Shown one piece after another: positions 1-64,000 of a DNA stretch of 64,000 nucleotides. Below the pieces are notes generated by a model. The model saw nothing but the letters and a program-made list of their open reading frames with translations. It was not told the DNA's origin and made no database searches. Where the stretch lies: contig JAEBUN010000070.1 of NCBI GenBank assembly GCA_023014365.1, positions 46,912 to 110,911 on the forward strand, in the 5' to 3' direction. The stretch is from Lepiota brunneoincarnata. Its lineage: Eukaryota > Basidiomycota > Agaricomycetes > Agaricales > Agaricaceae. Made by a program: the position numbers and the translations under genes. Numbering within the stretch: the first letter of the stretch is position 1; every line of letters begins with the position of its first letter.

Positions 1-2030
1 CCCTGATCCACAAAGGAGGAATCGTCGTTTACATGGACGATATACTCATCTTCGCTCGCGACCAGGAAGAACATGACCGCATTATGGAAGAAGTTCTCAA
101 GTGTTTGGCCCTGAACAATATCTATCTCAAAACTGAGAAATGCAAATTCTACCGCAATCGTATGGAATACCTTGGCATGATTATCACGCCTGATAAAATT
201 GAGATGGACCCCATTAAATTAGCCGGAATCGCCCAATGGCCCATCCTAAAATGTACCAAAGATGTCCGCAAGTTTATAGGATTCTGTAACTTCTACTGGA
301 AGTTCATCCACAGATATTCCGCTATCACCTGACCTCTTAATGCCCTCATGTCGACCAAACATCTATTTGAGTGGACCAACAAATGCAGAGACTCATTCGA
401 TGCTTTGAAACTTCAATTTTCAAAGCAACCCATGCTTACGATGCCTGACCAATCAAAACCGTTCGAAATTGAATGCAACGCTTCAAAATACGCTACCGGA
501 GCCATACTTTACCAAGCCGACATTAATAACCAACACCACCCAGTGGCTTTCCTATCGAAGACCCTTATGCCTGCTGAACGAAACTATGATATTTACGACC
601 GCGAATTACTTGCCATTATCCATGCCCTCGGAGAATAGCATCACTATCTAGAAGGAGGACCCTTCCCTGTTAAAGTTTGTACCGATCACCAGAACCTTAC
701 TTATTGGAAGAAACTGCAGGACATAAACCGACGCCAGGCCTGCTGGCATCAATTCCTCTCCCACTTCAATCTCCAAATCGAGCATGTACCTGGTACAAAA
801 ATACCTGCCACTGACGCTCTCTCCCAACATCCTGATCATATCCCTGACAAAGACAACAAATCCATAACGGTATTACCTGAGACTATATTCGTCAACACTG
901 TCAACCAAGAAACCCATGACAATATACTTCGTCATAATAATTATGACCTGCATACTACCGAACAAATCGCTGCCCTTATGACCACCCCATATGTTCCAAT
1001 GGATTCCTGATACTCTGTAACTTGAGCCCTGAAAGGTCTAATTGTTACCTATGATGGTAGAACCGTTCCACCGGAAGACCTCAAACTCCGCTGACGTATC
1101 ATATGGAAATATCATAATTCCCCCACTGCAGGTCACCCCGGCATCGATGTGACCCTTCACACATTGGAGTGTGATTTCTACTGGCCTGGTATAGCCGGTT
1201 TCACACATGATTATGTCAAAGGATGCGCCAACTGTCAACAGTTTAAAATTAACTGACACCCTGCTAAGCCTGCCTTTACCTCTATTCCGGCGCCTGAATC
1301 AAACTGCCCATTCACTCAGATTGCGATGGATCTCATCACCAACCTCCCTCTCTCCGCAGGTTTTGACTTGATCTTGTCCATTGTGGACCATGGACTCTCG
1401 AAGGGGGTAATTCTCACTGCTACCAACAAAACAGCAACTGCCAATGACATAGCCAACATCATCCTCAACAAGGTTTACCCGTGTTATGGCCTACCCGAAC
1501 GTATCATATCCAACCGTGACCTACACTTTACCGTGCATTCATTCCAGAAATTGCTAGAATGACTCAAAATAACCTCTGCAATGACCACGGCCTACCACCC
1601 CAAAGCAGATGGAGCAACCAAACGTTCTCATCAGGAGACTCAAGCGTATCTTTCTATTTTCTGCTCACATCACCCCGAAAACTGGTCACAAGCCCTACCA
1701 CTCCTCAAGTTCGCATACAATAGCTGACCGCACGCCCTACGAAAACAAACACCATTTGAAATTATTATGGGAATACAACCGAAAGTACTTCCCACAATTC
1801 TCCTTGAAACCAAATCCCCCACCATAAATAACCGCATGGAACTAATCAATTTATACCGCCAAAATGCTAAAGTCACACACGAGACTGCCATGAAACACAT
1901 GGAAAACTGACGTCAATCAAAGTTCACCCCGTTCCATGAAAACCAAATGGTTTGGCTTGATGCCCGGAACTTAAATACCCTGTATGTCATGCGCAAAATG
2001 GCCCACAAATGTCTCGGACCATTCCGTATC
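1..2030 (+). pseudogene. G0 pol: RT C-terminal part, RNase H, integrase (decayed)
   Basis: The RT active-site box YMDD lies at 30-41, followed by the thumb/connection region. The RNase H core near 472-560 reads ECNAS where ECDAS is usual. The DRELLAI and TDHQNL segments follow, interrupted by stops near 330 and 636. The integrase HHCC zinc region spans about 1085-1260 (GHPGID, then CANC). The catalytic core begins at 1326 (MDLITNLP). The second Asp of the triad appears as Asn (SNRD, near 1518-1530), and the Glu position reads Lys (GATKR, near 1610). Both are G-to-A type changes. Polymerase and integrase functions are therefore lost. Reading breaks at 2030, where G1 is inserted. Confidence 0.87.
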
Positions 2031-2690
2031 TGTCATATCCATGCCAACTCAGAGTCTAATCACTTAAACTTCGGCTTCTCGATTCCACGTGTGCTCCACA
2101 CAACAACCCTCTGCCCTCCGACTCAGCCCCGACTTGCTCCAACCGCAACCCACCGCCCCGATCACACGACCACCTCCACACGTGCCGTGGTCACCTGACC
2201 CTTGGTGTCTCTAGTTCCAGTCTCCATTTCCCGTCTGTAGTCACGATACGTTATCGGTCTCTATACCTGTACCGGTTTCCATTCCATTCGTAATCTGTTC
2301 GTAATCCGTTGTAACTATATCGGCCTCTGCTTCGCTCCGCACGTAATCAGTACGAGTCATAGTTCGTAAGGCCAGTAGTATATATACTGTAGGTACTTGG
2401 CTTGTACTCCTCAGTCTGATAATCGAATCAAGCAGCGGACCAGCTCCCTGTTCTCTATCCTCTCCTCTCTTCTGCCTCGCTCCGCTTCGGCCCCGACTTC
2501 CTGAAATACGGACTAGGACAGTAGGAGGGCACAGCACATACGCTGAGGCCGCAAGTCCAACCCCCCGCCCGACGTACTCCGCCTCGGTCCCAAAGTCTAC
2601 ATACTGACTTCACCCTGTCCCCCGGTTACCTCATATCAAGGTTACCACCCCGACCCTCCGCCTCGGTCCTGACCCGCACCGGCTCTAACA
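2031..2690 (+). repeat. 5' LTR of G1
   Basis: It starts TGTCATATCC directly after the target duplication and ends GGCTCTAACA. It matches 9250-9909 and, in inverse orientation, the LTRs of G3 and the solo LTR at 26407. It contains the core promoter described separately. Confidence 0.95.
2379..2423 (+). promoter_or_regulatory. Core promoter and predicted RNA start in the G1 5' LTR
   Basis: A TATA box (GTATATATAC, about 2379-2388) is followed about 30 bp downstream by AGTCTGATAAT at 2413-2423. This 11-mer is the exact complement of the primer-binding site. That fixes the likely 5' end of the RNA (start of R) near 2412-2413, at the normal TATA-to-start distance. The same pair occurs in G2 and G3. 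Confidence 0.7.
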
Positions 2691-2703
2691 GTATTATCAG
2701 ACT
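2691..2703 (+). other. Primer-binding site of self-priming type
   Basis: The bases just inside the 5' LTR (ATTATCAGACT, 2693-2703) show no complement to a tRNA 3' CCA end. They are a perfect 11-nt reverse complement of the predicted RNA 5' end at 2413-2423. Tf1 of fission yeast primes minus-strand DNA this way from the first 11 nt of its own RNA. The same site is present at 23354-23364 (G2) and, on the minus strand, about 37761-37771 (G3). Confidence 0.75.
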
Positions 2704-2745
2704 CCACACTCCTCCTGTCCATCACATTTCTGATCCCTTCTAACC

Positions 2746-4152
2746 ATGGTCTCTCGAACAGTCACCCGTACCCGCACTCTCGTGTCCCCGGCTGTTCGCC
2801 GTAGTAGACGTGTCGCTCGACAACCCCTTTCCAAAGAACTGCAACCCAACTCCCCGAGGGCTCCTCGCTCTCGTCTACAATCGGTCGCACCATCGACTCC
2901 CGACCGCTTCTCTGAAGATATCCAACCTTCATTATTTCGGACTCCCGACGGTCCCGATGAGGGCCCCGACCCCAATCCTGATTCCAGTGACCCTAGTGAT
3001 CCCGACGACAATCCTGACAATGGGGACGGGCCCCCGGATGACAACGAACCATCAGACAACGGCGACAACAACAACAACGTTCCACCTGGCAACACCCGAG
3101 ACGATCATGACAGACTCCTACTCCAAGTCTTCCAACGCATAGCCAATCAAATGGACGGCCGTGGGAACTCTCAAGCCCCACAGCCCCCTCAATCTCCCCG
3201 TACCAAAGCTCGTGAACCTGACATCTTTACAGGTTCCGACCCCGCCAAACTCAAACCCTTCCTCTTCCAATGTTGGCTCTATTTCCATACTAACCCGGCC
3301 CAGTTCGCTATCCCCGCCACCAAGGTCAACTTCGCATTGACATACCTCACAGGCGTGGCACAGCAACACTTCGAAATTGGCCTCGACGAGGCCGACAACC
3401 ACGGAATAATACACGACTGGATCGAGGACTGGGACCAGTTCACCCTGGAACTGCAGACCAATTTTGGTCCCGTGGATCTGACCGGAGAAGCTGCTGAGCA
3501 GCTCGACTCCCTCTGAATGCGCTACAATGAGAAGATCGCCGTCTACAACGTCAACTTTCTCTGCCTAGCTGGCCAACTCCGTTGGGGCGACGAAGTATTT
3601 TGTCACCGCTACTACAAAGGCCTCCCCGACCGCATCCAGGACATCCTGTCCAATTGGCCCAACGGCAAACCTGACACCTTGATTGAAATGCGGGCAGCAG
3701 CGATGAAGATCGACGCCCGCTATTGGGAGCGCCAACGCGAGAAGGCCCACGCCAAAGCCACTTCGGACCTGACCGCCTCTAGGAAACCTGGGGGCAATCC
3801 ATCCCCATCCACCTCGTCCAACACCCAACCTGCCGCCAAACCTGTCAACAGTAACAACAAAGGCAGCACCCCCAACAACAACAACTTCAAGGGTAATCCG
3901 CCCAACCCGTCCACCGGTCAGAAATCGGCCCCGCCCAAATCCGACCTTGCTAGTAAACTTGGTAAGGATGGTAAATTAACCCCCGAGGAACGTCAACGAC
4001 GTTTCGACAATAACCTCTGCCTTGTCTGCGCAGATCCCAATCACAGGGCTGCCAACTGCGACAAGAAGAAATTCCCTGATGCCAAGGCTAAAGGCCGACA
4101 GGCTCAGCTCCCCGAGACAGACGCACCGACTCTCCCAAGCTCAGAAAAATAG
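2746..4152 (+). pseudogene. G1 gag (capsid/nucleocapsid) with one stop
   Basis: The ATG at 2746 sits in a good context (CCATGG). The frame spans 468 codons with one internal TGA at 3514-3516; G2 keeps CGA at the matching position (24173). The N-terminal 130 residues are basic, then very acidic and Asn/Pro-rich. The capsid-like helical domain follows (about residues 155-310, with PDIFTGSDPAKLKPFLFQC and GDEVFCHRYYKGLP). A Ser/Thr/Pro/Asn-rich linker leads to one CX2CX4HX4C knuckle near 4018-4060 (CLVCADPNHRAANC). Gag would form the particle and bind the element's RNA. It ends AAA TAG at the frameshift site into pol. Confidence 0.92.
4144..4152 (+). other. Conserved A5-TAG at the gag end: candidate -1 frameshift site
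   Basis: Gag ends GAA AAA TAG and pol lies in the -1 frame, which is open from upstream of the stop. The same A5-TAG is kept in G2 (about 24802-24810) and in G3 (minus strand, 36320-36327), although the surrounding bases differ. It is not the canonical X XXY YYZ heptamer. A lysine tRNA slipping on the A run next to a stop codon is the simplest reading. Confidence 0.45.
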
Positions 4153-7100
4153 TTGGCGGTCCTCAGGCCTCTGCACAGACTGAGGATCGCATTGAACTCT
4201 GCTGTGCTCCAGAGAGTTTCCGTCTCAATGCATCTGCTCTTTCCGACCCAAACTCTTTTCACATTACATTAACTTCTCCTTTAGTTACTTCTTTATCTTC
4301 TGTTTCCGCTTCCGTACTCTCCGATTTGGACCCGCTTTCTACAACGAACAATGTAGTTAGTTCTGATTTCTCTTCTCTTTCTCCTTTCAAAGCTCTTGTT
4401 GATAGTGGTTCTACTCACTGTTTTGTGGACTCATCTTTTGTTCGTTCTCATAGTATTCCAACCTCGTCCATCCTGGGTATTGAACTTCGGTTATTTGATG
4501 GGACCTCAAATGCCTACATTACGGAGCTTGTGCAACTGCCTGTATCCTTCCCCTCCGGTGAATCTATCATTTTGGACACTTATGTCACCCGGCTCGACTC
4601 TTCCTGTTCTGTGGTCTTAGGACACAACTGGCTCACCCGCTACAATCCGTTGATTGACTGGGCATTGGGCAGTATTACTTTCCGGCCATCCCTACTCGAG
4701 AATCCTGCTTCCGTCTCTACCTGCGTCGCACCCGCATCGGCCCCGCCTATGGCCAACCCTGACACTCCTGACCTAGGTTCACCACCCCTGTCCGGGATCT
4801 CGTCCCAATCTGTCCCCCTTGCGAAACCGCACATATCCCTGATAAACGCTCCTGCCTTTATCTGCGCTGCCAAGCTCCCTGGCTCCCAACAATTCTGAAT
4901 TAACCTCTCCACTGCCTCCGCATCGGCCGCATCTTCTTTTGTCTCCGATGACCCGGCTGACCTCTCGTCCATCCCCAAGGAATACCACGAGTTCGCAGAT
5001 GTTTTCAGTAAATCGCGTGCTGACACACTCGCTCCACACCGCCCTTACAACCTCCAGATTAACCTAGAGGATGGCGGTCAGCCTCCGGTCGGTACCATTT
5101 ATTCCCTTTCACAATCAGAGCTTGGAGCTCTACGTGATTTTATTGACAAACATTTGTCCATTGGTTTCATTCACCCTTCCACTTCTCCTCATGGAGCCCC
5201 GGTCCTCTTCGTCAAGAAAAAGGACGGCTCCCTCCACTTATGTGTTGATTTTAGAGGTCTCAACCGTATTACCAAGAAGGACCACTACCCCCTTCCGCTC
5301 ATCTCTGACCTCTTAGACTCTCCTCGCAAAGCCCGCGTATATACCAAAATCGACCTCCGTCACGCTTACCATCTTGTCTGCATTACTGACGGCGACAAAT
5401 GGAAGACTGCCTTTCGGACCCGCTACGGCTCCTTCGAATGGATGGTTATGCCTTTCGGCCTCACCAACGCCCCTGCCACTTTCCAGCGGTTCATGAACGA
5501 TATATTCAAGGACATGCTCGACGTCTGTGTTACCATCTATCTTGACGATATCCTGATATACTCCGACAATCATAGCATCCATCGTGGCCAAGTCAAGGAG
5601 GTCCTCAAGCGGCTCCAACAACACGGTCTATACACCCGCCCCGACAAATGCCAGTTCCACTCTGACACAGTGGAATATCTCGGCTACATTCTTTCCCCCG
5701 ACGGTCTCCGAATGGACCAATCTAAGGTCAAGACCATCCAGGAGTGGCCTGAACCCAAGAAAGTCAAGGACATCCAGTCCTTCTTAGGTTTCGCCAATTT
5801 CTATCGTCGCTTCATTCACGGTTACTCCGACATCGTCGTTCCGCTCACTCGCCTCACCTGCAAAGACGTGAAATGGAATTTCACTAACGAATGTCGCGAA
5901 GCCTTCAGTTCCCTGAAAGAAGCATTCATATCCACCCCCGTCCTCACTCCTTGGACCCCCGATGCTCAGATCATTGTTGAGACCGACGCCTCCGACTACG
6001 CCCTTGCGGCCATCCTCTCTATCATTGCCGATGATGGTGAGGTTCACCCTGTTGCATTCCATTCCCGCACCTTTAACACGGCCGAACTTAATTATGACAC
6101 CCACGACAAGGAACTCCTGGCGATATTCAAGGCTTTCCGTATCTGGCGGCACTATCTTGAGGGTGCCCCTCTTACTATTGATGTAGTCACCGACCACAAA
6201 AACCTCAAGTACTTCTGCACCACCAAGATCCTTACTCGCCGCCAAGCTCGTTGGTCCGAGTTCCTATCCCAATTCCACCTCGTCATCCGGTTCCGACCTG
6301 GCCGCCTCGGCACCAAGCCTGATGCCCTAACTAGACGATGGGACGTCTACCCTAAAGGGGGGAATAGCGACTATGCATCAGTCAACCCGCACAATTTCCG
6401 GCCCGTATTCACCCACGAGCAGCTCGCAGCCTCTGTCCGTGCCACCACTCTTTACGCCCCTTCCCTTCGCGCCGCTGTAGTCATGGATCTCGACCAGCTA
6501 CACCGCGATATCCTCGCCACCCTACCAGTGGATCCGACCGCCTCCACCCACCTTGCTAGCCCAGAAGGCCGTTGGTCAGTTAATGATAAAGGTTTCCTCC
6601 TCTTAGACGACAGAATCTACGTCCCTGACGCCGACAATCTCCAACTTTGGGTCCTCCAGTACAAGCACGATCATGTCCTAGCCGGCCACTTTGGTCAGAA
6701 TAAAACGCTGGAACTCATCCGGCGTGAATACACCTGGCCTAGTGTCCGCACCTTCATCAAAGATTTCTGTAAGTCTTGTGTCACCTGTATGAGGTCTAAA
6801 CCCCAGCACCACCGCCCCTATGGTCTCCTCAAGCAACTCCCCATCCCTGAACGCCCGTGGAATTCAATCTCCATGGACTTCATCGGAAAACTCCCTGCCT
6901 CCTCCGGCTACGATGCCATCCTAGTAATAGTCGACAGACTCACCAAGCAATCCTTATTCATCCCCACCTACGATACCGTCACTTCCTCCGACCTTGCCTG
7001 CCTATTCGTCCTCCACGTCTTCTCCAAGCACAGCGTACCCGAACATGTTACCTCTGACTGCGGCTCCAAATTCGTCTCCCACTTCTTCCGCTCCCTAGGA

Positions 7101-7952
7101 CAAGCCCTCAACATGAAACTACACTTCACTTTGGGCTATCATCCAGAAGGCGACGGACAGACGGAACGCACCAACCAGACCCTGGAACAATATCTCTGGG
7201 TCTATTGTAACTACCAACAGGACAATTGGTCCGAATTACTACCACTAGCTGAGTTTGCTTACAATAACGCCCCTAGTGCCACTACCGGTATCTCCCCGTT
7301 CTTTGCTAACAAAGGATACCATCCGAATATCACAGTTCACCCTGAACGCGACCTCGCCTCTGCCCGGGCCCGCCATTTTGCTGTTAATCTCGACAACCTA
7401 CACACCACCTTGAAGTCTGAAATAGTGTTAGCCCAGCAACGCTATCAGGCCTCCGCCGACGCCCACCGACTCCCCGCCCCGGACTTCAAGGTTGGACAAA
7501 AGGTATTCGTAAAAGCCCAATTCTTCCGCACCACCCGTCCTTCCAAAAAACTCTCCGAAAAGTTCCTTGGGCCTTATGAGATCATTGCACAAGCAGGTAC
7601 CCATTCCTTTACACTCCGACTTCCTGATTCCATGCGTGGGGTACACCCTGTCTTCCATGTTTCCATGCTCGAACCGGCTACGCCTAATACCATACCTGCC
7701 CGATCAGACCCGCCACCGGCGCCAGTTTCTATTGACGGTGAACCAGAATACGAGATTGCCCGCATCGTCGATTCGAAGATTGATCGGCGCCGCGCATGCA
7801 AGCTTCTCTATAAAGTCATCTGGTTAGATTATGAAGATACTGAAGAAGAATCCTCGTGGTTACCAGCAACCGAACTTGAACACGCTACCGATCTAGTAGA
7901 GGCTTTCCACTCCTCTTACCCCTCTAAGCCTGGTCCCCTCCATTCACTCTGA
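4149..7952 (+). pseudogene. G1 pol: protease, RT, RNase H, integrase, chromodomain; one stop
   Basis: The frame is open from the gag stop except for one TGA at 4896-4898, where G2 keeps CGA. The aspartic protease motif DSGST is at 4401-4415. The RT includes YLDD at 5538-5549 and its LSPDGL and FLGFANFYRRF segments. The RNase H has ETDASDYALAAIL near 5980 and TDHKNL. The integrase has the HHCC zinc region (HDHVLAGHFG, then CKSCVTC, about 6667-6790) and the catalytic triad: Asp in SMDFIGK, Asp in TSDCG (7053) and Glu in DGQTE, a DX35E spacing. A GPY/F module (FLGPYEII, VHPVFHVS) precedes a chromodomain (about 7738-7900, YEIARIVDSK, LLYKVIWLDYEDTEEESSW). All catalytic residues are intact, so apart from the stop this copy could have been active recently. 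Confidence 0.95.
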
Positions 7953-8011
7953 ATCTTCTGCTGACCACCCACCACACCAAGAAACAAAAAATATTATTGG
8001 ACATGTACAAA

Positions 8012-9117
8012 CTACTTGTCCGTATCGTTCCCAGAGGTACGGGGCGGCGCCGCCGCGTCCTCCATCATACCTTGCACCTCCTCTTCCGAAATGCCTCCGA
8101 TGCTCTCCGACTCCGACTCCTCTGTCTCCGTAATACCCCTACTCGGCCAATCACCATCCACCTGCGCTTCCCAATGCTGCAGCTGTTTGTAGCGGCCAGC
8201 CATCAATTCGAACTTATCCACCCTCTCCCCCAACTGAGCAATGGCCTGTTTGAGCCGCACCTCCATGATATTCACCCGCTTGAGGGTCTTCTGGTGCCCC
8301 TCCTCGATGAGTCGCTTCAGCTCTACGTGATCTTTTGGTCAGCAAACCTCGCAGCCAGAAACCCCTACTCACCTTCAAATTGGTGGTCCGGCATACCTCC
8401 GGCCCCGCTCAGCTCCATCTCTTCTTGACCCCCGCATCGTTTCTTCATTTTGCTACACCGTCGGCAACTCCTAGTGTTGCTGGGACCTTTGTCAGCATTT
8501 ATCATCGTTGGAATTCTTGTAGTTACTTACCCGCCGGCAATCTCACACCGGACCTCATCCCGCTGGCATCTCCAGCACGAGTTATCGCCCCCGAATACGT
8601 GTTTGTTGCCCCGCCGCAGGGCTGCCCTCGCCTTCCCCTTTCCCTTTCCCCTTCCCTTCACATCCGAGTCTTCGGACTCCTCCTCCTCCTCCTCTTCGTC
8701 CCTCGCCACGTCTTCGCCCGTGTAATTCGGGTCGGACTCTTCCTGGTCGATTTCCATGGGCTGCTCGGGCAGGCGGCTAGACGAAGCCATCGTGGTCATC
8801 GCAATGAGTCGGGCCCGGATCGCCCGACGTTCGTCCTCAGCAGCTTCCTCTTGCTGCTGCCTGATCTCTTCCGCCCGTCGCTCCCTAGCCCGCTCCTCCG
8901 CTTGCCGCTGACGCAGTTCAATCATACGTCGCCGGTCTTCCTCTTGACGCTCTGCCGCCAACCGCCGTTCCTCCTCTCGCCATTCCTCCTCTCACCGTTC
9001 CTCCTCTTCCAACCTCTCGATCTCCTTCCGCATCCGCTCCTCCTGCTCCACCTTTTCCCTCAGCAACTGCACCTTGCGCTCCGCCGCGGTTGGTTGTCGA
9101 GACGATTGACTGCTCAT
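8012..9117 (-). pseudogene. G1 antisense gene: coiled-coil protein with Zn2Cys6 cluster, spliced
   Basis: The gene lies opposite to pol, between the pol stop (7952) and the 3' LTR. Three exons, 8531-9117, 8373-8479 and 8012-8322, join through GT-AG introns of 51 and 50 nt. They encode about 334 residues with a single in-frame TGA early in exon 1 (about residue 42; G3 has CGA there). The first 110 residues are a charged Glu/Arg/Gln-rich coiled coil. Next comes an acidic stretch and a basic Lys/Gly tract. Cysteines then spaced CX2CX6C-X9-CX2CX6C form the fungal Zn(2)-Cys(6) binuclear cluster, which intron 1 splits. A second helical segment (KRLIEEGHQKTLKRV) and an acidic tail (SEEEVQGMMED) end the protein. 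A DNA-binding transcription-factor-like role is inferred from the cluster only. Intron positions and protein match the G3 copy. Confidence 0.88.
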
Positions 9118-9164
9118 GGTGGTAGGAAGTCAAGTTGTGTATTTTCGGACCGAGCCAGTTCACC

Positions 9165-9173
9165 GTTTTTTAT
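9165..9173 (-). promoter_or_regulatory. TATA box of the G1 antisense gene
   Basis: On the minus strand GGGTATAAAAAA lies about 50 bp upstream of the antisense ATG and outside the LTR. The same box at the same distance is present in G3 (29728-29736). The antisense gene therefore appears to have its own RNA polymerase II promoter. Confidence 0.65.
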
Positions 9174-9249
9174 ACCCTGCCAGAATTTTCCGACGGGCCC
9201 CGGCCGAGGCCGCCTTGGGCCTCGAGGCTCAGCCCTAAAGGGGGGGCAC

Positions 9250-9909
9250 TGTCATATCCATGCCAACTCAGAGTCTAATCACTTAAACTTCGGCTTCTCG
9301 ATTCCACATGTGCTTCACACAACAACCCTCTGCCCTCCGACTCGGCCCCGACTTGCTCCGACTGCAACCCACTGCCCCAATCACGCGACCACCTCCACAC
9401 GTGCCATGGTCACCTGACCCTTGGTGTCTCTAGTTCCAGTCTCCATTTCCCGTCCGTAGTCACGATACGTTATCAGTCTCCATACCTGTACCGGTTTCCA
9501 TTCCATTCGTAATCTGTTCGTAATCCGTTGTAACTATATCGGCCTCCGCTTCGCTCCGCACGTAATCAGTACAAGTCATAGTTCGTAAGGCCAGTAGTAT
9601 ATATACTGTAGGTACTTGGCTTGTACTCCTCAGTCTGATAATCGAATCAAGCAGCGGACCAGCTCCCTGTTCTCTATCCTCTCCTCTCTTCTGCCTCGCT
9701 CTGCTTCGGCCCCGACTTCCTGAAATACGGACTAGGACAGTAGGAGGGCACAGCACATACGCTGAGGCCGCAAGTCCAACCCCCCACCCGACGTACTCCG
9801 CCTCGGTCCCGAAGTCTACGTACTGACTTCGCCCTGTCCCCCGGTTACCTCATATCAAGGTTACCACCCCGACCCTCCGCCTCGGTCCTGACCCACACCG
9901 GCTCTAACA
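9250..9909 (+). repeat. 3' LTR of G1
   Basis: Same length and ends as the 5' LTR. It is preceded by AAAGGGGGGG (polypurine tract) and followed by the second GTATC. The differences from the 5' LTR are transitions, mostly at CpG/TpG/CpA sites. Confidence 0.95.
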
Positions 9910-10397
9910 GTATCCTTGACATTTTATCCCCTGTTTCATATCGACTTGAACTCCCCAAACATTGGAAAATCCACCCTGTATTCCACGCCCAACTCCTCAT
10001 GCCGTATACTGAAACTGAAACGTATGGACCCAACTACGTTCGACCTCCACCCCTAACCATCGAAGGCAAAGAAGTATACGAAATCGAAGCTATACTAAAT
10101 CACTGAAAACAACAAAACCACCTTGAATATCTAGTCAAATGGCTCAGATGGCCCAAATCCAAAAACACCTGGGAACCTGAGTCTCACTTCAAATCAGTAC
10201 CCGATGAAATCAGACCCAAAACTCTGGATGGAAGAATTATCCCCGAAACACCTGATGAAAGAGACACAGTAGCATTCCTGATGGAGTATAAGCAACTCAA
10301 AGGACTCAACCAAAATGATGAGAACATGCCCGTTATTCGTTCTCTTAAAGCCATGAAGAAACCACACCGTTCTTGCTGCCACCCCTACCGTAAATAA
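9910..10397 (+). pseudogene. G0 pol C-terminus: GPY/F module and chromodomain
   Basis: This is the continuation of G0 pol after the G1 insertion, beginning with the second copy of GTATC. The reading LPKHWKIHPVFH is the usual GPY/F-module segment that precedes a chromodomain in chromoviruses. The chromodomain follows (YEIEAILNH, one TGA, then LEYLVKWLRWP and NTWEPE). Its aromatic residues and the YLVKW strand are clear. The chromodomain is thought to direct integration to marked chromatin in this group. The frame ends in TAA at 10395-10397. Confidence 0.85.
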
Positions 10398-10423
10398 ATC
10401 ACACCACTTCACTTAACAGCACA

Positions 10424-11512
10424 ATGCCTTCCTCCATCCAATCTCTCCTATCTGAATCTGCTCTTATTTCTACCCCACCGACATTAGATGGAACAACCAG
10501 ATCCTCGTCCATGCAACCTGACTCCAACCACATCCTTTACCAATTTCTCGTCGAAAGCGCCCTTAACACCACTGAAGACACACCACCCCCATGCTGTGTA
10601 CCATGACAGACCACTCCCCCCAGTCCCGTTCCATCCGTTGCTGAAATGCCAACCACCATCCCCACTCCCCCGCTTGTCGCTACCATTAGCGACTATATTA
10701 ACAAAGTCAACAGTGCCTCTACCCTTGTCTTTTCGCTTCTTATCACACCAACGCCAGCAGTATCAACAGAAGTTCGTGATGGCTTCTTCCAACTCTGCGA
10801 AAACCTTCTTTGCCTCCATGGCCTCGAGCAAAGCGTTGAAAGAGTCAAAGAGGCAAACCAGAACACATTTAATCACTTGTGGGCAGACCCCACCTTCCGC
10901 CAAATCTTCACTGAGCATTGCAGCTCCACAACCAGTATATGGATTGCGCCCACAATCCCTAGTCTGATTCAGCCTATGTCAACTGACAGACTGGCCTGAC
11001 AAGTCCCCGTTCACTCTACCCACCAACGAGTTCGACCTGAACAACCTCCAAGCCCTACTACCCTGCCTATTATCGTACCCCCCACCTCTGCACCACCACC
11101 CTGAACTTGATGACAAACAGTGGATGACTTCACCCAGCAAATGGAAGCCCATCAACAGCGGGAGACCCACCCCCTACCCCAAAGACCTCCTTGACATCGT
11201 ACCACCCCCACCATCACACCCCAAGCTGCGACAACCTGCTTGTACAATGTTGGAAGAAATTGCTGTTTTGAGTGCCATCAAATTGGCCACTGGGCACACA
11301 GCTGCCCCCGATATACCTGTTGTCACTGCAACCACTCCGTGCCAGGACATTACATGTGGACCTGCCCAGTCTACCACCAGAACCAGTGAAACGCCATGCT
11401 TGAAAGGACGGCGCAACAATATCCCAACACCTTTGGACAAACATACAATATTATTGGTGACAGCCAATACAATGACTACAACTATGCCTACAATGGTTAC
11501 TGCTACGACTAG
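10424..11512 (+). pseudogene. G0 post-pol reading frame with double zinc knuckle
   Basis: A reading frame begins 27 bp after the pol stop and can be followed in one frame for about 360 codons with several TGA/TAG interruptions (first at 10604-10606, then 10997-10999). The first half is Ser/Thr/Pro-rich with a central helical stretch (about 10646-10990, FFQLCENLLCLHG). The second half holds a classical CX2CX4HX4C knuckle (CFECHQIGHWAHSC, about 11256-11297), directly followed by a second Cys/His cluster (CCHC, then H and C). The tail is Asn/Tyr/Gln-rich. Gag-type knuckles normally lie upstream of pol, so a knuckle protein after pol is unusual. It could be a relocated nucleocapsid-like protein or an accessory protein. 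Function is not known to me. Confidence 0.6.
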
Positions 11513-11600
11513 AAATGACTACTTCCGCAATCCGCACCTGACGCCCATACCCCACCATCTATTGGCTTCAAAACAGAGTTCAAAGATTAGAAGGGGGTAA

Positions 11601-11952
11601 TGTTACCATTTTCCCATTCACGCACCTGTCTGTCTATTTTTGCTTATCACATGTCACCGCCCACAGTCAGAACCCAGTTATATTTATTTATCACATGTCA
11701 CCACCCATCTATAGTTAGTACTCCCTTGGCTTGTGATTCTCGTCCATCCGCATGTGATTCTTTCCTTTATCACATGCCTGTTATCCCAGTAGTATATATA
11801 AACCTAAGTATTACTTGTAATCCTTAGCTTTGTCTTGTTATACACCGTATTTGTTCCTGCTCTTTGGTATCGCCTTAGACTTGCTCGCACTACTCAATGG
11901 TTAACTTGTTGTTAATCACATTGAGCCTTGCAGACACCTAACCAGCGTAACA
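11601..11952 (+). repeat. 3' LTR of G0
   Basis: The repeat begins TGTTAC and ends GTAACA (6-bp inverted ends, TG...CA). It is preceded by a purine-rich tract (AGAAGGGGG, 11590-11598), as expected for a polypurine tract. A TATA-like tract lies at 11793-11802. Three copies of a TATCACATG motif lie upstream of it (about 11644, 11686 and 11769) and could be enhancer elements. The 5' partner LTR is outside the window. Confidence 0.8.
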
Positions 11953-12474
11953 GAGGGAGCCTTATGGAGGTTTCGCCAAGGGGGTTCTTGCACGAAAAGA
12001 ATGTTAAAGTCATTCTTATACACCTCAAGGTAATTGTCCAACAAAATGTAATTGGGAGTCTACCAGTCCCCAAAGGGCCAAAATGGTGGTGTGTTGGTTG
12101 TCAGAATAGACATTCATAAGGTTATAGGTGTGCCCTCCCTGCCACATGGACATAACCATAACCCAATGGTTGACCAAATCCCTGTGAAGGGATGGCCATA
12201 ACAACTTCAGCCTTGAGTGGACATAAGCTAACACCTGCAGGGATGAATTGCCTGGCTGAGGGTTCCAAATGCAAGTCCACTCTGGATGGAGTGGAGTACC
12301 TACAACACCCTCACTGTTCTTACAAACAGTAGAGGGAGCCTTCTAGAGGTTCCACCAAGGGGGTTCTTGAACAAAAAGACATCAAAGTTATTTTTATACA
12401 ACTTGAGATAATTGTCCAACAAAATGTAATTACAATTTACATTCTGAGACCATATGCATAACTCATTCTGGAAC
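11953..12474. repeat. Spacer with a ~105-bp imperfect direct repeat
   Basis: No gene is recognised. The segment at about 11948-12052 recurs at about 12322-12430 with roughly 80% identity by eye (shared blocks GAGGGAGCCTT, AAGGGGGTTCTTG and ATTGTCCAACAAAATGTAAT). The first copy starts exactly at the end of the G0 LTR. It may be part of the interrupted LINE-A downstream of ORF1 or a separate old repeat. Confidence 0.5.
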
Positions 12475-14166
12475 CTAGGCATTACTCCTGGGTTGAGTTA
12501 GCAGGATCCTGGAGGTGGCAGACAAGCCATGTACCTCCTGATATCTCTTCTTGGCCCAACCATCCTCAAAATGTTTGCACCAGAAAGGACATTTCTTGTC
12601 GTGGGCAGTATGGGTGCTGCCACAGTTCCTACAGTGGGGCTGATAAGGGCACTCTGTGCCCTCAGCAGTGCCAGCAACTGGTGGGTTCGCATTGGGGTGG
12701 GCTTTGCAGTATCCTGCCATTGACCAATGATTGTCCTCACTATGCAGCTCAGAGCAGCTGGGGCAGGTTGGGAATCTCACCCTGTAGACATTAGTTGGGT
12801 GCCCCCACCACCAGCAATGGCGGCAGAGAGATGTCCCAACTCACTGGGAAGCCATGCTTATAGGGCAAGCACGGGGCCCAATAGCCAACGACCCTCTGAT
12901 CATCGACTTGGAGGTGGACCTGGTCTGCGAGTCCCAAATCTCAAACCAGACAGTTGCAGTGTCTGACTTGTTGGAGTTCCTCCAGACCTGGGGAGAGCCC
13001 TGAAGGTTCTGAAAACCACAATGTGACGACTGTCACATGATGTTCTCAATCCACTGACTGGTAATGAGGGAACTGTCAGGGGCAAAGAAAGGGACGTCTG
13101 ACACCTTCATGAAGGACTTAGAGGATGGGACCGTGGCCATAGGCTGTGATCCCGAAGGGAAGAACCAGGAGGCCCAGTCCTGGATCACACTAAGATCTGC
13201 CATAGACGCAACTAGGTCAGTCATGAGGGATACACCATCGTATGCCAGGGAGGCGGACATGACATTAAGGTTAGATCTTGTGTTGAAGAGGGCACGGTTA
13301 GCTCCTGCAACAACCTGAGACAAATCCTTGATTGGAGGCTGAGGCCCCACAAACAGGATGACAACCTGGTGCCTCGTGGGGCCAGAGGTGGTATTGCGCA
13401 GCCTCTTTCAGGGCCTGCTAGCAGAAGGGGTTGGAGATCCTCGACCAACCATGTGGAGGATGTCTGTAGGGGACAGGTGGGGGAAGGCCCTTGCTATGGT
13501 AGTGATAGCCTCTGCGACCTTAGTATCGCTATCCCTAGAGACCAGGGGGGCGGTGGCCACCTGAGCAAAAGAGCACTTGGTATCCTTAGGCTTGGTGGAG
13601 AGGTTCACCTTAGGCAGTGGCGGGAATGCCATCCACACATAGTACATGCCTGCTTGCAAAGGCCCAGGACCCATAGGATTGGGCAGCTTCACCGGGGGAG
13701 GAGGGGCCTTGCCCTTACCCTTGTTGCCCCTAGGGGCAGTGGGCTTAGCCACACCCAATCCTGCAGCTGGGGTGGCATGGGAGTCAGGAGCCGTGTCCAT
13801 GGGGGCTGGACCAGAGGGCAGAGCCTTGATTACAAGCCTGGAGGTGGGGGCTCCAGTGATGCCCTTAGAAATCGCCTTCACTGCCTCTGGAATGGATTGG
13901 TGTATGCCCTCCCCAAAGGGGCATATGCCATCAATAATAGAGGCCTACAGTGTCTCCTCGTCCGCGTGGTCATCCAGGGCATAGTCAAGGAATCCACTGC
14001 AACCAGTAGCCTTGAGGAGAAGGTCGTAGGCCGTCCACACCCGCTCCCACGACGGACCAGTAAGCAACTCCTCAGTATGCTCAGAGAGATACTGGGTCGC
14101 GACCTCCAATGACTCCCCTATTGCCTGCATGTTCATTGCCTGATTTGGGGCAGACATATCCACCAT
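12475..14166 (-). pseudogene. LINE-A ORF1 (gag-like zinc-finger protein), decayed
   Basis: One minus-strand frame can be followed from 14166 to 12475 through several stops. The N-terminal part reads as a helical domain (VATQYLSEHTEELLTGPSW). A Pro/Lys/Gly-rich linker follows (about 13680-13820). Then come a conserved block (PPLPKVNLSTKPKDTKCSFA), a second globular region (13033-13350) and, at the C-terminus, Cys/His clusters including CX2CX3HX6C (CRNCGSTHTAHDKKC, about 12600-12650). This architecture matches ORF1 of Tad-like fungal LINEs, an RNA-binding protein needed for retrotransposition. A possible N-terminus in another frame starts at 14450. No matching ORF2 follows, since G0 lies immediately downstream. 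Confidence 0.65.
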
Positions 14167-14766
14167 GAGATCTAATCTGGGGGGGGAGACCAGGGGGAGG
14201 GGGGGGCAAAGAGGGGGCGACCCCCTTTGCTAGAGTTACACTGCAGTTGTTTGGAAGACAACTGCAAGTTGTTAGAGAAGTTGGAGAGGCAGGAGACAGG
14301 GCAAGCCTGCCTCAGCATTTCCACTGGGTCTACTGCCATCCCACAAGGTGGGGAGGCAGCATGAATGCTTGCAGCAATGCCAGACAAGCTAGTGGGGGCA
14401 GTGGTGGGGCTTTTAGGGAAGCTGAGGGACAAAGTGTCCAAGGGGTCCATGGAGGGGGTAGGGGGGGGGGACCACAGCCTTGGCTGCAAGATCCGCCACG
14501 ATCTGCTCCTCCTCACAAAGCCTGCTGGGAGGCTGAGGAGGACATGTTTGGTTGAGGTTACCACTGGTCGAATCCAACAGCGGGGGTGCGCAGTACAAGA
14601 CGATGAGTGAGGATGTGGGTGTGGCTGTGCACATTACTGGTAGTGGTACCAGATCAAGAAGCAATGGCAGTGAATTATCTGCTTTGGCCCTTGCTGGGCC
14701 ACAAGTTCAGAGGGAGTTCCCCAGCGCACCCTCGCTCTATTTTGTCTCTCACTCCGGTGCTTCGGC
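14167..14766. other. Unassigned LINE-flank sequence
   Basis: G-rich sequence with runs of G (14190-14210, 14456-14470). The minus strand may hold the 5' part of LINE-A ORF1 (ATG at 14450, then Ser/Pro-rich codons). I recognise no other gene. Confidence 0.3.
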
Positions 14767-15950
14767 CCAAGGTGAAGAGTGCCCTTATAGAAGTACAGAA
14801 TGTCCTTTGGCAGCTTACTGAGTTGTTCAGTCTGTTTGTGGATGAGAACAGACCAGGTCTCCAACTTTTGGACTGCTTCTTGGGGTGGATCAAATTTATG
14901 CTCTATACTGTTGATCCAGAAGGGCTTTGAGGCAATGGCATGTTGATGGACTGCATGCTGACCCATCGTCTGCGTGCATAGCAGCTGGTGCCCATTGGCT
15001 GCTGTGCGGGAGACTGCAGGCCATCTCAGCAGCTTGTGTGTTTGCAGGCGGACGCTTGGTCAAGCAGGCCATGGGGAGAGTTCTCCTTGCTAATGCAGAA
15101 CTCCACTCCATTCGGCTGGGAGTAGGCATGGTCTTTGATCATGCTGAAACTGACCACATCTTTGTCTACACCAGCTCCACAGGCTCTGCCTGCAGAGCTG
15201 TGGATCCTTCTGTATACATCAGCCAGGCTCATTCCCTGGAGGTGTGTCAGTCTCTGGACTGCTGGTTGTCTGCCAAGGCCCAGCAAACTGTCACCTTCTG
15301 GCAGGTGCCTTTGGGCTCTGTTGCAGAGCTTCACTCTGACGCTATTGTGATGGCAAAAGAACTCCATGTATTGCTGGGCATTTGCCCGGCGACTACTATT
15401 GACTCCCTCCAGGCTGAGGTTATGAGGGGGTACATTGACAAGTGGGTGAACATGTTTCGCTCACCCTTGTATAGGGGTAGGAATTTTCTCCCCCTGCTGG
15501 ACTCCCTCGGGAAGCCTCTCCAACCCTTGTACCTCTCTGGAGGTACATGGCTCCAGGAAATTGGTCCTCGGATGTCTGTCGCTGGCACAGTGCAGGCAGT
15601 CTGCACTATACTTGGTCACGCCCCTATAGGGGAGTACTGCACTAGATTCCACCCCCAGGAGGATCACTCCTGTCCTTGTGGGTTACAGCTTGAAACCCGC
15701 ACTCACATTCTCACTTCCTATCCAAAGTACACACAATGTGGCGGCTTACTCCATGACCTCAACGCCCTTCTGGGCTTTCTGGAACGCAACCCCTCCATGC
15801 TTGTGTTCCTATTCCAGTCCCAAGGGGTGGAATAACTGGGGAGGGCCTTTGGGTTAGTCCCCCCTTGTGGCTTAGGCCTCGAGGAGTCTATGGTTATTCA
15901 CCAGCTGCTCTCAGGCGGTCTGAAGTGATTTACTGTGAACTGATGCATTA
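14767..15950 (+). pseudogene. LINE-P: 5'-truncated LINE ORF2 (RNase H to C-terminal zinc region) and 3' UTR
   Basis: The main open frame, 14927-15835, encodes the RNase H-like domain (ANAELHSIRLGVGMV, FVYTSSTGSACRAVDPSV, WLSAKAQQTVTFWQVP). The LINE C-terminal region follows, with a CXCX7HX4C-type cluster in which the last Cys has become Tyr (SCPCGLQLETRTHILTSY). The 3' UTR follows from 15836. It lacks EN and RT, so it is a dead-on-arrival copy. It belongs to the same family as LINE-Q and LINE-S. Its 3' UTR abuts LINE-Q directly. Confidence 0.75.
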
Positions 15951-17006
15951 CAAGGTGAAGAGTGCTCTTATGGAGGTACAGAATGTCCTTCTGCAGCTTA
16001 CTGAGCTGTTCAGTCCATTTGTGGACGAGAACAGTGTTGAAATCATCCCAAGAAGGTGTATACCAACAATGGCACATATTCGAGGGGAGACAACAGCAGG
16101 GGTAAGGGAGGTAAACAGACAGTGTAACTACTTGAGAACAACAGGTATATAAGTGTAACTACAGTGAGGCTACCATGAGGCAGTCAGCTACTCTGGTGGT
16201 CAGCATTCCGTCAGTTTGCCGGAATCACCATTTCCAACAAACAGGCCAGGTCTCAGACTTTTGGACCGCCTCTCAGGGCAGATCAAATTTATGCTCTACA
16301 CCATTGATCCAGAGGGGGATTCAAGGCAACGGCATCTCGATGGACTGCACGCCTCCATTCAGAGGGTGTAGGCCGACCCATCGTCTACGTGCATAGCGGC
16401 TGGTGCCCACTGGCTGCCATGCAGGAGACTGCAGGCCATCTCAGTGGCTTGTGTATTTGCAGGCAAACACTTGGTCAAGCAGGCCAAGCAGGCTGCGGGG
16501 TGAGTTCTGCTTGCTAATGCAGAACTCCACTCCATTCGGCTGGGAGTAGGCATGGTCCTTGATTGTGCTGAAACCAACCACATCTTTGTCTACACCAGCT
16601 CCGCAGGCTCTACCCGCAGAGCTGTGGATCCTTCTGTATATGCCAGCCAGGCTCACTCCCTGGAGGTGTGTCGGTCTCTGGACCGCTGGTTGGCTGCCAA
16701 GGCCCAGCGGACTGTCACTTTCTGGCAGGTGCCTTTGGGCTCTGTTGCAGAGCTTCACTCTGATGCCATTGCAATGGTGAAGGAGCTTCATGTGTCACTA
16801 GGCGTTTGCCTGGTGACTACTATCAACTCCCTCCGTGCTGAGGTCACAAGGGGGTGCATTGATGAGTGGGTGAACATGTTTCACTCACCCTTGTATCAGG
16901 GTAGGAATTTCCTCCCCCTGTTGGACTCCCTCAGGAAGCCTCTCCAACCCTCGTACCTCTCTGGCAGTACCTGGCTCTGAGAAATTGGCCCTCAGATGTC
17001 TGTCAC
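15951..17006 (+). pseudogene. LINE-Q: second truncated copy in tandem with LINE-P
   Basis: Homology with LINE-P starts at the same internal point (AAGGTGAAGAGTGC) directly after the LINE-P 3' UTR. The RNase H frame is at 16552-16980 (FVYTSSAGSTRRAVDPSV, WLAAKAQRTVTFWQVP). It is broken by a solo LTR at 16035-16239 and ends where the poly(T) of LINE-B begins at 17007. I could not find its continuation on the far side of LINE-B. Confidence 0.7.
16035..16239. repeat. ~205-bp solo LTR in LINE-Q
   Basis: The sequence begins TGTTG and ends CAACA and is flanked by the 5-bp duplication AACAG (16030-16034 and 16240-16244). It interrupts LINE-Q at a place where LINE-P is uninterrupted. A TATA-like TATATAAG lies near 16146. 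This is what remains after LTR-LTR recombination of a small LTR retrotransposon; its family is unknown. Confidence 0.75.
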
Positions 17007-20000
17007 TTTTTTTTTTTGTTTTTTTTTTAAATCTCCAATTTATTATGTGGGCCGTGTAGGGAGGCCACGTGCAGCAATGTACTACAGTACAAATGACTGA
17101 GCCGTACACTACAGGGTATCTGTACATACAACACATGACCATGGATGCGGGCATGCGTTTCCCCATGCCCAGGATGAAGCCACCCCGAATGAACAGAGGT
17201 GGGAGGACAGCTACCCCCCAGCATGCGGAGCAAGAACCAAACCGGGGTGAGGTCCCCCTCCCTTATTGGGGGTTAGGGGTCAATTCCCACATAAATCCCT
17301 ACACGCCACCCAAAGGTAGCAGGGGAATAACCAATGCCCCGGCCCGGACCCAACCGGGCGCCAGGCAGAGCTACTAGCCGATACCCCCAGGGGGGGGCCC
17401 GGCCCTCTCAGTGAACACAAACGTGGTTGGCGACGCCTCAAGGAAAGCAATGAGGGCCTCAACCATAGCTGGGACCCCCACCATGGAGTGCCTGGGGCAA
17501 CTCTGGAACACATGCTCGTGAGTCTCCTCCCAAAACCTGCAGTGACAGGAATAACCTTCCTGTGGGAAAAAGCGCCTCTGATAGCTCCCTATTGGCGTGT
17601 GATTAAGAATAGCACGTGTCATCCGGGCCATCACTGACACTGAATGAGCGTGCGGGATCCAGGCCCCACCATAGAGATACGTGGGCCAAAGGGGACAATC
17701 GTCATCCCTGGCGAGCTGGAGGAAACCATGCCCATGGTAGTCAGGATCCTGGAACAAATCAATCCAGTAGTCCTGGCATGAATGTACTTCCTCCTTGTGG
17801 AGGTAGTCAAGCGAGGCCTGGGGACAAGCCCCTACCCCAACGGGAGGCAACGACCTAGCAAAGTTGTGCACCTGAGTATGGAAAGGCCACTTTGCATGTG
17901 AAGGGACCTCCCAGAAGTGGACTGAGTGGGCCGGACCCCCGGCGAACCACTCAGCGAGAAGGCGACAGACCACCAAGGAATGACCCTGGGTGGAGTGTAC
18001 CAATGGGTCCACCGCTTGCCTGGCCAAAGCCATTGAGTTGGTGAACAAGACAAGACCAGCGGCGCCCCTGACAGTAACTGCCTTGGACACCGCCAGCCAG
18101 ATGGCGAAGAGCTTGGCCTCTGAAGCCGTAACCTTCCCCCCCGGAAGCTGGACCGCATGGATGCAGTCCTGCCCCTGGAATATCTGAGTGGCTGAAACCG
18201 CCTGGTGGACCCGGTGGGGTGGCAGACTTGCATCCGTCGCCGCCACCAGAACCCCCGGATCAGCCTGCACCCGGGTGAGAACCCAGTCAAGAGCTGTGAC
18301 ATGGGCTGCGAGGGCATCCTCCACCCCCCAGTCATACGAGTGGAAGTGGACCCTCCCCGGGTACACATCCAAGAGATAGTGCCCCAGCCAAGCCTCTGGC
18401 ACAACAGTGTCAAAAGGCCCAGTGAGGGTGGCAAGACACTGGTTAGCGTCAACAACAGGCCCCTTCACCTTGATCAACTTGCGGGGAGGGAGCCTGGCTA
18501 TGGACCGGACATGGGACCGGAGATCACCGCTGTAGCCCCAGCTAAGGAGGGCATGGATGGGATGGCCCAGAGCAAGCGTGGCATACCGCAACTCGGCGCA
18601 ATCACGGAGCTTCCAGAGATGAAGATGAATGGGGATCAGGCCCACAATGGCCCCGACCCCCCCATCAGGCGACGTCCTAAAGGTGCCAGTAATCCAGAGT
18701 GCAGCCCGACACTGCATCCAGCAAAGGTGGTCCAAGGCGCCCTTACACCTGGCACCCTGGTAATACCACAAGTGAAAGCCATACATGGCAATAGGAACCA
18801 CACATGACCAATACAGAAGGTGCTTCTGGTCTGGCAGAAGCCCCCAGACAGAGTTACCAAGCATTCCCATAGCCTTGACCATGGAAATAGCCTTGGTAGA
18901 GTAGAAGCGAACATGCTCCCTAAACGTAAGGGCATGATCGAAGTAGAAGCCCAGATACCTCCAATAGGTCTTGGGCCAAAGAATGGTAGCGCCAATGAAC
19001 AGGGGAAACCCCAAGTCCACCGGGGGATTCTCACTGGAATGATCCTGTGAGAAATGGAAGAGCTTGGACTTGTCGTGCTCCATGACAAGTGCGAACCAAG
19101 TGAAGGTGTCATGGACCACCTCGTAAGATCTGTGGAGCAGGACGCAGTTAGCATCCAGGTCCCAGGCCTGCGCCAAGATGGTACCATTGTTGATGTAAGA
19201 CAGGAGCGACAGGCCTGGCTGAGGGAGCCTCCGCTCAATAATATACATGGCGGGAGCCAAGTAGAGGCTGGATAGGACGGGTGAGAGGGCAGACCCCTGG
19301 CCTACCCCCACCTCTGCCCGGAATGGTTCAGACAGGAAGGAATTCCAGGCATAGCTGGTGAACCTCCCTGTGAGATAAGAAGCGAAGAACTGGCCCACAC
19401 AAGGGGAGAACCCCTGCTGAGCCAGAATCACGAGAAGCATCCCATAGTTTAGGGATGGGAAAAACTGTGTGATATCAAGGTGAGAACACTTGTCTTCAAC
19501 CTGCAGGCCCACCCGGCATGGACTAAGTGCACAAGGTAGGCACCAGCATCTTTGGTGGACCACTGGATCACACCTCCAAACTGGTTTGGATGGAACACGC
19601 CAAACTTGACAGCCTCAAACTGCAAGCAGCACAAGATCATTTTCTCAATAAGCTTACCGAGAGTATTGAGAAGGACGATCGGTCTGAACGCCTTCGGTGT
19701 AGCATAGGAGGACTTGCCAGGCTTTGGTATAATAACTGACATGCTCTCCTTAAAGTGACAAGGCCAATGCCCGCACTCCATACAGGCATCAGTGATCTGA
19801 CAGACCAAATGGGTAGCCGTCGGGCCTGCCAGAATGGACTTGAGGTGCATCCACATGACGTGGTCCAGACCAGGCGATGACAAAGAGGAGCATGCGCGCA
19901 AGGCATCGTGCATCTCCAAGTTGGAGAAGACTGGCCACTCCCATGGTGGGAGCAGATCAATCTGATCAAGAACACCAACATCAACCTGGCGGTTGTTGGC

Positions 20001-20735
20001 AGCATTGTAAGAGCTGTGGAGCCCTTCCCAGAGCTCCTCGAGGGTGTTGCAGGGGCGATCGTGATAATGGATTGCCTTGCAGGGAGGCAACTTGTGCGCC
20101 CTGACCCAATCCATCAGGTTCCAGGGGCGCTTGTTAGTAGAAGCAATCTCCTCGATGTGCTTATTGAAGAACTTGTGCTTAGCAGCCTTCTAGGTCTGCT
20201 TAAATGTGCGCACATCCTCCTGGTCCTGGGACCAAGAATACACCGCGTAAGTGTGAGAGCACTCGTCATCCCACCATGGCTTAGACCGCGAGACAATGCA
20301 GATCTCCTTGGAGTTGGCAAGCCACGCCTCAGAGAAGACCACAGAGATAGCCAGGGCTACCTTGTCAATCCTGCCAGGTGAGCCCAGGTCCGGAAAGTCC
20401 AGACCCATAAGCCCCATCAAGACCTCAGCCAGGAACTTGGCCTCCTTGTCCAAGCCCCGCCTCAGCGAGCATCTGGGCACAGCCCCCTTGAAGGCCTCCA
20501 GGGGGACAGTGATCCAAAGGGGGCAATGATCAGATTGACCCCGCAGATCAGGACACCACATGGGAAGTGGCAAGTGGCTGCACACCCTTGTGAACATGAG
20601 GTCGATCACGGTAGAAGTGAGCCCCTCCTCAAAGGGGAAGTGCATGGGGCCTGGGTTCTCAGGGAGCGAGAGATCCAGACCCAGTGAGTCCACCGTTTCC
20701 AGCAGGGAGGCAGCAGCAACGGGGTTGTGGGATAA
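17007..20735 (-). pseudogene. LINE-B: Tad-like LINE ORF2 (EN fragment, RT, RNase H)
   Basis: Minus strand, with the poly(A) tail seen as poly(T) at 17007-17028. The C-terminal half of an APE-type endonuclease is at 20190-20693 (STVIDLMFT, QSDHCPLWI). The RT follows (KAFRPIVLLNTLGKLIEKM near 19670; LDITQFFPSL, GVGQGSALSPVLSSLYLAP in 17374-19563). The catalytic box reads YINNG (about 19185-19200) where YxDDG is expected. Next come the RNase H (ATDASLPPHRV, GGKVTASEAKLFAIWLAVSK) and a C-terminal Cys/His cluster (SCHCRFWEETHEHVFQSC). The frame shifts near 19500 and has a stop near 20115-20190. The 5' part (ORF1, endonuclease start) is missing. The large open RT-RNase H block suggests moderate age. 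Confidence 0.82.
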
Positions 20736-21060
20736 CTACCAGTAAGGTAGGGGAGAAAGCCCCACTGGCTTGAAATGCTACACTCTGTAAAGAAGTGTGC
20801 ATGGGTGAAGAGTCCACTACCCCAACAAAAACTGGAGCGCAGGAAACAAGGGGTAGATAGGGCCTAGAGGTCCCCCCCCCCTTTGGGGGGGTTAGAGGTC
20901 AATTCCCCATAAATCCCTGCACCCTGCAGACTAAGGCTCTAAGAGCTTCAGGTTCCCCCCTTATCAGGGTTAGGCATCAGTTCACTGTAAACTGCTACAC
21001 CCCACCCAAGGGCAGGAGGTGGATAACCATCGACTCCTTGAGACCAAAGCCCAATCAGCA
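20736..21060 (-). repeat. LINE-U: 3' UTR fragment of the LINE-P/S family
   Basis: The sequence matches the reverse complement of the LINE-S 3' UTR (42840-43190) in order: GGTAGGGGAGAAAGCCC, GGGGTTAG(A/G)GGTCAATTCC, CTCTAAGAGCTTCAGGT and TAACCAT(C/A)GACTCC. No coding part remains. The same fragment type recurs at 40445-40890. Confidence 0.65.
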
Positions 21061-21084
21061 GACTTGCATCCATTAGAGCCCCTC

Positions 21085-21162
21085 TAGCCCAGTGGTTTCA
21101 ATCACTAAAGATGGGGAGAGGTGGCTGTGCATGGCTGCCAGAAAGGTTAGGGGTTCAATTCT
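21085..21162 (+). repeat. Possible tRNA-derived SINE head
   Basis: TAGCCCAGTGG (21085-21095) fits a pol III A box and GGTTCAATTCT (21152-21162) fits a B box with its CpG decayed. The box-to-box distance (67 bp) is longer than in an intron-less tRNA. Acceptor pairing was not convincing, so this is a relic or chance match. Confidence 0.3.
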
Positions 21163-22689
21163 CTCTCATCCTCCATACCTGTGAAATGGGGAAAGGTTGC
21201 ACAGTTGTCATCAGATACTACCATGTGCTTGGTTCTTCAGGTGGGTAAACTATCTCCAAGGAAATTTGGTGGTTTCCTTGATCTCAGTTCTCAATTTGGC
21301 AACTGACAATTGTTGATCTGGAGTAAATCTGGGGGAGAGATCATTGGAGCCCAAAGTGGCAGATCTGGATCAATCTTGATTGGACTAGATTGGCTGTACC
21401 TGATAAGGGAGTAAAAGCACAAGGTATGGTAAGTGGGGGAATTCTAACAAAAACAGATTGAATGTCCTGATTTAGGGGCCAGGTAACCCCCCACATGGGA
21501 ATACTTGGTCCAGGTGCCACCCACATAAGCCGAGTAAGTACTGGTCATTAGTCTATGGTAGTAGGTATCCAGTTGGGTGGCAAAGGATGGGGCATTGGGG
21601 CATTGGGGTTACCTACAGCTTCTTCCATAGGGGTTGCTAATTGGGGAGGTCTGCCACCTGGACCTTGGAGCTCTGAGTGAGTCCACATCTGGGCATGCCC
21701 TGGGGTTAGATCCCCCATGGGTGTTCCATCCAAAGTGGGCAGCACAGGCTTAGGGTACCGAAACAACTCCATGCCATTGGTCCATGGACCTCTGAAAGTG
21801 CAACATGGTTGGCTGTGGGCAAGGCAGAGACCTGGGACAGGTGGGGATCTGGCACTTCTTTCCCTCTTACCACCATCATCCCCCTCTTATATTATTTTCT
21901 ACTCCTAATCTACAGGCAGCTGTCCCATTTTTAGTGGGTTGTCTACACTATACCACCTCTCTTCACCCTTCTGGAGTATCCTGGGGCTGTCTGGGGTTGT
22001 TGGGGAATTGGGTACACCCTTGGCAAAGGTGCTTAATGGCTGGGTATGCTGGCTGCCTGATGAGCTGGTGATTCTGGGCAGCCTCTACTGGGGTCAGTGG
22101 ATCCCTGGCTGGCCAAAATGGGTTGGGAGTCCCCCTGGGCATGTCCTAGGTGGGTTTGCAGTGGGACAACCATGCTTCTTGCCAAGCTCTCACAAAACCC
22201 GTAGCAAGTGTGCTTCCCCCAAATATGTACCCCCTTGCAAGTAGGGAGTTTCCTGCTTGAAAACAAGGGCATGCTGTAAGGGCGATCTGGTTGCTGTGTT
22301 GTGTCAGCTGAGCAAGAAGAAACCTTAGTATCATTTCTGGACTTCTACCAAGTACATACCTGAGCAGGGAGAAACCTTAAAGAATTGAGTAAGGTTTCTC
22401 TGAGCTTGCCTACACTACTTATACTACCTGATGTAAGGTCTGAGTTGAGTAATCTACTCTACATAAATGGCCATGAGGTGTCAGGGATGCCTAAAGTGAG
22501 TATAGCTGGGAATGGGCTTGGAATAGGGTCATGCACACCAGTGAGGGTTTGCATCTGTGTTGGAGGGGTGTAGGAGGGAATTCTGAGTACTGGGGTGCTG
22601 GGGGGACAGATTTCTGGGCCCAGGGAGGCTGGAAATCGGATTTCCGAGCATTGGGAGGCTGGGAATCAGATTTCCAAGTACAGGGAGGT
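21163..22689. other. Unassigned, CpG-poor repeat-like region
   Basis: No gene is recognised. About 21690-21860 is an inverted, diverged copy of 41885-42056 (shared blocks CCCACTTTGGATGGAACACCC, GAGGTCCATGGACCA, CTGTCCCAGGTCTCTGCC on the minus strand here), which marks a dispersed repeat of unknown type. A CATTGGGG duplication is at 21592-21607. The right end (22560-22689) contains degenerate GGGAGGCTGGAA(T/A)TC repeats that run up to G2. Confidence 0.35.
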
Positions 22690-23351
22690 TGTCACATCCA
22701 TGCCAACTCAGAGTCTAATCACTTAAACTTTGGCTTCTCAACTCCATGTATGTTCCACACAACAACCCTCTGCCCTCTGACTCAGCTCCAACTTGCTCCA
22801 ACCGCAACCCACTGCCCCAACCATGTGACCACCTCCACATGTGCCATGGTCACCTGACCCTTGGTGTCTCTAGTTCCCAGTCTCCATTTCCTGTCCATAG
22901 TCAAGATACGTTATCAGTCTCCATACCTGTACCAGTTTCCATTCCATTTGTAATCTGTTTGTAATCTGTTTGTAACTATATTGGTCTCCACTTCGCTCTG
23001 CACATAGTCAGTACGAGTCATAGTTTGTAAGGCCAGTAGTATATATACCATAGGTACTTGGCTTGTACTCTTCAGTCTGATAATCAAATCGAGCAGCAGA
23101 CCAGCTCCCTGTTCCATATCCTCTCCTCTCTTCTGCCTCACTCCGCTTTGGCTCCAACTCCCTGAAATACAGACTAGGACAGCAGGAGGGCACAGCACAT
23201 AAGCTGAGGCTGCAAGTCCAACCCCCCACCCAAAGTACTCTGCCTTGGTTCCAAAGTCTATGTACTGACTTCAACCCATCCCCCAGTTACCTTATATCAA
23301 GGATACCACCCTGACCCTCTGCTTTGGTCCCAACCCACACCAGCTCTAACA
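22690..23351 (+). repeat. 5' LTR of G2
   Basis: It begins TGTCACATCC and ends CAGCTCTAACA. The TATA tract (about 23039-23047) and predicted RNA start AGTCTGATAAT (23074-23084) are kept, as is the complementary primer site at 23354-23364. Confidence 0.9.
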
Positions 23352-23403
23352 GTATTATCAGACTCAAACTCCTCCTGTCCACCACACTCTGAATTTTTCT
23401 AAC

Positions 23404-24810
23404 CATGGTCTCTTGAACAGTTACCTGTACTCACACTCTGGTAACTCCAGCTGCTCACTGTAGCAAATGCATAACTTGACAACCTCCTTCTGAGGAACTG
23501 CAACCTGGCTCCCCAAGGGTTTCTCACTCTCACCAACAATCAGTCATGCCCTCAACTCCAGACCAATTTTCCGAAGATATACAACCCTCATTATTCCAGA
23601 CCCCTGACAGCCCCGACAATGGCCCCAACCCCAATCCTGATCCCAGCGACCCTGGTGATCCCGATGACTATCCTGACAATGGGGACAGGCCCCCAGGCAA
23701 CGACAAACCATCAGACAATAGCAACAACAACAACAACATCCCACCTGGCAACAACCAGGACAACCATGATAGACTCCTGCTCCAAGTTTTCCAATGCATA
23801 GCTGACCAAATGGACAGCTGTGGGAACTCTCAAGCCCCACAGCCTCCCTGAACTCCCCATACCAAAGCTCACAAACCTGACATCTTTACAGGTTCCGACC
23901 CTGCCAAACTCAAACCCTTCCTCTTCCAATGTTGACTCTATTTCTGTACCAACCCAGCCCAGTTTGCTATCCCCGCCACCAAGGTCAACTTTGTATTGAT
24001 GTATCTTACAGGTGTGGCCCAGCAACACTTCAAAATTGGCCTTGACAAGGCTGACAACCATGGAATAATGCACAACTGGATCAAGGACTGGGACCAGTTC
24101 ACCCTGGAACTGCAGACCAATTTTGGTCCCATGGATCCGACCGGAGAAGCTGCTGAGCAGCTTGACTCCCTCCGAATGCGCTACAACAAGAAGATTGCCA
24201 TCTACAACATCAACTTTCTCCGCCTAGCTGGCCAACTCCGCTGGGGTGACAAAGTATTTTGTCACCACTACTACAAAGGCCTCCCCAACCGCATCCAGGA
24301 CATCCTGTCCAATTGGCCCAATGGCAACCCCGACACCTTCATCGAAATGCAGGCAGCAGTGATGAAGATTGACGCCTGCTATTGGGAACACCAGCGCAAG
24401 AAGGCCCCTGCCAAAGCCGCTTCAGACCCAACTGCCTCTAGGAAACCTGGAGGCAATCCATCCCCATCCACCTTGTCCAACACACAACCTGCTGCCAAGC
24501 CTGCCAATAGTAACAACAAAGGCAGCACCCCCAACAACAACAACTTCAAGGGTACTCCGCCCAACCTATCCACTGGTCAGAAATTGGCCCTGCCCAAATC
24601 CGACCTTACTAGTAAACTTGGTAAGGACAGTAAATTAACCCCCAAGGAATGTCAATGACATTTCAACAATAACCTCTGCCTTGTCTGTGCAGATCCCAAT
24701 CACAGGGCTGCCAACTGTGACAAGAAGAAATTCCCTGATGCCAAGGCTAAAGGCCAACAGGCTCAGCTTCCCAAGACAGATGTGCCAGCTCTCCCAAGCT
24801 CAGAAAAATA
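23404..24810 (+). pseudogene. G2 gag, decayed
   Basis: The ATG at 23404 is kept but codon 4 is TGA (CGA in G1). Further stops lie in the N-terminal third. The capsid part is open from 23996 to 24658 (HFKIGLDKADNH, GDKVFCHHYYKGLP). The knuckle CLVCADPNHRAANC is intact near 24676-24720. The stretch 24647-24665 shows four consecutive CpGs of G1 all changed to TpG or CpA. The A5-TAG end and -1 pol frame are as in G1. Confidence 0.88.
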
Positions 24811-26406
24811 GTTGGTGGTCCTCAGGCCTCTGCACAGATTGAGGATCGCATTGAACTCTGCTATGCTCCAGAGAGTTTCTGTCTCAATGTGTCTGCTCTT
24901 TCCAACCCGAACTCTTTTCACATTACATTAACTTCTCCTTTAGTTACTTCTTTATCTTCTGTTTCCGCTTCCATACTCTCCGCTTCAGACCTGCTTTCTA
25001 CAATGGACAATATAGTTAGTTCTGATTTCTCTTCTCTTTCTCCTTTCAAAGCTCTTGTTGATAGCGGTTCTACTCACTGTTTTGTGGACTCATCTTTTGT
25101 TTGTTCTCATATTATTCCAACCTCATCCATCCTGGCTATTGAACTTTGGTTATTTGATGGGACCTCAAATGCCTACATTATGGAGCTTGCGCAACTGCCT
25201 GTATCTTTCCCCTCTGGTAAATCTATTATCTTGGACACTTATGTCACCTGGCTCAACTCTTCTTGTTCTGTGGTCTTAGGACACAACTGGCTCACCCGCT
25301 ACAATCCATTGATTGACTGGGCTTTGGGCAGTATCACTTTCTGGCCATCCCTACTCAAGAATCCTGCTTCCATCTCTACCTGCATCACACCCACATCGGC
25401 CCTGCCTATGGCCACCCCTGACACTCCTGACCTAGGTTCACCACCCCTGTCTGGGACCTTGTCCCAATCTGTCCCCATCGCAAAACTGCACATCTCCCTG
25501 ATAAATGCCCCTGCCTTTATCTGCGCTGCCAAGCTCCCTGGTTCCCAACAATTCCGAATCAATCTCTCTGCTGCCTCCACATTGGCCATGTCCTCTTCTG
25601 TCTCCAAAGACCTGGCTGACCTCTCATCCATCCCCAAGGAATGCCACAAGTTTGCTGATGTTTTCAGTAAATCGTGTGCTGACACACTCACTCCACACTG
25701 CCCTTACAACCTCCAGATTAACCTTGAGGACAGCAGTCAACCTCCAGTCAGTACCATTTACTCCCTTTCACAATCAGAGCTTGGAGCTCTACATGATTTC
25801 ATTGATGAACATTTATCTATTGGCTTCATTCGCCCCTCCACTTCTCCTCATGGAGCCCCAGTCCTCTTCATAAAGAAAAAGGATGGCTCCCTCCATTTAT
25901 GTGTTGATTTTAGAGGTCTCAACTGTATTACCAAGAAGGACCATTACCCCCTTCCGCTCATCTCCGACCTCTTAGACTCCCCTTGCAAAGCCTGCATATA
26001 TACCAAAATTGACCTCCATCATGCTTACCATCTTGTCTGTGTTGCTGATGGCAACAAATGGAAGACTGCCTTTTGGACCCGCTACGGCTCTTTTGAATGG
26101 ATGGTTATGCCTTTCAGCCTCACCAATGCCCCCACCACCTTCCAGCAGTTCATGAACGATATATTCAAGAACATGCTTGATGTCTGCATTACTATCTATC
26201 TTGACGACATTCTGATATACTCCAACAATCATAGTATCCATCATGACCAAGTCAAGGAAGTCCTCAAGCAGCTCTGACAACACAGTCTATACACCCACCC
26301 CAACAAATGCCAGTTCCACTCTGACACAGTGGAATACCTCAGCTACATCCTTTCCCCCGATGGTCTCTGAATGGACCAATCTAAGGTCAAGACCATCCAG
26401 GAGTGG

Positions 26407-27066
26407 TGTTAGAGCCGGTGCGGGTCGGGACCGAGGCGGAGGGTCAGGGTGGTAACCTTGATATAAGGTAACCGGGGGACAGGGCGAAGTCAGTACATAG
26501 ACTTCGGGACCGAGGCAGAGTACGTCGGGCGGGGGGTTGGACTTGCAGCCTCAGCATATGTGCTGTGCCCTCCTACTGTCCTAGTCTGTATTTCAGGAAG
26601 TCGGGGCCGAAGCGGAGCGAGGCAGAAGAGAGGAGAGGATAGAGAACAGGGAGCTGGTCCGCTGCTCGAATCGATTATCAGACTGAGGAGTACAAGCCAA
26701 GTACCTACAGTATATATACTACTGGCCTTACAAACTATGACTCGTACTGATTACATGCAGAGCGAAGCAGAGGCCGATATAGTTACAACGGATTACGAAC
26801 AGATTACGAATGGAATGGAAACCAGTACAGGTATGGAGACCGATAACGTATCGTGACTACGGACGGGAAATGGAGACTGGAACTAGAGACACCGAGGGTC
26901 AGGTGACCACGGCACGTGTGGAGGTGGTCATGTGATCGGGGCAGTGGGTTGCGGTCGGAGCAAGTCGGGGCCGAGTCGGAGGGCAGAGGGTTGTTGTGTG
27001 GAGCACACGTGGAATCGAGAAGCCGAAGTTTAAGTGATTAGACTCTGAGTTGGCATGGATATGACA
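26407..27066 (-). repeat. Solo LTR of the G1/G3 family in G2 pol
   Basis: The 660-bp LTR lies in inverse orientation (TGTTAGAGCC...GGATATGACA on the plus strand), with target duplication AGTGG at 26402-26406 and 27067-27071. It retains many CpGs, unlike the surrounding G2. It is therefore younger than its host and arose by recombination between the two LTRs of a once complete element. Confidence 0.93.
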
Positions 27067-28991
27067 AGTGGCTGGAACCCAAGAAAGTCAAGGACATCCA
27101 GTCCTTCTTAGGTTTCACCAATTTCTATCGTCGCTTCATTCACGGTTACTCCAACATCGTTGTTCCACTCACTTACCTCACCCGCAAAGACGTAAAATGG
27201 AATTTCACTGACAAATGTCATGAAGCCTTCAGTTCCCTGAAAAAAGCATTCATATCTGCCCCCATCCTCACTCCTTGGGCCCTCAATGCTCAGATCATTG
27301 TTGAGACCGATGCCTCTGACTACGCCCTTGCGGCCATCCTCTCTATCATCACCAATGATGGTGAGGTCCACCCTGTTGCATTCCATTCCCGCACCTTTAA
27401 CATGGCCAAACTTAATTATAACACCCACGACAAGGAACTCCTGGCAATATTTGAAGCTTTTCGCATCTGGTGGCACTACCTAGAAGGTGCCCCCCTTACT
27501 ATTGATGTAGTCACCAACCACAAAAACCTCGAATACTTCTGCACCACCAAAATCCTTACTTGCTGCCAAGCTTGTTGGTCTAAGTTCCTATCCCAATTCC
27601 ACCTTGTCATCTGGTTCTGACCCAGCCACCTCAGCACCAAGCCTGATGCCCTAACTAGACAATGGGACGTCTACCCTAAAGGGGGGAATAGCAACTATGC
27701 ATCAGTCAACCTGCACAACTTCCGGCCTGTGTTCACTCATGAACAGCTCATGGCCTCTGTCCATGCTACCACTCTTTATGCCCCTTCCCTTCACACAGCT
27801 GTAGTCATGGACCTTGATCAGCTACACTGCAACATCCTCACCGCCCTACCAGTGGACCTGACCACTTCTGCCCATCTTGCCAGCCCGGAAGGCCATTGGT
27901 CAGTCAACGATAAGGGTTTCCTCCTCCTAGACGACAGAATCTATGTCCCTGATGCCAACAATCTCTGACTTCGGGTTCTCCAGTACAAGCATGATTATGT
28001 CCTAGCTGGCCACTTTGGTCAGAATAAAACGCTGGAACTCATCCAGCGCGAATACACCTGGCTTAGTGTCTGCACCTTCATCAAGGAGTTCTGTAAGTCT
28101 TGTGTCACCTGTATGAGGTCTAAACCCCAGTGCCACCACCCCTACGGTCTCCTCAAGCAACTCCCCATCCCTGAATGCCCTTGGAATTCAATCTCCATGG
28201 ACTTCATCAAGAAACTCCCTGCCTCCTCTGGCTACAATGCCATCCTAGTAATAGTCAACAGACTCACCAAACAATCCTTATTCATCCCCACCTACAATAC
28301 CGTCACTTCCTCCAACCTCACCTGCCTATTTGTCCTCCACGTCTTCTCCAAACACAGTGTACCTAAACATGTTACCTCCAACTGCGGCTCCAAATTTGTC
28401 TCTCACTTCTTCCATTCATTGGGACAAGCCCTCAACATGAAACTACACTTCACTTCGGGCTACCACCCAGAAGGCAACAGACAGACGGAATGCACCAACC
28501 AGACCCTGGAACAATATCTCCAGGTCTATCATAACTACCAACAGGACAATTGGTCCGAATTACTACCACTAGCTGAGTTTGCTTACAACAACGCTCCTAG
28601 TGCCACCACTGGTATCTCCCCATTCTTTGCTAATAAAGGATACCATCCAAACATCACAGTTCATCCTGAACATGACCTTGCCTCTGCTCAGGCCCGCCAT
28701 TTTGCAGTTGATCTCAATGACCTACATACAACCTTGAAGTCGGAAATAGTGTTAGCCCAGCAATGATACCAGACCTCTGCCGACGCCTACCATCTCCCAG
28801 CTCTGGACTTCAAGGTTGGGCAAAAAGTGTTTATTAAAGCCCAGTTCTTCCGCACCACCCATCCCTCCAAAAAGCTCTCCGAAAAGTTCCTTGGACCCTA
28901 TGAGATCATCGCCCAAGCAGGTACCCACTCCTTCACCCTCTGACTCCCCGACTCTATGTGTGGAGTACACCCAGTTTTCCATGTTTCTATG

Positions 28992-29652
28992 TGTTAGAGC
29001 CGGTGCGGGTCGGGACCGAAGCGGAGGGTCGGGGTGGTATCCTTGATATAAGGTAACCGGGGGACAGGGCAAAGTCAGTACGTAGACTTCGGGACCGAGG
29101 CGGAGTACGTCGGGCGGGGGGTTGGGCTTGCGGCCTCAGCATATGTGCTGTGCCCTCCTACTGTCCTAGTCCGTATTTCAGGAAGTCGGGGCTGAAGCGG
29201 AGCGAGGCAGAAGAGAGGAGAGGATAGAGAACAGGGAGCTGGTCCACTGCTCGATTCGATTATCAGACTGAGGAGTACAAGCCAAGTACCTACGGTATAT
29301 ATACTACTGGCCTTACAAACTATGACTCGTACTGACTATGTGTGGAGCAAAGCGGAGACCGATCTAGTTACAAACGGATTACGAATGGATTACGAATGGA
29401 ATGGAAATGGGTACAGGTATGGAGACTAATAACGTATCTTGACTACGGACGGGAAATGGAGACGGGGGTATGAGGCACCGAGGGTCAGGTGACCACGGCA
29501 TGTGTGGAGGTGGTCGTGTGATCGGGGCAGTGGGTTGCAGTTGGAGCAGGTCGGGGCCGAGTCAGAGGGCAGAGGGTTGTTGTGTGGAACACACGTGGAG
29601 TCGAGAAGCCGAAGTTTAAATGATTAGACTCTGAGTTGGCATGGATATGACA
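28992..29652 (-). repeat. 3' LTR of G3 (element orientation)
   Basis: It begins TGTTAGAGCC directly after CTATG and ends GGATATGACA. The polypurine tract appears as CCCCCCCTTT at about 29656-29665, on the internal side. Confidence 0.93.
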
Positions 29653-29727
29653 GTGCCCCCCCTTTAGGGCCGAGCCTCGAGGCCCAAGGCGGTCTAGGCC
29701 AGGGCCCATCGGAAAGTTCCGGCAGGG

Positions 29728-29736
29728 TATAAAAAA
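29728..29736 (+). promoter_or_regulatory. TATA box of the G3 accessory gene
   Basis: GGGTATAAAAAA is 50 bp upstream of the ATG at 29785, between the LTR and the gene. It matches the box in G1 in sequence and spacing. Confidence 0.65.
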
Positions 29737-29784
29737 TGGTGAACTGGTTCGATTCCAAAAAACACAACTTGACCTCTTACTCCC

Positions 29785-30852
29785 ATGAGCAGACAACCCT
29801 CCCGACAACCGACCGCCGTGGAGCGCAAGGCGCAATTGTTGAGGGAGAAGGCGGAGCGAGAGGAGCGAGAGCAGCTGGAAATCAAGAGGCTGGAGGAGGA
29901 GGAGCAACGAGAGGAGGAGGAGCGGCAGCGGATGATAGCGCTGCGCCAGCGACAAGCGGAGGAGCGGGCGAGAGAGCGTATGGCGGAAGATATCAGGCGG
30001 CAACAAGATGAGGCTGCCGAGGCAGAGCGTCAGGCAATTCGGGCCCGACTCGTCGCAACGACTACGGGGGCCTTGTTGAGCTGTCTGTCGGAAGAACCGA
30101 TGCAGGTAGATACGGAGGAGTCGGATTCTGAATACACGGATAGGGACAAGGCGAGAGATGAGGAGGAGGAGGAGGAGGAGGCCTCTGGGGATTCAGGGGA
30201 TAAGGGTAAGGCAAAGGCAAAGGTGAGGGCGGCCCCATGACGGGGCCATGCAAACGTATTCGGGGGCAAGAACCCCTGCTGGAGGTGCCAGCGGGACGAG
30301 GTCCCGTGTGAGGTCGCCGGCGGGTAAGTCATTTTGAGGGTTTCCGGGCTACATACTGATAGTTTTTTTAGTAACACCAGGAGTTGCCATCGGTGCAGCA
30401 AAATGAAAAAACGGTGCGGGGGTCAAGAGGAGACGGAGCCAAGCGGGGCTGGGGGGATGTCGGGCCAACAATTTGAAGGTGAGTGAGGAGTTTCTGACTG
30501 CGAGGTTTGCTGACCAAATGATCCTGTAGAGCTGAAGCGACTTATCGAGGAGGGGCACCAGAAGACCCTCAAGCAGGTCAATATCATGGAGGTGCAGCTT
30601 GCACAGGCCATCACTCGATTGGGGGAGAGGGTGGACAAGGTCGAGCTGACGGCTGGCTGCTATGAACAGTTGTGGCGTTGGGAGGCGCAGGTGGATGGTA
30701 ACTGGTCGAGTAGGGGTATTACGGAGATGGAGGAGACGGAGGAGTCGGAGGAGCCGGAGAGCATCGGAGGCGTTTCGGAAGAGGAGGTGCGAGGTATGAT
30801 GGAGGATGCGGCGGTGCCGCCCCGCACCTCTGGGAACAATACGGACAGGTAG
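29785..30852 (+). pseudogene. G3 accessory gene: coiled-coil Zn2Cys6 protein, antisense to pol
   Basis: Three exons, 29785-30323, 30372-30478 and 30530-30852, are separated by GT-AG introns of 48 and 51 nt (branch-like TACTGAT in intron 1). Together they encode 322 residues with one in-frame TGA at 30238-30240; G1 has CGG there. Residues about 10-110 are an Arg/Glu/Gln-rich coiled coil, followed by an acidic block (EEEEEEE) and a Lys-rich tract. Cysteines 165, 168, 175, 185, 188 and 195 give CX2CX6C-X9-CX2CX6C, the Zn2Cys6 pattern. Exon 3 encodes a helical segment and an acidic C-terminus. An AATAAA lies at about 30864, so the gene ends just before the convergent pol stop (30912). The G1 and G3 stops are at different places, so the parent gene was intact. 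Confidence 0.9.
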
Positions 30853-33526
30853 TTGTACTTGTCCAATAAATTTTTTTTGTTTCTTGGTGTGGTGGGTGGT
30901 CAGCGGAAAATTCAGAGTGAATGGAGGGGGCCAGGCTTAGCGGGGTAAGAGGAATGGAAAGCCTCTACTAAATCTATGGCATGTTCAAGCTCAGTAGCCG
31001 GTAACCACGAAGACTCTTCTTCGGTGTCTTCATAACCTAACCAAATGACTTTGTAGAGGAGTTTGCATGTGCGGCGCCGATCAATCTTTGAGTTGATGAT
31101 GCGAGCAATTTCGTATTCTGGTTTGCCATCGATAGAAACTGGCACAGGTGGCGGTTCCGATCGGGCAGGTATGGTGTTAGGCGTGGCCGGTTCGAGCATA
31201 GAAACATGGAAAACTGGGTGTACTCCACGCATGGAGTCAGGAAGTCAGAGGGTGAAGGAGTGGGTACCTGCTTGGGCGATGATCTCATAGGGTCCAAGGA
31301 ACTTTTCGGAGAGCTTTTTGGAGGGATGGGTGGTGCGGAAGAACTGGGCTTTAACGAACACTTTTTGCCCAACCTTGAAGTCCGGAGCTGGGAGACGGTG
31401 GGCGTTGGCGGAGGTCTGATATCGTTGCTGGGCTAACGCTATTTCTGACTTCAAGGTGGTATGTAGGTCGTCGAGATCAACCGCAAAATGGCAGGCCCGA
31501 GCGGAGGCGAGATCACGTTCAGGATGAACCGTGATGTTTGGATGGTATCCTTTATTAGCGAAGAACGGGGAGATACCAGTGGTGGCACTAGGAGCGTTGT
31601 TGTAAGCAAACTCAGCTAGCGGTAGTAATTCGGACCAATTGTCCTGTTGGTAGTTACAATAGACCCGGAGATATTGTTCCAGGGTCTGGTTGGTGCGTTC
31701 CGTCTGTCCGTCACCTTCTGGGTGGTAGCCCGAAGTGAAGTGTAGTTTCATGTCGAGGGCTTGTCCCAATGAGCGGAAGAAGTGAGAGACGAATTCGGAG
31801 CCGTGGTCGGAGGTAACATGTTCGGGTACGCCATGCTTGGAGAAGATGTGGAGGACGAATAGGCGGGCGAGGTCAGAGGAGGTGACGGTATCGTAGGTGG
31901 GGATGAATAAGGATTGCTTGGTGAGTCTGTCGACTATTACTAGGATGGCATCGTAGCCGGAGGAGGTGGGGAGTTTCTCGATGAAGTCCATGGAGATTGA
32001 ATTCCAAGGGCATTCAGGGATGGGGAGTTGCTTGAGGAGACCGTAGGGGCGGTGGCGCTGGGGTTTAGACCTCATACAGGTGACACAAGACTTACAGAAA
32101 TCTTTGATGAAGGTGCGGACACTAGGCCAGGTGTATTCGCGCCGGATGAGTTCCAGCGTTTTATTCTGACCGAAGTGGCCAGCTAGGACATGGTCATGCT
32201 TGTACTGGAGGACCCAAAGTCGGAGATTGTCGGCGTCAGGGACGTAGATTCTGTTGTCTAGGAGGAGGAAACCTTTATCGTTAACTGACCAACGGCCTTC
32301 TGGGCTGGCAAGATGGGCAGAGGCGATCAGATCCGCTGGTAGAGCGGCGAGGATATCGCGGTGTAGTTGGTCGAGATCCATGACTACAGCTGCGCGAAGG
32401 GAAGGGGCGTAAAGAGTGGTGGCACAGACGGAGGCCGCGAGCTGTTCATGAGTGAACACAGGCCGGAAGTTGTGCGGGTTGACTGATGCATAGTCGCTAT
32501 TCCCCCCTTTAGGGTAGACGTCCCATCGTCTAGTTAGGGCATCAGGCTTGGTGCCGAGGTGGCTGGGTCAGAACCGGATGACGAGGTGGAATTGGGATAG
32601 GAACTCGGACCAACGAGCTTGGCGGCGAGTAAGGATCTTGGTGGTGCAGAAGTATTCGAGGTTTTTGTGGTCGGTGACTACATCAATAGTGAGAGGGGCA
32701 CCCTCAAGATAGTGCCGCCAGATATGAAAAGCCTCGAATATCGCCAGGAGTTCCTTATCGTGGGTGTCATAATTAAGTTCGGCCATGTTAAAGGTGCGGG
32801 AATGGAATGCAACAGGGTGAACCTCACCGTCATCAGTGATGATAGAGAGGATAGCCGCAAGGGTGTAGTCGGAGGCGTCGGTCTTGACAATGATCTGAGC
32901 GTCGGGGGCCCAAGGAGTGAGGACGGGGGCGGATATGAATGCTTCTTTCAAGGAACTGAAGGCTTCACGGCATTTGTTGGTGAAATTCCATTTCACGTCT
33001 TTGTGGGTGAGGCAAGTGAGCGGAACAACGATGTCGGAGTAACTGTGAATGAAGCGACGGTAAAAATTGGCGAAACCTAAGAAGGACTGGATGTCCTTGA
33101 CTTTCTTGGGTTCCAGCCACTCCTGGATGGTCTTGACCTTAGATTGGTCCATTCAGAGACCGTTGGGGGAAAGAATGTAGCCGAGATATTCCACTGTGTC
33201 AGAGTGGAACTGGCATTTGTTGGGGTGGGCGTATAGGCCGTGTTGTCGGAGCCGCTTAAGGACCTCCTTGACTTGGTCACGATGGATACTATGATTGTCG
33301 GAGTATATCAGGATGTCGTCAAGATAGATGGTAATGCAGACGTCGAGCATGTCCTTGAATATATCGTTCATGAACCGCTGGAAAGTGGCAGGGGCGTTGG
33401 TGAGGCCGAAAGGCATAACCATCCATTCGAAGGAGCCGTAGCGGGTCCAAAAGGCGGTCTTCCATTCGTCGCCGTCAGCAACGCGGACAAGATGGTAGGC
33501 GTGTCGGAGGTCGATTTTGGTATATA

Positions 33527-33742
33527 CAGTGACCCACAAAACCGTTCCAATGTTTTGTACTTTTGACTTAAAGTAGTAATAGCTCAGTAAATAAAATAGC
33601 TAAATTTGTGAATATATTTATAAACATAGCCAAATATGTCATATCTGACCCTGCAAAGTCGCGTTATGTAATACTTCTAAATGAGGCAATTATGAATTTT
33701 GTAATCATTTTAAGTCATTGGAACAGTTTTGTCAATAGTAAT
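33527..33742 (+). repeat. Left compound inverted repeat of the Tc1 element
   Basis: The outer end has CAGTGACCCACAAAACCG; the inner end has CATTGGAACAGTTTTGTC, the inverted outer motif with one change. The repeat is thus itself bounded by inverted motifs, giving two presumed transposase sites per end. Confidence 0.85.
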
Positions 33743-33875
33743 TTTTAATACTAATCCAAGCAATCACATGACTCCGTTGATTGTGAATCAACAAGATCAT
33801 GTGACCACGTGTCTTTGACATATAAATAGATGTGCTGACAGCCATGTCCCATCATTCTCAACCCCCCTACCTACC

Positions 33876-34892
33876 ATGAAGCCATTATCTTCTACTCTAA
33901 AGCAAACCACCCTCTCTTTGCTAAATTCTCATCATTCCTATACTAAAATTGAGGCAATTACTGGTGTTGGGCGCAGTACCATATCCAGGCTAGCCTCTAA
34001 AAATTGTTCCAGCCTTACTAAATCACTTGGAGGACGTCCTTCAAAACTCTCTACCACTAATATTCGGCATGCTATCCATCTTATCTCTGCTGGCAAGGCT
34101 GAAACTGCTGTAGATATAGCCAAATCTCTTGCTCCCATCATTGGGACATCAGTCTCTTCACAGACTGTAGCAAGGCATCTCAAACAGGCAGGAATGAAGG
34201 CTGTAGTCAAGCAAAAAAAGCCTTTACTCTCTGACAAGCATAGGAGGGCTAGGCTGGATTTTGCTCTGACACACCAGCATTGGACTATGGAGGACTGGAA
34301 GCTGGTTGTATGGTCTGATGAGACCAAAATTAATCGTTTGGGGTCAGATGGGAGGAAGTGGGGATGGAAAAAGAAGGGAGAGGGGCTTAGTGAAAGATTG
34401 GTCAAGGGAACTCTGAAGTATGGAGGAGGATCAGTGATGGTTTGGGGCTGTATGCTGTGGGATGGCCCAGGCTATGCAGTGAGGATTGATGGAAGGATGG
34501 ATGCAGAGTTGTTTGTGCAAATTTTGGAGGAAGATTTGAAGAAGAGTCTCCAGTGGTACAAGCTTAAACCCCAAGATATTATCTTTCAGCAAAATAATGA
34601 CCCCAAACACAAGAGTACACTGGCCAAAGAATGGTTTCAAAAAAATCATTTTAGGCTCCTAACCTGGCCAGCACAGTCACCTGACCTCAATCCCATTGAA
34701 CACTTATGGGAATATGTGAAGAGAAAGTTGGGAGAGTATGAATCTCCTCCCAAGGGTATGGAGGAGTTGTGGCAGAGGGTAGAAAAGGAGTGGGATGCTA
34801 TTCCAGCTTCTGAGTGTCAGAAGTTAATTGAAAGTATGCCTAGAAGAGTAGCAGCTGTACTCAAAGCCAGGGGGGGCTACTCTAAGTACTAG
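33876..34892 (+). CDS. Tc1-family transposase, intact frame but catalytic Asp replaced
   Basis: The product has 338 residues, a normal length for the family, and the frame is unbroken. The N-terminus holds two helix-turn-helix units (about residues 10-45 with GVGRSTISRL, and 75-110 with SVSSQTVARHLKQAG) that bind the inverted repeats. The catalytic domain has the first Asp in VWSDETKIN (about 148), a GGGSVMVWGCM block, and the Glu in SPDLNPIEHLWEYVK, in the DD34E arrangement. The second acidic residue, normally Asp in QQDNDPKH, reads Asn (QQNNDPKH, about 34591-34614), a single G-to-A change. The protein should bind DNA but not cut it. Related active copies elsewhere in the genome are likely. 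Confidence 0.93.
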   Translation: MKPLSSTLKQTTLSLLNSHHSYTKIEAITGVGRSTISRLASKNCSSLTKSLGGRPSKLSTTNIRHAIHLISAGKAETAVDIAKSLAPIIGTSVSSQTVARHLKQAGMKAVVKQKKPLLSDKHRRARLDFALTHQHWTMEDWKLVVWSDETKINRLGSDGRKWGWKKKGEGLSERLVKGTLKYGGGSVMVWGCMLWDGPGYAVRIDGRMDAELFVQILEEDLKKSLQWYKLKPQDIIFQQNNDPKHKSTLAKEWFQKNHFRLLTWPAQSPDLNPIEHLWEYVKRKLGEYESPPKGMEELWQRVEKEWDAIPASECQKLIESMPRRVAAVLKARGGYSKY

Positions 34893-34914
34893 AAATAATA
34901 GGATAGCCTAGTAT

Positions 34915-35132
34915 AATATGTCATTGACAAAACCGTTCCAATGACTTAAAATGATTACAAAATTCATAATTGCCTAATTTGGAAGTATTACATGACGCAA
35001 CTTTGCAGAGTCAGATATGACATATTTGGCTATGTTTATAAATATATTCACAAATATGGCTATTTTATTTACTGAGCTATTACTACTTAAAGTCAAAAGT
35101 ACAAAACATTGGAACGGTTTTGTGGGTCACTG
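34915..35132 (-). repeat. Right compound inverted repeat of the Tc1 element
   Basis: Reverse complement of the left repeat with scattered changes, also carrying the motif at both borders (about 34928-34945 and 35103-35125). Confidence 0.85.
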
Positions 35133-36319
35133 TACGCGGGCTTTGCGAGGGGAGTCTAAGAGGTCGGAGATGAGCGGAAGGGGGTAGCGGTCCTTCTTGG
35201 TAATACGGTTGAGACCTCTAAAATCAACACATAAGCGGAGGGAGCCGTCCTTTTTCTTGACGAAGAGGACCGGGGCTCCATGAGGAGAAGTGGAAGGGCG
35301 AATGAAACCAATGGACAAATGTTCGTCAATAAAATCACGTAGAGCTCCAAGCTCTGATTGTGAAAGGGAATAAATGGTACCGACCGGAGGCTGACCGCCA
35401 TCCTCTAGGTTAATCTGGAGGTCGTAAGGGCGGTGTGGAGTGAGTGTGTCAGCACGCGATTTACTGAAAACATCTGCGAACTCATGGTATTCCTCGGGGA
35501 TGGACGAGAGGTTAGCCGGGTCTTTGGAGACGGAAGAAGACGCGGCCAATGCGGAGGCGGTGGAGAGATTGATTCAGAATTGTTGGGAGCCAGGGAGCTT
35601 GGCAGCGCGGATAAAGGCAGGAGCGTTTATCAGGGATATGTGTGGTTTCGCAAGGGGGACAGATTGGGACGAGGTCCTGGACAGGGGTGGTGAACCTAGG
35701 TCAGGAGTGTCAGGGTTGGCCATAGGCGGGGCTGATGCAGGTGCGACGCAGGTAGAGATGGAAGCAGGATTCTTGAGTAGGGATGGCCAGAAAGTAATAC
35801 TGCCCAAAGCCCAGTCAATCAACGGATTGTAGCAGGTGAGCCAGTTATGTCCTAAGACCACAGAACAGGAAGAGTCGAGCCGGGTGACATAAGTGTCCAA
35901 GATAATAGATTCACTGGAGGGGAAAGATACAGGCAGTTGCACAAGCTCCGTAATGTAGGCATTTGAGGTCCCGTCAAATAACCGAAGTTCAATAGCCGGG
36001 ATGGACAAGGTTGGAATACTATGAGAATGAACAAAAGATGAGTCCACAAAACAGTGAGTAGAACCACTATCAACAAGAGCTTTGAAAGGAGAAAGAGAAG
36101 AGAAATCAGAACTAACTACATTGTCCGTTGTAGAAATCGGGTCCGAAGTGGAGAGTACGGAGGCGGAAACAGAAGATAAAGAAGTAACTACAGGAGAAGT
36201 TAATCTAATATGAAAAGAGTTCGGGTCGGAAAGAGCAGACGCATTGAGACGGAAACTCTCTGGGGCACAGCAGAGTTCAATGCGATCCTCAGTCTGTGCA
36301 GAGGCCTGAGGACCGCCGA

Positions 36320-37720
36320 CTATTTTTCTGAGCTCGGGAGAGTCGGCGCGTCTGTCTCGGGAAGCTGAGCCTGTCGGCCTTTAGCCTTGGCATCAGGGAA
36401 TTTCTTCTTGTCGCAGTTGGCAGCCCTGTGATTGGGATCTGCGCAGACAAGGCAGAGGTTATTGTCGAAACGTTGTTGACGTTCCTCGGGGGTTAATTTA
36501 CCGTCCTTACCAAGTTTACTAGTAAGGTTGGATTTGGGTGGGGCCGATTTCTGACCGGCGGATGGGTTGGGCAGATTGCCCTTGAAGCTGTTGTTGGGGG
36601 TGCTGCCTTTGTTGTTATTGGCAGGCTTGGCAGCAGGTTGCAGGTTGGTCGAGGTGGAAGGGGATGGGTTACCTCCAGGTTTCCTAGAGGTGGTCGGGTC
36701 CGAAGCGGATTTGGCGCAGGCCTTCTCGCGTTGGTGTTCCCAGTAGCAAGTGTCGATCTTCATCGCTGCTGCTCGCATTTCGATGAAGGTGTCGGGCTTG
36801 CCATCGGGCCGATTGGACAGAATGTCCTGGATGCAGTCGGGGAGGCCTTTATAGTAGCGGTGACAAAATACATCGTCACCCCAGCGGAGTTGACCAGCTA
36901 GGCGGAGAAAGTCGACGTTGTAGACGGCGATCTTCTCGTCGTAGCGCATTCGGAGGGAGTCGAGCTACTCAGCAGCTTCTCCAGTCGGATCCGCGGGACC
37001 GAAATTGGTCTGCAGTTCCAGGGTGAACTGGTCCCAGTCCTCGATCCAGTTGTGCATTATTCCGTGGTTGTCGGCCTCGTCGAGGCCGATTTCGAAGTGT
37101 TGCTGTGCCATGCCCGTAAGGTACGTCAACGCGAAGTTGACCTTGGTGGCAGGGATAGCGAACTGAGCTGGGTTAGTACGGAAGTAGAGTCGGCATTGGA
37201 AGAGGAAGGGTTTGAGTTTGGCAGGGTCGGAACCTGTAAAGATGTCAGGTTCGCGAGCTTTGGTATGGGGAGTTCGGGGAGGCTGTGGGGCTTGAGAATT
37301 CCCACGGCCGTCCATTTGATCGGCTATGCGTTAGAAAACTCGGAGTAGGAGTTGATCATGGTCGTCTCGGTTGTTGCCAGGTGGGGTATTGTTGTTGTTG
37401 TCGCCGTTGTCTGATGGTTCATCGTCGCCCGGGGGCCCGTCCCCGTTGTCAGGATAGTCATCGGGATCACCAGGGTCGCTGGGATCAGGATTGGGGTCGG
37501 GGCCTTCATCGGGGCCGTTGGGGGTCTGGAATATTGAGGGTTGTATCTCTTCAGAGAACCGGTCTGGAGTCGAGAGCGCGATCGATTGTCGGTGAGAGCG
37601 AGAAGCCCTCGGGGAGTCAGGTTGCAGTTCCTCGGAAGGAGGTTGTTGAGTGATGCGTTTGCTATGGCGAGCGGCTGGAGTTACCAGAGTGCGAGTACGG
37701 GTAACTGTTCAAGAGACCAT
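36320..37720 (-). pseudogene. G3 gag, several stops
   Basis: The ATG is at 37720, but codon 4 is TGA as in G2. Another stop (CAG to TAG) lies near 36962, in the capsid-to-linker region. The acidic Asn/Pro-rich N-terminus, capsid block (GDDVFCHRYYKGLP), Ser/Pro/Asn linker and CLVCADPNHRAANC knuckle (about 36405-36450) are all recognisable. It ends AAA TAG at 36320-36322. Confidence 0.9.
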
Positions 37721-37773
37721 GGTTAGAAAGATTCAGAGTGTGGTGGACAGGAGGAGTGGGAGTCTGATAATAC

Positions 37774-38434
37774 TGTTAGAGCCGGTGCGGGTCGGGACCG
37801 AGGCAGAGGGTCGGGGTGGTAACCTTGATATAAGGTAACCGGGGGACAGGGCAAAGTCAGTATGTAGACTTCGGGACCGAGGCGGAGTATGTCGGGCGGG
37901 GGGTTGGACTTGCGGCCTCAGCTTATGTGCTGTGCCCTCCTACTGTCCTAGTCCGTATTTCAGGAAGTCGGGGCCGAAGCGGAGCGAGGCAGAAGAGAGG
38001 AGAAGATAGAGAACAGGGAGCTGGTCTGCTGCTCGATTCGATTATCAGACTGAGGAGTACAAGCCAAGTACCTACGGTATATATACTACTGGCCTTACAA
38101 ACTATGACTTGTACTGACTACATGCAGAGCGAAGCGGAGACCGATCTAGTTACAAACGGATTACGAACGGATTACGAATGGAATAGAAATGGGTACAGGT
38201 ATGGAGACTAATAACGTATCTTGACTACGGACGGGAAATGGAGATGGGGGTATGAGGCACCGAGGGTCAGGTGACCACGGCACGTGTGGAGGTGGTCGCG
38301 TGATTGGGGCAGTGGGTTGTGGTCGGAGCAGGTTGGGGCCGAGTTGGAGGGCAGAGGGTTGTTGTGTGGAACACACGTGGAGTCGAGAAGCCGAAGTTTA
38401 AATGATTAGACTCTGAGTTGGCATGGATATGACA
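37774..38434 (-). repeat. 5' LTR of G3 (element orientation)
   Basis: It is the partner of 28992-29652, differing by scattered transitions and a few other changes. The primer site ATTATCAGACT (minus strand, about 37761-37771) lies just inside. The complementary RNA start is within the LTR at about 38041-38051. Confidence 0.93.
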
Positions 38435-38801
38435 CTATGCTTGAACCAGCCACACCTAACACCATACCCACCTGATTGGACCCGCCACCTGTGCCCATTT
38501 CTATTGACAGCAAACCCAAATACAAGATCACTCGCATTGTCAACTCAAAGATTGATCAGCACCACGCATGCAAACTCCTCTACAAAGTCATTTGGTTAGG
38601 TTATGAAGACACTGAAGAAGAGTCTTCATAGTTACCAGCTACCAAGCTTGAACATGCCATAGATCTAGTAGAGGCTTTCCATTCCTCTTACCCCACTAAG
38701 CCTGGCCCCCTCCATTCACTCTGAGTTTCCACTGATCACCATCACACCAAGAAACAACAAGATTTATCAAAAAAGAAAAGACAACAAAAACTACTACCAG
38801 A

Positions 38802-38920
38802 TTACTTATCATCTCCAGAGGGGCCAGGCAACTGTGCAGCATCATCTTCCATCAAGCCCCAGACCTCCTCTTCCAAGGCAGCCCTGACACTCTCCTCTGA
38901 ACCCTCCATTGAAATGCGGA
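38802..38920 (-). pseudogene. G2 antisense gene, last exon remnant
   Basis: The minus-strand frame ends in TAA (38802-38804) and reads an acidic C-terminus with EEEVWGLMEDDAA and PSGDDK. This aligns with EEEVQGMMEDAAA and TSGNDTDK of G1 and with G3. The frame is kept although the amino acids differ, which indicates coding constraint during subfamily divergence. The upstream exons are missing, cut at the MITE border. Confidence 0.7.
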
Positions 38921-39447
38921 TTACTTTATGAGATTGAAAATGAAGTTCATTAACAGGTTCGCTAACTCCGACTTTATATCACAGCCAGCTGGGTTAGCGA
39001 GTTTCCTCACTAACGTTTATCTATTGGTTTTTATTTTATTCTCGGACTCTCCACACCTGAGCTTTTCAACCCTAATGTTCTAAAGTCCACTTCCATAGTC
39101 TTCAGGTAGTAGACTAACACTAGAATTAATTAGCTTATTCTATTCTTATCAATCTTCATTTTCTAGTTCATCATTTCTGATCTCTTTTTGTTTCTATGAG
39201 GGGGCATCCTTCCCTGAGTACCCTCTGGGATACCCCCATTCGATCCCTTAGGTTTCAATATCATCAGAACCATTTCAAGGGGACATTCTTGTCAGGGCAT
39301 TCAGCTAATCCCTACATTCTTTTGTCAAGATTCACTCCCGGACCTGTTATTTTCTGGAGATCTGTGACAACCTCTCCCCCACAAACTTATAAAGTCGGAA
39401 TAAGTGAACTTGTTAACAAACTTCATTTTCAATCTTGTAAAGTAATC
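38919..39447. mobile_element. 529-bp MITE with 60-bp terminal inverted repeats
   Basis: 38919-38978 and 39388-39447 are inverted repeats (GATTACTTTA...CTCCGACTTTATA on the left) with about 8 mismatches. The interior is AT-rich and has no coding capacity. A clean target duplication is not visible: the left flank ends TGCG and the right flank starts TGCC. The superfamily is therefore open. It marks the truncation point of G2. Confidence 0.75.
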
Positions 39448-40444
39448 TGCCTTTCAACAGGAACACAGAGAGAGGCAACCAATCCCCCACTGCTAGGCCA
39501 AATGCCAGCAACAAAAGGAGAAGACAGACAGGAATGTACAGTGAAGTAGGGAGAGTGAAGATACCCCAAACAGCATTTCCTTGCTGGACTGCAAGGAGGA
39601 GCAAGTGCTTGGGGTATGCCTTCAGTAGGGCTGGGGTATTTCACTGAGTCAATCAAGGAGCACAGGGGCCCTAAGGACTCCTTTGTACATCATAGATAAC
39701 ACAAAGTCCAACATGAGGTATATTCTTGAGGACTCTGGATCCTAAGGCTAAGTTGTATCTGGGAGCCAGGGAACATGAAACAAGGGGAACCATCAAGTTT
39801 TCACTGCTACATTAGCAGAAATATAGGAAAGAGAAAGGAGAGGATATAAGAGATAGTGTGGGAGGCATTGTTTGGCCTCTCTACAACCTAATGAAAATGT
39901 GTTGAGGGCCAGATTCTGTGTGCAGGCAAGATTCTCAGTGAAACAAAACTTGGAAGTGTAGGATTTATAAAATATGTGCTGCATAGCTACTTGAATACAC
40001 CATCTTTTATCCAAATCCAAAATTAGCCTTACAATATCCCATTATAAATGCTTACTGCCTTCCTCGGGTCCTTCTCCTTGCTTGGCTAGTAGCTTGAGGG
40101 ACTTGAATAGTCTCAACATTCATATCCTATATGTGTTGTCATTTTGAGCAGCATAGCTGGGGTATCTCTTCTTGATCAGAGCATTTTTGTTTCCCAACAC
40201 CACCACTACTCTTGTGGTCCCTGGGAGTTACAATTACTACCTTTGGGATTGGCTTTAGCTTGGGACAAGGGGATGGAGGAGGTAATACCACCTCTACATA
40301 ATCTTTGCTAGGCTAATAGATAGTGAGATCAAACAAAAACTGTGCCCAGTAATCAAGATACTTACCTCCAACTCATCATCATTTTCTGGCCAATCCCTAT
40401 GATTCCAGTCATCTGGAACAAGTAAGTATGGGTTCCATATCCCC
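39448..40444. other. Unassigned region with a possible LTR remnant
   Basis: No gene is recognised. The segment about 39955-40033 (TTTATAAAATATGTGCTGCATAG through GCCTTACA, separated by diverged sequence) resembles the end of the G5 LTR (54925-54991). It may be a fragment of a related LTR. Confidence 0.35.
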
Positions 40445-40890
40445 CCCCCCAAAGGGGGTTAGGGGTCAGTTCCCTGTAAATCCCTACACCCTGCACACAG
40501 TGGCTCTAAGAGCTTTGGGTCCCCCCCTTATTGGGGTAATGCATCAATTCACAGTAAATCACTTCAAGCCACCCAAGGGTGGCTGGTGAATAACCATGGA
40601 CTCCTCGAGACTGAAGCCTATGAGGGGGGAATAACCCGAAGGCCCTCCCCAGTTATCCCACTCCCTCAGGGGGGTGGGGTTGGAACAAAAATGCAGCAGG
40701 ATTTCACTCCAGAAAGCCCAGAAGAATGTCAAGGTCATGGGGTAAGCCACCACATCATGTATACTTCAGACAGGAAGTGAGTATGTGAGTGCAGGTTTCA
40801 AGCCACAACCCACAGGGACAGGAGTGATCCTCCTGGGGGTGGAATCTAGCATGGTACTCCCTGATTGGGGCATGACTGAGTATAGTGCAG
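40445..40890 (-). repeat. LINE-T: 3' end of a LINE-P/S family copy
   Basis: On the minus strand, from 40890 downward, the C-terminal Cys/His region (HSCPCGL, LETCTHILTSC) is followed by the family's 3' UTR, ending in a C-rich run at 40441-40453. No poly(T) is present, so it is truncated at both ends. Confidence 0.65.
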
Positions 40891-40895
40891 ACACA

Positions 40896-41590
40896 TTCAT
40901 GTGGTCCAGCTTCTAGGGGGGAAGGTTATGGCTCCCAAGGCCAAGCTTTTTGCTGTTCAACTGACAGTGTCCAAGGCAGTTTCTGTCAAGGGTGCCACTA
41001 GCCTTGTCCTGTTCACCAACTTGATGGCCTTGGCCAGATGGGTGGTGGACCCTTCAGTGCACTCTGCTCAGGGCCAGTCCCTTGTGGTAGGGGGCTGGTG
41101 GATACCCTGCCTGCCATGACCTATATGGCAGGTGACTTTAATTGCCATTTGGAGCAGTGGGATTCTAACCAGGTCTCACATCCAGGGATCACCCAGTCTC
41201 TTTTGGAGGTTGGAATGGATCTGGGATTTTATTTGGTGCTTCCAGTGGTTCCAGGCCTGACTTACTTCCCACATGAATTGAATCTGTCACCATCAGTGAT
41301 CAATCTCATCTTCCTCCCAATGGCTCAAGATCCTGATCTCAGGCCCTTAATCAATCTTGAGAAGTGTGGTCCAAGGGACCATGCTTCTCTTACTCTGGTT
41401 CTTCCAGTCACTTGTTTTATGACTGGGGTGATCTGTTGAGTTCTGAAGCCTGATAGCAATGAGGAGTCAAAGTTTGTGGCTCAGATATGTGAGGGGCTAG
41501 CTGCTGTGGCTGCCCTTGGGCACTCTTGTGGAGGTGGAGGCTGCAGCTTTAGCCATGGCTTGCATCATCTCCCAGGCATGGGATGCTTTC
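40896..41590 (+). pseudogene. LINE-R: RNase H piece joined to endonuclease piece (LINE-B family)
   Basis: 40896-41090 encodes the RNase H segment GGKVMAPKAKLFAVQLTVSK and SLVLFTNLMALAR, matching LINE-B. From about 41100 an APE-type endonuclease fragment follows (MAGDFNCHLEQW, VINLIFLPMAQ, GPRDHASLTLV). The order is reversed compared with a normal ORF2, so two fragments have been brought together by rearrangement or successive insertion. Confidence 0.65.
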
Positions 41591-41592
41591 TC

Positions 41593-41800
41593 TTTTTTTT
41601 TTTCTTTTTTTTTTGAAATCAACAATTTATAAGGTATAGGGCCCTCCCATGAGGGAGGACCCTATTGCTATGCACTCTTGTGAGGCAAGCACCAGATGCA
41701 CCAGACCCCAGAATCAACTTAGACTCTAACCTGACTTAGTCAGTTAGGAGAACCAACAGAGGATTTAGTGCACTCAAGCCAGGTTATGGGAGACTGTCCT
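41593..41800 (-). repeat. Poly(T)-headed LINE 3' terminus
   Basis: Interrupted poly(T) at 41593-41614 is followed by GAAATCAACAATTTATA, the complement of the LINE-S terminus. Beyond this tail the sequence differs from LINE-S. It is a short minus-strand insertion of another LINE or a LINE-mobilised sequence. Confidence 0.5.
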
Positions 41801-42056
41801 GGCCCGCTATGGCCCACACCTTGCCAGGGAGTTAGTATAGAGCCCTGGTTACTGAGCTTCCCATTCTGCTGGCAGGTAGTTTGCTGGTGCCAACCAGCAC
41901 AGATCCACACCTGTCCCAGGTCTCTGCCTCACCCACAGCCAACTATGTTGCACTCCCAGAGGTCCATGGACCAGTGGCATGGAGTTGTTTCAGCATCCTA
42001 ATCCTGTACTGCCCACTTTGGATGGAACACCCACAGGGGATCTAACCCCAGGGCAT
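41801..42056 (+). repeat. Dispersed repeat of unknown type, inverted partner at 21690-21860
   Basis: It shares long blocks with the reverse complement of 21690-21860, such as CACTTTGGATGGAACACCCA. A short open frame starts at 41979 (MELFQHPNPVLPTLDGTP) and reads into LINE-S. I do not recognise the family. Confidence 0.4.
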
Positions 42057-43282
42057 GTAGCCAGGCAGGCTGCAGGGAGAGTTCTGCTTGCTGATGCAGA
42101 GCTCCACTCCATTCAATTGGGAGTAGGCATGGTCCTGGACTGTGCTGAAACTGACCACATATTTGTCTACACCAGCTCCACAGGCTCTGCCTGCAGAGCT
42201 GTGGATCCCTCTGTGCATGCTGGCCAGGCTCATTCCCTGGAGGTTTGCTGGTCTCTGGATTGCTAGTTGTCTGTCAAGGCCCAGTGGACTGTTACTTTCT
42301 GGCAGGTGCCTTCAGGCTCTGTTGCAGAGCTTCACTCTGACACCATTGCGATGGTGAAGGAGCTTTGTGTATTGCTGGGTGTCCGCCCTGCGACTACTAT
42401 CGACTCTCTCCAGGCTGAGGTCATGAGAGGGTGCATTGACAAGTGGGTGAACATGTTTCGCTCACCCTTGTATCAGGGCAGGAACTTCCTCCCCCTGTTG
42501 GACTCCCTCAGGAAGCCTCTCCAACCCTTGTACCTTTCTAGAGGTACTTGGCCCCAGGAAATTGGCCCTCAGATGTCTGTCGCTGGTACAGCATGGGCAG
42601 TCCACACTATACTTGGTCACACCCCTATCAGGGAGTACTGTGCTAGATTCCACCCCCAGGAAAATCACTCCTGTCCTTGTGGGCTGCAGCTTGAAACCCA
42701 CTCTCACATTCTCACTTCCTGTCTGAAGTACACATGGCATGGTGGCTTACTCTGCAACCTTGACGCTCTTCTGAGCTTTCTGGAGTGAAATCCTTCTGCA
42801 TTTTCATTCCAATCCTGCCCTCCTGAGGGAGTGGGATAACTGGGGAGGGCCTTTGGGTTATTCCCCCCTTGCAGGCTTTGGTCTCGAGGAGTCTATGGTT
42901 ATTCACTGGCCACCCTCAGGCAGCTTGAAGTGATTTACTGCAAATTGACATATTACCCCAATAAGAGGGGGACCTGAAGCTCTTAGAGCCTCTGTCTGTG
43001 AGGTGTAGGTATCTATGGGGAATTGACCCCTAACCCCCTTTGGGGGGGGAACCTGTTGGCCCTATCCACCCCTCATCTGTCGTGCCCTGGTTTCCATCAG
43101 GGCAGCAAGCTCTTCACCCATGCATACTTCTTTATGGAGTGTAGCCTTTCAAGCCAGCAGGGCTTTCTCCCCTACCTTCATTGGTAGTTATACTATGTAC
43201 TAGTTACTTTGTTGTAGTTAGTACATGCGGACTGTGTTCGAGCACTGCATTATAAATTGTTGATTTCAAAAAAAAAAAAAAA
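42057..43282 (+). pseudogene. LINE-S: 5'-truncated LINE with 3' UTR and poly(A)
   Basis: RNase H part (ADAELHSIQLGVGMV, VYTSSTGSACRAVDPSV), one stop near 42266, then the C-terminal region with an intact cluster (HSCPCGLQLETHSHILTSC) to about 42788. A 3' UTR of about 480 bp ends in ATAAATTGTTGATTTC and A15 (43268-43282). Same family as LINE-P and LINE-Q, and the only copy here with a complete 3' end. Confidence 0.78.
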
Positions 43283-43963
43283 GAGATCATCACTCACCTT
43301 CAGGATATGATAGTCAACAAGGAGGTCTCTCAAGCTATCGTCGAAGAGGTTCATGTAGTTTTGCCTTATCACAAGTGTTGTTTGTCTACCTCCAATATGG
43401 TGTGTCAGCTCTACTCCCCCTAACCACTGATTCTGACTTCATCCTTTGTTAGGAGACTGTCAAAAAGTCCTTGTTGTCTAAAGGCACCATCCATTTTCTT
43501 CCCTATTGTCAAGATCCCAATATGAACACTAAACACTGCTGTTATGCCTGGGCTGAACAGCTTCTAGCCAAAGCCAACACCAATACTGCCAAGTGTGCCT
43601 GTACTGAGTCTGCTTCCAATGAGCACACCTTTGCAGGCTTATCTGGTGGGCATTTTCTCACTTCCATTTGCTAAGCTTAACAGTTCTAACACTTATCCTG
43701 GCTAGCTTGTCTGCTCCAGGAACTCCAAAGCCTTTTGTCTCACTCTTGTGATGAGTACGAGTTTGAATCTCACAGTAATGACACTTGGTTGGTCAAATGT
43801 GACCTCAATTCACTCAGCTGGGACTTCATCAAGGCTATCCCCTTGCTTGAAGCCAACTTAAAGAGGTTCCAATTCCTTATTCAAGAGTGCATCCATCTCA
43901 AAAGCCTTTTGCGCAACCTCTCTGACTTGGACAAGTCCTCCCCCACTTAAGCTTAACACTTTT
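43283..43963. other. Unassigned region
   Basis: Two short plus-strand frames (43471-43674 and 43735-43950) show no domain I know. CpG-poor, and probably decayed transposon sequence. Confidence 0.3.
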
Positions 43964-44026
43964 ACATTCCCTAAGATAGTTTTCCTTTGATAAGTAGATA
44001 ATTCTGTCCACAATATCAGGTTTTTT

Positions 44027-47000
44027 CTATCCTCCCAACTCTTCTGGCTCCCATCTGTCACTAGGCTCATCCTCAGTAGTCTCCTCCAGAGCCTTAAGTC
44101 CCTCTGGCAACAGATCTATCAATTCTTGTAACTCCAGTGGTAACAGCATATGTTTTCTGGCTAAGTAGGGAATTACTCTGAATGCCGCCACTGTTGATGG
44201 TCCCCTGAATCCAATCCCCATTGCATATTCCCTGCATGTTCAGCACATAATGATTGTTCAAACATTAACTCTTCCAAGCTTTGGATGCAGAGTTGATCTA
44301 TGTCTTGCCCCACCCGTGATGCCTTTTTAACCTGGATAGTCCATGCTTGCTCCATAATCTCTTTGATCTGCCTCTTTGATGGTGCATTTCCCATGCCTGT
44401 CCTCTGACACAGTCAATGGGCAATAAGGAGTGTCACAGCATGGGAGAATCCAATGCCAGCAATCCACCGTTGCTGCTGTGAAGCATCACTGTGGCATACC
44501 TCACAGTGTATCCAGTTTGAAATCATCCCCACATCCTGACAATCCAATGAGCCAATGAAAGAAACACCTGATTGAGGGGAAAGCTTCTTCTGATATGTAT
44601 ACTGTCTTGCTAGAAATAGAGGATCATTTGGAATACTAGCTGGGTTAAAGACCATTTGGTGGAGCAAAGATAAATATGGCTGTAAAGCCTGGTTGATTTC
44701 ACTTGTATACGAGATGGAAATTGGATCTTTGACCACCTGGTCACACAATTCAGGCACATTACAAGCAAGCTGCCACTGTCCCAGCTAAGAAATGTTAGCA
44801 ATATTCCAAGAGAAATGAAATAGGGCATACCCTGACTGCCCACCATGCCTTTGCTTGTCCCCATAGAGCTGTCACCAAATCCTTCTCTGGCACAACTGTG
44901 ATCATGCCTGGTTTGAGTGATGTATTCTCAAACAAACAACCTCTCCACCACTTTACCCTCCATTGCTCTCCATCATTTACCATACCAATCAACCAGACTG
45001 GGTACCAGAATGTGCCAAGTTGTGCAAGTGCACTATGGCCAGGTCTATACAAGTTTTGGTGTTCAGTCACAATTAACATTTGACAGGCTTACCATAATCT
45101 TTTTCACCCAGGTCCTAGCTTCTCAGCTTCTCCAATACGTTACCTACAAAATAGTAAGCCTTAGACAAAAAGATAGCTGAGAGCACTCATGTTTGTATTG
45201 ATCCAGGTTTTTCATTTATTGAAGGTAGAGTACAATGATGGCACTCAAACAGGCCCACAGATAATAACATGTGACTTTCAACTTGTTGCAGGCAGGGAGC
45301 ATGAGAGTGTTGGTGACATGTTTGGCACTTAGCCAAAGATCCATGGTCTTTGGAATAGACATAGTCATAGTTCCCCTGAACCCCACAGATGCATCGGATG
45401 CAAACTGGATACAGATCTTCCACTTCAGAGTCTATATCCCAGCCACCATGGTTTGATAGTAAGGATTTGGTAGGTGGCAAGGATAGGAGGGTAGTGGTGG
45501 TAGTTGCATCCAAAAGTGATTCTAAAGGTACCATGTCCATATCTTTACCAAGTCTTCCAGCAGTTGCCAGTGGTTCAATAGGTAGAGTTGGAGGAATATG
45601 TGCAAGAGTAGGATGAACATATTCAACAGTCTTTGTAGATGTGGGATTGCTCATCCATGAATGATGCTGTGACTGCATTGGTACCAGGGGTCCATTGTAA
45701 GAAATAGTTGACTTTGGGGATATCTCGGGTGTTGAGAATTTAAAATTGAACAAGTTTGAACATTGCTGAATGCACTGGCAATAAAAGCAATCCTGAGCTT
45801 GTCATCCACCATGGAGTTTATAGACAATGACATGATGGGAATAACTGTGAGGAAAGTGGAGACTGGTGAGTGGTGCTGTTGACCAGGAATTAGACACCTG
45901 TTTAACTCTGCCACCATTGTCAAAATCATTATAGGTGTATACACCTGGATTAGAGTGGTCTTTGTAGTGGGTAATGAAATGATTTTGCATGGGATCTGTC
46001 AAACCAAAGCCTACAAGGTCATAGGCAACCTTGAACTTCTTTGCATCTCCTGGCCCAAGTGGCTCCAGATGGTCAGGGATATCCCAGTCCAGTTGAGTCC
46101 CATTTTGCCCAGGTGATAATTTGATTACAAGGACAATCGGCAGACTGACCACAAGATGGGTAATATCAGTCTGTTCACCAGTGCAGAGCAGAGTTCCCTG
46201 AGATTGTTGCCAGCAGGAAGCACCAGTAGTTGTAGACTCTTGTTCCATTGCCATGAATTGTTTGAACCAGTTCACTAGGTTCCCTTCAAAGTGGGCATGG
46301 TCCCAAGCAGAGATGAGGATATCAGTCTGAGAGAGAAGGGCAGTATGGAGCTCCAGATGACTTCCTTGAGTAGACTGATCACCATCACATGCACGAAATT
46401 GCACAGTCAAAGGAGCAAAGTATGCAAGGGGAATGATGGAGTCCTTGAAACATCCTTGGCTAGCATCCATCTTAAGTCCCTTCCAAAGCCATCCCTGCAT
46501 ATATGTCAGCATGAATTGAAGGATGGGCTAGTAGGTACTTATAAAAAGAGAATGGAAACCAAACTCTTCCTGAATAATCTTTTGTAAACAGAGTTGGTGT
46601 TGCAACAAGTCCCATTCATTTGAAAGCCAGGAAGAATCTCCATTGGATTGAGACTGTTGTAAAAAGTGGTTGAAGATCTTGAATATTGGAGAGTTGGTAT
46701 CCATGGTACTGATAACCTCTGCAAATTCAGGAATTGTGGTAGAAATTGAAATGTAGAGTAGCTGAAGAGAGGTATCCAGCCAACAGGAGTTTTCTTTCCA
46801 CTGATAGCAGGCTGAACCCAAAACATTCCTGATTGCTGCTATGGTCTTGATTTTTTTCTGAGGGCTACTAGAATTCTTGGGTATAAGCTTTTTTGCTGTA
46901 TTGGGAGCACAGCCATCATTAACAAATTTCTTGCTCAGTGATTTGGATTTGTGGTGCCGTGATTTACATTTGGAAGGTGACATCCCAAGTATATCAAGCT

Positions 47001-49211
47001 TGGCTTGATCCTTCTTCCACTTGTTAGCCTTGCCATAGTGTAGTGGTACCCCCACTGGAACAAGTCAACAATTAATCTTATTAACCAAGTTTGAACTTAC
47101 TTTGTTTGCTCTTGTAGTTATCCTCAAACCTAATGGCCCAATGGTAAAGTGATTGGATGCCCTTGAAGAATTGTTGGTTCCGGCCAGCTGCAGCATAGAG
47201 CTGGAAGTGTAGGGATTCTTGAGCATTAGTAGTTGTTGGTAGAACCTGCCATAGCTCCAGGTCCATTGTCACAAAGACAGGAAATATCATCTTGCCATGT
47301 TGAAGCCACCATAACAACCAATCTGCAACACCAGGGAACTCTGTAAGTAACCACTCTACTGTCTTCTGGAACTCCTCCATGGACTTGATTTTGGTTAGTT
47401 TGAGTGCTTCAGCAACAAACTCCTCCCTCCAGTGAATAGGGACAACTCCACTGATTCTTGATACTTGGGTAACTCCTCATCTATAATGCTCGCCACAGCC
47501 TTGGATTATTTTCTCTGCAGCTAGCCTAAGCTCTTCTCCTGTCTGGGGATCTTGGTTGGCTAAGCAGATTTCAACAAAGGCTTCAATGTAGCCTTCTCTT
47601 TGAGCATCACTGAAGTCCATAACCTGCAAAATATTAGATTCTAAAATGATCTGATGAAGATGAAGCTATACCATTGCAAACATTTTATCTTGAACAGGAA
47701 TTTTGTGGAGAGTGGCTTGGGCAATGATGGTTTGGAAAGTGCTGAGGAAATGTAGCCTGTAGTACTTGGCTGAACCACCATCCATGAAAGACATCAGAAT
47801 TGGAATCCATTTTTGAAGGACTGGGGAATAGATAGAGGACATCATCAGGGCCCAGCCACTGTCTGCCCAGAATCCATGAGCAGCATCAGCAACCATTCCA
47901 CCACCAATATCCTCATCAGATTCATCATTCTGGTAGAGAGCCTGAGAAGCCATGAAGGGGGACTGGAAGCATATGATATTTTCTAGTCCAAATTGTGAAG
48001 TTTTGATGAAATTTGGGTGCTCTTGTGCAAATTCCTTCAAGCTAGTGAAGAATGGGTGAGGGTCTGGGGGTGTATGCTGCTTGATAACACAATTTTGTTC
48101 ATAGGTTACTTGTCCTTGGTTGTGAAGTGCAGGTGAGATGACATTGACCAGTTGTCCAGGTCCATTCAAGCTTCTGATACCAAATTGTAAAGCAGATGGT
48201 CCCATTTTTGGATGGTCTAGGACTATCTGATCAAATTTAGCCTCTTCATCAGCATCCAGATGGATGTTAGCAGGAGGATGAGGATGATTATGAATACCCT
48301 CCTGTATGAAGTACTTTCCCCCTTGCCAAGTATACACTGTGGACTGAACATCACACTGCATCCAAAAGACTTCTTTCCCACAATTGCAACCTTCTTCAGA
48401 CTGTTTTTGGCAGCTGGCTTTGGTAGTTTTTGGCCGTATAAGCATGTTGCAATTAGGGTCAATGCATTGAAAAATGCCTAGACATTCTTGCATTGACTTG
48501 AACCCTTTTTGCCATTCAGGAGCTTTATCCCAACCATTGTTATGGTTACGACTACCCTTGACCTCAAATGCCCAATGAATCAGTGGCCACTTGCCTTTGA
48601 TGAGTTCATCAGGTGTAAAGTTCCATTCAAAAGCTCCAACAGGAAAGTATGGCCATGACTTCCTAGTCTCCTTCAATCCTTCCATTGGCTGTTGTGGGAG
48701 AGGAGGCTGAACTAACTGTCTAAGGCTGGCAAGTGTGGTGGATGGATTGGCTGGAAGAGAAGAATTCATAGAAGGGAAGGGTCCAGATATAATATGTGAA
48801 GTTGATGGAATAGAGGGAGTGATAAAATGATTAGGAATATGTGAAGGTGGTTGAGTCACAGGTTTTGTTTCAAGGGAGAATTGAGGGAGTAGAGGAAGTC
48901 CAGGGATAGTAATAGGATGGGTGGGGCCATGGTTGACCTGTGAATGGGGGGGCATAGATCCTGGCTGAGGCAATAATACTGATTGAAGTGCTTGAATAAG
49001 AACTTGTATGTCAGTTGAATCTGTAACAAGTAAGTTTGTGTAAGTTAGCTTTTAAATTAAAGTAAAATAACAAATGTGAGGTTGGATGAAGCTGTTGTAT
49101 GGATGGAATTGGTTGGGGGGCCATCTGTGGAGATTTGGGAGGTAGCAGTGGAGGGACATCTTGTTCTGACTTGAAAAAGTACTTTGCACAGTGCTTAATG
49201 AATCCTTGCAA
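44027..49211 (-). pseudogene. MULE-type transposase fused to ubiquitin-protease-like and PHD-finger modules
   Basis: Minus strand. After a Pro-rich N-terminus comes a GCM/WRKY-type zinc DNA-binding region (about 48220-48560, CIDPNC, CNCGKEVFWMQC, GIHNHPHPP). The MULE catalytic core follows: Asp in VADAAHGFW, Asp in VMDFSDAQREGY (near 47615) and Glu in TTNAQESLH (near 47220). Next is a peptidase-C19-like pair, with a Cys box NSCWLDTSLQLL (about 46785) and a His box AYDLVGFG...HFITHYKDH with YTYND (about 45930-46010). A PHD-type Cys4-His-Cys3 finger is at about 45205-45400. The C-terminal segment (FWYPVWLIGMVNDG, WRVKWWRG) may be Tudor/PWWP-like. Introns at 47624-47671, 47055-47100 and 44785-44830 are in phase. 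Stops near 47495, 46525, 45800 and 44410 and a frameshift near 44215 inactivate it. The start codon is uncertain. A weak inverted pair (43964-43988 / 49344-49369) may be the element's ends. Confidence 0.75.
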
Positions 49212-49369
49212 TAATTTAGTATCATGACTTCATACAAGTTTAATTCTGCCTTACAAAAACCATGGGGAAATTTATGCCTGGTACAGATAGTTGAGGTTTG
49301 GAATGAGAAGTAGGAACTCAAGGTAGAGTTAGAGAGCAGTGGAGAAGTAAAACTATGTAAGGGGAATGT

Positions 49370-49689
49370 TGGAATATTTATTGGTGTACCAATGGTGTTT
49401 TATACTTCTAACTATGAGTCATATCCTCATGGTACGATATCCCAAGAGTAGCAGAAAACATGGGATACAGATCTTAAATATATTGAAAGAGTGGACATTG
49501 GTTTGAGAATGATGAAATATTGATCTTGCATGTATTGAAATGTGAGCAGGATTCAAACCCTCAACCTCAAAAATGGAAATAACATGTTTGTACAGAGCTT
49601 GAAACACTAACCGTTACACCATAGTGTTATTTTATGTAATATTTTGCTTATATGTACCATAATAATCAATTGTATGAAAAATACCCATA
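49370..49689. other. MULE flank with tRNA-like segment
   Basis: On the minus strand TGGTGTAACGG (49611-49621) fits an A box and GGTTTGAATCC (49549-49559) fits a B box, with a T-arm-like stem around the latter. The spacing of about 62 bp would require an intron-sized insert. Acceptor-stem pairing is poor. A tRNA-derived SINE or a tRNA relic is possible. Nothing else is recognised here. Confidence 0.35.
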
Positions 49690-50330
49690 TAAATATATTA
49701 CCTAAAGTTTGGAATTAAAAAATATCTTATGAGATTTATTTTTCAAATAAATAAATAATGGTATACATCAGCATATACTGTCATTGGTTGGTAGGTCAGA
49801 TGAGTGATAAGCTTGGACAAACACTTCTATCTCACTCTATACTGGCCCAATTATTATATATATTATGGTAGAATGATGTATCAACATTGGAGTTTGAGTA
49901 TTTGCTCGTGGGAACACAGTGACTAATGTGACTGTCTGAGCTTGTTGCCCACCTGACCTACCAACCTACCACAGTATTATCTGAAGTTTAGAATCAAAAA
50001 TCATATGAGAGCTATCATGCAATTAATTAATTATAGTTTAAGGTACCTGTCAGCATATATCTAGAGCTCAGAAGTAGAAATCATGTATGAGAGTTATCAT
50101 GTAATAAATTAATTATGGTTTAAGGTACCTGTCAACATATATTACCTAAAGTTCAGAATTAACAATGATTTATGAGAGTTATTGTGTAATAAATAAATTA
50201 TGGTTCAAGGTACCCATCAATATATATCTGGAGCTTGGAAATAAAAATGATTTATGAGAGTTATCATGTAATAAATTGATTATGGTCCAAGATACCCATC
50301 AACATATATTGGAATATGCTCAAGGCTCAA
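49690..50330. repeat. ~83-bp AT-rich tandem repeat
   Basis: Four tandem units from about 49975 to 50310 share a core (TATGAGAGTTATCATGTAATAAATTAATTATGG type, then AAGGTACC(T/C)(G/A)TCA and CATATAT). A more diverged unit lies near 49690-49780. The array lies between the MULE and the KDZ relic and could be a subterminal repeat of either. Confidence 0.7.
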
Positions 50331-50334
50331 TAAC

Positions 50335-50525
50335 AGCAATGTTACAGTAATGTGGCAGTAATGTGTGATAATGTGCAGTAAAGTGACAGTGGTATCACAG
50401 TAAGATGGCAGCAATGTGCTGTAATGTGTGGTAAAGTGACAGTTCTGTCACAGCAAGGTGGCGGCAATGTCACAGTAGCATGGCAGTAATGTGTGGTAGG
50501 GTAATGGCAGTGTGCAGTACTGCAT
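50335..50525. repeat. Degenerate (CAGTAATGTG)-type short tandem repeat
   Basis: About 190 bp of imperfect 8-12-bp units built on CAGTAATG, GTGGCAG and AAAGTGACAG. It borders the 83-bp array. Confidence 0.6.
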
Positions 50526-50529
50526 GTGG

Positions 50530-51553
50530 CAAATTCTTAAGGCCACATATCTGACATGTCTGCAGTTGTTGCATGGAAATGTAGACCATGACCTTGCTGT
50601 GACAACTCATGGATTTTCTTTTGAAGCTTCTTAACAACTAAATTGAAGGCCCATGAGAAAACATCATCAGTATGATGATTATTCAGGCTTCCTGGGACAT
50701 TTTCAACCCCTTCTTTTGATAGAAAACAAGTTCTGGCCTTTTTACAATAGCCCTCCTTTAAGGCCTCAGAGATAAACTGGGGTATGGTGATTGCATTATG
50801 CTCCATTAAAGCAAGCACAACATGGAAGGGATTTGTGGAGGTCATTGAGTAGGACTTCTAATCATTCACAAGTATGTGGGTTTACATTTTTCTGATAAGA
50901 GTTTATTATTTCCTATTGCAGATGTGGGAGGATTTATCATTTTATCATTGCAACAGTAACACCAGGTCTCATTTTGGCAGGTGGTAGCACATGCCCTTCT
51001 CAATTTGGCAGTGGCAAGTGCAGTTCCCACACATCTGAGGTCATTGGTGATAGTGCACTGATGGCATAGTGATGGCTGTATGATGGCCATCTGGGGGCTG
51101 ATGGTATTGATCAAAATATGATGGCCAGGCAATGGATAGTATTGGTAAACAAATGTACACTACATTCCATGCCAGTCATCAGGATGCATTAACTTATGAA
51201 GTTTCAGTTAAACTTTGGAAAAAGGTTACATAATCAGCATCCCAGCACCTGGGAAGGAGTCTGGCAAGGAGGAAGTGGTGGATTAACTTGAGCAAGTTAG
51301 TGAAATAATTGTAATATGGGCATACCAGTTCCTTTTGGATGCCTTTGGTGATCCACTCCTCTTTTTTATCAGTTGTATTTTGCAATGCATTTAGGATTGC
51401 CCACAAATGTGAATCACAGTATGATACCACCTCTTGAGGTGACAGAACATGGTCAGATTGGTCATTGCCAGTGCTGAAGGAGCTTTCTTGCATAGTATAG
51501 TTACAGAGAGAAGATAAGATCATCCACTGATAAAAAAACCTTTGTTCCATCAT
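50530..51553 (-). pseudogene. Unrecognised reading frames next to the KDZ relic
   Basis: Minus-strand frames at 51194-51553, 50866-51132 and 50537-50845. The last (NPFHVVLALMEHNAITIPQF, LHFHATTADMSDM) faintly recalls the N-terminal part of fungal DUF6589-type transposon proteins, but I cannot establish this. The frames may belong to one decayed element or to the 3' flank of the KDZ gene. Confidence 0.3.
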
Positions 51554-51659
51554 GTGACCATAATTATCTATTATTGGTGATGATGAAGATTATTGATAGT
51601 AAGGAGTAACTCATTGCATAGAATCAGGGGACATATTTAGGACCTTCATAAATGCTCAG

Positions 51660-54600
51660 TTAGTATTGGTGGCCATTCTGCTTCACATTGCCGCTGGCCC
51701 CAAGACATCACCATTATGGTTTTCTCTTTGCTCCCAAATGTCTTGAAGATGATGGAAATATCAGACTGTCCATTGCATTTCATATTGGACTAAGAGAAGC
51801 TCCTCCTCCCAGCACTGTTTCTGCACACAAGCATGAAGCCAATGCACACATTGAACTGGGATGGTATGTAAGATAGCTTTCCACAGATCAAAATTTACTA
51901 TGAGCTATATTGAGTGCACTCACATTCAATGAGGCCATTAGATGAAGGGTGTTGTCCACTGAAGCATGATTGCCATATCCAGGAGAGTTGAAGTGAGGTT
52001 GATCCAGCCTGGTTTGGATTGAGTAGGGCAGTGCTGCATTTGACATCTGATTTAGATAATGGTTGGAATTCTGCCAATGCCAAAGGCTCAGCATGGAGGT
52101 GAACTATTGCTGCTTGGCATTTTGAATATGCTCAGCAATGGAATGCAATGTGAGTGTTGAGGGTTGCAATAACAGCACAACTATGAGTCTGAATTGATGG
52201 CTGACCTGTGACCCAGATTATATGAGAATATTGAAAGGACTTTTTGGCAATTGTGCTACAAAGGCCAATGAGATGCCACAGAGCTTGCTGTTTGTGCAGT
52301 TCCAGTTTAATTCCAGACATGATGGTATTTGGATTTTCAAACATTGATGGCATGCAAATTTGGTGTCACTCTAGTGGCATTACATTGGATAAAGGTGAAT
52401 CCTTATTTGTGTCCAAGGGTGATGCCACAGTTAGATCAACATCATTGTCCAAATCCTCAAATGCTTCCCACTGGTCTTCATCACTATCTGTGATAACAGC
52501 TGCTTCATGTATGCCTTTGCACTGTCATTGCTTTATATCCAGCTTGGAAAATTCATCAGCCAATGCTTGCCATGATCAGCTTGTGAGGTCATCCTGTGGA
52601 CCATTGTGGATGGATTAAAGTACTGAACAAAGCTCAACCCTATAAATATACATTTTAACCATTACTTTGCTGTTACTGGTGAAGAAATACAAACTGGTGT
52701 TCCTCCATGTCAATAGATAACTGTATCCACTCCTCTGTTGGGGTGAGTTGTTGGTCTTGGCATACAATGTTTTCAGGTTTGCAGGCATCCTGTGCACCCA
52801 AGATATCCATTGCATCAGGAGTGATAAGGCAGCAGGCTTCAGCATGCATAATTGCTGCTGTCCATTGCCACTGATATTTGCTGGAAATACCTCAACTCAA
52901 TAAATCAAAATAATTCCCCACTTCCCCACTCATTGCCATTGCTTGGCCATATCACTCACATAATGCCACAGCCATGGCCATAACATTTAAGTTCACCCTA
53001 ACAGACATCACATTAGAAACAATGCTGCACCAATATTCAACATTTTCTTGTGATTTGAATTGGTCACATGATCATCAAGTGTCTCAGCATAATTTGCTAG
53101 CATAGCTATATGCACTGTTGGTGAAATACAATTCAGGGACAACCATAAAGATTCCAAAATTTTGCTGATGGTTATGCTACTCCCAGGGATGAAGGAGGTT
53201 GCATAACAAAAGAAACATTCTTCTCAGTGCCCATGTACATGAAACAACCCAATGGCTCAGTCCAGGACCAGATCATTGGGGAGATATTTACCAATCCTTC
53301 TCTGCAGATGTACTGAGTATTGGCATGCAATGTCATAAATTAACATTATGCCTTGCACTGGATCAAGGTTGGTTGTGGCTAGAGATTGAAGCAGGACACA
53401 GTTTACATTCTTTTGCTGTTCTCCCTTGAACAGATTGGCAATTGAATTTGGTGCAAAGCACCCATGGTGCATACCAGCTACAGCAACTATGCTGGTGATA
53501 TTGCAAGCTTTTGATCCTACTATTGCAAGTTCAATGGCATGGAAGCAATTCTCACATGGTGCTTTCTGGATCCATTCAGCAATAAAGTTGTATTCTAATA
53601 TAGTGAGAATGACCCTGGCCATGGCAAACACACCATTGACATTTCAATAGCATGTTTCACAAACTCCTGGTATCATGACCATGTTGTGAACATACCTGAA
53701 CCCTCCAACAACCAAACACCACTGCCACTGTTCACCTGCTGCACATAATCTGCTTTGAAATTGCTATTGGCCACCAAGACCTGGCAGAACACCCATCTAG
53801 TGATTAAAATCAACTGGGCATTGGTCAAGCACAATAGGCATAACAAACCTATTTTGATCATCCTTCCAATCTGGAGGAAGGCTAATGCTGGGCTGGGGGT
53901 ATGCTGGACAGAAATTCACAAGTTCTTCTCCTTGTATTGCTGTTTCCCTGGGGACCTTGGGTTTTGCATGACCATGACCTGCCCACTTCTTCTTTTTTAC
54001 CCAGCATCAAAGCTGTGCCATTTGCAGAAGTTCCTGATATAAATTTGGTGTCTTTGTTAGTGCCATCTGAGATGTGAGCCAGTGGAGTTTCTGAAAATAT
54101 TGATATGCTGAGGCCTTGCATTCCAAATTTTCAAGGTGGAAATCATTAAGATCATCCACAGTAAACAAGATGTGGAGTTACATGAATGTTGCCAGTACCA
54201 GGCAGTAGAAGATCAAATTGCAAAGAACTTCTTCCCTTTGCCAGCACAGATAGGTGACAAGCGCAATGTTGTGGATGTCATTTGTGTGTATGACCCACAC
54301 ATATTTATTATTGAATGCATTAGTCTGGGGAACAGACTCAGAATTGCCATCATGAGTCTGGCCAGAATGGGCATTGTATTAATCATGAGGAAATGCTGCC
54401 ATGTCAGTTTCATCCACTTTCATATCAATGTCTTCTCTCTCATTGCTATCATTGTAGTCTGGCATATGCCAATCATTCCAGGAATTTCCACCCTGATTGT
54501 CAAATGGGGGTGGTATGATATTCTCCAGGGACTGCTCTCCACCCAGTGGCAAATCATCTCCAAGTGGGATATCATTGCTGGGCCATATGTCATTGCTGAG

Positions 54601-54666
54601 CATCACATGAATGCCAAATGGCAGTTTATTGTCCTGTTGTACCTTATTACCACCCTCCTTTTCCAT
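51660..54666 (-). pseudogene. KDZ-family transposase relic
   Basis: Minus strand, many stops and frame changes. Diagnostic blocks appear in the right order: an acidic N-terminus (54379-54666), AVAGMHHGCFAPNS and NLFKGEQQ with IYDIACQYSVHLQRRIG (53257-53500), GLFHVHGH...CYATSFIPGSSIT and LESLWLSLN (about 53090-53250), ANYAETLDDH with SNHKKML (about 53030-53110), WHLIGLCSTIAKKS (about 52250), and the C-terminal WEEELLLVQYEM (about 51790). These are the conserved segments of Kyakuja-Dileera-Zisupton transposases, abundant in mushrooms. The 5' side is cut by the LTR of G5 at 54721. Confidence 0.8.
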
Positions 54667-54720
54667 GTGCAGTATGTTTTGATTGCCTTCTGTAGGGATG
54701 CCCTCTCAGCTACACAAGGA

Positions 54721-54991
54721 TGTTGCGATTATCTAGTGTATAGTGGTAATTTAGCCTGCTCTTTATCCCTCCTTATTTATTCTTATCTTACACATAATTC
54801 CTTCCACCTTCACACTCATTTTTACATAGAAAACTCACTCATTTACACTCTCAGTCTCTCATTTACATACCATAGCACTCCTTTTACTCCTGATTTTTGT
54901 AGAAACACAGACATGTAGAGCCTATAAAATATATGCCACATAGTTACTGAATACAGATCTTTTACCCCCAAGAACTTGCAGCAGCCTTACA
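54721..54991 (+). repeat. 5' LTR of G5
   Basis: It begins TGTTGCGATT and ends GCCTTACA (TG...CA, 271 bp), with a TATAAAATATA box near 54927. It is followed by TTGGAGCCCACTGCA, whose TGG start and position suit a conventional tRNA primer site, unlike G1-G3. No 3' LTR was found. Confidence 0.6.
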
Positions 54992-55268
54992 CTTGGAGCC
55001 CACTGCAAGGGGTGGCTAGCTCATAACCACACTCCTTCTCTATCCCTACAATCCTTACAACACAGCAGACCAACCAAGAGTCCAGACACGGTCACAGTCA
55101 AGGCTTCCATCCCAGCAAAGTCAGTCTTCCAGTAGTGTGAAGCATTGATGACCATCAGGAGCAGGACCAACAGCAACCACATCATTGTCAGACCAAGAGA
55201 CATTATGAGGCCATGCATGAAAGGCCCTACTCCTCACCTCAACACTGCCAGTAACACCAACCCCTTGA

Positions 55269-58200
55269 ATGGCCTCAGTATCAACTCCAGGAGGTATGAC
55301 AGCCATGCCAGCCCCAGGAACCAAGCATGCACCAGAGTTCAACCCCAAACATCCTGAGGAGTTGAAGGAGTTCTTTGAGGAGTTTGAACAGCAGGTGGGA
55401 GCATGTGGGTTAGATAAAGTGGAGAAAGTGAAGATGGTGGTGAAGTATACAGATACCAAGACAAAGCAGTTCTGGAAGAGTCTTGAAGGGTATGAACAGG
55501 ATTACAGAATACTAAAGAAAGAGATTTTAGAGTCATACTCAAAGACATCCCTTGGAGGGAAATATTCAATCAATCGCTTACTCAGGTTCATCAAGGCAGT
55601 AGCAGATGAGGATATTGAGGATGAAGGTAACCTAAACAAGTATTATCATAAGCTCTAGCCTATGGTATCTAACCTTATCAACTCTAAAAAGATTACCACA
55701 GATGAAGGCAATTGCTACTTTTGGAAAGGACTTTTCCTTAGCACTTGACGTACCATCCAGGATTGACTTGAAAAGGAGGACAGTAACCTGGGCCATTTGC
55801 AGATCCCAAAAATCAAGAAAGTACTGAAGGCAGGGAGATTTGTGTTTTCAAAGGAAGCAGTAGATGAAGAAGAGTTATGGGAATGAAGGACAAGGAAGAG
55901 TTTGAAGAAATGAGGGAAGGGAAAGAAGAGATGAGAGTAGAGTAGTAGTGAGGAGTTAGAGGAGTCATCTGTTGAGATGTCAACAGATGAAGAGTCCAGT
56001 GAGGAAGAGGGAGGATGATGATATAGGTAAAAGGCTGGAAAAACAAAGAAGGAGGTGAGAACAAGGAAGGTAAAGGTCAAAGAGAAAAAGGAAAAGAAGA
56101 AGGGGGGAGTGATGGACAAGGTTGAAGAACTCACAAGGAAACTACATGGGCTAGAGGTAACCAATGCAATATACATATATGGCAACTTATCCCAGCTAGT
56201 TTTGGTAGCCCCAACTGTCACTGAACACATTTCACCACCAGCACAATGGATACCGACAGCATCAACAACAGCCTTCATGTAAAATCAGCCAGGACATAGG
56301 GCACCCATGACATCCCAGGACTACAAATGCCTCATGTGTAAAGATCCCTCACATAGGCTTCAAGCATGCCCCATCACAGCTGAGTATGTTTGAGCAGGTT
56401 GATTACTTATCCTAGCTGGAGGGTACCACATGCACAGAGATGGCTTGTGTATTGAACAACATCTAGGAGGGTTCAAAGAAGCTATAGATCAGAAGTGGGG
56501 AGGACCACTACAGGCAACTCCTAGTGTGAGTATAACACCACCAGTACCAGCCCCAACCCCTTCATCCATACCACTTACCTTGTATGTTTCAGTACAAGAG
56601 ATGGAGACTGGAGAGGAAGGATTTGTATGGGGAGCAATAGTCAAGTTGGAGGAGTTGGGAAATGAGAAGAAGTCAGAAGTGGAAGGGATGGTGATGATGA
56701 GAGTACAAAAGAAGAGAGGAGTGGGGAAGAGTAGTGAAGAGTCAGCAGAGGCTAGGGAGGAAGGACAAAAGGAGGAAGCAGCCAAGATGTACCCAGCATA
56801 CAAACTTGAGTCAAAAATCTCAAGTGCATCAATAACACAAGGGATCTATAAATGCATACTTGAAGCTGAAGTCCCTAAAGTCACCATAAAGGAATAACTA
56901 TCAATCAGTGGGGACCTTTGCAAACTCATGATTGACAACACACATACACAGAAAGCTCCAATGATGGGAGCTGTTGTAGCAGCAGTACCTGGGATGTCAC
57001 TCAAGTTTACAACACCACTTTGAGAGGTGGAAGTGACAGTGAAAGGGACAGAGGGAAAAGGAGCAGTTGAGATGGGACTGTTGGATGAAGGGTCAGAGAT
57101 TGTATTGGTGAGACAGGATTTATGTGATGAGTTGGGGATAAAGATGAATAGGGTGAGGAGGATGGTGATGCAGGCAGTGAATGGTGGGAAGGAGAACCTA
57201 GAGGGTTGTGTCAAGTGGTTGGAGATCATGGTGGGAGGTTTGAAGACATTTGCACATGCATTTGTTGTGAAAATAGCACCATATTGGTTGTTGTTGGGAA
57301 GGCCCTGGCAACAAGGAGTGAGGTTGGGGAAAGTAGAGTGGGAGGATGGTAATGTCAAGGTAGTGGTGATGGACCTGGTGGGGAAGGAAAGAAAGGTGGT
57401 GGTGCCAACAAGAGAGAGAGTTGAGGAGAAGGCAAGGAAAGGGCTGGTAGTGATGAGGGGAACAGAGGACAAAGGAGTATGGAGGATCTGTGGAGGAGAC
57501 AACACATTAACAGAGGCAATCCTCTCATTGACATTCACTTACAACATTGAGGCCCACTGCCTAGCTTACAAGAAGGTTGCCAACAAAGTCTGACCAGTAC
57601 CAGCAACAATGCCAAGTGGCTACCAAATTATCAGAAAGGTACCTGAAGACCCCCTATCAACCTTACCTGTGTTACCAGTCCTTCCACCTCCATTTTGGCC
57701 AGGAATACACCTTACGCAGGACAGAATGGACAAGCTAGGGATATTTTCAAATGACTTCTTGTGGCCAGAGGAAAAGAAACTGGTGGCACAGATACTGTTG
57801 AACAATGAGTTGGGCCTGGCATGGGATGAGACAGAAAAAGGCTGATTTTGTGAGGACTACTTCACTCCTGTCAAAATTCCAGTCATTGAACATATCCCAT
57901 GGACTAGGAAATCCTTACCCACTCCCCCTGGGCTTCATGAAAAAGTAATTGGGCTTATCAAACAAAAGATTGAGACTGGGGTATATGAGCCATCATACAG
58001 CTCCTACAGGCATCAGTGGTCTACTGTGGCAAAGAAGGATGGCAACATATGGATCATGCATAACTTGACACCCCTCAACATGATCACAATTTGAGACTCC
58101 CAAAGCCCTCCTCTGATATATCTCTATGTGGAGCAATGTGCAGCATAAGGCATCTACTCAGGACTAGATACATATCTTTGTGAAGTATGATCACTGAACC

Positions 58201-60480
58201 CTGGCAGAGCCCTCTCAAGACTTTACCACCCTCAATACACCTCTATGAACAATGAGGCTAACAGTTTTACCTCAAGGATGGACAGGCTCAGTTGGGATCT
58301 TTCACAATGACATTGCTTTCCTCTTGAAGGAGGAAACAGAGACAGCCCTGAATTATCTAGACAACATTACTCTATTAGGCCCAAAAACACATTACAAAAA
58401 ACTAGACAGCACTTATGAGGTCCTGGTAGAGAACCCAGGCATTCGACAATTCTTGTGGGAACATGTGATTGACCTAAATTGGGTACTGCACAGACTCAAA
58501 CATGCAGGAGTGATGGTATCAGCAAAGAAACTCCAGCTGTGCTTACCAGAAATTGTGGTGGTGGGGAGACTGTGTACATATGAAGGGCAGAGACCAGATG
58601 AGGTGATGGTGGAGAAGGTGTTAAGGTGGCCAGATTGCAGGAATGTGTCAGAAGTACAAGGGTTTCTGGGGATGGCAGGAATGGTCAGGAATTGGATCAA
58701 GTTATTTGTAGAGATATGTGAGCCACTCACCAAGTTAACATGAGGAAAACAAGAGGAGTTTAGATGGGAGGAGGAACCTAAAGTGGCAATGGAGGAAATA
58801 AAGCAGAAGGTTGTAACATGCAAGGCAATCAGGCCAATCAACCATACCTTATCCTTCAACATCATTTTGGCTGTGGATACCTCCCTAATTGCAGTTGGAT
58901 ACATCCTAGGTCAGCTTAAATAATGCAGGGAAATGATGGCCAGCTTGTTTTGGATCCATTGCCTGGAATGAGAAGGTATCTCACTACTCTCAAGCTAAGC
59001 TAGAGCTGTATGGACTTTTTTGGGCCTTGAATGCATACAAACTGTAGCTGGTGGGTGCAAAACAATTAGTGGTGGAGGTTAACATGAAATACATCAAAGG
59101 AATGATCAACAAACCAGATGTACACCCAAATGCAGCTGTAAATCAATGGATCTCAGCTATTTTGCTGTTTGACTTCAAACTAGTACATGTTCCAGGGAAG
59201 AAACACCAAGGACCAGATGGATTGTCAAGATGAAGGAGAGGAGAGGAGTAAGGAGAAGGACTTCAGAGAAGAAAAAGCTAAAGCATGGGTAGATGATAAG
59301 GTGTTGGGGTGTAGGACATGGGTAGTGGGAGGTTTTGAAGAGAGGGGAGGAGAGGTGACCATCTTGGAGACCAGAAGTGAGCCAAGAAACAGCCCAGAAA
59401 GCCCAGAGGAAAGGGAGAAGACAGACAAGCTAGCACCACATGATGACAAGGCAAGAAAAAGAGACCTAGAGTTGGAGGAAATTAGGAGGTTCCTAGCATC
59501 ACTAGAGCTGCTGGAAGGACTCACCAAAAAGGCCAAGAAAAGACTTCTCAAGTGAGCAGGCAAGTTCTTCATGAACAATGAGAGGTTGTGCAGGAAGGAG
59601 TATGGTGGGAGACACCAGGTGGTGGTGATGGGAAAATCACAATGCTATCAATTGCTTACACAAACACATGACAACTTGGGCTATGAAGGGTTCTATGCCA
59701 CTTGACACACTCTTGCTGACCAGTTCTGGTAGCCCTCACTCAAAAATGACATCCGCTGGTTCATTAAAACATGCCATCCATGCCAGATCTGATCCATGGA
59801 ACAGGTAGTCTTGCCACTGATGATCCAGACTCCAGCCTCCCTCTTCCAGAAAGCCTACATTGACTCCATACACATGCCACCATCTCACAGGCAAAAATAC
59901 ATTGTTCAAGCTTGCTGCAGCCTTACTGGATGGCCAGAATGGAGAGCCCTCACTAGAGAGACCAGCAGGACACTAGAAACCTTCATTTTCAAAGAAATCT
60001 TGTGCAGATGGTGAGGACTTGAGGAAATAGTCATGGACAATGGAACAGCCTTCATCACAGCCTTAGATTGGCTAGCCAATAAGTATCACATCCATCACAT
60101 TCAGATTTCAGCTTACATCTCACAGTCCAATAGAGTTGTGGAAACAACCCACAGAACTATCTGGGATGCCCTTGTCAAGGTCTGCAATGGTAATATTTGC
60201 AGCTGGTACAAGCATGCTTCATATATTTTCTGGGCTGACAGGGTAACTACTTGAAAAGCTACAAGACACATGCTATACTATGCTATCCATGGGGTCAAAC
60301 CCCTACTTCTGTTACCTGGGTTAGGGGTTTGCTCTTGAGTAGCACAGCATTTGAGGCAAGATGTCTATACAGACTTGGTCTTGTCCTACTAAGCATGACT
60401 TAGAGATGATGGAGCACTATAGTCCAGCTGGTTTAAGGGCAAAGAGGTATAGGAGGCAAGAACTGTATAACACTAAGATA
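55269..60480 (+). pseudogene. G5: decayed Ty3/Gypsy gag-pol
   Basis: Gag starts at 55269 with a capsid-like helical region (PEFNPKHPEELKEFFEEFEQ) and, after disrupted sequence, a CX2CX4HX4C knuckle at 56328-56368 (CLMCKDPSHRLQAC). The protease region is in 57027-57593 (LLDEGSEIVLV, LLLGRPW). The RT is heavily broken; its catalytic box reads YLDN instead of YLDD (about 58348-58359). The RNase H end is at 59051-59233 (FDFKLVHVPGKKHQGPDGLS). The integrase zinc region lies near 59600-59790. Its core is at 59796-60254, with AYIDSIHM, VMDNGTAF and the Glu of NRVVETTHR (DX34E). No chromodomain was seen. There are almost no CpGs. The family differs from G0 and from G1-G3. Confidence 0.8.
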
Positions 60481-61102
60481 AGGATACATAGTGATGTACT
60501 GTATCCTTATATAATACTAAGTGTGGCTATGCTCCTACTATAAGTGGGTGAACCTGAGTAACTCCAAGTCAGAGATAAGGCAATGAGGCATAAACTAAAT
60601 ATAGTCCTTCTGATGTAGACTACTAATAGTTTCATAGTGACATTTGACATGAGAGAATAATCTAAACATAACCATCCTTCTGATATGGAATTCTGATAAC
60701 AAGTTGATGAATTGGGTAGCTTGAACAGCATTGTCCAGCTTTCCAGTGGTGATTTAGTAAATTATTGATTGTTTACCTTGAGAAGATAGCATGGAGGGTT
60801 GGCCTCCTTTATTTTTTTCACCATCTTAATCAACTTCTTTCATGATCTGCTCAATAATACTCTTGTCTATACCAGTTTGGACTGAGTTTGTTGCAGGAAA
60901 TAGCCATTCTGAAGAAGAAAAATGACTTGAGAGCACTGGGTAAAAGATATAGCTTCTATGATGTAATGGTAAGAAGAAAAGATTGTTGAAGTGATTTCAA
61001 TATGATCATGTGATATGTAGGGGGTTGTGTGACAATTTTTGTTATCCCCACACTTGATTTGGTATTGATTTGGCCTATCCAAAACTAGATGTTAGGAAAA
61101 TG
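60481..61102. other. Unassigned AT-rich spacer
   Basis: No gene or repeat recognised. It may hold the lost 3' end of G5, but no match to the 54721-54991 LTR was found. Confidence 0.3.
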
Positions 61103-61319
61103 ACAGGGGGTCAAAAAACTGTCCCAATGAGTTAATATTTTAAATAATTAATTGACCCATTACTTCTCAGATAAATCACATAATTTAAACAGATTCAGGA
61201 TCTCAATATGTTATATTATCATTGTCTATTTTCCCAAGTATATACATAATCACCTTGGTACACTATTAGTTGATCTTTCCAAATGGTGAAAACATTGGGA
61301 CAGTTTTTTGACCCACTGT
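61103..61319. mobile_element. Mariner-type MITE (~215 bp)
   Basis: The ends are inverted repeats: GGGTCAAAAAACTGTCCCAATG near 61107 and its complement at about 61292-61315, finishing CACTG before TA. The interior is AT-rich and non-coding. The terminal plan (CAGTG, GTCAAAAA, then a CCAATG block) resembles that of the Tc1 element at 33527, but the sequence differs, so it derives from another family. The left TA has mutated. Confidence 0.75.
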
Positions 61320-61664
61320 ACTGTATGTATTCTATATCTTGTGTAAAATTACTCATCAAAACCAATTATTATTATCATTATTATTATTGTGGCCTTACAA
61401 CATCTAAGTAGTTGCTGCTGTAGGCTGCATAAACAAGCCTCCTAGTCAAGAGATCCATCATGCCAATCAATTGATCAAGCCAGCTGCAGCAGTATGAAAC
61501 CATGCCAAATTTACAATCAAGTTACAGATGAATGGCTTGGTGCCTGTAAATTGAAGGAATAAAGACTACTTTTAATTGGGTAAGTTCATCAAATATTCAT
61601 TATGTCCTCACAACAATCTAAAATCAGAACTAGTGTAATGGTCTAAGATGTTAGGTAAAATAAT
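61320..61664. other. 3' flank of citrate synthase with ATT microsatellite
   Basis: An ATT/ATC microsatellite lies at about 61363-61388. The rest is the presumed 3' UTR and terminator region of the citrate synthase gene (minus strand). No other gene is seen. Confidence 0.5.
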
Positions 61665-63482
61665 CTATAGCTTGTCACGGAAGATTTTTTGGATGGCTGC
61701 AGTCGAGTAGGACTTGGGGCGTTCAAGGGCTGGAATGCCATCAGATATGATACAGTCACCCGAACAGGAAACTTACGAGCACCAAGAGCACGGTCCCAAA
61801 TGAGCTGAGCTGCAACACCAAATGCCCGAGAAACACCAAAGAGGACTGTATAGTATTGCATCTGTGTAAGACCATAGTGGGTCAGGAGAACACCGGAGTG
61901 AGCATCAACATTGGGCCATGGATTCTTAGCCTTCCCAGCCTAACAAAGGGGATGAGAATTATAGTAAAGAATAGAACCAGGAGTGAACACACCTCAAGAA
62001 GGATATCAGGCACAAGATTATAAATCTGACCAACAAGTCTAAACATCTTGTCATGGGGAAGGTGCTTGAGGGCGAACTCCCGTTGAGCAGTATAGCGGGG
62101 ATCAGTCTTCCGCAGGACAGCATGGCCATAACCAGGAACAACCTGGCCAGCCTTGAGAGTAGACCAGATGTACTTCCTGACAGCATCATCGGAGGGTTCT
62201 TCACCGATCTTAGACTGTATCTTGCGTAGCCAGATGAGAACCTCTTGGTTGGCAAGACCGTGGAGTGGTCCAGCCAAACCATTGAGGGCGGCAGCATAGG
62301 CAAGGAACGGATCCGAGAGCGCGGAGCCGACAAGTTTGCCGGTGTGTGCAGAAACGTTTCCACCCTCGTGATCACTTTCATCAAGAATCCGTCAAGCACA
62401 GTCAAGTATACGTGGAAATGGAAACATATACCTATGGATAGTGATGTAGAGCCGCAAAAGTTCAACAAAGGCGGGGTCATCGCCAAATCCGAGAAGACTA
62501 GCAAGGTTCCATGAGTAGTCTTTGGTAGTGTCAATGGCAGGAAGTTTGCCACCACCGTAGACATTGCGGTAGATGCGGCCAGCAATGTTGGGAAGCTTGG
62601 CAATAAGATCCATGGCATCGTCAAAGGTTGGTCCCCAGTATTCCTTCTTGGATATACCTTCCTGATAGGCCTTGGCAAATGCCGAATTGTGATTAAGCTG
62701 ATGGGAGGATGAGTGACCTCCAAGATGCAGGCCGAGTAAGGCAACCTACAGCAGTAACGGCCAGGCTGAACTGACTCATGGGGTGGAGGGTAGGAGGGCA
62801 TCGATCGAGGATTTCTTCAACAAACTCTGGAATGGCGGCTCGGGCAGCCCAGTCCTTCGAAAGCTCGTTGACCTGTTCCTGAGTAGGGATCTCACCAGTG
62901 ACCAAGAGCCAGAAGAGACCCTCTGGGAGGGGTTCCTGACCACCTGGGGCCTTGGGTAGGTCCTTTTGAATGTCAGGGATGGTCTTGCCGCGGAAACGGA
63001 TGCCCTCCTCTGTAGGGAAGATCAGAAATGGACCGATTAGTAGCCGGAATGGACGTGCCAGCATCCAAAACGGAACCGTCCCAAATTAGTGCAGGAAGGC
63101 CACGCATTCCGCTGAACAAGTGACGTCAGAGTCTGTTGAATCAGAATGAGGGGGGAAAGGCTCGCCCATAGAGCTGGTCAACCTGAACGGGACCAAAGGA
63201 TTTTTTACCATGTGTGGCACGTGTTGCCTTGACCTGGAGGGAGAAGTCAATTCAACGGGGGCATAAAGCGAGGGTGAGGGGAAGACACGTACATTCTCAA
63301 TTTCCGCGGGGATGAGCTCTGCAATACGCTCCTTGAGTGTGACGGGGCGTGCTGAGGAGGAGAAACGGAGGCCGGAAGGAGCGACGCGGAGGGAAGGCCG
63401 AGACTGGAGAATGTTTTGAGTAAGGAATATGTGAAGATAATAACAGAGAACGTACAGAGACAAGGATGGAGCGAGTGAACAT
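61665..63482 (-). CDS. Citrate synthase, mitochondrial
   Basis: Condenses acetyl-CoA with oxaloacetate to citrate in the mitochondrial matrix, the first step of the TCA cycle. Nine exons: 63456-63482, 63293-63403, 63166-63233, 63059-63111, 62750-63009, 62432-62697, 61993-62374, 61777-61939, 61665-61729. They give 464 residues, the family's usual length. The N-terminus ([16 protein letters not shown], then RFSSSARP) is a basic, Ser-rich matrix-targeting signal. Family blocks follow: [47 protein letters not shown] (catalytic His), [16 protein letters not shown] (second catalytic His), [10 protein letters not shown] (catalytic Asp) and [13 protein letters not shown]. The last exon reads [15 protein letters not shown] and ends in TAG. 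All phases agree. Introns 3 and 4 start with GC instead of GT. The gene is intact and CpG-normal, in contrast to everything to its left. Confidence 0.97.
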
Positions 63483-63586
63483 GGTGTTGGTGGTGGTGGT
63501 ATGTGACGGAGCTGAGTGAGCGCGCTGGCTTTAGTCGAAAAATACATCATCACGTGATGTTTTTACTCGGTTTACTTTGCGCTACG
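63483..63586. promoter_or_regulatory. Bidirectional promoter region between citrate synthase and tRNA methyltransferase
   Basis: Only 104 bp separate the two divergent ATGs. A perfect 12-bp palindrome, CATCACGTGATG (63548-63559), contains the CACGTG E-box bound by bHLH factors in fungi. No TATA box is evident. Shared regulation is an inference from spacing. Confidence 0.55.
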
Positions 63587-64000
63587 ATGTTGCCCCAGGT
63601 AAAACAGAAAAGCAAGCCAACCCTCCGTACATACCATATTAACTTATCTTTTTTTTTCCAGAAAAAACATTACAGACAGCGTGCACACGCGAACCCCTTT
63701 TCAGATCATTCTCTGGATTATCCCCCTGCCCCTCATCGCATCGACTGGTCAGCCCATTTCCACCACCCATCTCCCCCTACATGGGCCGACATTGGATGTG
63801 GCTTCGGCGGTCTCCTCGTTGAGCTTGCCCCCCGCTACCCCCGACATCCGCATCCTCGGCCTCGAAATCCGCGTCCAGGTCACCCAGTATGTCGTTGACC
63901 GCATCGCTGCCCTCCGCGTTGCACATCCCGACGCCGCACAATACAATAACATCTCCGTTGTCCGCGCCAATGCCATGAAGTTCCTCCCCAACTATTTTGC
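63587..64000 (+). CDS. tRNA (guanine-N7)-methyltransferase, catalytic subunit (Trm8-like), 5' part
   Basis: S-adenosylmethionine-dependent enzyme that makes m7G46 in tRNA. Exon 1 (63587-63598) encodes MLPQ, and a 63-nt GT-AG intron (63599-63661, pyrimidine-rich end) follows. Exon 2 starts with [20 protein letters not shown], typical of the eukaryotic family. The SAM-binding motif [15 protein letters not shown] is at about 63784-63828, followed by [23 protein letters not shown] and [17 protein letters not shown] up to the window end. Reading requires a change of frame (+1) at a run of five C at 63838-63842: the upstream part runs in one frame to RYP, and the downstream part from DIRI is in the next. 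This may be a sequencing or assembly error or a true mutation. The C-terminal half is outside the window. Confidence 0.85.

Follow-up and report, generated by a model that had tools for sequence, protein, structure and literature searches.

The window analyzed here is a 64,000-nt stretch of the Lepiota brunneoincarnata genome, in which the element designated G1 occupies positions 2031-9909, as delimited by the ends of its long terminal repeats (LTRs) and a flanking target duplication. The 5' LTR (2031-2690, plus strand; 660 bp with TG..CA ends) and the 3' LTR (9250-9909, plus strand; 660 bp) are identical at 640 of 660 positions, and the duplicated target GTATC is found at 2026-2030 and 9910-9914. 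Pfam analysis placed the protease and pol, including reverse transcriptase (RT), RNase H, integrase, a Tf2-1-like SH3 domain and a chromodomain, at 4092-7952 on the plus strand, with pol proper at 4899-7952 and its stop at 7952. RVP_2, RVT_1, RT_RNaseH, Integrase_H2C2, SH3_Tf2-1 and Chromo all scored over the Pfam cut-off; the integrase core (rve) reached 28.4 bits, under its cut-off of 32.6. G1 is a chromovirus, that is, a Ty3/gypsy element with a chromodomain, LTRs and a target duplication. The tract adjoining the 3' LTR at 9237-9246 (plus strand), located in the sequence, we take to be the polypurine tract. A search of the protein collection returned 2552 relatives of pol at E ≤ 0.001 among 7995 scored candidates, with relatives at 68-80% among them; those named in the 120 matches listed were from Leucocoprinus, Pisolithus and Trametes. 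G3, a second element of the family, has LTRs at 28992-29652 and 37774-38434 (minus strand).

Other repeats were observed around these elements. G1 seems to be nested in another Ty3-like element (regions 1-2030 and 9910-10400), the outer pol frame of which, judged by eye, lies before 2030 and seems to resume past the GTATC at 9910. A Tc1/mariner-type transposase frame (HTH_Tnp_Tc3_2, DDE_3) lies inside G3 at 33819-34892. The long frame at 17374-19614 (minus strand), whose reverse transcriptase match falls slightly short of the cut-off, is likely a non-LTR element, and a citrate synthase exon (PF00285) at 61882-62391 (minus strand) shows that host sequence lies next to the repeats.

Between pol and the 3' LTR of G1, on the strand opposite to pol, lies a three-exon gene at 8012-9117 (minus strand). 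Exon 1 (9117-8531) encodes a predicted charged N-terminal helix, an acidic plus basic linker and the first half of a zinc cluster. It is followed by intron 1 (8480-8530; 51 nt, GTAAGT..AG, with a CTRAY branch-point-like motif), exon 2 (8479-8373; 107 nt), which encodes the second half of the cluster, CRRCSKMKKRC, intron 2 (8323-8372; 50 nt, GTGAGT..TAG) and exon 3 (8322-8012), which encodes a predicted coiled coil, the tail and the stop codon. A TATA box for this gene was located in the sequence outside the LTR (9169-9174, minus strand), where TATAAA stands about 55 bp upstream of the antisense ATG; TATAAA was found no more than 200 bases from the LTR junction in 53 of 60 copies. The G3 gene (29785-30852, plus strand) has the same structure, its exons at 29785-30323, 30372-30478 (107 nt) and 30530-30852 being separated by introns of 48 and 51 nt. 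Each frame is interrupted by one stop in exon 1, a TGA at codon 42 in G1 and a stop at codon 152 in G3. An earlier, sequence-only reading of the window had given the coordinates of both three-exon frames, the shared 107-nt exon 2, the TATA box outside the LTR and the single stops at different codons, all of which proved correct. It had also credited G2 with retaining the C-terminal frame; a piece of the exon 3 frame is indeed present there, but it is a remnant of just 35 codons (38909-38805, minus strand; 83% identical by tblastn to the L046-type C-terminus) and not the whole C-terminal frame. Given the way such elements replicate, introns would be expected to last in a retroelement only in the antisense orientation, because the sense genomic RNA should then contain no introns.

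Conservation of the antisense gene across the genome

The family has well over a hundred copies in this one genome, with clear subfamilies. In the 55.6-Mb assembly searched, the LTR-internal junction beside the antisense gene occurred 188 times with at most 3 mismatches. The set of 101 copies comprised the 2 in the window and 99 further loci (L009-L108, L097 being left out as a short duplicate). Seventy-one of these loci were taken from 100 junction places listed of the 188 and therefore favor junctions with 0 or 1 mismatch, and the other 28 were picked by likeness to G1 exon 1 and therefore favor the G1 type. Exon 2 was kept in 90 of the 101 copies (criterion, no more than 16 of 66 bases changed), and the whole spliced frame was open without any change in 36 of the 101, encoding proteins of 313 to 334 amino acids; for the junction-sampled copies alone, these figures were 60/71 and 21/71.

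The splice sites were mostly conserved in this larger set. Intron 1 was GT-AG in 87 of the 90 copies having exon 2, and intron 2 showed GT..TAG in 79 of 90 by a template-based comparison; the template landed on GTA at intron 2 in five copies, and the TAG was present in three of these and lost in L018 and L061. The CTRAY motif was found in all 82 measured introns 1 and in 50 of 82 for intron 2. Among the 53 measured junction-sampled copies, the length of exon 1 was frame preserving in 50 and exon 2 was 107 nt in 49. Indels in the exons were mostly whole codons; the introns diverge and accept indels freely. In L059 and L063, intron 1 measures 71 and 56 nt, where about 48 nt is usual, its 3' splice site being preceded by an expanded run of T.

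The dN/dS of the antisense gene was approximately 0.2 between subfamilies. Pairwise values among 14 representatives ranged from 0.12 to 0.84, being highest between close copies and 0.14 to 0.19 where dS was at least 0.9. In nine pooled copies, the antisense gene gave a dN of 0.118 and a dS of 0.504 (dN/dS of 0.24), and the C-terminal pol region of the same copies (235 to 267 codons) gave 0.024 and 0.334 (dN/dS of 0.07), so the constraint on the antisense gene is clear yet weaker than that on pol. When all six frames were compared in 12 copies, the antisense frame was free of stops over 3180 codons, a count that is biased because these copies were picked as intact, and its dN/dS was 0.195. The other five frames had values of 0.315 to 1.79 and 19 to 115 stops, the second lowest being an opposite-strand frame (0.315, 54 stops). 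In the 46 broken copies alone, dN/dS was 0.53, 0.37, 0.32 and 0.19 with rising dS, a trend expected if selection acts while lineages are active and dead copies drift once inserted. By region (eight copies), the zinc cluster was the most constrained part of the protein, at 0.11, followed by the coil (0.18), the N-terminal part (0.22), the stretch past the cluster (0.31) and the tail (0.42). The frame, the splice sites and dN/dS agree, which confirms the antisense gene above chance; with dN/dS below 1 across many copies of this genome, the antisense, intron-bearing gene proposed in the sequence-only reading is under purifying selection.

Some copies are mosaics or lack parts of the gene. Mosaics such as L048, L062, L067 and L105 combine the exon 1 type of one subfamily with the exon 3 type of another. 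The antisense genes of L009 and L046 differ little (dS of 0.038), but their pol regions are far more distant (dS of 0.339). From such sequences, recombination, probably by template switching, would have transferred the antisense gene between subfamilies. A deleted copy, L068 (G000:C14:2867972-2870500), has a 219-codon frame which fuses exon 1 in frame to the C-terminus, without the zinc cluster and without both introns; its short product could be a dominant-negative form or a product of chance.

The predicted protein and candidate sites in the LTRs

The protein begins with a charged, E/R-rich part, followed by an acidic and then a basic linker, the cysteine cluster and a predicted helix. The consensus of the cluster is CWRC..RD...C.........CRRCSKMKKRC. 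Zn2Cys6 proteins follow the spacing C-x2-C-x6-C-x5-12-C-x2-C-x6-9-C, into which falls the C-x2-C-x6-C-x9-C-x2-C-x6-C of 35 of the 36 intact proteins; in the exception, L059, Tyr replaces the third Cys. Zn_clus (PF00172) was the sole Pfam match common to all four queries, at 7.6 to 17.4 bits, below the gathering cut-off of 21, and the bZIP family was absent among the Pfam matches of these queries. The assignment to Zn2Cys6 in the sequence-only reading is thus borne out by six cysteines at the exact spacing but not by the Pfam score, and we refer to the protein as Zn2Cys6-like. In regulators of this class, the segment from the second to the third cysteine is also basic, a feature not seen in the corresponding segments here (CQRDGVPC, CERDGVQC and CQRDEVRC); the basic run, SKMKKR, belongs to the cluster's second half. 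DNA binding by the cluster is a prediction only. The "long coiled coil" of the same reading is not proven, the heptad signal of exon 3 being weak, with a score attained by 22 to 89 of 1000 shuffles in the four proteins.

Neither the whole protein (E ≤ 1e-3, 7993 scored candidates) nor residues 150-290 (E ≤ 1, 287 candidates) had a homologue in the protein collection, an absence that is weak evidence because that collection may lack genes that are spliced or repeat-masked. No homologue was found in viral_contigs. The own genome gave 202 matches, and those listed were 52 to 100% identical and look like copies of the G1/G3 family. Among solved structures, the best E value, 0.22, was not meaningful, and entries of fission-yeast Pho7 appeared at E values of 4.6 and 7.1. 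An origin from a known gene was unsupported by the whole-protein, partial-protein and viral_contigs searches.

The LTRs of G1 contain everted CCG-N3-CGG repeats, four in the 5' LTR (2482-2490, 2579-2587, 2658-2666 and 2674-2682) and three in the 3' LTR (9337-9345, 9798-9806 and 9877-9885). In a set of 24 LTRs, from which L121 was left out because it is not an LTR, there were 2 to 6 per LTR (mean, 4.17), the highest frequency of the 39 CGG-pair arrangements counted. The next arrangements were direct N7 (3.12 per LTR), direct N8 (3.08) and inverted N2 (2.92), which are frequent partly because the motif itself contains several CCG/CGG. The whole window has 27 CCG-N3-CGG, 17 of them in the six family LTRs; there are six in the internal 6.56 kb of G1 and one in the window outside the family elements (10001-22700 and 39001-64000; 37.7 kb). 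The count observed in each of seven LTRs was reached by no more than 1 of 2000 dinucleotide shuffles, made by a procedure that was itself checked; with all 39 arrangements corrected for, the P values were 0.000, 0.002, 0.016, 0.024, 0.044, 0.13 and 0.134, the last two not being significant.

The 16-mer CTCCGNYTCGGYCCCG occurred 872 times in the genome versus once for the backward-read pattern, matches that largely tally the LTR copies of the family and cannot be taken as independent, and its 14-base core had all 13 of its window matches inside the six family LTRs. Comparison of CpG conservation in the sites with that of other LTR CpGs gave P values of 0.010, 0.119 and 0.237 with native references and 0.023 with a column-majority reference. 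The CpGs within the CCG-N3-CGG sites were not clearly better preserved than the remaining LTR CpGs, and we therefore call these candidate sites. By analogy, the repeats are candidates for the kind of site bound by zinc-cluster dimers; a host factor may bind them instead.

Proposed role and known systems

We propose that the antisense gene kept by selection encodes a predicted Zn2Cys6-like dimer that acts in the nucleus. Its transcript would be spliced, the protein is predicted to enter the nucleus via the basic patch ahead of the cluster and to dimerize through the exon 3 helix, and the dimer would likely bind the repeated CCG-N3-CGG of the element's own LTRs and may thereby set LTR transcription. 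On the sequence evidence we hold this proposal evenly poised between right and wrong. It draws on the gene structure, the 36 of 101 open frames, the splice signals, the selection, the cysteine spacing and the CGG-pair motif of the LTRs, all of which were computed. We lean toward a positive role, whether activation or protection against silencing, over pure repression because the element lineage retains the gene over many copying rounds. Since a DNA-binding-like module and a repeated candidate LTR target occur in one family, self-regulation is directly testable, and the question raised is whether a retrotransposon can have its own promoter regulator, one that also touches host genes.

Other readings were weighed against this one. 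The long plus-strand frame at 8311-9417 (368 codons) is open in G1, but that it should be the real gene is scarcely credible, given that the three opposite-strand frames of the 12-copy spliced alignment have 19 to 89 stops and dN/dS values of 0.315 to 1.79 and that the splice sites and exon-length changes match the minus-strand frame. Retroelement antisense transcripts are described as possibly working as RNA (PMC7264820), and the antisense RNA itself, with an incidental open frame, could be what matters, by forming double-stranded RNA, by silencing or by interfering with transcription. Codon-level selection, indels of mostly whole codons and the strongest selection in the cysteine cluster argue for a protein, and we regard an RNA role as very improbable.

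As a protein, the product could be a nucleic-acid-binding accessory factor which acts on the element RNA, particle or integration complex, as a chaperone or in nuclear import or integration targeting, with no regulatory effect on the LTR. None of the four proteins tested has a membrane-like hydrophobic stretch, the cluster is divergent from PF00172, and plant elements are reported to have nuclear antisense proteins of unknown role (PMC7264820), all of which would suit such a factor; the cysteine spacing, being that of a DNA-binding zinc cluster, and the repeated CGG-pair sites of the LTR speak against it, and we judge it unlikely, if far from negligible. A protein acting mainly on host genes or silencing, with a host zinc-cluster factor binding the LTR motif and driving the element, would agree with the 25 exon-level Zn_clus matches over the cut-off in the host genome and with CGG pairs as the usual targets reported for such factors (PMC5559640). 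That arrangement alone gives no reason for the element to have its own zinc cluster with a dN/dS of 0.11, and we consider it improbable.

In plant elements, in one fungal group and in some retroviruses, antisense genes have already been described in the interval from pol to the 3' LTR. In the Boty-like elements of Botrytis cinerea, reported to have a gag-pol with a CHROMO domain (PMC4227169), the additional antisense gene is brtn (described by Zhao et al. 2011, as cited in PMC7264820 and PMC8365987). As described for B. cinerea and Sclerotinia sclerotiorum, brtn resembles the present gene in lying antisense between pol and the 3' LTR of a fungal Ty3/gypsy element with CHROMO, a likeness taken from the published descriptions; unlike the present element, those carrying brtn have ascomycete hosts. 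The sequence-only reading had known of no fungal chromovirus with such a gene; brtn shows this to be wrong as regards antisense genes. In the part of the open-access literature matches covered, neither an antisense gene with a zinc cluster nor conserved introns in an antisense gene were seen for any fungal LTR element, which is not proof of absence; an additional ORF of unknown function is marked in some fungal elements (PMC2864245).

In plants, antisense ORFs are described for Grande (gene23), RIRE2, Retand (TRP28) and PvRetro13 (PMC11963269, PMC7264820). By the same accounts, they share with the present gene their place and orientation and their retention in most copies, Grande also has its own promoter upstream of the antisense gene, and for Retand DNA binding is predicted and a role in regulation has been proposed (PMC11963269, PMC7264820). 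Retand differs in that it is not a chromovirus and has a TRP28 domain and not a zinc cluster, and the term "intron" is absent from PMC7264820. As far as seen, the intron structure, the zinc cluster and the measured selection are new relative to the known antisense genes.

The protein is like Gal4 and Leu3/LeuB in its cysteine spacing, by the general rule for the class, and unlike them in its sub-cut-off Pfam score, in a basic run confined mostly to the cluster's second half and in the mid-protein position of the cluster. Zn2Cys6 regulators are reported to target CGG pairs and to dimerize by a downstream coiled coil (PMC6221358, PMC5559640). Leu3/LeuB bind everted CCG-N4-CGG (PMC6221358), with a spacer of 4 bp versus 3 bp in the candidate sites here.

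HBZ of HTLV-1 and the APH proteins of HTLV-2, 3 and 4 are reported to arise from antisense spliced transcripts at the 3' end of the provirus, to be mostly nuclear and to reduce LTR-driven expression (PMC10186651). HBZ is a bZIP protein with its promoter inside the 3' LTR, whereas the present gene encodes a zinc cluster and has its TATA box outside the LTR; the parallel is a likeness of plan, with no sequence relation claimed. That a spliced antisense zinc-cluster dimer might read the CCG-N3-CGG repeats as operators of its own LTRs, in a fungal parallel to HBZ, we put forward tentatively, at slightly less than even confidence. If true, the element would have an HBZ-like self-regulator made from a type of DNA-binding module that belongs to fungi.
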